A stretch of DNA of 53,580 nt. It comes from an uncultured Holophagaceae bacterium (GTDB lineage: Bacteria > Acidobacteriota > Holophagae > Holophagales > Holophagaceae). Positions 1-53,580 of the stretch are shown one piece after another. Both the position numbers and the translations under genes were made by a program. The notes beneath the pieces are model-generated. The model ran no database searches. It was not told the DNA's origin and saw only the letters and a program-made list of their open reading frames with translations. Location: NCBI GenBank assembly GCA_903857495.1, contig CAIOFF010000062.1:1-53580 (forward strand). The letters are read 5' to 3'. Position 1 is the first letter of the stretch, and each line of letters starts with the position of its first letter.

Positions 1-80
1 CGCATTCGTGTGCTTCCTGCGCCCGCAGGGCGTCTTCGTGTTCTTCGTGGAGCGCCTTTGTAGCGGAGTCTGGCCGATAA
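1..80. repeat. Dispersed intergenic repeat A, copy 1
   Basis: Bases 1-80 match the reverse complement of 47525-47604 at 79 of 80 positions by eye; the one difference is C versus A in the run after GCTA. The unit contains the word TTCGTGTTCTTCGTGG and a small palindrome around CTGCGCCCGCAGG. It may continue beyond the left edge of the window. No open reading frame explains the conservation. Confidence 0.85.
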
Positions 81-96
81 TCGGGAAAGCGTTTAA

Positions 97-385
97 CCAC
101 CGATGAACACCGATAAAAGCTGATAAACACCGATAAGGACACCTGTCGGACACCGGTGCTCGGGTTGGGAGGGGAAAGCTCCAACGCGAAGCTGCGAAGG
201 GGACTCGACGCACCCCGCATGGGCCCGCCGGAGGCGGCTTCCGGCTGCGCCGGAAGTCATCCAGGGGCGCCGCTCCGATTCAGCCAGGGCCAAAATCACC
301 GTAATCACGGCAATCACCGGCTCAGAACCTATTCAGCACTTTCTTTATCAGCTTTTCATCAGCAGTTATCGGTGTTCATCGGTGG
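97..385. repeat. Inverted-repeat-bounded intergenic element (repeat B)
   Basis: A 20-bp word, CCACCGATGAACACCGATAA, lies at 97-116 and its exact reverse complement at 366-385. Similarity continues inward (GCTGAT words on both arms). Between the arms are about 250 bp with a hairpin, CTTCCGG/CCGGAAG, near 238-256, and no convincing gene; the short open frames here have no family features. A further copy of one arm, 28 bases identical to 358-385, is at 12972-12999. It could be a small non-autonomous mobile element or a structured intergenic repeat. Confidence 0.6.
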
Positions 386-436
386 CCAGTTTTTACTCAG
401 TTGTTCTTTTTTTCGGGAAGTAGGCTGCGGGTCGCC

Positions 437-1228
437 TCAGCCTGCCTGCTGGGCATCCAGGTCGGCCATCGCTTCCGCGAGGCTGCCAGCGGGCTGGCCG
501 AGGGCGAGGCGCAGGAGGAACTCGGTGTTGCCTTCGCCGCCCTTGATGGGGCTCACGGCCAAGGCCTGGGGGGCCAGGGGCGTCGCCGCGAAGAACTTCC
601 AGATCTCCAGCACCACGCGCCGGTGGATGGCGGGATCGCGCACGATGCCCCCGGCGCCCACGTCGTCGCGGCCCGCCTCGAACTGGGGCTTCACCAGCAG
701 CACCGCCTGGGCTCCGGGCTTGAGGCTGGGCAGCACCGGCGGGATGGCCAGACGCAAGGAGATGAAGCTCAGGTCCGCCACCAGCAGATCGCAGCACTCG
801 GGGATGGTGGCGGGATCCCAGGTGCGGAGGTTCACCTGCTCCATCGACACCACCCGGGGGTCGCTGCGCAGCTTCCAGTGCAGCTGGTTGGTGCCCACAT
901 CCACCGCGTAGATCCGGACCGCGCCGCGCTGCAGCAGGCAGTCGGAGAAGCCGCCCGTGCTGGCGCCGGCGTCAAAGCACACCAGGCCCGTGGGGTCGAT
1001 GGCCCAGCGGTCCAGGGCCCCGGCCAGCTTGAGGCCGCCGCGGCTCACGTAGGGCAGCGCCTCGCCGCGCAGACGGATCGGAGCGGCCTCGTCCACGGCG
1101 GTGCCGGCCTTGGTCACGGGACGGTCGTCCACCAGCACGTCGCCCGCGAGGATGCGGGCCTGGGCCCGGGCGCGGGTCTCGCAGAGGCCCCGCTGCACCA
1201 GCAGGAGATCCAGGCGCGACTTAGCCAC
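437..1228 (-). CDS. tlyA: TlyA family rRNA 2'-O-methyltransferase (S4 + FtsJ domains)
   Basis: 263 aa, the usual TlyA length. An S4 RNA-binding domain fills about residues 1-60, followed by a Rossmann FtsJ/RrmJ-type methyltransferase. The SAM-binding motif DAGASTGGFSDCLLQRG is at about 86-102, with candidate catalytic residues K67, D152 and K180. The family 2'-O-methylates rRNA (16S/23S in mycobacteria); the old name is hemolysin A, although haemolysis is probably not its main role. The start is GTG and overlaps the end of the upstream mltG by 8 bases (GTGGCTAA), so the two genes are probably cotranscribed and translationally coupled. Confidence 0.9.
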   Translation of the reverse strand: MAKSRLDLLLVQRGLCETRARAQARILAGDVLVDDRPVTKAGTAVDEAAPIRLRGEALPYVSRGGLKLAGALDRWAIDPTGLVCFDAGASTGGFSDCLLQRGAVRIYAVDVGTNQLHWKLRSDPRVVSMEQVNLRTWDPATIPECCDLLVADLSFISLRLAIPPVLPSLKPGAQAVLLVKPQFEAGRDDVGAGGIVRDPAIHRRVVLEIWKFFAATPLAPQALAVSPIKGGEGNTEFLLRLALGQPAGSLAEAMADLDAQQAG

Positions 1229-2237
1229 GGGCGGCCCGCTTCTGGCGCTGGATTTCCAGCCGGTAGACGCCGACGTTCCTGTTGTGGTCCCGCAGGCTGG
1301 GGGCGAAGCAGTGGCCGCCCCGGCCCGTGGCCACGAAGTAGAGGTCCTTGCCGGTCAGCGGGGCCTTGGCGGCCTCCAGGGCCGTGGCGCCGGGGATGGC
1401 GATGGGCGTGGGCGGGAGACCCGCGACCGCGTAGGTGTTGAAGCGATGCGGCCGCCGGATGTCGGCCTGCAGCGGGGCCGAGAAGCGCAGGTCGCCGCTG
1501 GCCCAGCGCGCATAGAGGCTGGTAGGATCGCACTGCAGGCGCATGCCCAGGTCGAGGCGCTTCTTGTAGACCCCCGCCACCCGGGGCTGCTCCTCGGCCA
1601 GCTTGGTCTCCTTCTCGACGAGGCTCGCCAGGATCAGTGTCTCGTAGGGCGGCAGCACTCCGCCCTCCAGCTGCGGCCGGATTTGGTCCCGGAAGGCCTC
1701 CACCAGCAGCAGCATGACCTCCTCGGGCTCCATGGCGTGGTGCAGGCGGTAGGTGGCCGGCGCCACCAGCCCCTCCAGGTTCTCGGCCTTCTCGAACCCG
1801 GCGGTCTTCACGAGCCGCGGGCTCTTCCAGAGGGTCCAGAAGACCTCCTCGGGCACGAAGTCCTTGAGGCGCCGCTGCACGGACCAGGCGTGGGCGCCCT
1901 CAGGAATGGCCACGAGGGTGAAGTGGATCTCCGCCCGCCGCAGCTTGCCCGCCACATCGGCGAGGCTGGCCTGGGGCCGGAACGTGTACTCGCCGCGGAT
2001 GAGCTGCAGCTTGCGGGCCCGGGCCCAGAGCCGGAAGAGCGAGGCGGAGCGGATCACGCCCTCGCGCTCCAGCTGGTCGGCCACCTGGTTGATGCTGGTG
2101 CCCTTCCGCACCAGGACCGTGGCCTCCTGCTGCAGGGGCCCCTGCCGCTTCCAGGTCCACCAGGCCCCCAGGGTCGGCAGCAGGGCCAGCAGCAGGATGG
2201 CCACGAAGAGCCGGAGGGAGAGGACACGACGTGCCAT
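1221..2237 (-). CDS. mltG: Endolytic murein transglycosylase MltG
   Basis: 338 aa from the ATG at 2237; a longer frame adds 12 residues, but the internal start puts the hydrophobic membrane anchor (about residues 5-26) at the N-terminus as in the family. A LysM-like segment follows (VLVRKGTSINQVADQL), then the YceG/MltG catalytic domain with SLVEKE, where E208 is the expected catalytic glutamate, and LQCDPTSLY at 234-242. MltG cleaves nascent peptidoglycan strands at the inner membrane and influences glycan length. It overlaps tlyA downstream. The residues normally reading NLEGYLFPDTY are here NLEGLVAPATY, a mild divergence. Confidence 0.92.
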   Translation of the reverse strand: MARRVLSLRLFVAILLLALLPTLGAWWTWKRQGPLQQEATVLVRKGTSINQVADQLEREGVIRSASLFRLWARARKLQLIRGEYTFRPQASLADVAGKLRRAEIHFTLVAIPEGAHAWSVQRRLKDFVPEEVFWTLWKSPRLVKTAGFEKAENLEGLVAPATYRLHHAMEPEEVMLLLVEAFRDQIRPQLEGGVLPPYETLILASLVEKETKLAEEQPRVAGVYKKRLDLGMRLQCDPTSLYARWASGDLRFSAPLQADIRRPHRFNTYAVAGLPPTPIAIPGATALEAAKAPLTGKDLYFVATGRGGHCFAPSLRDHNRNVGVYRLEIQRQKRAARG

Positions 2238-2590
2238 GCCTCCAGAATGCCGTGAGCGCGGGGATCCAGCCACCGGAGTCCTCGGGATGCTGGCTCCGTG
2301 CCTTTACAGGCTGTCAACTGCGGCTGGGAGATATGAGTCCCGTCGCCGCGGCCTCGCCCGACCCCTGCAGTCCCCCAGCCAGATGGCTGAAACCCGCTGC
2401 TGGCTTGGCTTTGCGTGGCAAGCTACCCGAGCCTGGGTGAGCCTGTCCGCGGGCCCTGCAGCTCCCCGCGAGCGGGCCCGGGTTGGCGCCCGGCGCTGGT
2501 GGCCCAGACCTGCGGAACGTTTATCCTACCGAGACGCCTTGCTCCGAGGGGAGCTGGCAACCCTGCCTTGTCTAACCTAGGAGGCCTCTC
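2238..2590. other. Intergenic region between mltG and the dehydrogenase gene
   Basis: About 350 bp between divergently transcribed genes, so it should hold both promoters. I see no RNA gene or family-typical protein. It ends with a clear Shine-Dalgarno sequence (AGGAGG just upstream of 2591). A TATCCT near 2522 could be a -10 element for the plus-strand gene but has no good -35 partner. The segment around 2447-2485 is very GC-rich and could fold. Confidence 0.5.
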
Positions 2591-3715
2591 ATGCTTCATG
2601 TCGTCGTGCTTGGTGCGGGCCGCGTGGGTGGTGCCATGGCCAAGGATCTCTCCCCGGAGTTCAAGGTCACGGTGGCGGACCGCTCGGTGGCGGCCCTGGC
2701 GCGCATGCAGCAGGCGGGGCTCGCCATCCGCACCGCGGACCTCTCCCGTCCCGAGGCCGTCAAGGCCGCCGTGGCCGATGCGGACCTGGTGGTGGGCGCC
2801 GTGCCCGGCTTCCTGGGCTTCGCCACAGCCAAGGCCGTGCTGGAGGCGGGCAAGCCCCTGGTGGACATCTCCTTCTTCGACGAGGACTGCTTCGAGCTGG
2901 ATGCGCTGGCCAAGGCCCAGGACCTCACGGCCATCGTGGACTGCGGCATCGCCCCGGGCTGCCACAACATCATCCTGGGCGACCTCTCCCGCCAGTGGGA
3001 CCGCGTCACCTCCTTCGAGTGCCTGGTGGGCGGCCTGCCGGTGATCCGCACCTGGCCCTACGAGTACAAGGCCGGGTTCAGCCCTATCGACGTCATCGAG
3101 GAATACACCCGGCCCTCCCGCTACGTGAAGGACGGGCGCATCGTGACCTTCCCCGCCCTGTCCGAGCCTGAGCTGCTGGAGTTCGACGGCCTGGGCACCC
3201 TGGAGTCCTTCAACACGGACGGTCTGCGCAGCATCCTCAAGAGCTTCCCCCAGGTGCCGGACATGAAGGAGAAGACCCTCCGCTACCCCGGCCACATCGA
3301 GAAGATGCGCATGCTGCGGGAGTCCGGCTTCTTCAACAAGGAGAAGATCCAGGTCGGCGGCGTCGCGGTGAGCCCCCTGGACCTGACCACGGCCCTGCTC
3401 TTCCCCCTCTGGTTCATGGAGGAGGGCGACGAAGACTTCACGGTCATGCGCGTCACAGTGGCAGGCGAGAAGGCCGGCCAGCCCGTGCGCAAGCAGTTCA
3501 ACCTGCTCGACCGCTACGACCGCGCCACCAAGACCACGTCCATGGCCCGCACCACGGGCTACTCCTGCACCGCCGCCGTGCGCCTCCTGGCCAGCGGCCG
3601 CTTCTCCCGCAAGGGCATCAACCCGCCCGAGTATCTGGGCCTCGAACCCGGTGCCTGGGACTTCATCCGCGCCGACCTCGCCAAGCACGGCGTCATCTTC
3701 ACCGAGACCGACTGA
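2591..3715 (+). CDS. Saccharopine dehydrogenase-like NAD(P)-dependent oxidoreductase
   Basis: 374 aa. The N-terminus has a Rossmann dinucleotide-binding motif, VVLGAGRVGG (GxGxxG at residues 8-13), followed by a saccharopine dehydrogenase NADP domain and a C-terminal catalytic domain. The segment DCGIAPGCHNIILG is typical of the lysine-metabolism branch (Lys9-like or lysine-ketoglutarate reductase type). The substrate cannot be fixed from sequence: saccharopine, carboxynorspermidine or a related amino-acid imine are all possible. A strong ribosome-binding site (AGGAGG, about 6 bases upstream) supports the start. It is monocistronic, with repeats on its 3' side. Confidence 0.82.
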   Translation: MLHVVVLGAGRVGGAMAKDLSPEFKVTVADRSVAALARMQQAGLAIRTADLSRPEAVKAAVADADLVVGAVPGFLGFATAKAVLEAGKPLVDISFFDEDCFELDALAKAQDLTAIVDCGIAPGCHNIILGDLSRQWDRVTSFECLVGGLPVIRTWPYEYKAGFSPIDVIEEYTRPSRYVKDGRIVTFPALSEPELLEFDGLGTLESFNTDGLRSILKSFPQVPDMKEKTLRYPGHIEKMRMLRESGFFNKEKIQVGGVAVSPLDLTTALLFPLWFMEEGDEDFTVMRVTVAGEKAGQPVRKQFNLLDRYDRATKTTSMARTTGYSCTAAVRLLASGRFSRKGINPPEYLGLEPGAWDFIRADLAKHGVIFTETD

Positions 3716-3732
3716 GCCGGAAGTAGGAAGGT

Positions 3733-3993
3733 CCACCACAAAGACCGCAAAGACCACGAAGGAAGACCCGTGATCCCGGCTCCGTGGTGAAGTCATCTGT
3801 TACTGAATAGGTGAACCACAAAGAACACAAAGAGCACAAAGAAGGACGGCCTGATATCGCCCCTGCTTTTCTTTGTGTCCTTTGTGTCCTTTGTGGTTAA
3901 TCCATTTTTTCTAAAACAACATGTACCACGAAGACCACAAAGGAAGACAAGCTCGGCTCTCTTCTTCGTGGTCCTTCTGTCTTCGTGGTTAAG
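3733..3993. repeat. CACAAAGA/CACGAAGA intergenic repeat cluster with two hairpin units
   Basis: The whole 305-bp gap between the dehydrogenase and rapZ is built from imperfect 9-bp words of the ACCACAAAG/ACCACGAAG type. Direct copies run at 3733-3762, 3815-3847 and 3921-3946, and inverted copies (CTTTGTGTCC, CTTCGTGGT) at 3868-3899 and 3961-3993. Pairing 3815-3847 with 3868-3899, and 3921-3946 with 3961-3993, would give two long imperfect hairpins. No gene is visible. The hairpins could serve as the 3' ends of both convergent genes. Confidence 0.75.
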
Positions 3994-4020
3994 TCCTTGC
4001 TCGGCCTGATGCTCGCGGGA

Positions 4021-4878
4021 TCAGCCGTCGAGCTCGCGGTGCCTCACACTGAGGGCGGCGACGTCGTTGCCGAGGCGGCTGGCCAGCATCTCGACCAGGG
4101 CCACGGAGCGGTGCTGGCCACCGGTGCAGCCGATGGCGAGGGTGTGGTAGGCGCGGCCCTCCTGCTGGACCAGCGGCAGAGACCAGCGCAGCCAGCTCTC
4201 GACCCGCTCCAGGAACTCGCGGTAGTCGTTGGACTCGAGCAGGTACTCCTGCACGGGCCAGTCCCGGCCTGTGAGCGGCTTGAGGGCTTCCACATAGAAG
4301 GGATTCGGGAGGAACCGGGCATCGAGGACCACGTCCGCATCGGCTGGGATGCCCCGCTTGAACCCGAAGCTGAGCAGCCGCACCGCCGTGTGGCGCGTGG
4401 GCAGCTGCGGCACCAGCGCCGCAATCCGCAGCCGCATGTCTGAGAGGTTCAGGTGGCTGGTGTCCAGGATGGTGGTGGCCAGGGCCCGGGTGGGTGCGAG
4501 CATCTCGCGCTCCCGCTTGAGGCTCTCGGCGGGGGTACCCAGGTTCAGGTGGTGCGGGCGCCGGGTCTCCGAGAAGCGGCGTACCAGCACCGCATCCTCG
4601 GCTTCCACGAAGATCACCTGCACCGAGCTGCCGCTGAGGCGGAGGCGCTCAAGCAGCGACGGAAACTCCTGGGCGAACTCCACCTGCCGACAGTCCATGC
4701 CCACCACCAGGCGGTTCATGCCCGGCTGCAGGTGCTTCTCCAGCTCGAGCAGGGCCAGCAGGGGCTCCAGCAGGCGCGGCGAGACGTTATCCAGAGCCGT
4801 GCAGCCCGTATCCTCCAGAGCGCCCAACACGGAGTGCCGACCGGCTCCCGATAGGCCTGTGACGATGATCAGTTCCAT
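4021..4878 (-). CDS. rapZ: RapZ/YvcJ family nucleotide-binding protein
   Basis: 285 aa, usual length. The N-terminal kinase-like domain starts with a P-loop and the C-terminal half carries the conserved GCTGGQHRSVAL motif (about residues 253-264), diagnostic of the RapZ family. In enterobacteria RapZ binds GlmZ/GlmY RNAs and controls glucosamine-6-phosphate synthesis; in other phyla its role is less clear. The P-loop here reads GLSGAGRHSV: the expected lysine and serine of GxSGxGKS are replaced by arginine and histidine, so ATP/GTP binding or hydrolysis may be altered. It lies downstream of secA on the same strand, separated by a strong hairpin. Confidence 0.9.
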   Translation of the reverse strand: MELIIVTGLSGAGRHSVLGALEDTGCTALDNVSPRLLEPLLALLELEKHLQPGMNRLVVGMDCRQVEFAQEFPSLLERLRLSGSSVQVIFVEAEDAVLVRRFSETRRPHHLNLGTPAESLKREREMLAPTRALATTILDTSHLNLSDMRLRIAALVPQLPTRHTAVRLLSFGFKRGIPADADVVLDARFLPNPFYVEALKPLTGRDWPVQEYLLESNDYREFLERVESWLRWSLPLVQQEGRAYHTLAIGCTGGQHRSVALVEMLASRLGNDVAALSVRHRELDG

Positions 4879-4912
4879 CTTACAAACCTAGCAGGGCCGA
4901 AGGTCCTGCCCA

Positions 4913-4952
4913 AGAGAATCGAAGGGGGCCAACCGGCCCCCTTCGATTCTCT
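4913..4952 (-). terminator. 18-bp perfect hairpin after secA
   Basis: The arms 4913-4930 and 4935-4952 are perfectly complementary with an AACC loop and a core of GGGGGCC/GGCCCCC. It sits between the stop of secA and the start of rapZ. There is no clear T-run after it on the minus strand, so termination or mRNA 3'-end protection are both possible. Confidence 0.7.
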
Positions 4953-4969
4953 CAGCGCGGCTCTGCTGG

Positions 4970-7588
<2,619 letters not shown>

Positions 7589-7727
7589 GCTGTCGTCCAG
7601 TCGCGTAAACCACCGATTGTAGCGCGAGACCGCCTCTTTTCCCAGCCTCAGGCCTGTCGGGCAAGCCTTCCTGGTTGCCGAATTTACCTGCCCAGGACAC
7701 ACTGATCGTTTGGAATCTGGAGGAACC

Positions 7728-8147
7728 ATGGCCATCGAACGCACCTTCGCCATCGTCAAGCCCGACGCCGTCAAGGACGGCCACATCGGCGAGATCGTCA
7801 CCGCCATCGAGCAGAGCGGCCTGAAGGTCGTGGGCCTGAAGCTGACCCGCCTGACCCCCGCCCTCTGCCAGGGCTTCTACCACGAGCACGTGGGCAAGGG
7901 CTTCTATGCGGACCTGGAGGCCTTCATGTGCGAGGGCCCCGTCACCCTCATGGTGCTGGAAGGCGAGAACGCCATCCTCCGCTGGCGCGAGCTCATGGGC
8001 GCCACCAACCCCGCCCAGGCCGCCGCGGGCACCCTCCGGCAGCGCTTTGGCGCCAGCATCGGCCGCAACGCCACCCACGGCAGCGACAAGCCCGAGAGCG
8101 CCAGGTTCGAGGTCAGCTACTTCTTCAGCGCCTTCGAGCAGTTCTGA
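7728..8147 (+). CDS. ndk: Nucleoside diphosphate kinase
   Basis: 139 aa from the ATG at 7728, preceded by GGAGG; an upstream in-frame start at 7710 would put the ribosome-binding site inside the gene. KPDAV is at 11-15 and the phosphohistidine motif RNATHGSD gives H117 as the catalytic residue. The enzyme equilibrates nucleoside di- and triphosphates. Its promoter must lie in the 139-bp gap shared with secA. It is followed 49 bp later by the response regulator gene. Confidence 0.97.
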   Translation: MAIERTFAIVKPDAVKDGHIGEIVTAIEQSGLKVVGLKLTRLTPALCQGFYHEHVGKGFYADLEAFMCEGPVTLMVLEGENAILRWRELMGATNPAQAAAGTLRQRFGASIGRNATHGSDKPESARFEVSYFFSAFEQF

Positions 8148-8196
8148 GACCGCCGCCAGGAGAGCGGAACCCCCACCTTCCTGGCAGACTAGGGGC

Positions 8197-8907
8197 ATGA
8201 CCGACCCTTCTACTCCGATCCAGGTGGCCGTCTGCGAGGACAACGATGCCCTGCGGGACATCCTGGTCTCCGTGCTGCCCCGCTTCGGCCTCCGGGTCTT
8301 CGGCGTGGGCTCCTCGGAGGCCCTGGACCGGCTCCTGCAGGAGCGGCCCGTGGACATCGTGGTCCTGGACATCGGCCTGCCCGGCGAGGACGGCCTGTCC
8401 GCCGCGGCCCGCCTGCGCCGCGAGCGGCCTCACCTGGGCATCGTCATGCTGACGGCCCGGGCCCTGCTGGACGACCGCATCCGCGGCATGCAGCAGGGGG
8501 CGGACCTCTACTTCGTCAAGCCCGTGGACATGGCCGAGCTGGCCGCCGCCCTCACCAGCCTCCACCGGCGCCTGGCCCAGGCCAAGCCCCCGCTGCGGCA
8601 GCCCTGGAAGCTGCTCCGGGGCCGGGGTGTGCTGGAGGCCCCGGACGGCACCGCCATCGACCTCACCGAGAACGAGCGCCTCATCCTGGCATGCCTGCTG
8701 GCGGATCCCGGCACCTCCGTGGACCGGGAGGAGCTCATCCGGGCCCTCCACTGGGAGGGCAGCGAGAAGGTCTACATGCGCCTGGCCAGCGCCGTCAGCC
8801 GCCTGCGAGCCAAGGTCGCCGGAGCCGCGCCCGAGCACGCCTTCCCGCTCCGGACCCTCCACGGCACCGGCTATGCCTTCCGGTCGGACGAGGACCCGCA
8901 GCCATGA
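8197..8907 (+). CDS. OmpR/PhoB-type response regulator
   Basis: 236 aa. The receiver domain (about 8-120) has the acidic pair E14/D15, the phosphoacceptor D58 (VVLDIGLP), the switch threonine near 86 and K108. A winged-helix DNA-binding domain fills about 135-230 (TENERLILACL, then VSRLRAKV). Its stop overlaps the ATG of the kinase gene by 4 bases (ATGA), so regulator and sensor are a coupled pair. Target genes are unknown. The purine-rich AGGGG lies very close to the start, so initiation may depend on ndk read-through. Confidence 0.92.
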   Translation: MTDPSTPIQVAVCEDNDALRDILVSVLPRFGLRVFGVGSSEALDRLLQERPVDIVVLDIGLPGEDGLSAAARLRRERPHLGIVMLTARALLDDRIRGMQQGADLYFVKPVDMAELAAALTSLHRRLAQAKPPLRQPWKLLRGRGVLEAPDGTAIDLTENERLILACLLADPGTSVDREELIRALHWEGSEKVYMRLASAVSRLRAKVAGAAPEHAFPLRTLHGTGYAFRSDEDPQP

Positions 8908-10922
8908 ACCGCCTGGTCCGCAGCCTGGGACTTCTGCTGCTGGGCCTGAGCCTCTGGGCCGCCCCGCCCGTGGAGCTGGGCCAAGATGACCGCCTCCCGC
9001 TCGCCGGTCACATGGAGATCCTCACCGGTGCCCCGGCGGCCACCCTCGAGCAGGCCCTGCTGGGCGCCGCCGAAGGCCGCTTCGTGCCGCTGGCCGGGAA
9101 CGTCGCCAAGGGCTACGGCCAGGATCCCATGTGGGTCCGTTTCACCCTGCGCCTGTCCGGGCTGCAGCGCCCGATCTCGTGGCTGGAGGTGAAGCCCGCC
9201 TACCTCCGCGAGGTCACCCTCTTCACGCCCCGCGCCGACGGCAGCTTCGAGGCCGCCACCGCCGGCGCTGGGCTGCCCTTCGCGGTCCGCCAGATCCCCT
9301 ACCTGGCGCCCGTCTTCCGCCTGGAGGCCCCGGCCCAGCCTGGCACCGAGGCCACCTACTACCTGCGGGCCGAGACCCCAGGTGCCCGGATCCTGCGGCC
9401 GGTCCTCTGGGACCCGGCCACCTTCCAGCAGGCCGTGAGCACAGAGGCCCTGCTCTACGGCCTCTTCTACGGGGTCGGCCTCATCATCCTGGTCACCAAC
9501 CTGATCTACCTGATCAAGCTGCGGGAGCCCATCCACTTCTACTACGCGGCCTACCTGGCCGCCGTGCTCATGATGTTCGCCACCCTCAACGGCCACGCGG
9601 AGCGCTACCTGTTCCCCGGGTCCGACCTGTCCATCCGCTGGGGTGTGCCCCTCTCCGTGGTGGTGCAGCCCTGGCTGGCGGTCTACATCTTCTCCATCCT
9701 GACCGACTTCGGCACGGCCTTCCCCCGCCTGGACCGGGCCTACCGGACCACGGGCTTGGCCCTGACCGCCTTCTTCCTCCTGGCCGCCGCCCTGGGCGGC
9801 TACTACCGAGTGGCCCCGCTGACCCAGGTCGTCTTCCTGCCGATCATCGCCATCAATCTGATCGGGGCCCTGGTCATGGCCCTGCGGGGCAACCGGACCG
9901 CCACCTTCTACCTGCTGGCCTTTTCGCCGCAGCTGCTTGGGGGCTTCTTCCGGGTCGCCAGCAACCTCTCCCTGCACAACGCCGACTTCCTGGCCGAATA
10001 CGGCATGCACCTCGGCGCCATGGTCCACCTGACCCTCATGAGCCTGCCCCTGGCCGATCGCATGGGCCGCATCAAGGAAGAGCGGGACGCCGCCCAGCGG
10101 GAGACCCTGGAGACCATCGCCCGCCACCAGCTGGAGCTGGAGGGCCAGGTGGCGGCCCGCACCCAGGAGCTTCGGCAGCAGCAGGCCCGCACCGCCGAGG
10201 CCCTGGTGCGCGAGCGCGAGGTGGTGGCCGAGCAGCGCCAGTTCCTGTCCCTGGTGTCCCACGAGTTCCGCACCCCCCTGGCGGTCATGGACGGCGCCGC
10301 CCAGATGGCCCGTCTCTCCGTGGCGGCACCACCCGCTGAGCTGGTCCGCAGCACCCAGTCCATCCAGCGGGGGGTGGGCAGCCTGCTCCACCTGCTCGAT
10401 ACCTGGCTCACGACCGACCGCATCGCCTCGGGCCTGCGCGCCCTCAAGACCGAGCCCGTGGCCCTGCCCGAGCTGCTGACCGAGGTGGTGAAGCGGGCCG
10501 CCGATGCCTCCCGGCGTGACCTGCGGGCCGACCTGGACGAGCTGACCGCAACCACCCTCTGCGACCGCGACCTGCTGGGCGCGGCCCTGCTGAACCTCCT
10601 GGACAACGCCCTCAAGTACTCCCCGGCGGACAGCCCTGTGCACCTGCGGGCCCAGGTCCAGGACGGCTGGCTCCACCTGGAGGTCCAGGACCAGGGCCAG
10701 GGCATCCCCGCCGATCAGCTCCAGCACATCACCACCCGCTACTTCCGGGGCCGCAACGTGGGCCAGATCCCCGGCCTGGGCCTGGGCCTGCACCTAGTGA
10801 GCACCATCGCCGAGCTCCACGGCGGCCGCTTCGAGCTGGCCAGCGTCGAAGGCCAGGGCACCACGGCAAGGCTGGTGCTGCCGGTCGGGGCCCCCCCCCA
10901 CCCCTCTGAGCCCCAGCCTTGA
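8904..10922 (+). CDS. 7TMR-DISM sensor histidine kinase
   Basis: 672 aa. A signal peptide (1-20) is followed by a periplasmic 7TMR-DISM extracellular domain (about 35-165), seven membrane helices (about 183-385), a coiled coil (about 390-445), HisKA with SHEFRTPLAV (H453), and HATPase_c (LLDNALKYS, DQGQGIP, GLGLGLHLV). The DISM sensor is thought to bind carbohydrates or related ligands; the ligand here is unknown. It is coupled to the OmpR-type regulator. Two short copies of its 3' end recur downstream at 12216-12305 and 12796-12840. Confidence 0.93.
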   Translation: MNRLVRSLGLLLLGLSLWAAPPVELGQDDRLPLAGHMEILTGAPAATLEQALLGAAEGRFVPLAGNVAKGYGQDPMWVRFTLRLSGLQRPISWLEVKPAYLREVTLFTPRADGSFEAATAGAGLPFAVRQIPYLAPVFRLEAPAQPGTEATYYLRAETPGARILRPVLWDPATFQQAVSTEALLYGLFYGVGLIILVTNLIYLIKLREPIHFYYAAYLAAVLMMFATLNGHAERYLFPGSDLSIRWGVPLSVVVQPWLAVYIFSILTDFGTAFPRLDRAYRTTGLALTAFFLLAAALGGYYRVAPLTQVVFLPIIAINLIGALVMALRGNRTATFYLLAFSPQLLGGFFRVASNLSLHNADFLAEYGMHLGAMVHLTLMSLPLADRMGRIKEERDAAQRETLETIARHQLELEGQVAARTQELRQQQARTAEALVREREVVAEQRQFLSLVSHEFRTPLAVMDGAAQMARLSVAAPPAELVRSTQSIQRGVGSLLHLLDTWLTTDRIASGLRALKTEPVALPELLTEVVKRAADASRRDLRADLDELTATTLCDRDLLGAALLNLLDNALKYSPADSPVHLRAQVQDGWLHLEVQDQGQGIPADQLQHITTRYFRGRNVGQIPGLGLGLHLVSTIAELHGGRFELASVEGQGTTARLVLPVGAPPHPSEPQP

Positions 10923-10931
10923 TGCTGGCCC

Positions 10932-12125
10932 TCAGCGACCCACGGTGGTCGTTGGGCCTAAGGCTTCGAGGCAGTCCCAGGGAAGCACCTGGACCCCGCT
11001 GCGGACCTGCTGCTGGTCGCCACCATAGACCAGGAAGGGGTCGATGGCCTGGCCGATGGACCGGGCCTCCAGAACCTCCTTCGCAGCCAGAACCGGCTTC
11101 AGCCAGGAGCCATCCAGGGTCTGCCCTGACTTGATCTCCACGAGGCGGGTGCGGTCGGGTTCCTGCAGGACCAGATCCACCTCCAGACCAGCAACCTCCC
11201 GGTAGTGGCAGGCCGCAGCCTCCAGGCCCTGGTGGAGGTGCAGCTTCATCACCTCCGAGGCCACCCAGCTCTCGAAGATTGCACCCCGGAGAGGGTGAGT
11301 CTCCAGCTGCTGAGGGGTGCGGATGCCCAGCAGGTGGCAGACCAGGCCCGCATCGTAGAAGTGCAGCTTGGGGGTCTTCACCAGGCGCTTGCGCTGGTTG
11401 CGGTGCCAGGGCCCCAGGCGGAAGCAGAGAAAGCTGCTCTCCAGCACGGACAGCCAGGCCTTGGCCGTGGGCTGGGAGATGCCCGCATCCGCCCCAAGGC
11501 GGCTGAGGTTGAGCTCCTGCCCCGTGCTGCCAGCACAGAGCCGCAGGAAGGTGTTGAAGCTGAGCAGATCGCCCACGTTGAGCACCTGGCGGACATCGCG
11601 CTGGACATAGGTGGCCACATAGTCTGCGAGCCAGCGCTCGGGAGGAATGCCCTGGTCGTGGATGCGCGGATAGGCGCCTGCGAACAGCGTGCTGAACAGG
11701 TCCCCAGGGGCCTTCGAGAACCGCCGCAGCTCACCCAGGCTGGGCGGCAGCAGGTGGAGGATGGCCGTCCGGCCCGCCAGGGTCTGGCTGACCGCATCGG
11801 TGAGCCCGAAATGCTGGGAGCCCGTGAGCACAAAGCGGCCGGGCTCTGGGTCCGCATCCACCCGATCCTGGATGTAGCTCAGCAGGCCGGCGGCATGGTG
11901 GACCTCGTCGAGGATGGCCCCCTGGGGGAACTGCCCCAGGAATCCCCGTGGGTCCTCCCGGGCGAAGGCCCGGGTCTCCAGGGGCTCCAGGCTGATGTAG
12001 GGCTTGTCGGGAAATGCCGCCTTGCAGAGCGTCGTCTTCCCCGATTGCCTCGGCCCGGTGAGGGTCACCACGGGATAGACCCCGGCCCAGCGGAGGAGCG
12101 TGGACTGGAGGTCGCGCCGGATCAT
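10932..12125 (-). CDS. AAA ATPase with DUF4143 C-terminal domain
   Basis: 397 aa. Walker A is GPRQSGKTT (24-32) and Walker B AILDEVHH (70-77). The C-terminal DUF4143 part includes EVDLVLQ near 315-321 and LVEIKSG near 328-334, an arrangement resembling a PD-(D/E)XK nuclease fold (D317, E330, K332). Proteins of this family are widespread, variable between strains and of unproven function; defence or mobile-element roles have been suggested. It ends 9 bp from the kinase stop (convergent). A good promoter at 12132-12159 places the transcript start at or next to the ATG, and there is no Shine-Dalgarno, so the mRNA may be leaderless. Confidence 0.88.
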   Translation of the reverse strand: MIRRDLQSTLLRWAGVYPVVTLTGPRQSGKTTLCKAAFPDKPYISLEPLETRAFAREDPRGFLGQFPQGAILDEVHHAAGLLSYIQDRVDADPEPGRFVLTGSQHFGLTDAVSQTLAGRTAILHLLPPSLGELRRFSKAPGDLFSTLFAGAYPRIHDQGIPPERWLADYVATYVQRDVRQVLNVGDLLSFNTFLRLCAGSTGQELNLSRLGADAGISQPTAKAWLSVLESSFLCFRLGPWHRNQRKRLVKTPKLHFYDAGLVCHLLGIRTPQQLETHPLRGAIFESWVASEVMKLHLHQGLEAAACHYREVAGLEVDLVLQEPDRTRLVEIKSGQTLDGSWLKPVLAAKEVLEARSIGQAIDPFLVYGGDQQQVRSGVQVLPWDCLEALGPTTTVGR

Positions 12126-12131
12126 GACCCA

Positions 12132-12159
12132 AGTATAGGACGCGTCTCTACCGATTCAA
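12132..12159 (-). promoter_or_regulatory. Predicted sigma-70 promoter of the DUF4143 ATPase gene
   Basis: On the minus strand TTGAAT (12159-12154) and TATACT (12137-12132) are separated by 16 bp. The predicted transcription start falls at about 12125, the first base of the start codon. Confidence 0.55.
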
Positions 12160-12215
12160 GATTCAATTTTTATTTGGTATAAAGCCATGCAGCACAAGGA
12201 CCCGACGAGCAGGAT

Positions 12216-12305
12216 AGCGTCGAAGGCCAGGGCACCACGGCCCGGCTGGTACTGCCCTGCGGTGGTGAGTCAGGCCCCTCTGCGGTGGTGGATGCCAAGG
12301 CTTGA
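12216..12305 (+). pseudogene. Displaced fragment of histidine kinase 3' end, copy 1
   Basis: Bases 12216-12241 are identical to kinase bases 10842-10867, and similarity continues with a few changes. In frame it reads SVEGQGTTARLVLP, as at the kinase C-terminus, and then runs to a TGA at 12303-12305 with a different tail. It has no start or upstream kinase sequence, so it is a remnant rather than a gene. It lies between the ATPase and the antitoxin. Confidence 0.8.
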
Positions 12306-12343
12306 CGTGACCTAAATATAGGTCTATATTTTGACCTGTATTT
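12302..12343 (+). promoter_or_regulatory. Antitoxin promoter with overlapping operator dyad
   Basis: TTGACG (12302-12307) and TATATT (12325-12330) are 17 bp apart. An inverted repeat, AAATATAGGTC (12314-12324) and GACCTGTATTT (12333-12343), with one mismatch, covers the -10 region. This is the layout expected for autorepression by a Phd/YefM antitoxin. The -35 overlaps the stop codon of the kinase remnant. Confidence 0.65.
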
Positions 12344-12348
12344 GGCTC

Positions 12349-12606
12349 ATGGAGCTTCCTGTGCAACGTATCCACGCCCGTGCCTCTGTCAGCATCAGCG
12401 ATCTGAAGAAGAACCCTTCCAGCGTGATCGACCAAGCCTCGGGCGAAGCCGTGGCCATCCTCAACCACAACCGTCCCACCGCTTACCTGGTGCCTGCCGC
12501 CGCCTACGAAGCCATCCTGGAACGCCTCGACGATCTCGATCTGGCCAAAATTGTCCGCAAGCGCCACTCGGAGGCCACCGTGAGCGTGACCCTCGATGAG
12601 CTATAG
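12349..12606 (+). CDS. Phd/YefM-family antitoxin
   Basis: 85 aa from the ATG at 12349; the frame could open 18 bases earlier with TTG but that start would sit inside the operator. The sequence RASVSISDLKKNPSSVIDQA, then a segment with NHNRPTAYLVPAAAYE, is the typical Phd/YefM fold that binds DNA with its N-terminal half and the toxin with its C-terminal tail. It overlaps the toxin frame by 11 bases. The antitoxin looks intact although its partner is not. Confidence 0.88.
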   Translation: MELPVQRIHARASVSISDLKKNPSSVIDQASGEAVAILNHNRPTAYLVPAAAYEAILERLDDLDLAKIVRKRHSEATVSVTLDEL

Positions 12607-12736
12607 GCTCGAGTTCAAGACTTCCGCCCTGAAGGAGTGGCGCAAGCTGGACAGCGGTCTGGTGGTGATCGTGGTGGTGGCCATCGGCAAGCGGGAGCAA
12701 GGCTGGGTCTACCGAACAGCCAAGGACCGGGTCTGA
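12596..12736 (+). pseudogene. RelE/ParE-family toxin with central in-frame deletion
   Basis: The frame gives 46 aa: it starts MSYRLEFKTSALKEWRKLDS, the usual N-terminus of RelE-type toxins, and ends with VVIVVVAIGKREQGWVYRTA, the usual C-terminal strand and tail. Full-length relatives have about 85-90 residues, so roughly 40 central residues are missing, with the frame kept. The lost part includes the mid-protein strands and basic residues needed for mRNA cleavage, so it is unlikely to be an active toxin. The start overlaps the antitoxin gene, the normal order for the pair. Confidence 0.82.
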
Positions 12737-12795
12737 TTCTTGCGGAGCCCCCAAGCCCCACCCTAGGCCGACCTGACGGCGCCCTTCAAGTCGCC

Positions 12796-12840
12796 CGCTT
12801 CGAGCTGGCCCGCGTCGAAGGTCAGGGCACCACGGCCCGG
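12796..12840 (+). pseudogene. Displaced fragment of histidine kinase 3' end, copy 2
   Basis: It matches kinase bases 10827-10871 at 41 of 45 positions and encodes RFELARVEGQGTTAR, against RFELASVEGQGTTAR in the kinase. Sequence on both sides is unrelated to the kinase gene. Confidence 0.75.
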
Positions 12841-12886
12841 CCTCCGCGACAACCACCCCCAGCCATCGGGCTCAGTTATCCCCGTC

Positions 12887-12949
12887 CATCCCCTCCATCC
12901 CCGTCAAAAAAAAGCTTTTGAAACAGGGATGCAGGGGATGAAGGGGATG
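12887..12949. repeat. Dispersed repeat C, copy 1 (GGATGAAGGGGATG family)
   Basis: CATCCCCTCCATCCCCGTC, an A-run, AGCTTTT and then CAGGGATGCAGGGGATG form an inverted repeat. The reverse complement recurs at 47622-47682 and half of it at 53417-53444. No coding explanation is seen. Confidence 0.75.
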
Positions 12950-12971
12950 AAAGCAAAGGCTTCGGCCTTTT

Positions 12972-12999
12972 ATCAGCAGTTATCGGTGTTCATCGGTGG
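12972..12999. repeat. Single arm of repeat B
   Basis: These 28 bases are identical to 358-385, the right arm of the element at the left end of the window. The opposite arm is not seen here. Confidence 0.8.
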
Positions 13000-13024
13000 C
13001 TGCTTTTTCTTTTGTTTGAAGACC

Positions 13025-13306
13025 TCAGCCTGCGCTCTCTGGGCTGGTCTCAGCCACCAGCCCGCAGGTGTGGACGATGCTCAGGCGGCGATCCAGCCGG
13101 TGGGCGAAGGCCTGCAGCTCCCGCAGGGCGGTGCGGGTGGCGCGGTCCAGCTCGGGCAGGTCCACCAGCTCCAGCTGCAGGTCCCGGGGGCGACCCAGCA
13201 GCAGGGGTGCCAGGGCGTCCCGCAGCAGCGCCACCTCCGGCGGGCCCAGGGGCCCGTGGACCCAGAGGTGGATCTGGTCGGCACTCACTTCCATCTGGAA
13301 GGACAT
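13025..13306 (-). CDS. Small STAS-like protein (anti-anti-sigma type)
   Basis: 93 aa from the ATG at 13306. The pattern of a beta strand (IHLWVHGPL), a helix, a strand (LQLELVDLPELD) and then RTALRELQAFAHRLDRRLSIV resembles a STAS domain, as in SpoIIAA-like proteins and in toluene-tolerance accessory proteins. The usual phosphorylatable serine after the aspartate is not obvious (ELDRATRTAL has threonines nearby). It lies 88 bp downstream of the giant surface-protein gene, past a hairpin. The family call is tentative; a plain hypothetical protein is the alternative. Confidence 0.5.
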   Translation of the reverse strand: MSFQMEVSADQIHLWVHGPLGPPEVALLRDALAPLLLGRPRDLQLELVDLPELDRATRTALRELQAFAHRLDRRLSIVHTCGLVAETSPESAG

Positions 13307-13337
13307 GGGCAGCCTTGGTTCACTTTCCGGGCGGAGG

Positions 13338-13363
13338 GGCTGCGCTCCGAGGGGAGCGCAGCC
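13338..13363 (-). terminator. Hairpin after the giant surface-protein gene
   Basis: GGCTGCGCTCC (13338-13348) and its exact complement (13353-13363) enclose a 4-base loop. It is just beyond the stop of the giant gene. There is no T-run, so full termination is uncertain and some read-through into the STAS-like gene is possible. Confidence 0.55.
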
Positions 13364-13394
13364 GTGGGGAAGCCTACCTTGGAATCTTTCTCGA

Positions 13395-16300
13395 CTAGAA
13401 GCTGATCTCAGCTTTGCCGTAAACGGCAGAGCCCATGACGGACTCTCCCGCGAGGGGCGTCCAGGTGCCATTGGTTACGCCGCCGAGGTAGCCAGAGCCG
13501 CCGCCGCCGCTGCAGTCAGCGCCGATGCTGCCACCGTAGTAGCCGCCGCCGCCACCGCACACGAAGAAACTGTACTGCTGGAGCCCGCCCCAGGCGCTAC
13601 CCCCATAACCACGGCCTCCGGCCCCCACGTTGAAGCCCCAGGAACTGGTTGCACCACCAGAACTCTGAGAGCCCCCGTTGGCAGGGGTGGGGTTGACGCT
13701 ATAGCTCTGATAGGAGCCTGAGCCGCCAGCTGAGGAGTTGCCACCCGAGGTGCCTCCTCCGCTGCCGCCAGGTCCTGCAGCACTGGTGCTACTGATGGAG
13801 GCATAACTGGAGGCCCAGTTCAGCCAGCCGGACACATTGCCTGCGCCACCTCCGCCGCCACCGGCGGCGATGAGCCAGGTGCCTCCCGAGTTCATGATGT
13901 GGGTGCCACCACCGCCCGAGCCGACGCCTGGGCCATAGGAGGCGGCGAGGGCATTGCAGTAGGAATCGCCGCCCCCATTGTAGCCGCCGGCGATGTAGGT
14001 GCCCGCCGTGACCCCCCGGTTACCCGCGCCGCCCACGACGATGGTGAGGACCTGGCCAGGGGTCACCGCCAGGGTGCCCCTGGCGTAGCCGCCACTGCCA
14101 CCGCCGATGTAGCCGTAGGTACCGCCCGGGCAGCCATACATGCCACCGGCGCCCCAGACCTTGACGGTCACGGAGGTGATACCCGCGGGCACGGTCCAGG
14201 TCTGAGCCCCACCGGTATAGTAGAGGGTGAGCACGTTGGTGGGTGTGAAGCTGATCTCACTGCCATAGGCCGTGCCGGCGCTGTTGGTGGCATAGGCCTT
14301 CAGGTAGTAGGTCGTGCTGGTCGTCAGGCCCGTGAGGTTGCTGGTAAAGGCCCCGGACTGCACCACGGTGTCGGTGGTGTGATTGCCATTGACCGACTCC
14401 GCGCCGCTGGTGGTGCTCCAGCACACGCCGGTGGCGGTGATGGTGGCGCCGCCGGTGGCGGTGATGCTGCCACCGCTGGTGACCGCCGTTCCGGTGAGGC
14501 CGCTATAGGCCGTGGTGGTCAGGGTCGGGACGGTGGTGGGCGTGGTGAAGCTGACTTCAGCCCCGTAGCCCGTGCTGTTGCTGTTGGTGGCGTAGGCGCG
14601 CACATAGTAAGTCGTGCCGGGCAGCAGACCTGTGAGGCTGCTGGTCCAGGTGGCGCCCACGGTGTTCGTGGTCTTGGTGGAGAGGGCCACCGTGGGTCCG
14701 CTGGTGGTACCCCAGCAGACGCCGTTGGCCGTAATGGTGCCGCCCCCGTTGGTCCCCAGGGTGCCGCCGGAGCTGGCCGTGGTGGCTGTGATGCTGCTGA
14801 CCGCCGTGGTGGCCGTGACCGTGGGCCCCACCACCAGGGTGGTGAAGCTGCTCTGGGCGCCGTAGGCCGTGCCCGCCGCGTTGGTGGCGTAGGCCCGGAT
14901 GTAGTAGAGGGTGCCCGGAGCAAGGCCCGTGAGGCTGGCCGTGAAGGCCCCGGTCTGCACCAAGGTCGCCGCCGCCGCCGTGGGCGTGGTGGGCGTGGCG
15001 GTGGTGGCATAGGCCACGCCCGCCGCCGTGATGGTGCCGATGGCCGTGCCCGAGATGGACCCGCCCGCGGTGGCGCTCACACCAGTGATGCTCGTGGCGG
15101 CGGTCGTGGTCAGCGTAGCCAGGTTGGGCAGCGTGGTGAAGGTCACCTGGTTGCCATAGACGGTGCTGACGCTGTTGGTGGCGTAGGCCCGCACGTAGTA
15201 GACGGTGTTCGCCGTCAGGCCCGTCAGGCTGCTGCTGAAGCTGCCCGTGGCCACGTTGTTGGTGGTCTTGCTGCTGGCGGTAGTGGGATTGGCCGTGGTG
15301 GCCCAGCACACACCGCTGGCCGTGATGGTGGCGCCGCCATCCGAGGTGATGCTCGCCCCGGAGCTGGCTGTGGTCTGGGCGATGGAGGAGGCTGCGGTGG
15401 TGGTGATGATGGGCGCCACCGCCGCCGTGGTGATCCGGGACCAGTAGGCGCCGGTGTTCACGAAGAGCCCGGGCGTGACATCGTTGGAAGTGGCCGTGTT
15501 CCAGACCATCATCCCGGCCACATGGGCCGAGAGCGGTGCGGGGTTGTAGGTGGCCACCAGGGCCAGCCGAGGCTGCAGAAAGCCCTTGGTGGTGCTGCTG
15601 ACTTCCAGCGCCGCGTTGGCATTGGGGGTGGTGGTGCCCACGCCCACGCCGCCGGTGCTGTAGCCCACGTCGCTGCCGGTGGTGGTCCACTGGGCCGAGG
15701 AGGCGCCCCAGCTGACGTTGGTGCCGTCCGTGGTGAGCACCTTGCCGCTGTTGGTGGCCTGGGCCGGCAGGATGGCGTTGGCCGCCCCTGCCTTGCTGTT
15801 GGCGCCGGTGCCGCCCTGGGCCAGGGGCAACACACCGCTGACCTCGGTGGCCAGGTTGATGGCGCTGCCATTGGAGGCGCCGGTGAGCTGCCCCTGGGCG
15901 TTCACGGTGACATTGGCCCGGGCATAGGTGCCGGCCGTGACGCCGGTGGTGTCCAGGGCCAGGGTGCCCGTGCCGGTGATGGTGCCGCCCGTGAGGCCCG
16001 TGCCGGCGGTGACGCTGGTCACGCCGCCCGAACCACTGGCCCCGGCGCCCAGCTGCCCGGTGGCGGTGTCGATCACCACGTTCTTGGTGGTGCCCAAGCC
16101 CGTGGCGTTGGCGATGCCACTGATGAAGGTCTTCGCCGTCAGGGCATTGCCGAGGACGGTGGTGTTGCTGCCCTGCCCGACGGCGTTGGTGCCGATGACG
16201 ATCTCGTTGGTGATGAGTGCTGAATCCGTGCCCGCAGCGGAGGCGCTGCTGCCGGCGCCGAGGTAGAGGTTGTTCGAGCCGTAGGCCAGGGGGGTGCCCG

Positions 16301-19300
16301 TGGCACCCGCCCCTTGTCCGATCGCCGTGTTGAAAATGCCGGTGTTCAGGCTGGCGAGGGCGCTTTCGCCGAGAGCCGTGTTGAGCCCGCCGACCGCCAC
16401 CGAGAACAGGGCCTTGGCGCCGACAGCGGTGTTCTGGGCGCCGGTGGTGTTCTGGGCGAGGGCCCGGAAGCCGAGGCCCAGGTTGTAGCCGCCCGTGGTG
16501 CTGAGCTGCAGGGCTCCGTAACCGAAGGCCGAGTTGAAGCCGGAGGTGTTGGCCGCCAGGGCCCCGTAGCCGAAGCCCGAGTTGTAGCCGGCCGTGGTGT
16601 TGGCCGCCAGGGCCCCGCTGCCGAAGGCCGAGCTGTAGCTGGCCGTGGTGTTGGCGGCCAGGGCCCCCTTGCCGAAGGCGGTGTTATCGGTGCCGCTGTT
16701 GCTTAGCAGGACCCCGTCGCCGCCCCTGGTGTTGGAGGTGGCAGGCCCGAAGGAGGCGACGCCGGTGGCCTTGACATTGGTCAGCTGGGAGCCGTCCACT
16801 GCGGGCAGCTTGGCATCGGCATCCAGCGCCACCACGTTGGTGGCGGAGGTGCCGAGGGTGAGGCCCAGGTTCGCGCGGGCCCCAGCCGCATCGGCAGCGC
16901 CGGTGCCGCCACGAGCCAGCGCGAGGGTGCCGCTGGTGAGGTTGGTGGCGTTGGTGGTGTCCACGTTGGCGACATTGCCCAGACCCAGGTTGATGCGGGC
17001 CTGCGAGTCCGTGGCGGCCCCGGTGCCGCCGCTGGCGAGGGGGAGGAGGCCTGCCACCTTGGTCCCGGCCAGATTCACTGCCCCCGTGGCCAGACGGAGG
17101 GCCGTGACCCCGCCATCGGCGATGTTCACATTCGGCGCACTGTAGCTGAGGCCGTCGCCGAAGCTGTAGTTGGAGGTGCCATTGAACTGCACCCACTGGG
17201 TGCTGGCCGAGAGGTAGACGTAGCCGTTGGCGGGCCCCGTGGCAAAGACGGACATGCTGTTCACGGGCTGCGTGAAGTCCCAGGCGACGCCGTTGTACTG
17301 GGCGATCTGGTTGACCTTGCCCACCCAGGCGTCCGTTGCAGACGCCCCGATGATGTAGCGGTCACCGGTGGTCGGAGTCGCTGGGGGAGTGGCCAGGATG
17401 CTGGTGACCGGGGCCTGCCAGGCCAGGCCGTTGGCGATCATGTCTACGTAGGCTTTGTTGGCGGCATCGTTAGCCTGGCTGGGCGTGGCCAGACCCGTGA
17501 TGGTGGCGGCGGCCAACCCACCCGAGGGGTTCCGCTTGACCAGCGTCGAGGCCGTGGCGACCTCCGTGGCCGCCGTGGTCAACGCCACGCTGGCAGCCAC
17601 GTTGGCGGCCGTGACGCCCCCCACGGAAGCCACCACTGTGGCCCCCTGGGTGCCCGTCACATCACCCAGCAGGCTACCGGTGAAGCCGGCGGCCGAGCCG
17701 CTGACATTGCCCGTCACATTGCCCGTCAGGGTTCCCGTCACATTGCCCGTGAGGGGCCCGGTGAAGCCGGTGGCCGATACGGGTCCCGTGAAGGCCGCCC
17801 CGGTCAGGGCCGCCTTGCTGTTGAAGGTGAGCCAGTCTGTGTCGGAGAGGTAGCCCGGCTGCGTCCCGCTGGCCGCGGCCATGCTGATGATGGGCGTGCT
17901 GCTGCCGGAGGCGACGGCGATGGGAGCCGTGCCGCTGATGCTGGTGACCGTGCCGCCGCCCTTGGCGCTCAAGGCGTTGAAGTCCTCTTTGGCCAGGTAG
18001 CCGTCATGGGCCCCATCGGCCTTGGTGATGCGAATGACGGGCGAGCTGGCGCCGTTCGTGACGTCCACGCTCAGGGGCGTGCCCGCGGCGGCGCCCACGC
18101 TGGTGACACTGCTGGTGGAGCTGTGGCCGGGCGTGACCCAGCCGGTGCCGCTGTAGATTTTCAGGTCCTTGTCGTGGGTGTCGTACACCATCAGCCCCTC
18201 GACCGCGCCGGTGATGCTCCCGCTGGTCATGTCCCTGCGGGGCGGCAGGAAGCCCTTGCTGGTGCTGGTGAGGTCCAGCAGCGCGCTGCCGGCCGGGCTG
18301 GCGGTGCCGATGCCCACCGAGCCGGTGCCGCTGGGAGCGAGGAGGACGGACTGGTCGCTGCCGCCCGCTGCCAAGGTGAGCGCGCCGGTGCCCGTGATTG
18401 AGCCCGTGGTCGTGCCGGTGCCGCCGTTGGCGACGGCCAAGGTTCCGCCCAGCGCGATGGTCCCGCTTGAGGTGATGGCGCTGCTGGCGGTGAGGCCGGT
18501 CGAGCCGGGATCGATGCCCACACTGGTGACGCTGCCCTTGAGGCTGAAAGCGAGGAAGTCCGTAGCGGCCAGGTAGCCGTCCGCACCGCTCGTGGCCCTG
18601 GTGATGCCAAGGGTGCCCAGGCTGGTGATCGGGCCGCCGGTGAGCGGGCCGGAGGTGGCGATGCTGGTCACGGTGCCCGTGGCGCTGCTGGTGCCGAAGG
18701 GGCCGTTCCAGTACTTCGCGTCCGGGGCACCGCTGTTGTAGTAGAAGCCGGGGGTGTCATCGGTCTGGTAGACCAGCAGGCCCGTGGCCGGGGACGTGAT
18801 GGCGAGGCGCTCTGCGATCGTCATGCGGGGCGCCAGGAAGCCCTTGCTGGTGCTGCGGAGGTCCAGCAGCGCGCTGGCGTCGGGCGTGGCGGTGCCGAGG
18901 CCGAGGGAGCCTGCGGTATAGACCACGTTGGAACCGCTCAGGCTGAACGGGGTGACCCCGGAGGTGCCGGTGGCGCCGGTGTCGCCCTTCGAGCCCTGGG
19001 GGCCCATGGGCCCGGCGGAACCGGTGGCTCCCGCCAGGCCTTGCGGACCAGTGGCGCCGGTGGCGCCCTGGGTGCCCGTGGAACCCTGGGGTCCCTGCGG
19101 TCCCTGGGGGCCGACGATGCTGACGGAGCCTGCGGGCCAGCTGCCGCCGGCCTTGGGTCCGAAGATCATGTTCGTGCTGGTGTTCACGTAGAAGTCGCCG
19201 TTCACGCCCACGCTGGCGGCGGGATCCGAGCTGCCCGACAGCGCGGCGTTGCCCGCGATGAGGATCTGCCCGGCGCTACCCGTGACGCCCTGGGCGCCCG

Positions 19301-22300
19301 CGGCACCGGCCACGCCCTGTGGGCCTTGCGGTCCGGTGGCGCCGTTGATGCCGTTGGCTCCGGCGATCCCCTGGGGACCCTGGACGCCCTCAACCCCCTG
19401 CGGGCCTTGCGGCCCGACGATGCTGACGGAGCTGCCCGACCACACGCCACCCGCCTTGGGGCCAAAGATCATGTTGTTCGAGGTGTTCACGTAGAAGTCG
19501 CCGTTCACCCCGAGGCTGTCAGCGGGAGCCCCCGTGCCCGACAGCGCTGCGTTCCCCGCGATGAGGATCTGGCCGTTGCTGCCGCTGACGCCCTGGGCGC
19601 CCTGGCTGCCGCTGGGGCCCTGGATGCCGGTGGCGCCGGTGGAACCCGTGGCGCCCGCGGACCCGATGGGGCCCACGGGTCCGGCGGGTCCGGCCACCCC
19701 GGCAGGTCCCTGCCCCCCCTGGGCGCCTGTGGCACCCAGCTCGCCCGCAGCACCGATGGGGCCCACGGGTCCCGTGGCACCGACCAGGCCCTGGGGGCCG
19801 ATGGGCCCCGTGAGGCCCTGGGGCCCCTGGAGGCCCTGGAGGCCCTGGGGTCCCTGGGGTCCGGTAAGGCTCACCGATCCCGTGGGCCAGGCGCCGGACG
19901 TCTTGGGCCCAAAGACCATGTTCGTCGTGATGTTCACGTAGAAGTCGCCGTCCACGCCGGTGCCCGCCGTGGGATTCGCGGTCCCCGAGAGGGCCGCCTT
20001 TCCAGCGATGAGGATTTGTCCGGCGCTGCCCGTCGCGCCCTCGGGACCCGCGAGCCCAGCCACGCCCTGGGGTCCTTGCGGCCCGGTTGCGCCGTTGATG
20101 CCATTCACACCGGCCAGACCCTGGGGGCCCTGGACGCCCTGAGCGCCCTGGACGCCCTGGGGCCCGACGATGCTCACGGTACCTGAAGGCCACCCGCCGC
20201 CTGCCTTGGGTCCGAACAGCATGTTGGTCGTGGTGTTCACGTAGAAGTCGCCATCCACGCCCAGGCTGGCCGCGGGGCTCGTGGTCCCCGACAGCGCCGC
20301 GCGTCCGGCCACCAGCGTCTGGCCGTCACTGCCGCGCACGCCCTGGCTGCCCTGCACGCCCTGGCTGCCCTGCACGCCCGCCGAGCCCGTGGCGCCCGCC
20401 ACGCCCTGGGGGCCTGCCGAACCCGCCGCACCCGACGCGCCCGTGGGTCCCGCCGGACCGGCTGTCCCCGTGGAGCCCTGGATGCCCTGCACACCTGCCG
20501 GACCCTGCGCGCCCTGGAGACCGCTCAGACCCATCGCCCCCGCCGGACCCTGGGGGCCCACGAGGTTCACGCCCGCTGTGGGCCACACGCCGGCGGCCTT
20601 CGGACCATAGAGGAGGCTGGTGCTGGTGTTGAGGTAGAAGTCGCCATCCACGCCCAGGCTCGCCGCTGGCACCGCCGTGCCCGAGAGCACGGCCTTGCCC
20701 GCCACCAGCGTCTGGCCCGCCGCGCCCGTGTCACCCTTCGCGCCGGTCGCGCCCGTGAGGCCGATGGGGCCCTGGGGGCCGATGGGACCTGCCACGCCGG
20801 CCACACCCGCCACACCGGCAGGGCCGGCCGGTCCGGCCACGCCCTGGGTGCCGGAGGTTCCCTGCGCACCCGCCGGACCCGCCGGACCGGTGAGACTCAC
20901 GGACCCACTGGGCCAGGCCCCCCCCGCCTTGGGTCCAAAGACCATGTTGGTGGCGGTGTTCACGTAGAAGTCGCCATCCACGCCGATGCCCGCCGTGGGA
21001 TTCACAGTGCCCGCCAGCGCCGCGCTGCCCGCGATCAGGATCTGACCGTTGGTGCCGGTGCTGCCCTGGGGGCCCGTGGGACCTGCCACACCCTGGGGTC
21101 CCTGGGGGCCCGTCGCGCCGTTCACGCCGTTGCTGCCCGCCACGCCCTGCACGCCCTGGAGGCCCTGGGCGCCCGACTGGCCTTGCGGCCCGACCATCGA
21201 CACGGAGCCCGTGGGCCACACGCCGCCCACCTTGGGCCCAAAAATCATGTTCGTGGTCGTGTTCACGAAGAAGTCGCCATCGACGCCCACCCCACTGCCG
21301 GGGTTCGTGGTGCCCGACAAGGCCGCACTGCCCGCGATCAGGATCTGACCGTTGGTGCCCGTCACGCCCTGCACGCCCTGGATGCCCTGCACGCCCTGGG
21401 GGCCGGTGCGGCCCGTCTGGCCCGTCGCGCCCTGGGAGCCCGTGGCGCCCGTGCTGCCCGTCGGTCCCGCCACGCCCTCCAGACCCTGCGGGCCTGTCGC
21501 GCCCGTGACACCGGTCGCGCCGGTGGCTCCCACGGAGCCCTGGGCGCCCTGGAGGCCCTGGGGGCCGAAGGGTCCCTGGGGACCCGTGGCGCCCGTGCTA
21601 CCCGTCGCGCCCGTGGCGCCCGCCACACCCTGGATCCCCTGCTGGCCCGCCGGGCCGATGATGTTCACGCCCGCCACCGGCCACACGCCGGCGACCTTGG
21701 GTCCATACAGCACACTGGTCGCCGTATTGAGATAGAAGTCCCCGTCCACGCCCTGCGTCGTCGGTGCCAGCACGCCACTGAGGAGCGCCTTCGCGGCGAC
21801 CAGCGTCTGGCCGTCCACACCCGCCACGCCCTGGGCACCTGCGGGGCCCGTCGCGCCCGTCGCGCCCTTCGCGCCCGCCGGTCCCATGAGGCCCATCGGT
21901 CCCACCGCACCCGTCGTTCCCGCCACGCCCTGGGGGCCTGTAGCGCCCGCCGAGCCTGTCGCGCCCGCCGGTCCGGCGGGGCCCACCGGGCCGCCGGCCG
22001 GTCCCACCAGGCTTACGCCCGCGAGCCCCGCCCAGCTGCTGGCGCTGGCCTTCGGTCCGTAGAGCACGCTCGCCACGGTGTCGAGGTAGAAGTCCCCCAC
22101 CGCGCCGCCAGCCTTGGTCGCCACTGGCGTCCCGGCTCCGTGCAGCACCGTGCGGCCATCCAGGCCGTTCAGGCCCGGCGCCCCGACTGCGCCCGCTGGA
22201 CCCGTCAGGCCCGTGGGACCCGCTGGTCCCGCGACACCCGCCGGACCCTGGGGGCCCGTGGCGCCGGTCTGCCCCGGCGTCCCCGCCACCGTCGAGGGCA

Positions 22301-22847
22301 CCCACTTCGTGCCGTTGAACACCAGCGCCTGACCCGCCGTGGGCGCGTTGGTGGTGAGGTCCAGGGGCGTCCCCTGCAGCTTCATGATCAGGATCTGATT
22401 CTGGGTCCCGGAGAGATCCCCGCTGAAGCTGCCCGTGACTTCCCAGGCGCTGCGGGCCTGGAAGGCCGGCACGATGGTCGCATCCGGCGTCAGCGCCTGC
22501 CCCGCCAGCAAGACGTGCAGCTTCAATCCCGCCTTGCCCAGCATGGCCGAGGGCAGCGCTGGCATCCCTGTGCCGCCCAGCACCACCGAGTAGAGCCCGT
22601 CGGTCACCGTCAGCGTCAGCTGGCCGGAGTTCCACTGCTCCGCCCCCGCGCTGTCCAGGATGCTGAACACGAACTGCCGCGACCCGTTGGCCACCGTGGT
22701 GCCCTCGATCAGCCGCCCCTGGTAGGCGATGGTCGGCGCTGGCGCCGCGTCCGCCGCCGCCGCCAGCGGCGGCTCCTGCGCGAACAGGGGCATCACACCG
22801 CAAGCAACAGCAGCGGCGAAAGAGAGCGTGCGGAACATCTGGAGCAT
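13395..22847 (-). CDS. Giant secreted collagen-like / tail-fibre-like mosaic surface protein
   Basis: 3150 aa. A Sec signal peptide (about 1-24) leads into a domain common at the N-terminus of bacterial tail-fibre-like proteins ([34 protein letters not shown]). About residues 190-1300 are collagen-like Gly-X-Y stretches interrupted by nine modules of the form [21 protein letters not shown]. Next come segments typical of phage tail fibres and haemagglutinin-like proteins ([20 protein letters not shown]; a [17 protein letters not shown] module near 1830-1870; GGTGA-ARINLGL motifs). A YadA-like beta-roll of NTAFGKGAL-type repeats spans about 2050-2190. Four FN3-like repeats ([10 protein letters not shown]) occupy about 2476-2870 and a glycine-rich domain the last 270 residues. 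It probably forms a long trimeric surface stalk. A Shine-Dalgarno (AGGTGA) precedes the ATG. I see no outer-membrane beta-barrel anchor or endosialidase chaperone domain. Confidence 0.85.
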
Positions 22848-22892
22848 GGTTCACCTGTGGGGTATTCGGGTGTGGCTCGTGCGGTGGTGCGG

Positions 22893-22917
22893 CTCGGATT
22901 CGCTGCGCGAATCCGAG
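22893..22917 (-). promoter_or_regulatory. Hairpin in the leader of the giant surface-protein gene
   Basis: CTCGGATTCG (22893-22902) pairs perfectly with CGAATCCGAG (22908-22917) around a 5-base loop, 46 bp upstream of the giant gene start. It could attenuate read-through from the lipoprotein-like gene or stabilise the downstream mRNA. Confidence 0.5.
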
Positions 22918-22987
22918 TGGAAAACGGCGGGGTGAGCGGGGTTGCGGTGCTGCTTTGCCTTGCCTTGCTTTGTTCTCTTTTGTTCTT

Positions 22988-23019
22988 CTTCGCGTCTCTG
23001 CGTCTTCGCGTCCTCGCGT
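22988..23019. repeat. CGCGTCTCTGCGTCTTCGCG repeat words
   Basis: Imperfect 9-bp words of the CTTCGCGTC/CTCTGCGTC type in the gap before the giant gene. They resemble the GCAGAGG words in the recR terminator region at 30268-30363. Confidence 0.45.
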
Positions 23020-23058
23020 TGGATCAGTTGCCCTTTCTCTTTTCTCTTTTCAAAAAGC

Positions 23059-23586
23059 TCACTTCGGCGGCTCGAACCCGTGCCGCACCTTCACGCTCGG
23101 ATCCACGCTCCCCACGGCGTTGGTCGCGGGCACACTCTCGCCCACCACGGCGGCGTGGGCGATGCCCGTGCCTGGAACCGTCTGCTGCACGCCGGACGCC
23201 TGGACCAGCGCCGGGGTGATCACCGCGATGGGGGGCGGGGGCAGGATCGTCACGGTCGCGCTGGCGGTGTAGCGCGCATCGTTGTTCCACAGGGCCACCA
23301 CCTGGCACGAACCCTGGGTGGTCGACGCCGTGAACAGGCCCGTGGCGTTGATGGTGCCCGCGGTGGACGGCTGCACGGACCAGGTGATCCCGGTGCCCGA
23401 GGGCGAGTTCGCGGTGAACTGCAGCGTCTGCCCCGGCGCCACCGAGGCCACGCTCGGCGTGATGACCAGCACCAGGTTGACGGCGGGCACCTGGGCGCCG
23501 TCGCCGCCGCCGCGGCAGCCGAACCCGGCCAGCAGCAACGTCACGCCTCCGACAGCAGACAGGATGACTCGGGGGGGAAAACGCAT
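23059..23586 (-). CDS. Secreted Ig-like (BIG_2-type) protein, probable lipoprotein
   Basis: 175 aa. The N-terminus MRFPPRVILSAVGG with a hydrophobic stretch ends in LLAGFGCRGGG; the cysteine could be lipidated, although GFGC is not a canonical lipobox. Residues about 38-112 match a bacterial Ig-like group 2 pattern (SVAPGQTLQFTA, GTINATGLFTAS). The C-terminal part is unrecognised. It lies 211 bp upstream of the giant surface protein on the same strand and may be exported with it as a partner. An AT-rich region upstream probably holds the promoter. Confidence 0.75.
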   Translation of the reverse strand: MRFPPRVILSAVGGVTLLLAGFGCRGGGDGAQVPAVNLVLVITPSVASVAPGQTLQFTANSPSGTGITWSVQPSTAGTINATGLFTASTTQGSCQVVALWNNDARYTASATVTILPPPPIAVITPALVQASGVQQTVPGTGIAHAAVVGESVPATNAVGSVDPSVKVRHGFEPPK

Positions 23587-23654
23587 GGAATCCTCAGCAG
23601 GAAATTCCGGGGCAGCACCCCGGGAAGCGACCTAGGCCTGGGCCCTGGCGCTTC

Positions 23655-23765
23655 ATGGTGAGGATATCGTCTAGAAATACATTTATACAAATGTTGTTAT
23701 CATTGTTTTTATGTTATTTTTGATGATTTTTAATAATCTTTGACAATCTTTGCGTCTTTTGACGC
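23655..23765 (-). promoter_or_regulatory. AT-rich regulatory region upstream of the surface-protein locus
   Basis: About 110 bp of strongly AT-rich DNA in a very GC-rich setting. On the minus strand it holds a TATAAA at 23687-23682 and a dyad CATTT-N4-AAATG (23680-23693) over it, about 95 bp before the Ig-like gene start. A small hairpin GCGTC-TTTT-GACGC is at 23752-23765. No confident -35 is visible. Confidence 0.5.
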
Positions 23766-23888
23766 CCAAGGCTCTCCGGCAACCCCACAGGCTCCCCGCC
23801 ATCCACACCCGAAAGGCTGGAATGGGGTGGCAGTGTTCACCAGAGGCGCCGCGAATCGGGCGGCATCGACAAGACCGATGCTGGCAGC

Positions 23889-24362
23889 CTAGTCTTCGGT
23901 GGTCGACGCCAGCGCTGCCTCGCAGAGGCGGCGGATGCCCGGCAGCAGGTCGGCGTTCTGCAGACCCTTCTCGCTGAGCCACTGACCGCCGGGCGGCGGC
24001 GGCGGAAGCAGATCCTCCGGGGCCTTGGTGTGGAGCAGGTGGCTGAGGTAGAGGCGCTGCTGGCCCTCGAGACCTTCGAGCCGCAGCAGCCATGGGGTTG
24101 GCAGGCGGCTGGTGCGCTCGTCGAAGACCACGGGAAGCCTCGAGTTGTCCACGAAGCGGAAGGGCATGCCCCAGGCCGCCTCGATCTGGGCGTTCAGCAG
24201 GGCGGTGGGGAGAAAGCCCGGGGACCAGGGGATCTGGGCGGGCATCAGCAGGCCCCGGTGCGGGCTGTGGGGCGAGGGCACCAGCAGGACGAAGGGCGTC
24301 TGCCGGCCATGGACCAGGATCCCTTCGATGAAGGTCGTCAGGTGGACCCGGCCCTCAGCCAT
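23889..24362 (-). CDS. Protein of unknown function coupled to proS
   Basis: 157 aa from the ATG at 24362, which overlaps the proS stop by one base (TGATG); an alternative TTG lies one codon earlier. I do not recognise the family. It begins with a beta-rich segment (RVHLTTFIEGILVHG, FVLLVPSPH), which superficially resembles the start of NUDIX proteins, but no NUDIX box is visible. A short proline run (LLPPPPPGG) lies near residue 123. No signal peptide or membrane segment. Tight coupling to proS supports that it is real. Confidence 0.7.
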   Translation of the reverse strand: MAEGRVHLTTFIEGILVHGRQTPFVLLVPSPHSPHRGLLMPAQIPWSPGFLPTALLNAQIEAAWGMPFRFVDNSRLPVVFDERTSRLPTPWLLRLEGLEGQQRLYLSHLLHTKAPEDLLPPPPPGGQWLSEKGLQNADLLPGIRRLCEAALASTTED

Positions 24363-26200
24363 CAACGACCTCCAGCGGTTTCCAGCTCCAGCAGGAGGCG
24401 GTCCCGGGCCACGCAGACCTCGCCCACGGCGGCCTCGGGCTTGAACTTCACGACCACCTTGGTGCGCCGGTCGCGCAGCTCGATGATGCCGTCCTTCAGG
24501 CCCTTGGCGCCGACGGTCAGGCGCAGGGGGATGCCCAGCAGGTCCGCGTCCTTGAACTTGGCGCCAGGGCTGAGGCCCTCGCGGTCATCATGCAGCACCT
24601 CGAAGCCCGCGTCCTCCAGCTCCTGCTCCACCTGGTTGGCCACGCCCGCAACCTCGGGACTGGCGGGATCCAGGCAGACGATCTGCACCTGGTAGGGCGC
24701 GATGGGCCAGGGCCAGATGATGCCGTCGGCATCGTAGTTCTGCTCGATGGCCGCAGCCACGGTGCGGGTGATCCCGATGCCGTAGCAGCCCATGACCATG
24801 GGGTTCTCCTTGCCTTGCTCGTCAAGGAAGGTGCAGGACATGGCCTTCGAGTACTTGATGCCGAGCTTGAAGACCTGGCCCACCTCGATGCCGCGGAAGG
24901 CCTGGTAGTGGCCCTTGCCGCAGCGGGTGCAGCCATCGCCCTCGGCGGCCATGCGCAGGTCCACGAAGGTGCAGCCTGGCAGGTCCCGGGCCGGGTCCAG
25001 GCCGAAGTGGTGGTAGTCGGTGCGGTTCGCGCCGCAGGTGAGGTTGACCGCACCCTCGAGGCTGCGATCCACCAGCAGGCGGACGCCCTCCAGCCCCACG
25101 GGGCCCATGAAGCCGGTCTTGGCGCCGGTGAAGACCTCGGCCTCGTCCAGGGGCAGCAGCTCCAGCTCCGCAGCGGCCACGAAGTTCTTGACCTTCACGG
25201 GATTGACCTCGTGGTCGCCCCGCAGCACGGCGCCCACCAGCTTCGCGGCGCCATTGGGGTAGGTCACGCGGTACAGGAAGAACTTGCTGGTCTGCGCGAG
25301 CGGCATGCCGTCATGCTCGCCATCCTTCATCCCCGCCGCCTGCTCCACCTGGCCGACAACCCCTGGCGTACAGAAGTGATCTTTTTTAATCTCATTCCTA
25401 TCTCCGAAATTGCCGACAGGCAATTTCGGAGCTTCGGTCTTCTCGATATTGGACGTGTAGTCACACCCATCACAGCTGAGGATGGCGTCCTCGCCGCTGC
25501 CCGCCAGCACGTGGAACTCGTGGGTGAAGCTGCCGCCGATGGCGCCGCTGTCGGCCTCGACGGGGCGGAACTTCACGCCCAGGCGGCCGAAGATGCGCTT
25601 GTAGGCGTTGAACATGGCCCAGTACTCGCGGTCGGCGCAGGCGTCATCCACGTGGAAGGAGTAGCCGTCCTTCATGGTGAACTCGCGGCCCCGCATGAGG
25701 CCGAAGCGGGGGCGCCGCTCGTCCCGGAACTTGGTCTGGATCTGGAACAGGTTCATGGGCAGCTGCTTGTAGCTGCGCACGTTCCTGCGGACGATGTCGG
25801 TGATCACTTCCTCGTGGGTGGGGCCGAGGCAGAAGTTGAAGAAGTCGCGCTCGTCGGGCTGCTCGCCCCGCGCGCGGCGCTCGGCCAGCTCGGCCTTGGC
25901 CTTGCGGTCGCAGAAGCGCAGCAGCTCGTCGCCGTAGAACTTCCAGCGGCCGCTCTCCTGCCACAGCTCCGCGGGCAGCACGGCGGGCATCAGCAGCTCC
26001 TGGCAGCCATCCTTGGCCAGCTCCTCGCGGACGATCTCCTCGAACTTCCGGATGCTGCGGAACGCCAGGGGCAGGTAGCTGTAGATGCCGGCGGCCACCT
26101 TCTGGATCATGCCGGCCCGCATCATGAGCTGCTGGCTCACCACATCGGCATCGCGCGGCGTCTCGCGGAGGGTCTGGATCAGGAGCTTGGACTGCTTCAT
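24362..26200 (-). CDS. proS: Prolyl-tRNA synthetase, bacterial type with editing insertion
   Basis: 612 aa. Class II aminoacyl-tRNA synthetase: motif 1 region (SYLPLAFRSIRKFEEIV), motif 2 (FRDERRPRFGLMRGREF), a YbaK-like INS editing domain at about 220-400 and motif 3 (MGCYGIGITR), followed by the anticodon-binding domain. It charges tRNA-Pro and removes mischarged alanine. In the linker before the editing domain, residues about 257-275 (KLPVGNFGDRNEIKK) are encoded by an AT-rich segment containing a 13-bp perfect palindrome, unlike the rest of the gene. The downstream unknown gene is translationally coupled. Confidence 0.96.
   Translation of the reverse strand: MKQSKLLIQTLRETPRDADVVSQQLMMRAGMIQKVAAGIYSYLPLAFRSIRKFEEIVREELAKDGCQELLMPAVLPAELWQESGRWKFYGDELLRFCDRKAKAELAERRARGEQPDERDFFNFCLGPTHEEVITDIVRRNVRSYKQLPMNLFQIQTKFRDERRPRFGLMRGREFTMKDGYSFHVDDACADREYWAMFNAYKRIFGRLGVKFRPVEADSGAIGGSFTHEFHVLAGSGEDAILSCDGCDYTSNIEKTEAPKLPVGNFGDRNEIKKDHFCTPGVVGQVEQAAGMKDGEHDGMPLAQTSKFFLYRVTYPNGAAKLVGAVLRGDHEVNPVKVKNFVAAAELELLPLDEAEVFTGAKTGFMGPVGLEGVRLLVDRSLEGAVNLTCGANRTDYHHFGLDPARDLPGCTFVDLRMAAEGDGCTRCGKGHYQAFRGIEVGQVFKLGIKYSKAMSCTFLDEQGKENPMVMGCYGIGITRTVAAAIEQNYDADGIIWPWPIAPYQVQIVCLDPASPEVAGVANQVEQELEDAGFEVLHDDREGLSPGAKFKDADLLGIPLRLTVGAKGLKDGIIELRDRRTKVVVKFKPEAAVGEVCVARDRLLLELETAGGR
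25402..25431. repeat. Low-GC palindrome inside proS
   Basis: CTCCGAAATTGCC (25402-25414) and its exact complement (25419-25431) with a GACA loop, next to an AT-rich stretch with a T-run at 25382-25387. The reading frame stays open through it. It looks like an in-frame insertion in the linker between motif 2 and the editing domain. Confidence 0.75.
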
Positions 26201-26254
26201 GGGGGCCTCGAACCTTCAAGTCTAGCCCAGGAGGCCGCCCGGTCCGCGCTGGAA

Positions 26255-26704
26255 TCAGCCGAGCAGGCTCTGCACCAGCCCGCTCGCGAGCTTGCCGTCA
26301 TAGGCGCCGCCATGGGCCGCCTGGAGGGCCTTCATCACGAGACCCAGGTCCTTCTTCGAGGTGGCCCCGGTCTGGGCGATGGCTTCCTTCACCGCAGCCT
26401 CCAGCTCCGCGCCTTCCAGCATGGCCGGCAGGTAGGGCTTCAGGTATTCAAGCTCCGCCCGCTCCTGGTCGGCCCGCTCGAACTGCCCCACCTTCTCGAA
26501 CTGGGCGACGCTATCCTCCCGGGACTTCACCAGGCGCTTGATCACCGCCAGGCCATCCGCTTCCGTCAGGGTCCCCTGCGGCCCCAGCCCCTTGGCCACG
26601 GCCTCGTTCTTGTAGGCGGCAAGCGCCATGCGGAGCACCCCGGTCCGGACCGCATCCCGGGCCAGCATGGAGGTTTTAAGTTCAGACTGCAGACGATTGA
26701 GCAT
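26255..26704 (-). CDS. GatB/YqeY domain protein
   Basis: 149 aa, the length of stand-alone YqeY proteins. It starts MLNRLQSELKTSMLARD and has the family segment ELEYLKPYLPAMLEGAEL and a C-terminal GALM/VMKAL-type helix. The domain is related to the tRNA-binding tail of the GatB amidotransferase subunit; the free-standing protein may act on tRNA or in amidotransfer, but its role is not established. It lies 54 bp upstream of proS on the same strand, probably cotranscribed. Confidence 0.88.
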   Translation of the reverse strand: MLNRLQSELKTSMLARDAVRTGVLRMALAAYKNEAVAKGLGPQGTLTEADGLAVIKRLVKSREDSVAQFEKVGQFERADQERAELEYLKPYLPAMLEGAELEAAVKEAIAQTGATSKKDLGLVMKALQAAHGGAYDGKLASGLVQSLLG

Positions 26705-26823
26705 GGAATTCTCCGATCACAACCCCTCATGGTGACCTTTAAGTCGTGCTTCCTCAATGCTAAAAATCATGATCCGGGAGCTTCCGACCGAAACAGGTTC
26801 GAACCAAACTGCCCGGGGCCCCC

Positions 26824-27285
26824 ATGAACGTCGCCTTCATCAATCCTTTCATCGAGGCCACCCTCCGCAGCCTGGAGATGATGGCGGGCATTGAAGCCGA
26901 GCGGTCCGGTCTGGCAGTGAAGGAAGACCTGATCACCACCTTCGACCTGTCAGCCATCATCGGCATCACCGGCGACACCTCCGGCTCCATCATCCTGAGC
27001 TTCCCCGTGGGTCTGGCCTGCCGCATCGCCAGCAACATGCTGATGGAAGAGATCACCGAGCTGAATCAGAGCGTCGAGGACGCCATCGGCGAGATCGGGA
27101 ACATCGTGGTGGGCGATGCCCGCCGCCTGCTCATCCAGGACGGTTACAGCCTCTCCATTTCCGTCCCCACCGTGGTGGTCGGCGAGGGCTACCGGATCAG
27201 CCGCACGGGTGACATCCCCTGCATCGCCATCCCGTTCACCACCAAGTTCGGCGAGTTCGAGGTGAACGTGGGGCTGAAGACCTAG
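26824..27285 (+). CDS. cheX: CheX-like CheY-P phosphatase family protein
   Basis: 153 aa. The central part SVEDAIGEIGNIVVGDAR carries the ExxN motif (E..N in EIGN) that forms the phosphatase site of CheC/CheX/FliY proteins; CheX normally has one such helix, as here. The family dephosphorylates CheY-P or related response regulators. No chemotaxis genes are adjacent, so it may serve a distant pathway. There is a GC-rich segment but no clear Shine-Dalgarno directly before the ATG. Confidence 0.8.
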   Translation: MNVAFINPFIEATLRSLEMMAGIEAERSGLAVKEDLITTFDLSAIIGITGDTSGSIILSFPVGLACRIASNMLMEEITELNQSVEDAIGEIGNIVVGDARRLLIQDGYSLSISVPTVVVGEGYRISRTGDIPCIAIPFTTKFGEFEVNVGLKT

Positions 27286-27297
27286 GGCCTTGCTGGT

Positions 27298-27322
27298 AGC
27301 TGTCAGCTGTCAGCTGTCGGCT
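27298..27322. repeat. CAGCTGTCAG repeat, short copy
   Basis: Tandem CTGTCAG/CTGTCGG words follow the cheX gene. The same words build the longer array at 40452-40643. Confidence 0.65.
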
Positions 27323-27388
27323 TGAAGCGGGTTTCGGATAGCGGTTGGTATCAGCTTCGGACTTTCGGCGCCAAGCTTGCCACCCGCC

Positions 27389-27432
27389 AAGCCAAAGGAC
27401 GGGGCGCCCTGCGGCGCCCCGTCCTTTGGCTT
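27389..27432 (-). terminator. 20-bp perfect hairpin between cheX and ferredoxin genes
   Basis: Arms 27389-27408 and 27413-27432 are fully complementary (core GGACGGGGCGCC) with a CTGC loop, followed by TTT on the plus side. It can serve both convergent genes. Confidence 0.8.
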
Positions 27433-27446
27433 TAGGTCTGAGTGGC

Positions 27447-27701
27447 CTAGGCCTTGTCGAACTTGATCACTTCCACGGGGCAGCTGGCCGCGGCGGCCTC
27501 GATGGCAGCCTCCAGGTCCGTGCCGTTGCTGCCGGACAGGGCGCTCATCTCGTCCCGGTTCTCGGAGTCCACGCCGTCCTCGCGCACGGAGCCGTTGACG
27601 TTGCAGCTGCTGTCGGTGACGTGGAACACGTCGGGGCACTCGGCCTCGCAGGCGTTGCACACGATGCAGCCTTCTTCGATCCAGACTTTGGTGATGGCCA
27701 T
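27447..27701 (-). CDS. 4Fe-4S ferredoxin, single-cluster type
   Basis: 84 aa. The motif CIVCNACEAECP (C12, C15, C18, C22) and a C-terminal SCP (about C74) match monocluster ferredoxins of the Thermotoga type, in which the first three cysteines and the distal one bind the cluster. C22 and C33 could form a disulfide or are spare ligands. The acidic surface suits a small electron carrier, possibly for the 2-oxoacid oxidoreductase at 47932-50759. It is monocistronic with a strong terminator. Confidence 0.88.
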   Translation of the reverse strand: MAITKVWIEEGCIVCNACEAECPDVFHVTDSSCNVNGSVREDGVDSENRDEMSALSGSNGTDLEAAIEAAAASCPVEVIKFDKA

Positions 27702-27835
27702 GATGGTCTCCTAGAGATGCATGGGGGGCCCTGGGTTGGGCGGATTCTCTAACCTAGCATCGCCCCCCCGTCCGGACCAAGCATCGCCTCGCCTCCCCGG
27801 CCGTGGGAGACTGGAGTTGTGACGGAGGTCCGCCC

Positions 27836-28750
27836 ATGAGCCTGCAGGAAACCGGAATCCTGGCCCGGATCAGGACCAGGCTGCCCGGTGGCGGCAACCT
27901 CCTGGACGACTGCGGGGCGCTGCCCCCGACCCCTGCGGGGCAGACCCTGCTGGTCACCACGGACCTCATGGAGTCCGGCCAGCACTTCCGGCTCGACTGG
28001 CATCCCGCGGACCTGCTGGCCCGGAAGCTGCTCGCAGTGAACCTCTCGGACCTGGATGCCTCTGGCGCCCGCCCCTTCGGCTACACCCTCACCCTGGCCC
28101 TGGGGCCAGAGCTCACCGAGACCTGGCTCGACACCTTCCTGGAAGGCCTGGCCGAGGCCAGTCGGGAAGCTGCTGTCGAGGTCTTGGGCGGGGACACCGT
28201 GGGCCGTCCCTCGGGCCTGGGGCTGGGCCTCACGGCCTTCGGCTTCGCGCGCCGGTGGCTGCGGCGCGACGGCCTGCAGGTGGGCGATAGCCTCTACGTG
28301 GACCAGCGGCTCGGGGCCAGTCTGCGGGGCCTGCGCAAGCTGCAGGCGGACCAGCGCTGGGACCCGGCGCGGCCCGACCCGGACCTGGCGGCCCACCTGG
28401 CCCCCCGGCCGCGCCTGGGCCTCGGGCTCCAGCTGGCCGCCCTGCCCGAGGTGCACGCCTGCCTCGACCTCTCCGATGGCCTCAGCCGGGATCTCCGGAA
28501 CCTGGCCGAGGCCTCGGGACTCAGCATCCTGGTGGCGGAAGGCCTGGACGAGGACGCCCTGCGCGGCGGCGAAGACTACGCCCGCTGCTTCGGCAGCTCC
28601 CTGCCCCAGGCAGACCTGGAGCAGCGGCTGGGGATCCCCCTGGTGGCCGTGGGCTCGGCCCTGCCCCGCGGGGAATCACCGCTGCTGGCCTATGATGGAG
28701 GTTTGCTCCGGCCCCTGCCGGACCTCAGCTTCGATCACTTCCATCCATGA
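27836..28750 (+). CDS. thiL: Thiamine-monophosphate kinase
   Basis: 304 aa from the ATG at 27836 (GGAGG upstream). ThiL/PurM-type fold with VTTDLMESGQHF, AVNLSDLDASGARP, EVLGGDTVGRP and a C-terminal LDLSDGLSRDL, the metal- and nucleotide-binding aspartates of the family. It phosphorylates thiamine monophosphate to the cofactor TPP, which the oxidoreductase genes in this window require. The N-terminal DDxA motif is short (LLDDCGAL), slightly divergent. Its stop overlaps the next gene by 4 bases. Confidence 0.9.
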   Translation: MSLQETGILARIRTRLPGGGNLLDDCGALPPTPAGQTLLVTTDLMESGQHFRLDWHPADLLARKLLAVNLSDLDASGARPFGYTLTLALGPELTETWLDTFLEGLAEASREAAVEVLGGDTVGRPSGLGLGLTAFGFARRWLRRDGLQVGDSLYVDQRLGASLRGLRKLQADQRWDPARPDPDLAAHLAPRPRLGLGLQLAALPEVHACLDLSDGLSRDLRNLAEASGLSILVAEGLDEDALRGGEDYARCFGSSLPQADLEQRLGIPLVAVGSALPRGESPLLAYDGGLLRPLPDLSFDHFHP

Positions 28751-29319
28751 CCACCCCCCTCGAGACTCCCAGCCCCGCGGCGCCTGCTCCCTCGGGGCTC
28801 TGGGGACGCCTGAAGGCCCACATCCTGCACCCGGAGCTGAGCCCCGAGCAGGTGGCCTGGAGCTTCGCCCTGGGCCTTTCCATCGCCTGGAACCCCCTGC
28901 TGGGCCTGCACACGGCCCTGATGTTCGCGTTCTGCCTCCTCTTCCGGCGCCTGCACCGGCCCCTGCTGATCATGGCCATGCTGGTCAACAACCCCTGGAC
29001 CCTGGTCCCCATGGCCACCGCCAGCGTCTGGCTGGGCAACCTGCTGCGGGGGCGCTTCGACGGCGGCAACCTGGCCCGGATCGAGTGGCACCAGATCGGC
29101 TGGCGCAGCTTTGTCACGTGGTCGGGCTTCGAGGCCATGACCACCATGCTCCGGCCCGTCCTGAAGTCCTACCTGATCGGCGGCACCCTCCTCACCCTTC
29201 TGGCCCTGCCTGTCGGATACTTCTTCATGCTGTGGCTGGCCAGGCGCCTGCGGCGCATCCACTGGCCGCACCTCCACCACCCCGCCCCGCACCCCCAAGA
29301 TCCCCCTTCCGGAGACTGA
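28747..29319 (+). CDS. DUF2062 membrane protein
   Basis: 190 aa. The conserved DUF2062 segment SFALGLSIAWNPLLGLHT and LVNNPWTLVPMA is present, with three to four predicted membrane helices (about 38-62, 70-100, 140-170) and a proline/histidine-rich C-terminus. The function is unknown; relatives are often next to genes for cell-envelope or replication factors. ATGA overlap with thiL and a 4-bp gap to ybaB place it in one operon. Confidence 0.85.
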   Translation: MTTPLETPSPAAPAPSGLWGRLKAHILHPELSPEQVAWSFALGLSIAWNPLLGLHTALMFAFCLLFRRLHRPLLIMAMLVNNPWTLVPMATASVWLGNLLRGRFDGGNLARIEWHQIGWRSFVTWSGFEAMTTMLRPVLKSYLIGGTLLTLLALPVGYFFMLWLARRLRRIHWPHLHHPAPHPQDPPSGD

Positions 29320-29323
29320 CGCC

Positions 29324-29626
29324 ATGGACATGCGCTTCCTCATGAAACAAGCCCAGCAGATGCAGGCGAAGCTCGCCGAGGCCCAGGCCAACCTGCGCGT
29401 CGAGGGCACCGCCGGCGGCGAGCTGGTCAAGGTCACCCTGAACGGCTCCAAGGAGCTGATGGGGATCTCCATCGCCAAGGACGCCATGGATCCGGAGGAT
29501 CCCTCCATGCTGGAGGACCTGCTGCTGGCAGCCTTCCGCGATGCGGGCGCCAAGGTGGACGAGACCATGAAGAAGCAGATGGGCGGCATGGGCGCCGGCC
29601 TCAACCTGCCGGGCCTGGGGCTCTAG
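29324..29626 (+). CDS. ybaB: YbaB/EbfC family nucleoid-associated protein
   Basis: 100 aa. N-terminal KQAQQMQAKLAEAQ helix, then the TAGGELVKVTLNG strand pair and the MLEDLLLAAFRDA helix typical of YbaB/EbfC. These dimeric proteins bind DNA and are usually encoded just before recR, as here. The C-terminal MGGMGAGLNLPGLGL tail is also family-typical. Confidence 0.94.
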   Translation: MDMRFLMKQAQQMQAKLAEAQANLRVEGTAGGELVKVTLNGSKELMGISIAKDAMDPEDPSMLEDLLLAAFRDAGAKVDETMKKQMGGMGAGLNLPGLGL

Positions 29627-29649
29627 GTGGCCGCGCAGGAGCGCTCCGC

Positions 29650-30246
29650 ATGAGGCTGCCGCCGCCCCTGGAGGCCGTGGTGGAGAGCCTCCAGAAGCTG
29701 CCGGGGGTGGGCGCGAAGTCCGCCCAGCGCATGGCCCTGCACCTGCTCAAGGAGGGCCCCGAGGCCATGGCCCACATGGCCCACCTGCTGCAGCAGGCCG
29801 CCGAGAAGGTGGGCTTCTGCCAGGTCTGCGGCGCCTTCACGGACCAGCCGGTCTGCCCCATCTGCCAGGATCCCCGCCGGGATCCCGTCAGCCTCGTCAT
29901 CGTGGCCGAGGCCTCCAACGTGCTCAGCTTCGAGCGCAGCGGCCACTTCCGGGGCCGCTACCACGTGCTGGGCGGCCTCATCTCGCCCCTGCGCGGCGTG
30001 GGCCCCGACCAGCTCCGCATCCGCGAGCTGCTCAAGCGCCTGGAGGATGGCGCCATCAAGGAAGTGATCCTCGCCACCAACCCCACCGTGGACGGCGAGG
30101 CCACGGCCAGCTGGCTGGCCCGCCTGCTGGAGCCCATCGGTCTGCGCGTCACCCGCATCGGCCTGGGCCTGCCCATCGGCAGCGACCTCGAATACGCCGA
30201 CGAGCTCACCCTCGATCGCGCCATGGAAGGCCGCCGACTGGTCTGA
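29650..30246 (+). CDS. recR: Recombination mediator RecR
   Basis: 198 aa. Helix-hairpin-helix (KLPGVGAKSAQRMALHLL, about 17-34), C4 zinc finger (CQVCGAF and CPIC) and Toprim domain (VIVAEASNVLSFE; NPTVDGEATA). RecR with RecO loads RecA on gapped DNA. It is the last gene of thiL-DUF2062-ybaB-recR and is followed by a hairpin with a T-run. Confidence 0.97.
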   Translation: MRLPPPLEAVVESLQKLPGVGAKSAQRMALHLLKEGPEAMAHMAHLLQQAAEKVGFCQVCGAFTDQPVCPICQDPRRDPVSLVIVAEASNVLSFERSGHFRGRYHVLGGLISPLRGVGPDQLRIRELLKRLEDGAIKEVILATNPTVDGEATASWLARLLEPIGLRVTRIGLGLPIGSDLEYADELTLDRAMEGRRLV

Positions 30247-30267
30247 GGGCGGGGTGAGAGTAGAAAC

Positions 30268-30368
30268 AACTCTCGCGGAGGGGCGCAGAGGTTGCGGAGG
30301 TTGCAGAGAAAAGAATCCTTCCTCTGCGAACCTCTGCTTTCTCGTCCTTTCTCTGCGAGAGTTTTTTT
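30268..30368 (+). terminator. Repeat-derived long hairpin terminator after recR
   Basis: AACTCTCGC (30268-30276) pairs with GCGAGAGTT (30355-30363), followed by a run of T. Between the arms are imperfect GGAGG/GCAGAGG and CCTCTGCGAA words that extend the stem. The words resemble those at 22988-23019, so a dispersed repeat appears to serve as terminator. Confidence 0.7.
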
Positions 30369-30384
30369 CCTTATAGCCCGTTCC

Positions 30385-30666
30385 TCAGTACCGCAGGCTG
30401 ACGTCGCCGTTGGCCCAGGTCTGGCAGGCGAGGCGCTGGTCGGGGGTGGCGCGGAGGGCACGGAGTACGCGCCCTTCGGCAGCGCCGGCCTCACTGAGGT
30501 GCTCGGCGCCTTCGACCACAGTGACCAGGCAGGTGCCGCAGCGGGCGTGGCCTCCGCAGCGGTGGTTGAGGGGCACGCCCGCGCTGGCGCTGGCGGCCAG
30601 CAGCGCGGTCTCCCGCTCGCATTCGGCGGTGCCGGGAGTCTTGCCATCAAAGCGGACGCTGATCAT
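30385..30666 (-). CDS. 2Fe-2S ferredoxin (plant/adrenodoxin-type fold)
   Basis: 93 aa. Ligand pattern CGGHARCGTC gives C37, C43 and C46 (spacing C-x5-C-x2-C), with the fourth cysteine near 81 (LACQTW). It is a soluble electron carrier; its partner cannot be told from the neighbourhood. It is encoded alone, convergent with recR and near the photolyase gene on the same strand. Confidence 0.9.
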   Translation of the reverse strand: MISVRFDGKTPGTAECERETALLAASASAGVPLNHRCGGHARCGTCLVTVVEGAEHLSEAGAAEGRVLRALRATPDQRLACQTWANGDVSLRY

Positions 30667-30723
30667 GAACTACCTGTGAGTCATAAATGCAGAAGGGTCA
30701 GGAACTTCCGATCCCTAACTGTA

Positions 30724-32127
30724 TCAGGCCTCCGGGCGCGCCAGATGGTCTTTTGCCGTGGCCAGGAACCGGGCCCGGGCGAGGGCATGGTCCACGATGG
30801 GACCGGGGTAGTCGAGGCGCCGCCGCAGGGCCTCCGGCGCCTTCCAGGGCTCGTGGACCAGGCTGGCCGGCAGCTCGGCCAGCTCCGGCACCCAGCGCTT
30901 CACGTAGGCGCCCTCGGGATCAAACTTCAGCCCCTGGGCCATGGGGTTGAAGATGCGGAACCAGGGCTGGGCATCACAGCCGCAGCCGGCGCTCCACTGC
31001 CAGCCGGCGTTGTTGGGAGCCCAGTCGCCATCCGTGAGCCAGCGCAGGTAGTGCGCCTCACCCCGGCGGTAGTCCAGCAACAGGTGCTTGGTGAGGAAAC
31101 TGGCGGCCACCATGCGGGCGCGGTTGTGCACGAAGCCCTCCGCCAGCAGCTGCCGGGCCGCGGCGTCCACCACCGGGTAGCCCGTGCGGCCTTCGGTCCA
31201 GGCCCGCCAGGTGGCCTCGTCCTCCCGCCAGGGAAAGCCATTGAAGCCCGCCCGAAAGGGTCGCTCCAGCAGCCCCGGCCACTCCGCCAGCAGGTGGTGG
31301 CTGAACTCCCGCCACAGCAGCTCGTTGAGGAAGGGGCGGGCCACGTCCCCGGCAGCGGCTGCGGCCTGCCAGACCGAGCGGACGGACAGCGTCCCGAACT
31401 TGAGATCGGCGCCCAGGCGCGAGGTGCCGGGCCGGTCCATGCGGTCGCGGTCGCCGCCGTAGGCTCCGAGGGGGCCCTGCACGAAGGCCTTCAGCCGCGC
31501 CCGGGCGGCCTTCTCTCCGCCGGCCAGCAACAGCGGATTGCGGTCGAGGCCAAGCTCCTGCAGCGACGGCACCGGAACCCCCACCTGCGGCAGGTCCGCG
31601 GGCCAGGGCGGCAGCGCGCGGGGGGCGGGCCGGGCGGGGCCTGGCACCAGCCGCACGGCGCAGGCCCGGCTGAAGGGTGTGAACACCCGGAACATGGCGC
31701 CCTGCCCGTTCCGCACACTGCCCGGCGGCAGCAGGGTGGTGCAATCGAAGAGCCGGAAGGCGATGCCCTCCCGCTCCAGCGCGGCGGCCACCCGGCGGTC
31801 CCGCTCCTGGGCGAAGGGCTCCACCCAGCGGTGGGCCAGCACCTGGTCCACCTTCCAGAGCGCGGCCAGCCGGGCGACGACCTCCACACTGCGCCCGGGA
31901 ACCACCTGCAGGCGCGAGCCCAGGTGGGCGAGGTTGGCCTCCAGGGCCAGCAGCGAGTCCCGCAGGAACTGCATGCGGTGGGGCAGCTCCCGGGCCCGGG
32001 CAGGCTCAAAGAAGTACGGGTCCAGCACGAACAGCGGGAGTACCTCGCCGGAGGCCGCGGCCTCCGCCAGCGGCCCGTGGTCCGCCACCCTCAGGTCCTT
32101 GCCGCGAAACCACACCAGGGAGCGCAT
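30724..32127 (-). CDS. phr: Deoxyribodipyrimidine photolyase (class I type)
   Basis: 467 aa. The N-terminal antenna domain starts MRSLVWFRGKDLRV; the C-terminal FAD domain has FLNELLWREFSHHLL, GRTGYPVVDAAARQL, VHNRARMVAASFLTKHLL, and WQWSAGCGCDAQPWFRIFNP. The expected electron-transfer tryptophans are in place. It repairs cyclobutane pyrimidine dimers with light. The motif often reads GTGTDA; here GCGCDA, a small variation. Transcribed divergently from amt. Confidence 0.95.
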   Translation of the reverse strand: MRSLVWFRGKDLRVADHGPLAEAAASGEVLPLFVLDPYFFEPARARELPHRMQFLRDSLLALEANLAHLGSRLQVVPGRSVEVVARLAALWKVDQVLAHRWVEPFAQERDRRVAAALEREGIAFRLFDCTTLLPPGSVRNGQGAMFRVFTPFSRACAVRLVPGPARPAPRALPPWPADLPQVGVPVPSLQELGLDRNPLLLAGGEKAARARLKAFVQGPLGAYGGDRDRMDRPGTSRLGADLKFGTLSVRSVWQAAAAAGDVARPFLNELLWREFSHHLLAEWPGLLERPFRAGFNGFPWREDEATWRAWTEGRTGYPVVDAAARQLLAEGFVHNRARMVAASFLTKHLLLDYRRGEAHYLRWLTDGDWAPNNAGWQWSAGCGCDAQPWFRIFNPMAQGLKFDPEGAYVKRWVPELAELPASLVHEPWKAPEALRRRLDYPGPIVDHALARARFLATAKDHLARPEA

Positions 32128-32249
32128 GGCTAGAGGTTAACGCGCGGTCGGCGGCAGCTCCCGGCCCAGGTGTGGACTTGGAAAATCGTAAGTTGCGTGC
32201 GACAATATCCTTTACCAAACCTTTCCGTTCCAGCACCACGGAGACTGAA

Positions 32250-33575
32250 ATGACCTGGAAGCGTTGCCTGGGCCTCGCGGCCGCCTGCGCCGTGGCGCAC
32301 CCACTCATGGCCCAGGGCACCGCTGCCCCGGCCAATGACTCCGGCGCCACCGCCTGGATGCTCACCTCCACCACCCTGGTGCTGCTCATGGTGCCGGGCC
32401 TGGCCATGTTCTACGGTGGCCTGGTGCGAACCAAGAACGTCCTCGGCACCATGATGCACTCCTACGCGGCCATGGCCGTGGTGGGTGTGCTCTGGGCGGT
32501 GGTGGGCTACGCGCTCAGCTTCGGCCCCAACGCCCTGGGCGGCCTCATCGGCTGGGACTCGAAGCTCTTCCTGCTGCGGGGCATCGACCACACGATCCTG
32601 CCCGCGGGCATACCGGAGTATGCCTTCGCCATGTTCCAGGGCAAGTTCGCCATCATCACGCCCGCGCTCATCGCCGGGGCCGTGGCGGAGCGCATCTCGT
32701 TCCGGGGCTGGCTGGCCTTCATCACGCTGTGGGTGCTCTTCGTCTACTGCCCGCTCTGCCACTGGGTCTGGGCGCCCGACGGCTACTTCTTCAACCTCGG
32801 CGCCAAGGGCGCCATCGACTTCGCCGGCGGCACGGTGGTGCACATCTCGTCCGGCGCCGGCGGCCTGGCCCTGGCCCTGTTCCTCGGCGCGCGCCACGGC
32901 TATCCCAAGACCGCCATGGCGCCCAACAACCTGACCTTCACCCTGCTGGGCGCGGGCCTGCTGTGGGTGGGCTGGTTCGGCTTCAACGCCGGCTCCTCCG
33001 TGGCCTCGAACCTGGAGACCGCCCGGGCCCTCACGGTCACCCAGGTGGCCGCCGCCACCGGCGCCCTCACCTGGATCCTCATCGAGACCATCCGCGACGA
33101 CAAGGCCACGAGCCTGGGCATGGCCTCGGGCATCCTGGCGGGCCTGGTGGTGATCACCCCGGCCGCGGGCGTGGTCCAGGTGGGCGGGGCCATCGCCCTG
33201 GGCGCCATCGCCGCCTGCTGCTGCTACGGCATGATCCTGCTCAAGAACCGCCTGGGCTACGACGACTCCCTGGACGCCTTCGGCATCCACGGCACCGGCG
33301 GCATCGTGGGTGCCCTGGGCCTCACCTTCTTCATCCGGGACGCCTGGTGGGTGGAGGCCGGCGCCAAGGTGCCGGGCTGGGGCATCCTCTCCCAGCTGCG
33401 CGTGCAGGGCTTCGCCGTGCTCTGCACGATCCTGTTCTCCGTGGTGATGACCCTCCTCATCGCCGCCCTGGTACAGAAGTTCATCGGCTTCCGGGTCTCG
33501 GAAGCCGTGGAGAAGACCGGTCTCGACCACGAGCTGCACGGCGAGCGCGCCTACGGCCTGAACAACCTGAACTGA
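32250..33575 (+). CDS. amt: Ammonium transporter Amt
   Basis: 441 aa from the ATG at 32250, which gives a cleavable signal peptide (MTWKRCLGLAAACAVAH) as in many AmtB proteins; a longer frame upstream lacks this. Eleven membrane helices are expected, and the twin pore histidines are H171 (CHWVWAPDG) and H347 (GIHGTGG). Its gene is followed 12 bp later by a PII gene, the classic amt-glnK pair in which PII blocks the channel when nitrogen is plentiful. No clear sigma-54 promoter spacing was found upstream. Confidence 0.96.
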   Translation: MTWKRCLGLAAACAVAHPLMAQGTAAPANDSGATAWMLTSTTLVLLMVPGLAMFYGGLVRTKNVLGTMMHSYAAMAVVGVLWAVVGYALSFGPNALGGLIGWDSKLFLLRGIDHTILPAGIPEYAFAMFQGKFAIITPALIAGAVAERISFRGWLAFITLWVLFVYCPLCHWVWAPDGYFFNLGAKGAIDFAGGTVVHISSGAGGLALALFLGARHGYPKTAMAPNNLTFTLLGAGLLWVGWFGFNAGSSVASNLETARALTVTQVAAATGALTWILIETIRDDKATSLGMASGILAGLVVITPAAGVVQVGGAIALGAIAACCCYGMILLKNRLGYDDSLDAFGIHGTGGIVGALGLTFFIRDAWWVEAGAKVPGWGILSQLRVQGFAVLCTILFSVVMTLLIAALVQKFIGFRVSEAVEKTGLDHELHGERAYGLNNLN

Positions 33576-33587
33576 TCGGGGATCCCC

Positions 33588-33929
33588 ATGAAACTCATCA
33601 CCGCCATCATCCCTGAAGAGAAGCTGGACGAGGTCCGCGAGGCCCTCATCGACGCCGAGATCGAGCGCATCACCGTGCTGCGCGTGAGCGGCCACGGCCG
33701 GCAGCAGGAGATCACGATCCAGCGCGGCAAGAAGGTCGTGCCCAACCTCATCCCCAAGGTCCAGATCACCATCGCCTGCAACGACGCCTTCGAGGACATC
33801 ACTGTGGACACCATCATCCGCACCGCCCGGCACGGCGAGGGGCAGGTGGGTGACGGCAAGATCTTCGTCCAGGACCTGCAGGACTGCATCCGCATCCGCA
33901 CCGGCGAACGCGGCGGCCAGGCGATCTGA
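33588..33929 (+). CDS. glnK: PII nitrogen regulatory protein (GlnK type) with atypical T-loop
   Basis: 113 aa with the PII signatures HGRQ, LIPKVQITIACND and the C-terminal DGKIFVQDLQDCIRIRTGERG. It senses ATP/ADP and 2-oxoglutarate and should gate the adjacent Amt. In the T-loop the usual RGAEYMVDFLPK reads RGKKVVPNLIPK, one residue shorter upstream and with valine in place of the uridylylated Tyr51. Control by a GlnD uridylyltransferase at this site is therefore unlikely; effector binding alone could operate it. Confidence 0.94.
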   Translation: MKLITAIIPEEKLDEVREALIDAEIERITVLRVSGHGRQQEITIQRGKKVVPNLIPKVQITIACNDAFEDITVDTIIRTARHGEGQVGDGKIFVQDLQDCIRIRTGERGGQAI

Positions 33930-33937
33930 GGCGGGTC

Positions 33938-34450
33938 TCAGTCCTCGTCGCCGCTGATCAGGGCCAGGCGCCAAAGGCTGGAGGGGTCCGGGTGCAGCAG
34001 CCAGTCGGAGACCACGGGCCTTCGGGTCCAGGCGCCCATCTCCAGCTCCTGGTCCAGCTGTCCGGCACTCCAGCCCGCATAGCCGAGGAAGAGACGGTAG
34101 CGTGCCACGGGATCGCCCAGGAGGGCTTCCAGCAGGTCCTTGCGGTGGCTCACGAAGTGGGTGAGGTCCACCACCGTGTCCTCGTCCTCGGGCAGGCCGC
34201 CCTGCACCATCAGGATGCCCCGCTGGGGATCTACGGGTCCCCCGCGCCAAGCAGTGGCCTCGTCGGCTCCCTGGTAGGCCATGCCGCCCTCGTTCGAGAC
34301 CTGCTCCAGCGTCAGGGGCAACGGGCGGTTCAGGATGAGGCCCAGGGCGCCATCCTCGTCGTGTTCCACGACCAGGATGACCGTGTGGAGAAAGTTGGGG
34401 TCCAGCAGCGAGGGGCTGGCCACGAGGAGGCAGGGGGCTTCGTAGGACAT
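33938..34450 (-). CDS. YqgE/AlgH family protein
   Basis: 170 aa from ATG 34450 (MSYEAPCLLVASPSLLDPNF); nine further upstream residues in the frame are not family-typical. Conserved YqgE/DUF179 features: HTVILVVEHDEDGALGLILN, RGGPVDPQRG and LFLGYAGWSAGQLDQEL. In Pseudomonas AlgH influences alginate and other regulation, but the biochemical role is unknown. Convergent with glnK, 8 bp between stops. Confidence 0.9.
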   Translation of the reverse strand: MSYEAPCLLVASPSLLDPNFLHTVILVVEHDEDGALGLILNRPLPLTLEQVSNEGGMAYQGADEATAWRGGPVDPQRGILMVQGGLPEDEDTVVDLTHFVSHRKDLLEALLGDPVARYRLFLGYAGWSAGQLDQELEMGAWTRRPVVSDWLLHPDPSSLWRLALISGDED

Positions 34451-34493
34451 GATGCCGATGATGATAGCCCACCACACCCGCTAGGCTGGAGGG

Positions 34494-35231
34494 ATGCGCA
34501 CAGCCCCCCCCTCCCACCTGGGTGCCCTTCTCGAAGGGTATAAACTCCTGCGCCGCCACCCGGCCATGACGCTGGGCCTGGCCCTGCTGGCCATGCTCCT
34601 GGCCCAGCTCGCCCCCGCCCTGGAACTCGCCGCTGGCGTGGGGCCCAGCCTGATCTTCCAGCCCATCTTCGGCTTCACGGCCCTGCTGCCCCTGGAGATG
34701 TACTTCATCCCTCGGCTGCAGGCCCAGCTGGATGCCGAGGTGCTGAACCTGCCTGCCAATCCCGCCGTGGGCTGGCAGGGCCTGTTCGACCAGCGCTGGG
34801 TGATGACCTTTCTCACCCGCCTGGGCGTCAGTGTGGCTGTGGGGCTCGGCCTGCTGCTCTTCATCATCCCCGGCATCGTGGTCCTGACCCTCTTCGGCTG
34901 GGCGCCCATGCGCATGCTGCTCCGCGGGGAAGACTTCCTGGCGGCCCTCAAGGGAAGCCAGGCCGCCATGGCCCGCAACTGGCCCCGCATCGTCCAGGCG
35001 GTGCTGGCGCTGCTCCTCGTGGCCCTGACCTACCAGATGGCCGCGAGCTGGGCCATGGACCGCCTGCTGCCCGCCATGGATCCCGAGCTCGGGCCCAGCG
35101 CGCTGCTGCGCCTGAAGCACCCGGCCTTCTGGTTCTTCAACTTCCTGGGAGGCCTGCTCAACCTCTGGATCAGCTGCTCCCTGCTCGCGCTCTACCACCG
35201 CCTCGAGGCCCTGGTGGCCGCGCCGAGCTGA
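34494..35231 (+). CDS. Multi-pass membrane protein of unknown function
   Basis: 245 aa. About five hydrophobic segments (roughly 25-50, 52-70, 110-135, 175-195, 212-235), a cytoplasmic-looking N-terminus (LLEGYKLLRRHPA) and the motif FIIPGIVVLTLFGWAPMRML, similar to the DUF975/UPF0259 class that is also seen in glycerophosphodiester phosphodiesterase membrane domains. No catalytic motif. Transcribed divergently from yqgE with 43 bp between starts. Confidence 0.7.
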   Translation: MRTAPPSHLGALLEGYKLLRRHPAMTLGLALLAMLLAQLAPALELAAGVGPSLIFQPIFGFTALLPLEMYFIPRLQAQLDAEVLNLPANPAVGWQGLFDQRWVMTFLTRLGVSVAVGLGLLLFIIPGIVVLTLFGWAPMRMLLRGEDFLAALKGSQAAMARNWPRIVQAVLALLLVALTYQMAASWAMDRLLPAMDPELGPSALLRLKHPAFWFFNFLGGLLNLWISCSLLALYHRLEALVAAPS

Positions 35232-35234
35232 GGC

Positions 35235-35450
35235 TCAGTCCTCGTCGCCGAAGTAGCCGGGATCCTCGAGCTCGACCAGCTCACCGGCGGCCAGGCGCTG
35301 CTGCTGGTCGGCGCTCAGGGTGAGCTCCTGCCAGCGCGGGTCGCTGCGGCCGTTGAAGAAGTGGGCCGAGGCCTCGGCCTCGTCGAAGGCCTGGCGGCTG
35401 CGCCAGAGGTGCACCCAGCCCACGTGGTTGACGCGCGCCCAGACCCTCAC
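35235..35450 (-). CDS. Small acidic protein coupled to mogA
   Basis: 71 aa starting with GTG at 35450; the start overlaps the mogA stop by 4 bases (GTGA). The sequence has tryptophan-rich VGWVHLWRSRQAFDEA and an acidic tail (DPGYFGDED). I do not recognise a family. Coupling to mogA and a sensible composition make it a likely real gene. Confidence 0.65.
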   Translation of the reverse strand: MRVWARVNHVGWVHLWRSRQAFDEAEASAHFFNGRSDPRWQELTLSADQQQRLAAGELVELEDPGYFGDED

Positions 35451-35932
35451 GTGCAGGGCCCTCCGGCGTTGCTCTCCTTGCGCAGGACCCCCACGGCGTG
35501 GGCCAGCAGGGGCCAGGCCAGCTGGATCTGCTCCAGGGCCGCCGCGGGCCGCCCCGACAGGTTCAGGATCACCGTGTGGTCGGCGATGCCACAGACGGCC
35601 CGGCTGGCGAAGGCGAGGGGGTGCCCGCCGCGGGCCCGGATGAGCTCACAGATGCCGGGAGCCTCGCGCTCGATGACGCACCGGGTGGCCTCCGGGGTCG
35701 TGTCCCGGGTGCCGAACCCCGTGCCGCCGCAGGTGAGCACCAGCGGGGTGCCCGCCGCCACCTGGCGGCGCAGGTCCTGCTCCAGCTGGTCCGGCTCGTC
35801 GGGCAGCAGCGCCGCGGTCACGGTCTGGACCCCCTGCCCCTTCAACCACTCCGCCAGCAGGGGCGTGGACTGGTCCTGGTACTCGCCGCGGGAGGCCCGG
35901 TCCGACAGGGTGATCAGGTGGACGTGATCCAT
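35447..35932 (-). CDS. mogA: Molybdenum cofactor biosynthesis protein MogA/MoaB
   Basis: 161 aa from the ATG at 35932, with GGAGG upstream; the longer frame would extend into purK. The MoCF-biosynthesis fold shows ITLSDRASRGEYQDQS, LTCGGTGFGTRDTTPEAT and LNLSGRPAAA, which are the molybdopterin-binding loops. It adenylylates molybdopterin before metal insertion. Divergent from purK with 48 bp between starts. Confidence 0.92.
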   Translation of the reverse strand: MDHVHLITLSDRASRGEYQDQSTPLLAEWLKGQGVQTVTAALLPDEPDQLEQDLRRQVAAGTPLVLTCGGTGFGTRDTTPEATRCVIEREAPGICELIRARGGHPLAFASRAVCGIADHTVILNLSGRPAAALEQIQLAWPLLAHAVGVLRKESNAGGPCT

Positions 35933-35980
35933 GCGGAGGCCTCCGTTCGTCGTTCTGTTCCGAGAATGCCACAATGCTTC

Positions 35981-37135
35981 ATGGCCGATGCACCGAAGTC
36001 CACCCCCATCCGCCCCGGTGCCGCCCTGGGCCTGCTCGGCGGCGGCCAGCTGGGCCGCATGTTCACCCTGGCCGCCCGCAACCTGGGCTTCCGGGTCCAC
36101 GCCCTGGATCCGGGCCACGACTGCCCCGCAGGGCAGGTGGCGGACCTAGAGATCCGGGCCGCCTACAACGATGTCTATGCTGCCAAGGCGCTGGCCCGGG
36201 GCGTGGATGTGGTCACCGTCGAGTTCGAGAACATCCCTGCGGAGACCCTGGCGGCGGTGGCGGGCCTGCGCCCCATGCACCCGGCGGCGAGCGTGCTCCA
36301 CACGGTGCAGCACCGCCTGCGGGAGAAGACATTCCTCGCGGAGCATGGCTTTCCCGTGACCCCCTTCCGGTCCATCGACAGCCTGACGGACCTCCAGGCC
36401 GCCGCGGCGGCCCTGGGCCTGCCCGCCGTGCTGAAGACCGCCAGCTTCGGCTACGACGGCAAGGGCCAGCAGAAGCTCACGAGCCTCGCAGACCTGGCCC
36501 CGGCCAGCGCGGCCCTGGGCGCGCAGCAGGGCATCCTTGAGGCCTGGGTGCCCTTCGAGCTGGAGTGCAGCGTCATCTGCGCCCGCTCCGAAACCGGGGA
36601 GTCCTGCGTCTGGCCCGTGGCCGAGAACGCCCACCGGAACCACATCCTGGATACCACCGTCTTCCCGGCCCGGATTCCGGATGCTGTGGCGGCGCGGGCC
36701 CAGGCCATGGCCCTGGAGATCGCCGCGGCCCTGGGGGTGGTCGGCATGCTCACGGTGGAGTTCTTCCTCAAGCCCGGCGGCGAGCTGCTGGTCAATGAGC
36801 TGGCGCCGCGGCCCCACAACAGCGGCCACGCCACCATCGACGCCTGCGTCACCAGCCAGTTCGAGCAGCAGGTGCGCGCTGTCTGCGGCCTGCCCCTGGG
36901 CGATACGGCCCTCCTGCGGCCCGCGGCCATGGCGAACCTGCTGGGGGACCTCTGGCCCGCCACTGGCGAGCCGCCCTGGGAGCGGATCCTCGCCCACCGG
37001 GACGTGAAACTGCACCTCTACGGCAAGCTCGAAGCCCGCCCCGGCCGCAAGATGGGCCACCTCACCGCCCTGGCCGATACCCCCGAGGCCGCCCTGACGA
37101 AGGTGCTGGCTGCCCGCGAGGCCCTGAAGGGCTGA
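35981..37135 (+). CDS. purK: N5-carboxyaminoimidazole ribonucleotide synthase
   Basis: 384 aa from ATG 35981; an ATG five codons earlier is possible and neither has a strong ribosome-binding site. ATP-grasp fold: GLLGGGQLGRMF at the N-terminus, VLKTASFGYDGKGQ, EFFLKPGGELLVNELAPRPHNSGH. It converts AIR, ATP and bicarbonate to N5-CAIR in purine synthesis. No purE is adjacent in this window. Confidence 0.95.
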   Translation: MADAPKSTPIRPGAALGLLGGGQLGRMFTLAARNLGFRVHALDPGHDCPAGQVADLEIRAAYNDVYAAKALARGVDVVTVEFENIPAETLAAVAGLRPMHPAASVLHTVQHRLREKTFLAEHGFPVTPFRSIDSLTDLQAAAAALGLPAVLKTASFGYDGKGQQKLTSLADLAPASAALGAQQGILEAWVPFELECSVICARSETGESCVWPVAENAHRNHILDTTVFPARIPDAVAARAQAMALEIAAALGVVGMLTVEFFLKPGGELLVNELAPRPHNSGHATIDACVTSQFEQQVRAVCGLPLGDTALLRPAAMANLLGDLWPATGEPPWERILAHRDVKLHLYGKLEARPGRKMGHLTALADTPEAALTKVLAAREALKG

Positions 37136-37158
37136 GGCTGCCCTGCGAGGCGAGCCTT

Positions 37159-37902
37159 CTAGGTGTCCCACCCGGTGAAGGCATCGGCGACTTCGGTGAC
37201 GAGGCCCACGAGGCCGGCGGCGGTGAGCCAGTGGCCGGTGGCCTGGAGCCGCTGGTTGAACTCGTAGGACGAGGCGGGATGCTCGGAGGTCGGCACGGCG
37301 GCCCGCCGGGCCTCCTTCAGGTCCTCAAGCTCCCGCTCCCGGGCGCGGTCCAGACCGCCGCCGGTGATGAAGGCCAGGATGCGGCGCAGCTCGTCCTGGT
37401 CGAACCAGAGCCCGTGGCCCTTGCAGACATCGAGGATCACGCCGGAGCGCTTTGCGTAGTTCACCCGGTTCATGAACTGGCGGCAGACGGGACAGGGCCG
37501 GTACTTCACGGGCTCCATCCCCAGCGTGGGCGGCGCCGCCGGGGCGGGCAGCATGCCCAGCACGGCCCCCTGGCGCTCACGGCTGGCGCCCAGCTGCTCG
37601 AACATGGCCCGGTCCAGCCAGAGCCCGCCGCAGGCCTTGCAGGCCTGGGCTTCCAGCTCGCCGATACGGGCGGCAGAGAGGGCGCTGGCGCAGGCGGGAC
37701 AGGGAGCTCCGTCCTGCGTGGCTGTGGTGCACGGAACCAGGGCCGCCCCGCAGGCCGGGCAGTGGGTGGCGGAGAGGGGGGCCAGGGCGAAACAGGCCGG
37801 GCAGGCCACCGAGGCCAACTGAGCCTTGCAGTAGGGACACTGCGGGGCCTCCGGCGACACGGAAGCGCCGCACCCCGAGCAGCGGATGACCCGGGCCTCC
37901 AT
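37159..37902 (-). CDS. Multi-zinc-ribbon protein (zf-TFIIB type)
   Basis: 247 aa. At least five CxxC pairs: CSGCGA, CPYCKA, CPACFA, CPACGA, CPACAS, then CKACGGLWLD and CPVCRQFM with VCKGHGLWFDQDEL. The last region is the zf-TFIIB pattern. The remaining C-terminal part has a short hydrophobic segment. Function unknown; zinc-ribbon proteins of this type are thought to bind nucleic acid or protein partners. It overlaps the upstream lipoprotein gene by one base (TGATG). Confidence 0.85.
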   Translation of the reverse strand: MEARVIRCSGCGASVSPEAPQCPYCKAQLASVACPACFALAPLSATHCPACGAALVPCTTATQDGAPCPACASALSAARIGELEAQACKACGGLWLDRAMFEQLGASRERQGAVLGMLPAPAAPPTLGMEPVKYRPCPVCRQFMNRVNYAKRSGVILDVCKGHGLWFDQDELRRILAFITGGGLDRARERELEDLKEARRAAVPTSEHPASSYEFNQRLQATGHWLTAAGLVGLVTEVADAFTGWDT

Positions 37903-38732
37903 CAGTTCGACTTGGGCTCAGGCACGGAGCCGGGAGCTGGCGGGGGGGGGATCACTGCGGGCGGGGGTGGTGGGGGGGCTGTGGGGGGCGGCGTGGGCGG
38001 CTCGGCCGGCCGGGGTGCGGGTACCTCGCTCCTGGTCGCGCCGGAGTCTCCGTAGAAGCGCTGGTCGGTGCCTCGGAGCAGGTGGAAGTAGGCAGACAGC
38101 TTCTGGACCACCACCCGGGCGAAGCCCTTGGCCTCCTCCTCGCGGATCCGGCCATCATCGTCGCGGGCGCCCCGCGGCAGGGGATCCATGGCCTCCACCA
38201 CCTCGGAGGGATCGACGGAGTCGGTCCACAGGGGCTCCGGGTTCCCCGGCTGCATGAGCCGCACCTGGGCGCTCACGGCCTGGGGGCGGTAGCCGAGCCG
38301 GTATTGGGTCCGGTCCTGGTGGGCGGCGGCATGGGTGCCAGCCCACAGGCCCCAGAACAGGCCGTCCATCACCCCCCAGCCGCGGTTGCCCGAAGCGGCG
38401 CTCAGGGCCCCGATGGCCACCCCGGTGGCCACGCCAACCGCGGCGGGGCTGGGCTGCCCCGGCGCCGCCGTGATCCGGATGTCCACCTGGAGGTCGGCGG
38501 CGCCCGGCGGGGGCTTCACCCCTTCGGGCACCACCATCAACCGGGTGGAGAGCCGGGCCCGCAGGGCCGAGGCGTATTCCTGCTGGAAGCCGTCCCGGTC
38601 CGGGAGCGGGGCCGGCAGGCTCACGCTGACGCTTACGGGGGTGGGCCGCTGCCGGAAGGCTTCGACCTCGGGCCGGGTGCACCCCAGGACCAGCAGGATG
38701 GGGGCGATAAGGAACCAGAGTGGGCGACGCAT
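37902..38732 (-). CDS. Predicted lipoprotein with proline-rich C-terminus
   Basis: 276 aa. Signal peptide with lipobox LVLGC (cysteine 18). The middle part holds a glycine-rich hydrophobic stretch (AAVGVATGVAIGALSAA, about 98-114). The last 50 residues are a proline-rich tail ([15 protein letters not shown]). I do not recognise the family; the layout resembles outer-membrane-attached DUF4136-like lipoproteins, but that is a guess. Coupled to the downstream zinc-ribbon gene. Confidence 0.75.
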   Translation of the reverse strand: MRRPLWFLIAPILLVLGCTRPEVEAFRQRPTPVSVSVSLPAPLPDRDGFQQEYASALRARLSTRLMVVPEGVKPPPGAADLQVDIRITAAPGQPSPAAVGVATGVAIGALSAASGNRGWGVMDGLFWGLWAGTHAAAHQDRTQYRLGYRPQAVSAQVRLMQPGNPEPLWTDSVDPSEVVEAMDPLPRGARDDDGRIREEEAKGFARVVVQKLSAYFHLLRGTDQRFYGDSGATRSEVPAPRPAEPPTPPPTAPPPPPPAVIPPPPAPGSVPEPKSN

Positions 38733-38833
38733 GGGAAACCTCCAGGAGCATGAGTGCTTCCGGGCACAGTGTGGTGCCCGTACCGGGACCCTGTCCAGGC
38801 TCCCGGTAGAATGGGCGCTCCCCCGAGGCCCTC

Positions 38834-39865
38834 ATGCTCATCCTCATGGAAACCGACGCCACCCAGGATCAGGTAGGGGAAGTCCTGGCCCTGCTGGAGG
38901 CCACGGGCATTCGCTGTCAGGTCAACCGGACACCCGAGGCCCTGAGCATCGTGGCGCCCAACGCCTCCAAGGCCCTGAAGCCGGACCGCATCGAGCCCAT
39001 GGCCGGCGTGCGCCGGGTGGTGCCCATCACCAGCCCCTACAAGCTGGCCAGCGCGGACGCCGCGGCCGGACGAACGGTGGTGGACGTGCGCGGGGTCGGC
39101 ATCGGCGGGCCGGAGCTGGCCATCGTGGGCGGCCCCTGCGGCGTGGAGAGCCGGGAGCAGCTCTTCGCGGTGGCCCGCTACATCGCCGACGCCGGCGGAG
39201 GGCTCCTGCGGGCTGGCGCTTACAAGCCCCGCACCAGCCCCTACGCCTTCCAGGGACTGGGCCTCGAGGGACTGGACCTGCTGGCGGCGGTACGCGCAGA
39301 GTTCGACCTGGGCATCGTCACCGAGGCCACGGAGGTGGAGACCTTCGACGCCGTGGAGCGCTGTGCGGACATGGTGCAGATCGGCGCCCGCAACATGCAG
39401 AACTTCGCCCTCCTGCGCCGCGCCGGCCGCTGCGGCAAGCCCGTCCTGCTCAAGCGGGGGCCCTCCGCGACCCTGGAGGAGTGGCTCTACGCCGCGGAAT
39501 ACGTGCTGGGTGAGGGCAACCGGAACGTGGTGCTCTGCGAGCGCGGCATCCGCACCTGGTCGGACCATGCCCGCAACACACTCGACGTCAGCGTGGTGCC
39601 TGCGGCGAAGGCCCTCACGCACCTGCCCGTCATGGTGGACCCCAGCCACGCCACGGGTCGGCGGGACCTGGTGATCCCCTGCGGACTCGCGGGCGTGGCC
39701 GCGGGCGCCGACGGCCTGCTGGTCGAGACCCACTGCCACCCGGAAAAGGCCCTCAGCGACGGCCCCCAGGCCCTGCTGCCCTCGGACTACCTCCGGCTGG
39801 TGGAGCAGGCCCGGGCCCTGCACCGGGTGATCCAGGCCCCGACCCCCGCCGGCCTCCGGCTGTAG
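38834..39865 (+). CDS. aroF: 3-deoxy-7-phosphoheptulonate synthase, type I-beta (AroF-like)
   Basis: 343 aa. An N-terminal ferredoxin-like regulatory domain (about 1-68) precedes the TIM barrel: VGGPCGVESREQLF, LRAGAYKPRTSPYAFQG, VLLKRGPSAT and VDPSHATGRRD. It condenses PEP and erythrose-4-phosphate, the first step to aromatic amino acids. The added N-terminal domain is the Thermotoga-type feedback site, usually for Tyr/Phe. It has its own promoter region and is followed by secG. Confidence 0.95.
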   Translation: MLILMETDATQDQVGEVLALLEATGIRCQVNRTPEALSIVAPNASKALKPDRIEPMAGVRRVVPITSPYKLASADAAAGRTVVDVRGVGIGGPELAIVGGPCGVESREQLFAVARYIADAGGGLLRAGAYKPRTSPYAFQGLGLEGLDLLAAVRAEFDLGIVTEATEVETFDAVERCADMVQIGARNMQNFALLRRAGRCGKPVLLKRGPSATLEEWLYAAEYVLGEGNRNVVLCERGIRTWSDHARNTLDVSVVPAAKALTHLPVMVDPSHATGRRDLVIPCGLAGVAAGADGLLVETHCHPEKALSDGPQALLPSDYLRLVEQARALHRVIQAPTPAGLRL

Positions 39866-39920
39866 ATCTGGGTACCCCTGAGGGGCCCTTTCGTGGCAGA
39901 CTAGGTGGTTCGGAGTTTCC

Positions 39921-40271
39921 ATGAATGGCCTTGCCCTCGCCCTCTTGATCCTGTTCGGTGCCCTCCTAATCGGCGGCATCCTGCTTCAGCCCGGCACCAA
40001 GGGCGGCCTTGGCGCCTCCTTCGGCGGCGGCGGCGCGAACTCCGCCTTCGGCGCCCAGGGCGCCACGCCCTTTCTCTCCAAGGCCACCTACTGGCTGGCT
40101 GCGGGCTTCCTCGGCACCACCCTCTTCATCGAAGTCCTGATCATCCGCCAGAGCCGCTCCGTCCTCGACAAGACCATCGACAAGGCCCCCGTCACCGCCC
40201 CGGCTCCCGCAGCCCCGGTGCCGGCCCCGGCTCCCGTGCCGGCTCCCGCCCACACGCCCTCAAAGAAGTAG
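39921..40271 (+). CDS. secG: Protein translocase subunit SecG with proline/alanine tail
   Basis: 116 aa. Two membrane helices (about 3-22 and 55-75) flank the conserved LLQPGTKGGLGASFGGGGAN loop of SecG. The last 30 residues are a PA-repeat (VPAPAPVPAPAH) ending in SKK, longer than in most SecG. It is part of the SecYEG channel that SecA, also encoded here, drives. A tRNA gene follows. Confidence 0.92.
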   Translation: MNGLALALLILFGALLIGGILLQPGTKGGLGASFGGGGANSAFGAQGATPFLSKATYWLAAGFLGTTLFIEVLIIRQSRSVLDKTIDKAPVTAPAPAAPVPAPAPVPAPAHTPSKK

Positions 40272-40289
40272 TCGCCGCAAGACCGGTCA

Positions 40290-40318
40290 TTGACCGCGTC
40301 CGACCTTTGCGAGACACT
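40290..40318 (+). promoter_or_regulatory. Predicted tRNA-Leu promoter
   Basis: TTGACC (40290-40295) and GACACT (40313-40318) with 17-bp spacing; the tRNA begins 14 bp after the -10. The -10 is weak (3 of 6). Confidence 0.45.
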
Positions 40319-40332
40319 AGGCGTTCCTCGTT

Positions 40333-40418
40333 GCCCGCGTGGTGAAATTGGTAGACACGCCATCTTGAGGGGGTGGTGGCCACAAGCCGTAGCAGTTCGA
40401 GTCTGCTCGCGGGCACCA
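40333..40418 (+). tRNA. tRNA-Leu(GAG)
   Basis: 86 nt with encoded CCA. Acceptor arm GCCCGCG pairs with CGCGGGC; D-arm GTG/CAC around AAATTGGTAGA; anticodon stem CCATC/GGTGG with loop TTGAGGG, giving anticodon GAG; long class II variable arm with GGC/GCC stem; T-arm AGCAG-TTCGAGT-CTGCT; discriminator A. It decodes CUC and CUU leucine codons, very common here. Confidence 0.97.
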
Positions 40419-40427
40419 AAGAAAAAG

Positions 40428-40450
40428 AGCGCCGGAGACGGCGCTTTTTT
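40428..40450 (+). terminator. Intrinsic terminator of tRNA-Leu
   Basis: AGCGCCG (40428-40434), loop GAGA, CGGCGCT (40439-40445), then a run of T to 40450. A textbook rho-independent terminator 9 bp after the tRNA. Confidence 0.92.
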
Positions 40451-40451
40451 G

Positions 40452-40643
40452 TTGGCTGTCGGCTATCGGCTGTCAGCTGTCAGCTGTCAGCGAAGGATCA
40501 ACTTCGGATACCGAGACCGTCCGGGGCACGCTGGGGCGGTCAGCTGTCAGGGAGAGATCAACGTTGGGGGCCGGGGTCGCCCGGGGCGCGGAGGTCGTCC
40601 AGGGCCTGGTTTGGCCGACAGCTGACAGCCGACAGCTGATAGC
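40452..40643. repeat. CAGCTGTCAG repeat array with imperfect tandem unit
   Basis: CTGTCGG/CTGTCAG words at 40452-40491 and their inverse (CCGACAGCTGACAGCCGACAG) at 40616-40637 flank two diverged copies of a roughly 55-bp unit, starting near 40485 and 40539, each containing GATCAAC-TT-GG and CC-GGGGC-CGC. The array fills the gap between the tRNA terminator and mutY; no gene is visible in it. Confidence 0.65.
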
Positions 40644-40652
40644 TTCATCCCC

Positions 40653-41765
40653 ATGCCCTGGCCTGCCGCAGTGGACTTTCTCGCGCCTCTCGCGCCCTGG
40701 TTCGACGGGGCGCGGCGGGAGCTGCCCTGGCGGGCGCAGGACCTGGACGCGCCGCATGCGGATCCCTACGCCGTGCTGGTCTCGGAGCTGATGCTGCAGC
40801 AGACCCAGGTGGCCACGGTGGTGCCCTACTTCCTCCGCTGGCTGGATCGCTTCCCCACGCCCCAGACCCTGGCGGCGGCCGACGAGGACTCGGTCCACAA
40901 GGCCTGGGAGGGCCTGGGCTACTACCGGCGGGCACGCTTCCTGAAGGCCGCGGCGACGGTAGTGGCCGCGCAGGGCTGGCCCGAGGACCTGGCGGGCCTC
41001 ACGGAGCTGCCGGGCCTCGGTCCCTACACCGCCGCCGCCGTAGGCGCCCTGGCCTTCCAGTGGCCCACGCCCGCCCTGGACGGCAACGCCTTCCGGGTCC
41101 TGGCCCGGCTGCTGCTGCTCGAGGGCGAGCCCCGCGAGCGGGCGGCGGAGCTGCGCGAGTGGCTGGTGCCGGCCCTGCGCGCCCACGGCCCCTCGCGCCT
41201 CACCCAGGCGCTCATGGAACTGGGCGCCACCGCCTGCCAGGCCACGCCTGCCTGCGGCCGCTGCCCCCTGGCGGACCGCTGCGAGGCCCTCCGCCAGGAG
41301 CGCACCCGCGAGATCCCGCCGGTGGCCAAGCGGGCGCGGCAGCACACGGCCGAGCTCTGGCTGCTGGCCCTGGAGGCCGAGGGGCGCTACCTGCTCCACC
41401 CGCCTGCAGCCAGCGGTCTCCTGGCGGGTCTCTGGCGCTGGCCCACCCTCGACGCCGCGGCCCTGCCTGCGACCGCCGGCCCCGCTTCGGGCCTGCGGGC
41501 CTGGCCCGGCTGGACCCAGGTCTACACGCACCGCCGCGAGGCGGTCAGCCCCCTGCACCTCCAGCGGGAGCGAGCCTTCCCGGCCCCCGAAGGCCTGCTG
41601 TGGGTTTCCCGCGCGGAGCTGGGCGCTCTGCCCCTCGGGAAGCGCGACCAGCGCCTCCGCGACCTGCTGGCAACTTCAGGAGCGCCTCCTCTGACCGCAC
41701 CTGAGCCTGCAGCCCTGCTCCAGGCACTTGGCGTCACAGCTATTCAGAAAAGAGAAAGCATCTGA
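40653..41765 (+). CDS. mutY: A/G-specific adenine glycosylase MutY
   Basis: 370 aa. The HhH-GPD fold has catalytic E45 (SELMLQQTQVATVVPYF), the hairpin LPGLGPYTAAAV near 119-130 and D143 (ALDGNAFRVL). Cluster cysteines are C195, C201, C204 and C210; the first spacing is five residues, where most MutY have six. A C-terminal NUDIX-like 8-oxoG recognition domain follows (LWLLALEAEGRYLL). It removes adenine paired with 8-oxoguanine. Confidence 0.95.
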   Translation: MPWPAAVDFLAPLAPWFDGARRELPWRAQDLDAPHADPYAVLVSELMLQQTQVATVVPYFLRWLDRFPTPQTLAAADEDSVHKAWEGLGYYRRARFLKAAATVVAAQGWPEDLAGLTELPGLGPYTAAAVGALAFQWPTPALDGNAFRVLARLLLLEGEPRERAAELREWLVPALRAHGPSRLTQALMELGATACQATPACGRCPLADRCEALRQERTREIPPVAKRARQHTAELWLLALEAEGRYLLHPPAASGLLAGLWRWPTLDAAALPATAGPASGLRAWPGWTQVYTHRREAVSPLHLQRERAFPAPEGLLWVSRAELGALPLGKRDQRLRDLLATSGAPPLTAPEPAALLQALGVTAIQKRESI

Positions 41766-41791
41766 TCGCGGACGGCATTCGCGATTTATCC

Positions 41792-41820
41792 TTGTATTTC
41801 AAGGCTTTTAAGGGCATGAT
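41792..41820 (+). promoter_or_regulatory. Candidate helicase promoter
   Basis: TTGTAT (41792-41797), 17-bp spacer and CATGAT (41815-41820), leaving a leader of about 85 nt before the helicase start. It lies in an AT-rich gap. Confidence 0.4.
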
Positions 41821-41909
41821 AGCTGTTTGGGCCCCTCCCGGCTGGCGCTTTTCGCCAAATTGAGACTGCCATTCGGCACACTCGCGCAGGGAAAGCCCCG
41901 GGAGCTACC

Positions 41910-43562
41910 TTGAACGACCTGACTTTCGCAGCCCTAGGCTGCAGCGAAGCGCTGTTGGCCGCCCTGGCCAAGCGCGGTTTCGAAACCCCCATGGCCGTCC
42001 AGGCCCAGACCATCCGGCCCGGCATCGAAGGCCGCGACCTGCTGGTGCAGAGCCGCACGGGCTCGGGCAAGACGCTGGCCTACGGCCTGCCCCTGCTCCA
42101 GCGCCTCTCTGACGAGCGGCACACCCAGGCCCTGGTCCTGCTGCCCACGCGTGAGCTGGCCCAGCAGGTCGCCGCCGAGTTGCACACCCTGGTGCCCAAG
42201 CTGCCCATCGCCCTGCTGGTCGGTGGCGTGAGCTACCCCCCGCAGCTGCGCGCCCTGAGCCTCGGCGCCCAGGTGGTCGTGGGCACCCCCGGCCGCGTCA
42301 TGGATCACCTCCAGCGCAGCACCCTGGACCTCAGCCGCGTCAGCATGATCGTCCTCGACGAGTGCGACGAGATGCTGAACATGGGCTTCCTTGAGGACGT
42401 GGAGACCATCCTGGCCAAGGTGCCGGCGGGACCGCAGACCTACCTGTTCTCCGCCACCCTGCCCGCCCCCATCGCCAAGCTGGCGAAGCGCTTCCTGAAG
42501 GATCCCGTGCAGATCCAGCTGGCCGAGGCCGGTGAGCACGCCATGCACGCCGACATCGCCCACACGCCCGTGCAGGTGCCAGACCACCAGCACGTGCGCG
42601 CCCTCGTGAACCTGCTGCTGAAGGACGAGCCCAGCGCCGCGCTCATCTTCACCAAGACCAAGGCCCAGAGCGAGGAAGTGGCCGAGGAGCTGACCGTCTC
42701 CGGCCTGCCCGCGGCCTTCCTCCACGGCGACCTCGCCCAGGCCACCCGGACCCGCATCCTGGGCCAGTTCAAGGACGGCAAGCTGCGATATCTGGTGGCC
42801 ACGGACGTGGCGGCCCGGGGCCTCGACATCGGCGGTCTGCCCCTCGTCGTGCACATGGGCATCCCCACGCAGCTGGAGAGCTACATCCACCGCAGCGGCC
42901 GCACGGGCCGCGCCGGGGCCAAGGGCAGCAGCCTCGCCCTGGTCAACCTCAAGGAGAGTCGCATCCTGATGGCCTGGAGCCGCCGGGGCGGCCTCAAGCT
43001 GGACTGGCGCGCCATCCCCACCACGGCCGAGATCCGCGAGACCCAGGCCGCCCGCCTGATCGAGGGCATCACCGGATCGGCCAGCGCCGCCACCCTGGCC
43101 CAGGCCCGCCAGCTGCTCAAGGACACGGATCCGGAGCACCTCGTCGCCGGCCTGCTGGGCCTGGTCCTGGCCGACCAGTCCGCGGGCTTCGAGCTGGCTG
43201 TCGAGGCCGACCGCAAGCCCAAGGCCCGCTTCGACAACCCCCGCGAGCGCAAGGAAGGCAGCCCCCGTCCCCAGCGCACCTACGCTGAGCGCGCCGCCGC
43301 CCCGCGCACCGATGGGCCGATCTCCAAGACCCGGCCCGATGGCAGCTTCAAGCCTCGCACCGAGCTGGACGCCAAGCCCCGCGCGCCCTACGCCAAGCCG
43401 AAGACCGAGGGCGGGGACAAGCCGCCGCGCAAGGTCTGGGAGGACCGCACCGCCCCCAAGACCGCCGCCTCGGACACCCCCCGCCCCTGGAAGAAGCCCA
43501 CCACAAAGCCTGCGGCCAAGTTCGCCGACGACCGGCCCGTGAAGGTGTGGAAGAAGAAGTAG
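41910..43562 (+). CDS. DEAD-box ATP-dependent RNA helicase (DECD variant)
   Basis: 550 aa starting at TTG 41910, with GGGAG upstream. Motifs: Q-motif (FETPMAVQAQTI), I SRTGSGKT (48-55), Ia PTRELA, II DECD (150-153), III SAT (181-183), VI HRSGRTGRAG. The second residue pair of motif II is C-D instead of the usual A-D. After about residue 440 a lysine/proline-rich basic tail of about 110 residues with repeated KPR/KPK segments would bind RNA, as in CsdA/DeaD-like proteins. Likely role: RNA remodelling in ribosome assembly or cold response. Confidence 0.92.
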   Translation: MNDLTFAALGCSEALLAALAKRGFETPMAVQAQTIRPGIEGRDLLVQSRTGSGKTLAYGLPLLQRLSDERHTQALVLLPTRELAQQVAAELHTLVPKLPIALLVGGVSYPPQLRALSLGAQVVVGTPGRVMDHLQRSTLDLSRVSMIVLDECDEMLNMGFLEDVETILAKVPAGPQTYLFSATLPAPIAKLAKRFLKDPVQIQLAEAGEHAMHADIAHTPVQVPDHQHVRALVNLLLKDEPSAALIFTKTKAQSEEVAEELTVSGLPAAFLHGDLAQATRTRILGQFKDGKLRYLVATDVAARGLDIGGLPLVVHMGIPTQLESYIHRSGRTGRAGAKGSSLALVNLKESRILMAWSRRGGLKLDWRAIPTTAEIRETQAARLIEGITGSASAATLAQARQLLKDTDPEHLVAGLLGLVLADQSAGFELAVEADRKPKARFDNPRERKEGSPRPQRTYAERAAAPRTDGPISKTRPDGSFKPRTELDAKPRAPYAKPKTEGGDKPPRKVWEDRTAPKTAASDTPRPWKKPTTKPAAKFADDRPVKVWKKK

Positions 43563-43572
43563 CCGTTCCTGT

Positions 43573-43614
43573 CTCCAAAACAAAGGGCGCCGCCTGGCGC
43601 CCTTCGTTTTGGAG
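43573..43614. terminator. Bidirectional hairpin terminator after the helicase
   Basis: Long stem with one mismatch: arms 43573-43591 and 43596-43614, core AAGGGCGCC/GGCGCCCTT, closed by a CAAAAC/GTTTTG segment that gives a T-run on both strands. It serves the helicase and the convergent small gene. Confidence 0.85.
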
Positions 43615-43636
43615 CTGCCGCAGAGCTGCGGACCGG

Positions 43637-43831
43637 TCAGCGGCTCGCCTGGGCATTGAACCCGGCAGACTTCAGCTTACGGGCCTGGCCTTCATCGACC
43701 GGAATGATGAAGGCCACCTCCGCAGGAGCATAGAGCCGGTGGTATTGGTCCATGATTCGCAAGGGCCCCACGGGCGGCACCACCAGCCGGGCGGGATAGA
43801 GGTAGATGCTTTCTTGAGGCTGGAAGAGCAT
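43637..43831 (-). CDS. Small hypothetical protein
   Basis: 64 aa from ATG 43831, with GGGAG 6 bases upstream; a start at 43855 is possible. Sequence MLFQPQESIYLYPARLVVPP, then MDQYHRLYAPAEVAFIIPVD, predicted soluble. I do not recognise a family. It ends at a good terminator and has a palindrome upstream (43893-43914), so it is probably expressed. Confidence 0.55.
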   Translation of the reverse strand: MLFQPQESIYLYPARLVVPPVGPLRIMDQYHRLYAPAEVAFIIPVDEGQARKLKSAGFNAQASR

Positions 43832-43892
43832 GGCGGCTCCCTGAACAGATATCATCGGATAACATCTTCCATTAATTCACATACGCTTGATT

Positions 43893-43914
43893 GATTACCT
43901 GTTTCCAGGTAATC
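43893..43914 (-). promoter_or_regulatory. 9-bp inverted repeat upstream of the small gene
   Basis: GATTACCTG (43893-43901) and CAGGTAATC (43906-43914) with a 4-base spacer, in an AT-rich leader 60 bp before the start of the 64-aa gene. It could be a regulator-binding site. Confidence 0.45.
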
Positions 43915-44041
43915 CAGCGCCCAAAGGTTCCTTTGTTCAGGGTGGGCAGGAGCCTTGCTATCGACCCTCCCTTCCCACTGCCTAAGTCTAAATATGGACG
44001 AGAAGGGGGACACGGCCGATTTTAAATTCTGGACAAAGACG

Positions 44042-44063
44042 AAGGGCGCCTCTCGGCGCCCTT
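44042..44063 (-). terminator. Hairpin terminator of the PBP1A gene
   Basis: AAGGGCGCC (44042-44050), loop TCTC, GGCGCCCTT (44055-44063), just after the PBP1A stop, followed on the minus strand by a T-containing stretch. The same core is used at 43583-43604. Confidence 0.75.
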
Positions 44064-44074
44064 TGCTTTCAAGC

Positions 44075-46558
44075 TCATCCATTCGGGTCCGCTGCATTCA
44101 GATCCAGGGGCTTCGCCTCCGGGAGCGCCGGAGGCCGGCCCCAGATGCGGTTCTCCGAGGGCTGGCTGTTGGCCTTGTCCCGGGCCTCCCGGATCTGCCG
44201 GATGGTGTCCGCATCGCTGCCGGAACGGGGCACGGTGCCGGGCTTGAAGGCGAGGCGGATCACCCGGTCGCTGGTGGAGGAAGAGGCCAGCAGGCCCGTG
44301 TAGCGGTCGATGTCCGCCCACTCCATGCCATCCGGCGCCTTGAAGTCCTCCCGCTCGGTGGTGGGCAGCGCCACCTTCATGAAGTCGATCCAGATGGGCA
44401 GCGCCACCTTGGCGCCGTCCGCACCCTTGAAGATCATCTTCTTTTCGTCGAGCCCCACCCAGACGCCGCAGACGACCTTGGTGGAGAAGCCGATGAACCA
44501 GCCGTCTGTGTGCTCGTCCGTGGTGCCGGTCTTGCCGGCGACGGGCCACTGCAGCTCGGCGCCGGCGCGCGCGCCGGTGCCGGCGTTGGCCACGCCCTGG
44601 AGGCACTGGATGAGCTGGAAGGTGCTCTGGGGATCCAGCACCTGCTCGCTGGCGGTGCTGCCGTGGCTCTCCAGCACCTTGCCGGTGCGGTCCGTGACCT
44701 TCTTGATGAAGAAGGGGGCGGGCGACTGCAGGCCGCCGTTGGCGATGGTGGCGTAGCCCCGCACCATCTCCCGCAGGGTCAGGTCCGCGGAACCCAGGGC
44801 CATGCTGGGATAGGGCGGGATGGTGCCGGTGAGGCCGCACTTCCGGGCGAAGTCGATGACGTTGAGGACGCCCGTCTCTTCGAGGGTGCGCACCGCAGGG
44901 ACATTGCGCGAGTCGCGCAGCGCCTCCCAGAGGATGATCGGACCCCAGAAGTCCCGCTCATAGTTGCGGGGCTCGTAGGGCTTCACGCCGGCCCGCAATG
45001 GCTTGAACTCCGAGCTGCCGTCCGGGTGGGTGACCGTGAGGAAGTCCACGGTGTCCAGGAAGCGGGTGGGCACATCCTGGAGCATGGTGGCGGGCGTCTT
45101 CCCGGCAGTGAGGGCGGCGCCGTAGACGTAGGCCTTCATGGTCGAGCCCACCTGCCGAAGGGCCTGGGTGGAGCGGTTGAATTTCGAGCGGTTGAAGTCG
45201 TAGCCGCCCACCATGGCGCGGATCTCGCCGGAGAGGGGATCCACGGCCATGAGGGCGCCTTCGACCTGGGGATCCTGGTCAAGCTCGAGGCTCTTCGGCG
45301 TCCCGTCCTGGGCGGTCTTGATGCTGAAGAGCGGCGCCGCGCCCCGGGGCAGCAGCTTCTGAATGTCCTTGCCGGCCCAGGCGAAGGCGGCCTCGGGCAC
45401 CTCGAGTTCGGTCTTGCCGATGCGCACCAGGGCCTTGCCGCCCTTCCAGCCGAGGATCACCCCGCGGACACTGTCGCCGTTCTCGAAGTAGCGCTTCCAG
45501 CCGTTCAGCTGGGTCGTCTCGGGATCGCCCACGAACTGCACGGCCTCCTTGCGGAAGCCCCGGCGGCGGTCCACGGCCTTGAGGCCCACCCGGACGGCCT
45601 CGTTGGCGGTCTCCTGCCACAGGCTGTTCACGGTGGTCGTGACCTCCAGGCCGCCGTTCAGGGCCTGGTCACGGCCGTATTTCTCGTAGAGATACTTGCG
45701 GACCTCCTCCACCACGTAGGGCGCGATGGCCTCCTCGTGGGCGTTCTCCCGGGCGAGGCGGATGGGCTTCTCGATGAGCGGCCCGGCCTCGGCGGCCTTG
45801 AGGTAGTCCTCCTTCACCATGCGGATCAGCACATGGTTGCGGCGGGACTTGGCCGCGGCCCGGGCCTTGGGATCCGGGTTGTAGGGGTTGTACCAGTTGG
45901 GATTCTGGACCAGGCCCGCCAGCAGCGCGCACTCCTCCACGTTGAGCTGCGGGGCGCTCTTGCCGAAGTAGAACTCCGCCGCCGCCTCGATGCCGTAGCG
46001 GCCGCCGCCGAAGTAGACCTCGTTGGCGTACATCTCCATGATCTGCTTCTTGGAGTAGGCCTTCTCCAGCTTGCGGGCCAGGATGATCTCCTTGAGCTTG
46101 CGGTCCAGGCGCTTCTGGCGCTTGGCGGTCACCGTGCGGATGAGCTGCATGGTCAGCGTGGAGCCGCCCTCCCGGCGCCGGCCGAAGCTGGTGACGAAGT
46201 TCACGCCCGAGCGGAGGAAACCCCGGGGCGAGATGCCGCTGTGGTCCCAGAAGTCCGTGTCCTCCGTGGCCACCAGCGCATTGACGAAGGCCTTGGGGAT
46301 GTCGCCGTAGGGGATCACCACGCGGTGCTCCTCGGCGAAGATCCCGATGACGTTGCCGCTCTGGTCGAGGACCTTGGTGATGGTCTTCGGCACCCGCAGG
46401 GCGAACAGGGTCAGGAAGCTGTCGGCATCGCGGGACAGCACGGACCATGACACCGCCAGACCGAGGGCACCCAAGGCCGAGAAGGCGACCAGGAGCAGGA
46501 GACCGCGGCGGAGCCAGCGACGGGCCGGCTGAGAGAGGGATGCCAATTTTGAGACCAT
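44075..46558 (-). CDS. mrcA: Class A penicillin-binding protein 1A (bifunctional)
   Basis: 827 aa from ATG 46558 (MVSKLASLSQ); a frame reaching 47461 runs antisense through the NAD kinase and is rejected. Membrane anchor about 17-42, transglycosylase (GT51) with ATEDTDFWDHSGIS (E99) and EGGSTLTMQLIR, and transpeptidase with the active serine S472 in QVGSTMKAYVY, SRNVPAV and GKTGTT near 675. It polymerises and cross-links peptidoglycan in the periplasm. The start lies only 33-39 bp from that of the divergent NAD kinase gene. Confidence 0.95.
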   Translation of the reverse strand: MVSKLASLSQPARRWLRRGLLLLVAFSALGALGLAVSWSVLSRDADSFLTLFALRVPKTITKVLDQSGNVIGIFAEEHRVVIPYGDIPKAFVNALVATEDTDFWDHSGISPRGFLRSGVNFVTSFGRRREGGSTLTMQLIRTVTAKRQKRLDRKLKEIILARKLEKAYSKKQIMEMYANEVYFGGGRYGIEAAAEFYFGKSAPQLNVEECALLAGLVQNPNWYNPYNPDPKARAAAKSRRNHVLIRMVKEDYLKAAEAGPLIEKPIRLARENAHEEAIAPYVVEEVRKYLYEKYGRDQALNGGLEVTTTVNSLWQETANEAVRVGLKAVDRRRGFRKEAVQFVGDPETTQLNGWKRYFENGDSVRGVILGWKGGKALVRIGKTELEVPEAAFAWAGKDIQKLLPRGAAPLFSIKTAQDGTPKSLELDQDPQVEGALMAVDPLSGEIRAMVGGYDFNRSKFNRSTQALRQVGSTMKAYVYGAALTAGKTPATMLQDVPTRFLDTVDFLTVTHPDGSSEFKPLRAGVKPYEPRNYERDFWGPIILWEALRDSRNVPAVRTLEETGVLNVIDFARKCGLTGTIPPYPSMALGSADLTLREMVRGYATIANGGLQSPAPFFIKKVTDRTGKVLESHGSTASEQVLDPQSTFQLIQCLQGVANAGTGARAGAELQWPVAGKTGTTDEHTDGWFIGFSTKVVCGVWVGLDEKKMIFKGADGAKVALPIWIDFMKVALPTTEREDFKAPDGMEWADIDRYTGLLASSSTSDRVIRLAFKPGTVPRSGSDADTIRQIREARDKANSQPSENRIWGRPPALPEAKPLDLNAADPNG

Positions 46559-46597
46559 GTGATCAAGGATAGCGTTGGATGCGGCTAGAGTGTGGGC

Positions 46598-47476
46598 ATG
46601 CTCCAGCGACTGATTCTCGTGGCCAAGGTCAAATCCCCGCACCTGGCCTCCACCCTGAGGGACGCCCTGCCAAAGTTCCTGCAGGCCGGCTGGGAGATCG
46701 TCGGCGAGCCCGGCATCGAGGAGGCCTGGTCCCTCGCAGGCCTGGAACCATCCCGGCTGCGCGTCGACCCGGACCTGGGCTCCGGCCAGCCCCCGGCCGA
46801 CCTCTGCCTGGTGCTCGGCGGCGACGGCACGCTGCTCTACGCCGCCCGGCGCGTGGGTCTGCGCGGCACCCCCATCCTGGGCATCAACCTCGGCTCCCTG
46901 GGCTTTCTCACCGCCCATCCCGTGTCCGGCGCCGTGGAGGCCGTGGAGGCCTTCCTGGCCGGCCGCCTCGTGCCCGATGTGCGGCCCATGCTGGAGGCCG
47001 AGCTCTGGCGGAACGGCTCCCGCCTGGCCCGCCAGCCCGTGCTCAACGACGCCGTCCTGGCCAAGGGCGCCCTGGCCCGGATCATGGACATGCGGCTGCG
47101 GGTAGGAGACCAGGATGCGGGTCCCATGAAAGCCGATGGCCTCATCGTCGCCACGCCCACGGGCTCCACGGCCTATGCCCTGTCCGCGGGCGGACCCATC
47201 ATGCACCCCAGCCTGGAGGCCTTCGTCATCGCCCCCATCTGCCCGCACACCCTGACCCTGCGCCCCTCGGTGGTGCCGGCCCGCTGGCCCATCAGCATCA
47301 CCCTCATGGACGCCGAGGATGCGCACCTCACCCTGGACGGCCAGGTGGGCCACCGGGTGCTGCCCGGCGACGAGGTCCGCCTCTACCAGGCCGACAGCCG
47401 CATCACCCTCCTCCAGCAGCCCGGGCTGGACTTCTTCGCCCTCCTCCAGCAGAAGCTGCACTGGGGCGACCGGTAG
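46598..47476 (+). CDS. nadK: NAD kinase
   Basis: 292 aa from ATG 46598; a GTG two codons earlier is possible. The catalytic GGDGTLLYAAR is at 74-84 (D76), followed by LGINLGSLGFLTAHP, the substrate region LNDAVLAKG and ATPTGSTAYALSAGGPI. It makes NADP from NAD with ATP. It is divergent from PBP1A and followed by a repeat-rich gap. Confidence 0.95.
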   Translation: MLQRLILVAKVKSPHLASTLRDALPKFLQAGWEIVGEPGIEEAWSLAGLEPSRLRVDPDLGSGQPPADLCLVLGGDGTLLYAARRVGLRGTPILGINLGSLGFLTAHPVSGAVEAVEAFLAGRLVPDVRPMLEAELWRNGSRLARQPVLNDAVLAKGALARIMDMRLRVGDQDAGPMKADGLIVATPTGSTAYALSAGGPIMHPSLEAFVIAPICPHTLTLRPSVVPARWPISITLMDAEDAHLTLDGQVGHRVLPGDEVRLYQADSRITLLQQPGLDFFALLQQKLHWGDR

Positions 47477-47524
47477 GACCTAGGCGACACCCAGGGACAC
47501 TGCTCAAGCTTTTGCAGTTCCTGC

Positions 47525-47604
47525 TTATCGGCCAGACTCCGCTAAAAAGGCGCTCCACGAAGAACACGAAGACGCCCTGCGGGCGCAGGAAGCACACGAA
47601 TGCG
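47525..47604. repeat. Dispersed intergenic repeat A, copy 2 (inverted)
   Basis: Reverse complement of 1-80 with a single difference. Located directly before repeat C copy 2. Confidence 0.85.
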
Positions 47605-47621
47605 CCCGGACTCACCTCGGG

Positions 47622-47682
47622 CATCCCCTGCATCCCTGTTTCAAAGCTTTTTTTGACAGGGAGGAAGGGGATGAAGGGGATG
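47622..47682. repeat. Dispersed repeat C, copy 2 (inverted)
   Basis: CATCCCCTGCATCCCTGTTT, an AGCTTTTTTT core and GGAAGGGGATGAAGGGGATG. Compared with the reverse complement of 12887-12949 it has short indels in the A/T run and a few substitutions. Confidence 0.75.
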
Positions 47683-47931
47683 ACATCAGCAAGCCTCCGG
47701 GAGGTGCCTTGGGCCTGCCCCTCTGTGGCAGCCCAGGCCTCCTTTTCTGGGTTTCCATGGGAGCCCAGTGTGGGTCCAGGCGGAGACAGGCACAGACCGC
47801 CCTGCCAGGGGTGACTTCTGCGCCCATCGGTCGGCGGTGGTCTGCGTCGATGGCCGCTTGTGATCCCAGACACACGGAACGGGCTCGACACTTCAGCGCA
47901 AGAGGGACCAAAGTCCCGCCACGGAGGCCCC

Positions 47932-49332
47932 ATGGCCCTCAAAGAACGACCCAAACCCTTCCTGCTGCCGGAGTATTGCAAGGGCTGCGGCCGCTGCATC
48001 GACGCCTGCGCCAAGGACTGCATCACCGCCGGTCACCAGATCAACCCTCTCACCGGCCTGGTTCCCGTCGAGCTGGACCTGACCAACTGCAACGCCTGCG
48101 GCCTCTGCATGGACGCCTGCCCCGAGCCCTACGGCCTGCGGCCCGCCCACGAGGGCCCCATCAAAAAGTTCGAGCTGGAGGACCCCGCCAAGCTCTACGG
48201 CGTGAAGCCCAGCGACGCCCCCGAGCCCCAGGATGTCCCCTCAGTGGTATTGCCCCTGCCGCGCACGGAGCCCCTGGTCATCAAGGGCACCTACGCCTCG
48301 GCCATCGGCGCCATCCTCGCCGGCTGCCGCCACGTCTACGGCTACCCCATCACGCCGTCCACCGAGGGCGCCGAGCTCATGGCGAAGTTCCTGCCCAAGC
48401 TGGACGGCACCTTCCTCCAGGCGGTCAGCGAGGTCGCCGCCGTGAACATGATGTACGGCACCGCCGGCGCCGGCCTGCCCACCATGACCTTCACCTCCTC
48501 GCCGGGCTTCAGCCTGATGCTCGAAGGCGTGTCCTACATGATCGGCTCGGAGCTGCCCGGCGTCTTCGTGGACGTCATGCGCGGCGGGCCGGGCCTGGGC
48601 AACATCGCCCCCGAGCAGTCGGACATCAAGCTGGCCTGCCACGGGCTGGGCCACGGCAACACTCAGGCCCTGGTGCTGGCGCCCTCCACGCCCCAGGAGA
48701 TGCTGGACCTCACGATCCTGGCTTTCGAGCTGAGCTTCAAGTATCGCAACCCGGTGGTCATCCTGAGCGACGGCTACCTGGGCCAGATGACGGGCAAGGT
48801 GCAGCTGCCGGAGACCCTGCTCAAGCCCGGCGTGCCCAAGTGGGCGGTCTACGGCGACGCCCTGCACCGCAAAAACCTCATCTCCTCGATCTTCCTCACG
48901 GAGACCGACCTTGAGGCCCACAACGTCCACCTGAACGCCAAGTACGAGGCCATGAAGGTGGAGGTCCGCTCCGAGTCCTTCCGCTGCGAGGACGCCGACG
49001 TGATCCTGATCGCCTGCAACACGCCGGCCCGCACGGCCAAGGGTGCCGTGCAGGAGCTGCGCCACCAGGGCATCAAGGCGGGCCTGTTCCGGCCCATCAC
49101 CCTCTGGCCCTTCCCCATCGAGGCCCTGAAGACGGCTCTCCAGGGCACCGAGCGCCTGGTGGTGGTCGAGGCCAGCGCCGGTCAGCTGGAGAACGAGGTC
49201 CGCCTGGCCCTCAGCAAGGCCGGGGTCCGCGACTATCCCGAGATCGAGTCCGTGCGCCGCATGGGCGGCATCCTGCCCCAGCAGGACGAGATCCTGGCCC
49301 AGGTGCTGGGAAAGAAAGAGGTGCTCGCATGA
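47932..49332 (+). CDS. 2-oxoacid:ferredoxin oxidoreductase, fused delta-alpha subunit
   Basis: 466 aa from ATG 47932. The N-terminus is an 8-iron ferredoxin domain: CKGCGRCIDAC (C16, C19, C22, C26) and CNACGLCMDAC (C53, C56, C59, C63), as in delta subunits. The rest is the alpha subunit, with YGYPITPSTEGAELMAKFLP and GLGNIAPEQSDI. With the next gene it forms an enzyme that oxidatively decarboxylates a 2-oxoacid with CoA and reduces ferredoxin; 2-oxoglutarate (Kor) or branched-chain (Vor) specificity cannot be decided. It overlaps the next gene by 4 bases (ATGA). Confidence 0.9.
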   Translation: MALKERPKPFLLPEYCKGCGRCIDACAKDCITAGHQINPLTGLVPVELDLTNCNACGLCMDACPEPYGLRPAHEGPIKKFELEDPAKLYGVKPSDAPEPQDVPSVVLPLPRTEPLVIKGTYASAIGAILAGCRHVYGYPITPSTEGAELMAKFLPKLDGTFLQAVSEVAAVNMMYGTAGAGLPTMTFTSSPGFSLMLEGVSYMIGSELPGVFVDVMRGGPGLGNIAPEQSDIKLACHGLGHGNTQALVLAPSTPQEMLDLTILAFELSFKYRNPVVILSDGYLGQMTGKVQLPETLLKPGVPKWAVYGDALHRKNLISSIFLTETDLEAHNVHLNAKYEAMKVEVRSESFRCEDADVILIACNTPARTAKGAVQELRHQGIKAGLFRPITLWPFPIEALKTALQGTERLVVVEASAGQLENEVRLALSKAGVRDYPEIESVRRMGGILPQQDEILAQVLGKKEVLA

Positions 49333-50759
49333 GCAAGGCCAGCGTCATCTATGACAAGTTCGACCGCCACTCCCACGCCCAGGGCCTCAAGGGCCATGCC
49401 ACCCACTACTGCCCCGGCTGCGGCCACGGCCTTGCCCACAAGTTCCTGGCCGAGGCCATCGACGAGCTGGGCGTGCAGGACCGCACGGTGGCCATCAGCC
49501 CCGTGGGCTGCTCGGTGTTCCTCTACTACTACTTCGATGTAGGCAACAGCCAGGCCGCCCACGGGCGCGCCTCCGTGGTGGCCCTGGGGCACAAGTTCGC
49601 CAACCCCGACAGCGTGGTCGTCAGCTACCAGGGGGACGGTGACCTGGCCTCCATCGGCCTCGCCGAGACCATCGCCACGGCCCAGCTGGGCGCCCCCATC
49701 ACCGTGATCTTCATCAACAACGCGATCTACGGAATGACCGGCGGCCAGATGGCGCCGACCACCCTCATGGGCCAGACCGCCACCACCTGCCCCACGGGCC
49801 GGAGCCAGTACAACGGCCAGCCCATGAAGATGGCCGAGATCATCGCCGGTCTCGACGGCCCCATCTACGTGGAGCGCGTGGCCCTCTTCGACGCCAAGCA
49901 GCGCATCAAGGCCAAGAAGGCCATCCGCAAGGCGCTCCGCAACCAGGTGGAGGGCCGCGGCTACTCGTTCATCGAGGTGCTGGCCGAGTGCCCCACCCAC
50001 CTCAAGATGAGCCCCGAGGAGACCGAGATCTGGGTCAAGGACTTCATGGAGCCGGTCTATCCTCTGGGCGTGAAGAAGGACGTGGCCATGGAGCCCTGGT
50101 TCCACCGGAACCCGCCCAGCTTCGACGGCGAGAAGATCCTCCAGCTCGCCGGCGCCTCCTATGCACACCCGGTCCGGCACTGTGACGGCTTCCCCACGCA
50201 CCTCGCCCCTGCTGACATCTCGCTGAAGCTGGCGGGCTCCGGCGGTGACGGTGCCCAGACCGCGGCCATGCTCATCGCCCGTTCCGGCATCAATGAGGGC
50301 TTCGACGCCACCCACATCCCCAGCTACGGTCCCGAGAGCCGCGGCGGCACCTCCTACGCCGATGTCCACGTGGCCGAGGAGGAGGTGCTGAACCCGGGCT
50401 CCCCGGATCCGCAGATCCTCATCGCCTTCAACGCCCCGAGCCTGGCCAAGTTCGGCCCCACGGTCCGCAAGGGTGGAACCGTCATCTACGACTGCTCCGT
50501 GGTCTCCGACGTCCCGCTGCTGGATCCCAGCATCAAGGTCTTCCCCGTGCCCTTCACCGGCATCGCCACGGACCTGGGCAAGGCGGTGGTGAAGAACATC
50601 GTGGCCCTGGGCGCGCTGCAGGCCGCCACGGGCATCTTCCCGAAGGAGACCTTCCTGGACGCGATCCGCGTGGCCCTGAAGGACAAGTGCGCCCTGATCC
50701 CCCTGAACGAAGAAGCCTTCGCCTGGGGCATCAAGTCTGTCGAGGCGCTGCGGAGCTGA
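49329..50759 (+). CDS. 2-oxoacid:ferredoxin oxidoreductase, fused beta-gamma subunit
   Basis: 476 aa. The beta part has YCPGCGHGLAHKFL (28-41), the thiamine-pyrophosphate motif YQGDGDLASIG (about 100-110) through NNAIYGMTGGQM. A gamma-type domain follows from about residue 295 (KLAGSGGDGAQTAAMLIA; SYGPESRGGTSYADV). So two genes carry all four subunit types. TPP comes from the pathway of thiL, also here. The stop lies next to the convergent stop of the secreted-protein gene. Confidence 0.9.
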   Translation: MSKASVIYDKFDRHSHAQGLKGHATHYCPGCGHGLAHKFLAEAIDELGVQDRTVAISPVGCSVFLYYYFDVGNSQAAHGRASVVALGHKFANPDSVVVSYQGDGDLASIGLAETIATAQLGAPITVIFINNAIYGMTGGQMAPTTLMGQTATTCPTGRSQYNGQPMKMAEIIAGLDGPIYVERVALFDAKQRIKAKKAIRKALRNQVEGRGYSFIEVLAECPTHLKMSPEETEIWVKDFMEPVYPLGVKKDVAMEPWFHRNPPSFDGEKILQLAGASYAHPVRHCDGFPTHLAPADISLKLAGSGGDGAQTAAMLIARSGINEGFDATHIPSYGPESRGGTSYADVHVAEEEVLNPGSPDPQILIAFNAPSLAKFGPTVRKGGTVIYDCSVVSDVPLLDPSIKVFPVPFTGIATDLGKAVVKNIVALGALQAATGIFPKETFLDAIRVALKDKCALIPLNEEAFAWGIKSVEALRS

Positions 50760-51149
50760 TCAATCAGCCTTGCGCGTGAGCTTCAGGCCGCCGCTGGCAA
50801 TGGGGGAGGTCCAGTTGCCCTCCATGGCGGTTCCGTCCTCGGAGAGGGTGGCCTCGAAGTCCATGGTGGGCTCCGGGAACTCCACCTTCTGACCCTTCAC
50901 CTTGGCCTTGGTGAAGGTGTCCTTGAAGTCCCCCACGGCCGTTCCGAACCAGACGGAGCTGCCCTTGAGGACGTTGCCGGTGGCGGACTCGATCTTCACG
51001 ACCAGCTTGCCGCCCATGTCGGCATAGGTCCACTTGCCCTCCCAGGTACCGACCAGCTTGGCGGCGGTGGCCGCATCATCGGCCTGGGCCACAGGTGCCA
51101 GGGCCACCAGGCACGCAGCCAGGGGAAGGAAACGCAGAGTCTTCAGCAT
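50760..51149 (-). CDS. Small secreted protein of unknown function
   Basis: 129 aa from ATG 51149, with AGGGGA upstream; the frame further upstream is unlikely. Signal peptide (MLKTLRFLPLAACLVALAPVAQA) and a mature beta-rich domain beginning GTWEGKWTYADMGGKLVVKI, with alternating strands, resembling the small lipocalin-like/DUF-type beta-barrels used in export of unknown ligands. Its stop abuts the oxidoreductase stop with no spacer. Confidence 0.7.
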   Translation of the reverse strand: MLKTLRFLPLAACLVALAPVAQADDAATAAKLVGTWEGKWTYADMGGKLVVKIESATGNVLKGSSVWFGTAVGDFKDTFTKAKVKGQKVEFPEPTMDFEATLSEDGTAMEGNWTSPIASGGLKLTRKAD

Positions 51150-51238
51150 GGGAGTCCCCTCAGCACCGGGGGAAAGGCCCAACCGGCTCGCCGCTGATGG
51201 TAGCAACCCCCTGGGCGTCCGACCAACCTTGCGTTGAC

Positions 51239-52135
51239 CTACAGCCCGCCGCGCAGGTTGGCGAAAGTGCGGAGGCCTTCCTCGGTGGTCCGGAGCAGGG
51301 CCACCAGGCGGCCCTGATGCAGGGCACGGAGGGGGGCGCCCGGGTCGGGGAAGCCCTCGGGCAGGGCCCAGGTGGGTGGCAGGGACTCGCCCAGGGGGAT
51401 GGCCCGGCCGTGCGCCAGGTGCTCGGCCTCGGCGCCGCTGAGCTCCCGGACGGGGCACCAGGGCACCAGCTCCGCGCCCGTGAGGAGGCGCTCCTGGCCC
51501 TCACCGGGATCGGTCCAGGGACCGATGGCGGTGCGCTGCAGGGCCGCCAGGTGGGCGCCGCAGCCCAGGGTCCGGCCCAGGTCGCGGGCGAGGCTGCGCA
51601 CGTAGTAGCCGCCCCGGCAGGTGAGCTCCAGGGTGCTGGACCGGGGCAGGTCGTGGGCCAGCCAGCGGGCTGAGAGCAGGAAGACCCGGCAGGGCTTCAT
51701 GATCACTTCCTCGCCGCGGTGGGCCTTCTTGTAGGCCGCCTCGCCGTCGATCTTCTTGGCGCTGGTGGTGGGCGGCACCTGCTCGGTCCAGCCCAGGAGC
51801 GGCGTCAGGGCCGCGTCCAGCAGCTCCTGCGTGAGGTGCGAGGCATCACCGGTCAGCACCGGCAGGCCCTGCAGGTCGCAGGTGTCCGTCTCCAGGCCCC
51901 AGTGGACCTCGGCCAGGTAGGTCTTCGGCAGGGGATGCATGAGGTCCATGAGGCGCGTCGCCTGGCCCGCCAGTATCAACAGCAGGCCTTCGGCGAAGGG
52001 ATCCAGGGTGCCGCCGTGGCCCAGGGCCAGCTTCTTCTGCCCGGCCTCGAAGGCCCGGCGCTTGAAGTCCCGCACCGCGTCAAAGCTGCTGCGGCCCACG
52101 GCCTTGTGGACGAGATGAATCCCCGACTCGACCAT
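51239..52135 (-). CDS. truB: tRNA pseudouridine(55) synthase TruB
   Basis: 298 aa. Catalytic D45 lies in HGGTLDPFAEG; further motifs are KTYLAEVHWGLETDTCD, PPTTSAKKIDGEAAYKKA and GGYYVRSLARDLG. It makes pseudouridine 55 in the T-loop of tRNA. The C-terminal PUA-like part is present but short. It begins directly at the rbfA stop, a conserved rbfA-truB order. Confidence 0.95.
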   Translation of the reverse strand: MVESGIHLVHKAVGRSSFDAVRDFKRRAFEAGQKKLALGHGGTLDPFAEGLLLILAGQATRLMDLMHPLPKTYLAEVHWGLETDTCDLQGLPVLTGDASHLTQELLDAALTPLLGWTEQVPPTTSAKKIDGEAAYKKAHRGEEVIMKPCRVFLLSARWLAHDLPRSSTLELTCRGGYYVRSLARDLGRTLGCGAHLAALQRTAIGPWTDPGEGQERLLTGAELVPWCPVRELSGAEAEHLAHGRAIPLGESLPPTWALPEGFPDPGAPLRALHQGRLVALLRTTEEGLRTFANLRGGL

Positions 52136-52555
52136 TCAGGCGTCCGGCTTTCCGGCGGCCTCGGGGCTCTCGGGTTCCTCAGGCTCTGGAGGCCGGGCGG
52201 CGCGCTCCTTCTCGAGCTCCGCCAGGATGGTCTCCAGGTGGTTGCCCTCCTCGAGCGTGCCGTCGGGGAAGAACCGCAGCTCGGGCACCCGCTTCATCTT
52301 CAGGCGCGCGGCCAGCTGGGTGCGCAGGAACCCCGCGGCGCGGCCCAGGGCCTTGCGGGTGAGGCCGTTCTGGGCCTCCTGGTCGCCGCCGTTGGGGGGC
52401 AGCACCGTGAAATAGACCCGGGCGATGCTGCGGTCCGCCGTCAGGCGCACGGCCGTGACGGTGAGGAAGCCCAGCTCCGGGTCGCGGAGCTCACGCTGGA
52501 TCAGGCTCGAGAGCAGGAAGTGGACTTGGTCTTCAAGGTGTTCAGGGCGCAGCAT
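52136..52555 (-). CDS. rbfA: Ribosome-binding factor A
   Basis: 139 aa. KH-like fold with EHLEDQVHFLLSSLIQREL, TVTAVRLTADRSIARVYFTV and LRTQLAARLKMKRVPELRFFPD. The tail is a proline/glutamate-rich, disordered extension (PPEPEEPESPEAAG). It acts in late 30S maturation. Directly abuts truB. Confidence 0.93.
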   Translation of the reverse strand: MLRPEHLEDQVHFLLSSLIQRELRDPELGFLTVTAVRLTADRSIARVYFTVLPPNGGDQEAQNGLTRKALGRAAGFLRTQLAARLKMKRVPELRFFPDGTLEEGNHLETILAELEKERAARPPEPEEPESPEAAGKPDA

Positions 52556-52658
52556 GGGTTTCCTTTGGCGTTTCTATTGTAGCCGAGCCACCCGCTGCAC
52601 TTTCGGATGCCGCGGCAGGCCCCTGCTCTGGATACTCTGGGGTTTTCAGGGATGTCCA

Positions 52659-53381
52659 TTGGCCGACTGGTTCGAGGAGTGGTTTGACGAGGACTATGCC
52701 GAGCTCTATGCCCACCGGGACACCACGGAAGCCCACCGGGCCGTGGAGCTGGCCCTGCGGGTCGCGCCGGAGCTGGCCGCGGGCCCCGTGCTGGACCTGG
52801 GTTGCGGCTCGGGCCGGCACCTGGAGGTGCTGCGCGGGGTGAACCCTGAGGCCTTCGGCATGGACCTCTCCCGGGCCCTGCTGGGCCTGGCTCCCACCGA
52901 GCTGCGCCCCTGGCTGCTGCGCGGTGACATGCGGGCCCTGCCCCTCCGACCCGGCGCCCTCAGCGGCATCTGCCTCTGGTTCACGCCCTTCGGCTACTTC
53001 GAGGACCAGGAGAACCGGTCCCTGCTACGGCGCCTCGCGGGCCTGCTGCGCCCCGGCGGCATCTTCCTGCTGGACTACCTGAACGCGGACCTGGTGGCGC
53101 GGACCCTGGTCCCCGAGGACAACGCCGAGCGCAAAGGCACCCGCATCCGGAGCCGCCGGAGCATCGAAGGCAACCGCCTCCTGAAGCGCCTGACCCTCAC
53201 CCGCCTGGACACCGGCGAGGTCCGCGAGGCTCTGGAGAGTGTCCAGCTCTACCACCCGGCGGAGCTGCAGGAGCTGGCGCAGGCTGCGGGGCTGCGAGTC
53301 CGGACCGTCCTGGGCAACTACACCGGCGAGCCCTTTACGAGCGACAGCCCCCGCTGGATCGGCGTCTTCGAGCGGACCTAA
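52659..53381 (+). CDS. SAM-dependent methyltransferase (class I)
   Basis: 240 aa from TTG 52659, preceded by AGGGATG; no in-frame ATG gives a sensible N-terminus, since the open frame upstream overlaps rbfA. The SAM motif VLDLGCGSGRHLEVL is near residue 47, followed by GDMRALPL and LLRPGGIFLLDYLN. The substrate is unknown; relatives methylate small molecules, lipids or tRNA. It is transcribed divergently from rbfA. Confidence 0.85.
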   Translation: MADWFEEWFDEDYAELYAHRDTTEAHRAVELALRVAPELAAGPVLDLGCGSGRHLEVLRGVNPEAFGMDLSRALLGLAPTELRPWLLRGDMRALPLRPGALSGICLWFTPFGYFEDQENRSLLRRLAGLLRPGGIFLLDYLNADLVARTLVPEDNAERKGTRIRSRRSIEGNRLLKRLTLTRLDTGEVREALESVQLYHPAELQELAQAAGLRVRTVLGNYTGEPFTSDSPRWIGVFERT

Positions 53382-53416
53382 CCCGGGGTCACACAAGAAA
53401 GAGGATTGCCTGTTTT

Positions 53417-53444
53417 CATCACCTTCATCCCCTTCATCCCTGTT
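53417..53444. repeat. Half copy of repeat C
   Basis: TTCATCACCTTCATCCCCTT and CATCCCTGTT, matching the outer arm of repeat C, in the gap after the methyltransferase gene. Confidence 0.6.
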
Positions 53445-53528
53445 GAACGAAGCCGCTGCGCGGCGGGGGACGGTCGTCCAGGCAGGCCGGTCGAAAAAGA
53501 CGGCTAGCGCGGAAGGGTGAAAGCAGGC

Positions 53529-53574
53529 TCCTTGGTCATCGCGGTGTAGACGCACCGCCAGATGACCAAGGAGG
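53529..53574. repeat. 46-bp near-perfect palindrome at the window end
   Basis: CTCCTTGGTCATC (53529-53541) and its exact complement (53562-53574) enclose a second stem GCGGTG/CACCGC with a TAGACG loop. Possible structured RNA, terminator or recombination site; its neighbour on the right is outside the window. Confidence 0.65.
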
Positions 53575-53580
53575 TACTGC

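Follow-up and report, generated by a model that had tools for sequence, protein, structure and literature searches.

Copies of a sensor-kinase gene 3' end around a candidate defence gene and a toxin–antitoxin remnant

How do modules as small as one ATPase gene or one toxin–antitoxin pair enter a chromosome without visible mobility genes? The question is raised by a locus in the window, the 53,580-nucleotide stretch of DNA from an uncultured Holophagaceae bacterium analysed here, where the triplicated end of a kinase gene offers a testable account. Each module that settled there, a candidate phage-defence gene and then toxin–antitoxin pairs, seems to have brought about another copy of the kinase tail. 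We read the locus, with a probability of about 0.55, as a stack of small integrase-less integrative modules at the 3' end of a sensor-kinase gene, similar to the accretion of cis-mobilizable elements (CIMEs).

The kinase-end copies and the cargo between them

The locus comprises the following features.
8904–10922, plus strand: 7TMR-DISM sensor histidine kinase gene, the 3' end of which is the duplicated sequence (Pfam 7TMR-DISM_7TM, 7TMR-DISMED2, HisKA and HATPase_c)
10827–10885, plus strand: copy 1, the kinase 3' end itself, with the core at 10842–10867 (blastn, pattern search)
10932–12125, minus strand: AAA_14/DUF4143 ATPase gene, a phage-defence candidate that converges with the kinase gene (Pfam DUF4143 8.5e-47, AAA_14 1.9e-20; PADLOC PDC-S01 1.3e-96)
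12126–12206, no strand: upstream region of the ATPase gene (blastn of the window against loci L105 and L106)
about 12207–12304, plus strand: copy 2, with the core at 12216–12241 (blastn, pattern search)
12331–12606, plus strand: Phd/YefM-type antitoxin gene (Pfam PhdYeFM_antitox 9.9e-14)
12596–12736, plus strand: 46-aa open reading frame overlapping the antitoxin stop (position, C-terminus)
about 12796–12841, plus strand: copy 3, with the core at 12811–12836 (blastn, pattern search)
12874–12958, no strand: dispersed intergenic repeat with many copies in the genus, inside which the deletion in two relatives (G014 and G045) ends
13025–13333, minus strand: STAS-like gene, its start approximate, which closes the capture region on the side away from the kinase (weak Pfam match to STAS_2, E 0.0077, short of the curated cut-off)

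The original prediction of three kinase-end copies around an ATPase gene and a toxin–antitoxin remnant is real: the 26-nt core AGCGTCGAAGGCCAGGGCACCACGGC was found by pattern search without mismatch in copies 1 and 2 and with two mismatches in copy 3, where 100 shuffles gave an expectation of zero. The gene order is also as predicted, i.e., kinase, DUF4143 ATPase, copy 2, YefM-type antitoxin, toxin-like remnant and copy 3. Compared with its own genome by blastn, the kinase end matches 12784–12836 (89%, E 7e-13) and 12206–12256 (88%, E 9e-12). Both orphan copies are truncated at the 5' side and lie in the kinase reading frame, which in copy 2 continues through SVEGQGTTARLVLPCGGESGPSAVVDAKA to a stop of its own at 12304, and the duplicated part never exceeds about the last 30 kinase codons. 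Copy 3 is nearest to the adjacent kinase (89%; a paralogous kinase, encoded on contig C68, reaches 78%), whereas copy 2 is slightly nearer to the C68 paralogue (92% versus 88% over 51 nt, or 4 versus 6 mismatches), as would also be expected if copy 2 keeps an older kinase tail. A better match of the fragments to another kinase, named in advance as grounds for refutation, therefore touches the prediction weakly, through copy 2 and not copy 3. A widely dispersed kinase-end element was rejected, as orphan copies occur at this locus only among 47 congeneric genomes; a phage origin of the core was likewise rejected, the viral contigs holding no exact match.

The three in-frame copies, as direct repeats of the target 3' end, flank two modules, and the open reading frames between them are the ATPase, the antitoxin and the remnant only, with no integration or transfer genes. 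No recombinase gene was found in or beside the kinase locus, and the five tyrosine recombinases of the genome are all on other contigs. Homology to the ATPase modules at L105 and L106 reaches its limit at 12178–12182 (blastn), ~35 nt before the copy 2 core. The position and C-terminus of the 46-aa open reading frame suggest an internally deleted RelE-like toxin; it has no Pfam match and no tblastn match at other YefM loci, and no donor of the YefM module was found among 46 relatives.

The cargo ATPase matches the PDC-S01, DUF4143 and AAA_14 profiles above cut-off over the whole protein. It has a predicted STAND-like fold, residues 1–267 of the AlphaFold model (pLDDT 91.5) resembling 2qen (Z 15.2) and 2fna (Z 14.4). 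The Walker A and Walker B residues are invariant in its homologues, as are D317 and E330 of a D...ExK motif, the K332 of which is kept in at least 90% (34 homologues). For a possible C-terminal PD-(D/E)XK nuclease domain, Foldseek lists the Can2/Card1/Cdn1 nucleases at a TM of only about 0.2, and a sequence search found no DUF4143 homologue among solved structures. Among prokaryotic defence systems PDC-S01 reportedly ranks fourth by frequency, in an account by which most candidate systems of this kind await validation (PMC12988326). The cargo ATPase clearly belongs to PDC-S01, with an anti-phage role that is a candidate only.

Alternative cargo and deletions in related genomes

Occupied, alternative and emptied forms of the locus exist among the relatives, and the STAS-like gene is syntenic in all four genomes that show this (G038, G014, G045 and G042). 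G038 carries the kinase, the ATPase and copy 2 as in the window, and then different cargo, an antitoxin and a PIN toxin, which begins a few bases at most from where copy 2 ends; relatives with other cargo between the fragments, proposed as a check, thus exist. The companion check, for relatives with a single kinase end and no cargo, also came out in favour: G014 and G045 have a single kinase end, their modules lost by deletion, and keep a truncated ATPase; G042 is free of cargo but has a more distant kinase of only 53% identity. The layout varies, and its fixation in all relatives, the other outcome that was to count against the prediction, does not apply. Identity along the locus is mosaic: between G000 and G038 the ATPase tract 10818–12200 shows no difference, and the kinase upstream of it has 90–95% identity. 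These relatives are metagenome-assembled genomes, and every assembly of the kinase locus is a draft.

The same bracket at other genes and at tRNA-Met

The idea of a preferred capture site filled by successive insertions came through the comparison of relatives, but a site special to the kinase is not supported, as other gene ends behave alike. ATPase genes of about 80% identity are bracketed by an 81-nt HAD-gene end in G026 and by a 46-nt exact 3' part of tRNA-Met in G005. More distant ATPase genes are bracketed by the end of a DUF6982 gene (G039), by the end of a DUF433-like gene (G072) and by 50 nt exact of tRNA-Met (G065). The single-contig genome G065 presents a stack of tRNA-Met, a lone DUF4143 gene, a tRNA copy, a Fic gene and another tRNA copy, with a tyrosine recombinase (PF00589, 1e-20) beside the tRNA-Met. 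A homologous recombinase is present in G066, where a tRNA-Met copy abuts a DUF4143 gene; with G066 occupied, no empty tRNA-Met site was cleanly found in the relatives of G065. The exact tRNA-Met brackets, seen in two genera, start at the anticodon loop (positions 32–33), and at several coding genes the copied ends stay in frame to the stop.

Bracketing repeats occur at 11 of the 57 DUF4143 loci, compared with 2 of 78 random intervals (p 0.002), and brackets of the gene-end type at 6 of 57 compared with none of 78 (p 0.005); the remaining 46 DUF4143 loci have no bracket. At L161, L166, L168 and L171 the bracketing repeats are of the dispersed intergenic kind and were discounted; L169, at most a possible tRNA-like repeat, and L240, coding sequence, were left out. 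YefM loci have bracketing repeats in 2 of 15 cases. In the part of the PDC-S01/DUF4143 literature covered, copied gene ends around these genes were not found reported.

A probable stack of integrase-less modules and its alternatives

The modules would be the DUF4143/PDC-S01 ATPase, the YefM toxin–antitoxin pair and, in G038, the antitoxin–PIN pair. Each would recombine into the final 30 or so kinase codons, or into an existing copy of that end. The kinase gene would receive a new 3' end from the module, with its frame left open, while the displaced end would stay on the far side as a 5'-truncated fragment. The agent is likely a tyrosine recombinase encoded elsewhere, which probably mobilised the modules in trans, presumably through circular intermediates, with the ATPase presumably settling before the toxin–antitoxin pairs; the modules may be mobile at present. 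The locus would later have been reshuffled by homologous recombination between species, with modules removed by deletion in some lineages. By analogy, the architecture corresponds to the attL and attR sites of elements that integrate where a gene ends, and equally to integrase-less elements accreted in tandem.

A serious rival, possible though we would not bet on it, needs no site-specific recombinase and relies on homologous or illegitimate recombination. DNA from outside that carries a kinase tail and cargo, taken up for example by transformation, would join through short homology, or a template switch in replication would leave a duplicated tail around the cargo. The strong mosaicism between species speaks for it, as do the variable repeat lengths. 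So does another toxin–antitoxin pair in G038, bracketed by 175 nt copied from the end of the STAS-like gene and matching the intact end at about 96%. At one of the two bracketed YefM loci the repeat comes from inside a gene and not from its end, which argues that a route that is not site-specific exists. Exact tRNA-Met brackets from the anticodon loop, in one genus with an adjoining recombinase, are on the contrary a classical mark of site-specific integration, and the in-frame ends at several coding genes also argue against this rival.

The original prediction had offered another origin, ancient kinase genes in tandem of which the copies would survive while cargo took the place of everything else; we regard it as improbable. 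Paralogous kinases of the same family are present elsewhere in the genome, one of them slightly nearer to copy 2, and in G040 a response-regulator copy adjoins a related kinase. This origin is disfavoured because only about 30 codons are duplicated and because, beside unrelated genes and tRNAs, homologous ATPase genes are bracketed in the same way; moreover, none of the relatives compared has full-length kinase genes in tandem here. Least probable is a misjoining of short repeats in a draft metagenome-derived genome. The metagenomic origin of the relatives and a contig break at the kinase end in G037 would fit such an artefact, but the separate assembly G038 has the same structure from kinase to copy 2, the copies differ in sequence, and equivalent structures stand in the single contig of G065.

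Beyond the stack of modules at the kinase, a wider reading is tentative: DUF4143/PDC-S01 genes may travel as one-gene integrase-less modules that insert with a replacement end at the 3' ends of tRNA or protein genes and stack with toxin–antitoxin modules in cassette-like arrays, the recombinase acting in trans from beside an anchor such as tRNA-Met. If this is general, a single defence gene could be delimited exactly from the copied 3' ends beside it, and the spread of PDC-S01 would be partly explained; ends of coding genes, such as that of a sensor kinase, would be stacking sites whose use alters the C-terminus of a host protein.

Among known systems, integron cassettes are alike in their single-gene units stacked between short recombination-like repeats, and in the recombinase beside the anchor in G065, but the kinase-end copies derive from the end of a host gene. 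An attC identity was rejected, since the three copies fold no better than shuffles (z-scores -0.57, -0.36 and 0.31). A clean att core of fixed length also differs from the brackets here, which vary from about 45 to 222 nt and whose copies differ by 7–14% at coding genes. The ssrA islands of Dehalococcoides are described as tandem, separated by repeats of the gene 3' end and in some cases devoid of an integration module, with a 20-bp tmRNA end, a serine recombinase and dehalogenase genes (PMC3146451); the tandem, repeat-separated units are alike, whereas here the anchors are coding genes and tRNA-Met and the cargo is DUF4143 and toxin–antitoxin genes. The closest likeness is to the CIMEs related to ICESt1, described as modules without integration genes that have copies of the target gene end on either side and accrete when further elements enter at an att site already present (PMC5704250). 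No complete related integrase-bearing parent (ICE or IME) was seen at the kinase locus, and the modules may never have had integration or transfer genes. Like CIMEs, the kinase-locus modules lack integration genes, are bracketed by target gene end copies and are stacked. On this reading the locus is of a known kind, accretion at gene 3' ends, and differs from CIMEs in its units of one or two genes (about 0.6–3 kb) and in its sensor-kinase anchor.

Kinase-end copies in the window

As originally predicted, the 3′ end of the kinase gene is present three times around two cargos: the 26-nt core at 10842-10867 recurs exactly at 12216-12241 and with two mismatches at 12811-12836, and was not found in shuffles of the window. 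The kinase end as query recovers both orphan copies in a whole-genome search (E about 1e-12), and such copies are confined to the kinase locus among 47 congeneric genomes. The features, in order, are:

8904-10922 (+), 7TMR-DISM sensor histidine kinase
10827-10885, copy 1, the kinase 3′ end
10932-12125 (-), AAA_14/DUF4143 ATPase gene, convergent, between copies 1 and 2
about 12207-12304, copy 2
between copies 2 and 3, Phd/YefM antitoxin and 46-aa toxin-like remnant
about 12796-12841, copy 3
13025-13333 (-), STAS-like gene, far edge of the capture region

Copies 2 and 3 are 5′-truncated and in frame with the kinase, with the translations EQDSVEGQGTTARLVLPCGGESGPSAVVDAKA* and RFELARVEGQGTTAR..., respectively. 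Paralogous kinases of this genome (contig C68) and of the relatives G045 and G014 end in LVLPCG, like copy 2; the present kinase gene ends in LVLPVG.... Over 51 nt, copy 2 shares 92% identity with the C68 paralogue and 88% with the adjacent kinase. In the simplest reading, copy 2 would be the older tail, and the present kinase tail would have arrived with the ATPase module.

Dispersed intergenic repeats (ccatccccgtcaaaa... and gatgaacaccgat...), with many copies in most genomes of the genus, occupy 12874-13000, and deletion and insertion edges at the locus fall inside them. Adjoining the kinase, 13395-22847 encodes a protein of 3150 aa that looks secreted and carries many collagen repeats along with fibronectin-like domains; long repetitive genes also neighbour the paralogous kinase loci, and the kinase and this surface protein may be linked.

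The cargo ATPase is a member of PADLOC PDC-S01, a family ranked fourth among prokaryotic defence systems in a 2026 survey, in which most such candidates await validation (PMC12988326); it is likewise a candidate for phage defence. Across 34 homologues the Walker A/B residues, D317 and E330 never vary and K332 hardly does, a pattern consistent with an ATPase linked to a predicted PD-(D/E)XK-type domain. In the structure model (pLDDT 91.5), residues 1-267 match archaeal STAND-like ATPases (Z about 15) and NLR/CED-4 proteins (Z about 12-13), while the motif and weak Foldseek matches point to the putative nuclease part.

The kinase locus in relatives

The closest four kinase orthologues are from uncultured Holophagaceae MAGs. 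The layout is not fixed: cargo or kinase-end number differs in G038, G014, G045 and G042. G038 retains the kinase, ATPase and copy 2, and within a few bases of ...LPC begins other cargo, an antitoxin-like gene and a PIN toxin; a VapBC-like pair also sits between a truncated STAS-like 3′-end copy and the intact STAS-like gene. In this bracketed region (L036, G038:C42, 1700-3480) the copy is 175 nt long and about 96% like the intact end, and a small zinc-binding-like gene is enclosed as well. G014 and G045 have a single kinase end, and what remains of their ATPase is the C-terminal part, joined to an intergenic repeat at a short CTCCA match. In G042 (kinase identity 53%) the STAS-like gene directly follows the kinase, and the G037 contig stops in the kinase tail. 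In G040 (L111, C128:38000-46000, 3319-4350), a 34%-identical kinase and a collagen-repeat gene have as neighbours an extra response-regulator gene and a decayed DUF4143 fragment, whose two pieces share 86% and 94% identity with the window's gene.

The window and G038 are identical over 10818-12200, with the upstream kinase 90-95% identical and divergence again from 12201; over 9851-10550, within the kinase, the window is 100% identical to G037 and about 91% to G038. Tracts have thus been exchanged between species at this locus. The break at 12201 precedes copy 2, and therefore the ATPase-copy 2 junction would be older than that exchange. Since the toxin-antitoxin cargos past copy 2 are unlike, they are probably later insertions at copy 2 or swaps next to it. 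We note that 7250-10922 is an extreme mosaic, its response-regulator region being 100% identical to G038 and about 90% to G037.

Gene-end brackets elsewhere in the family

DNA homologues of the ATPase gene (about 80%) are likewise bracketed at other loci in G005 and G026. In G026, a copy of the terminal 81 nt of a HAD hydrolase gene lies past a Fic/MazE-like toxin-antitoxin pair and DUF4143, with a second pair of this type beyond the copy; in G005, 46 nt of the tRNA-Met 3′ part, from position 33, recur exactly past an AbiEi-type antitoxin and DUF4143. In G039, a DUF6982 gene (ending SATQSVAYL*) has its end copied on the far side of a convergent DUF4143, and in G072 DUF4143 is bracketed by the end (222 nt, 90%) of an antitoxin gene, named DUF433-like from its sequence.

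The single-contig genome G065 has a lone DUF4143 flanked on both sides by 50 nt of tRNA-Met (position 32 through CCA), with a further 33-nt copy past a Fic gene; a tyrosine recombinase (PF00589, 1e-20) lies on the tRNA 5′ side. G066 also carries tRNA-Met and the homologous recombinase, and there a tRNA copy lies directly against a DUF4143. The two loci are:

L313 (G065:C1:3975500-3995400), 10793-16916, tRNA-Met stack
L312 (G066:C1:4395500-4415400), 5085-17470, tRNA-Met with tRNA copy

At both, the recombinase is on the tRNA-Met 5′ side, and opposite it copies of the tRNA 3′ part set apart DUF4143 and Fic genes in G065 or a long cargo in G066. Elsewhere in G065 (L252, C1:22700-34200, 874-949 and 5213-5288), a second, nearly complete tRNA-Phe (87 nt identical) lies about 4.2 kb from the first and directly adjoins a DUF4143 gene.

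When all loci were scored by the same blastn rule (a repeat scoring 44 bits or more, present within 3.5 kb on each side; kinase locus counted once), 11 of 57 DUF4143 loci were bracketed versus 2 of the 78 random intervals (p 0.002), and by inspection gene 3′ ends formed the bracket at six versus none (p 0.005), p-values that are indicative only, as classes were assigned after the data were seen and control intervals were unmatched for hypervariable sites. An earlier control set gave 0/44. YefM loci were also bracketed (2/15), so DUF4143 is not proven special. The predicted capture site was largely borne out, except that such use is not peculiar to the kinase, whose end is among several gene ends that serve in this way in Holophagaceae, most clearly around DUF4143 genes.

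Proposed serial integration at gene ends

The kinase locus is best fitted by serial 3′-end integration with stacking, in which elements carrying a replacement gene end would integrate at gene 3′ ends and later elements would stack at existing copies. The recombinase supplying integration is one we infer; all five tyrosine recombinases of the window's genome lie on other contigs. Short-homology recombination or template switching is a real rival for making the brackets, favoured by the variable repeat length, the STAS-like 3′-end duplication in G038 and a YefM locus bracketed by a copied internal gene segment. At that locus (L274, G030:C30, 3393-3455 and 6531-6593), YefM is flanked by a long coding gene on one side and, on the other, by a 63-nt copy (95%) of that gene's internal part.

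The finding widens to a testable claim about single-gene defence modules. The tRNA-Met loci of G065 and G066 resemble an integron in their stationary recombinase next to repeat-separated genes. The kinase locus resembles CIMEs, integrase-less integrative elements bracketed by copies of the target gene's end, whose formation and accretion constitute such serial integration and stacking at gene 3′ ends (PMC5704250), and ssrA islands, where the same process includes islands without integration modules (PMC3146451), in its proposed stacking at gene 3′ ends without such modules.
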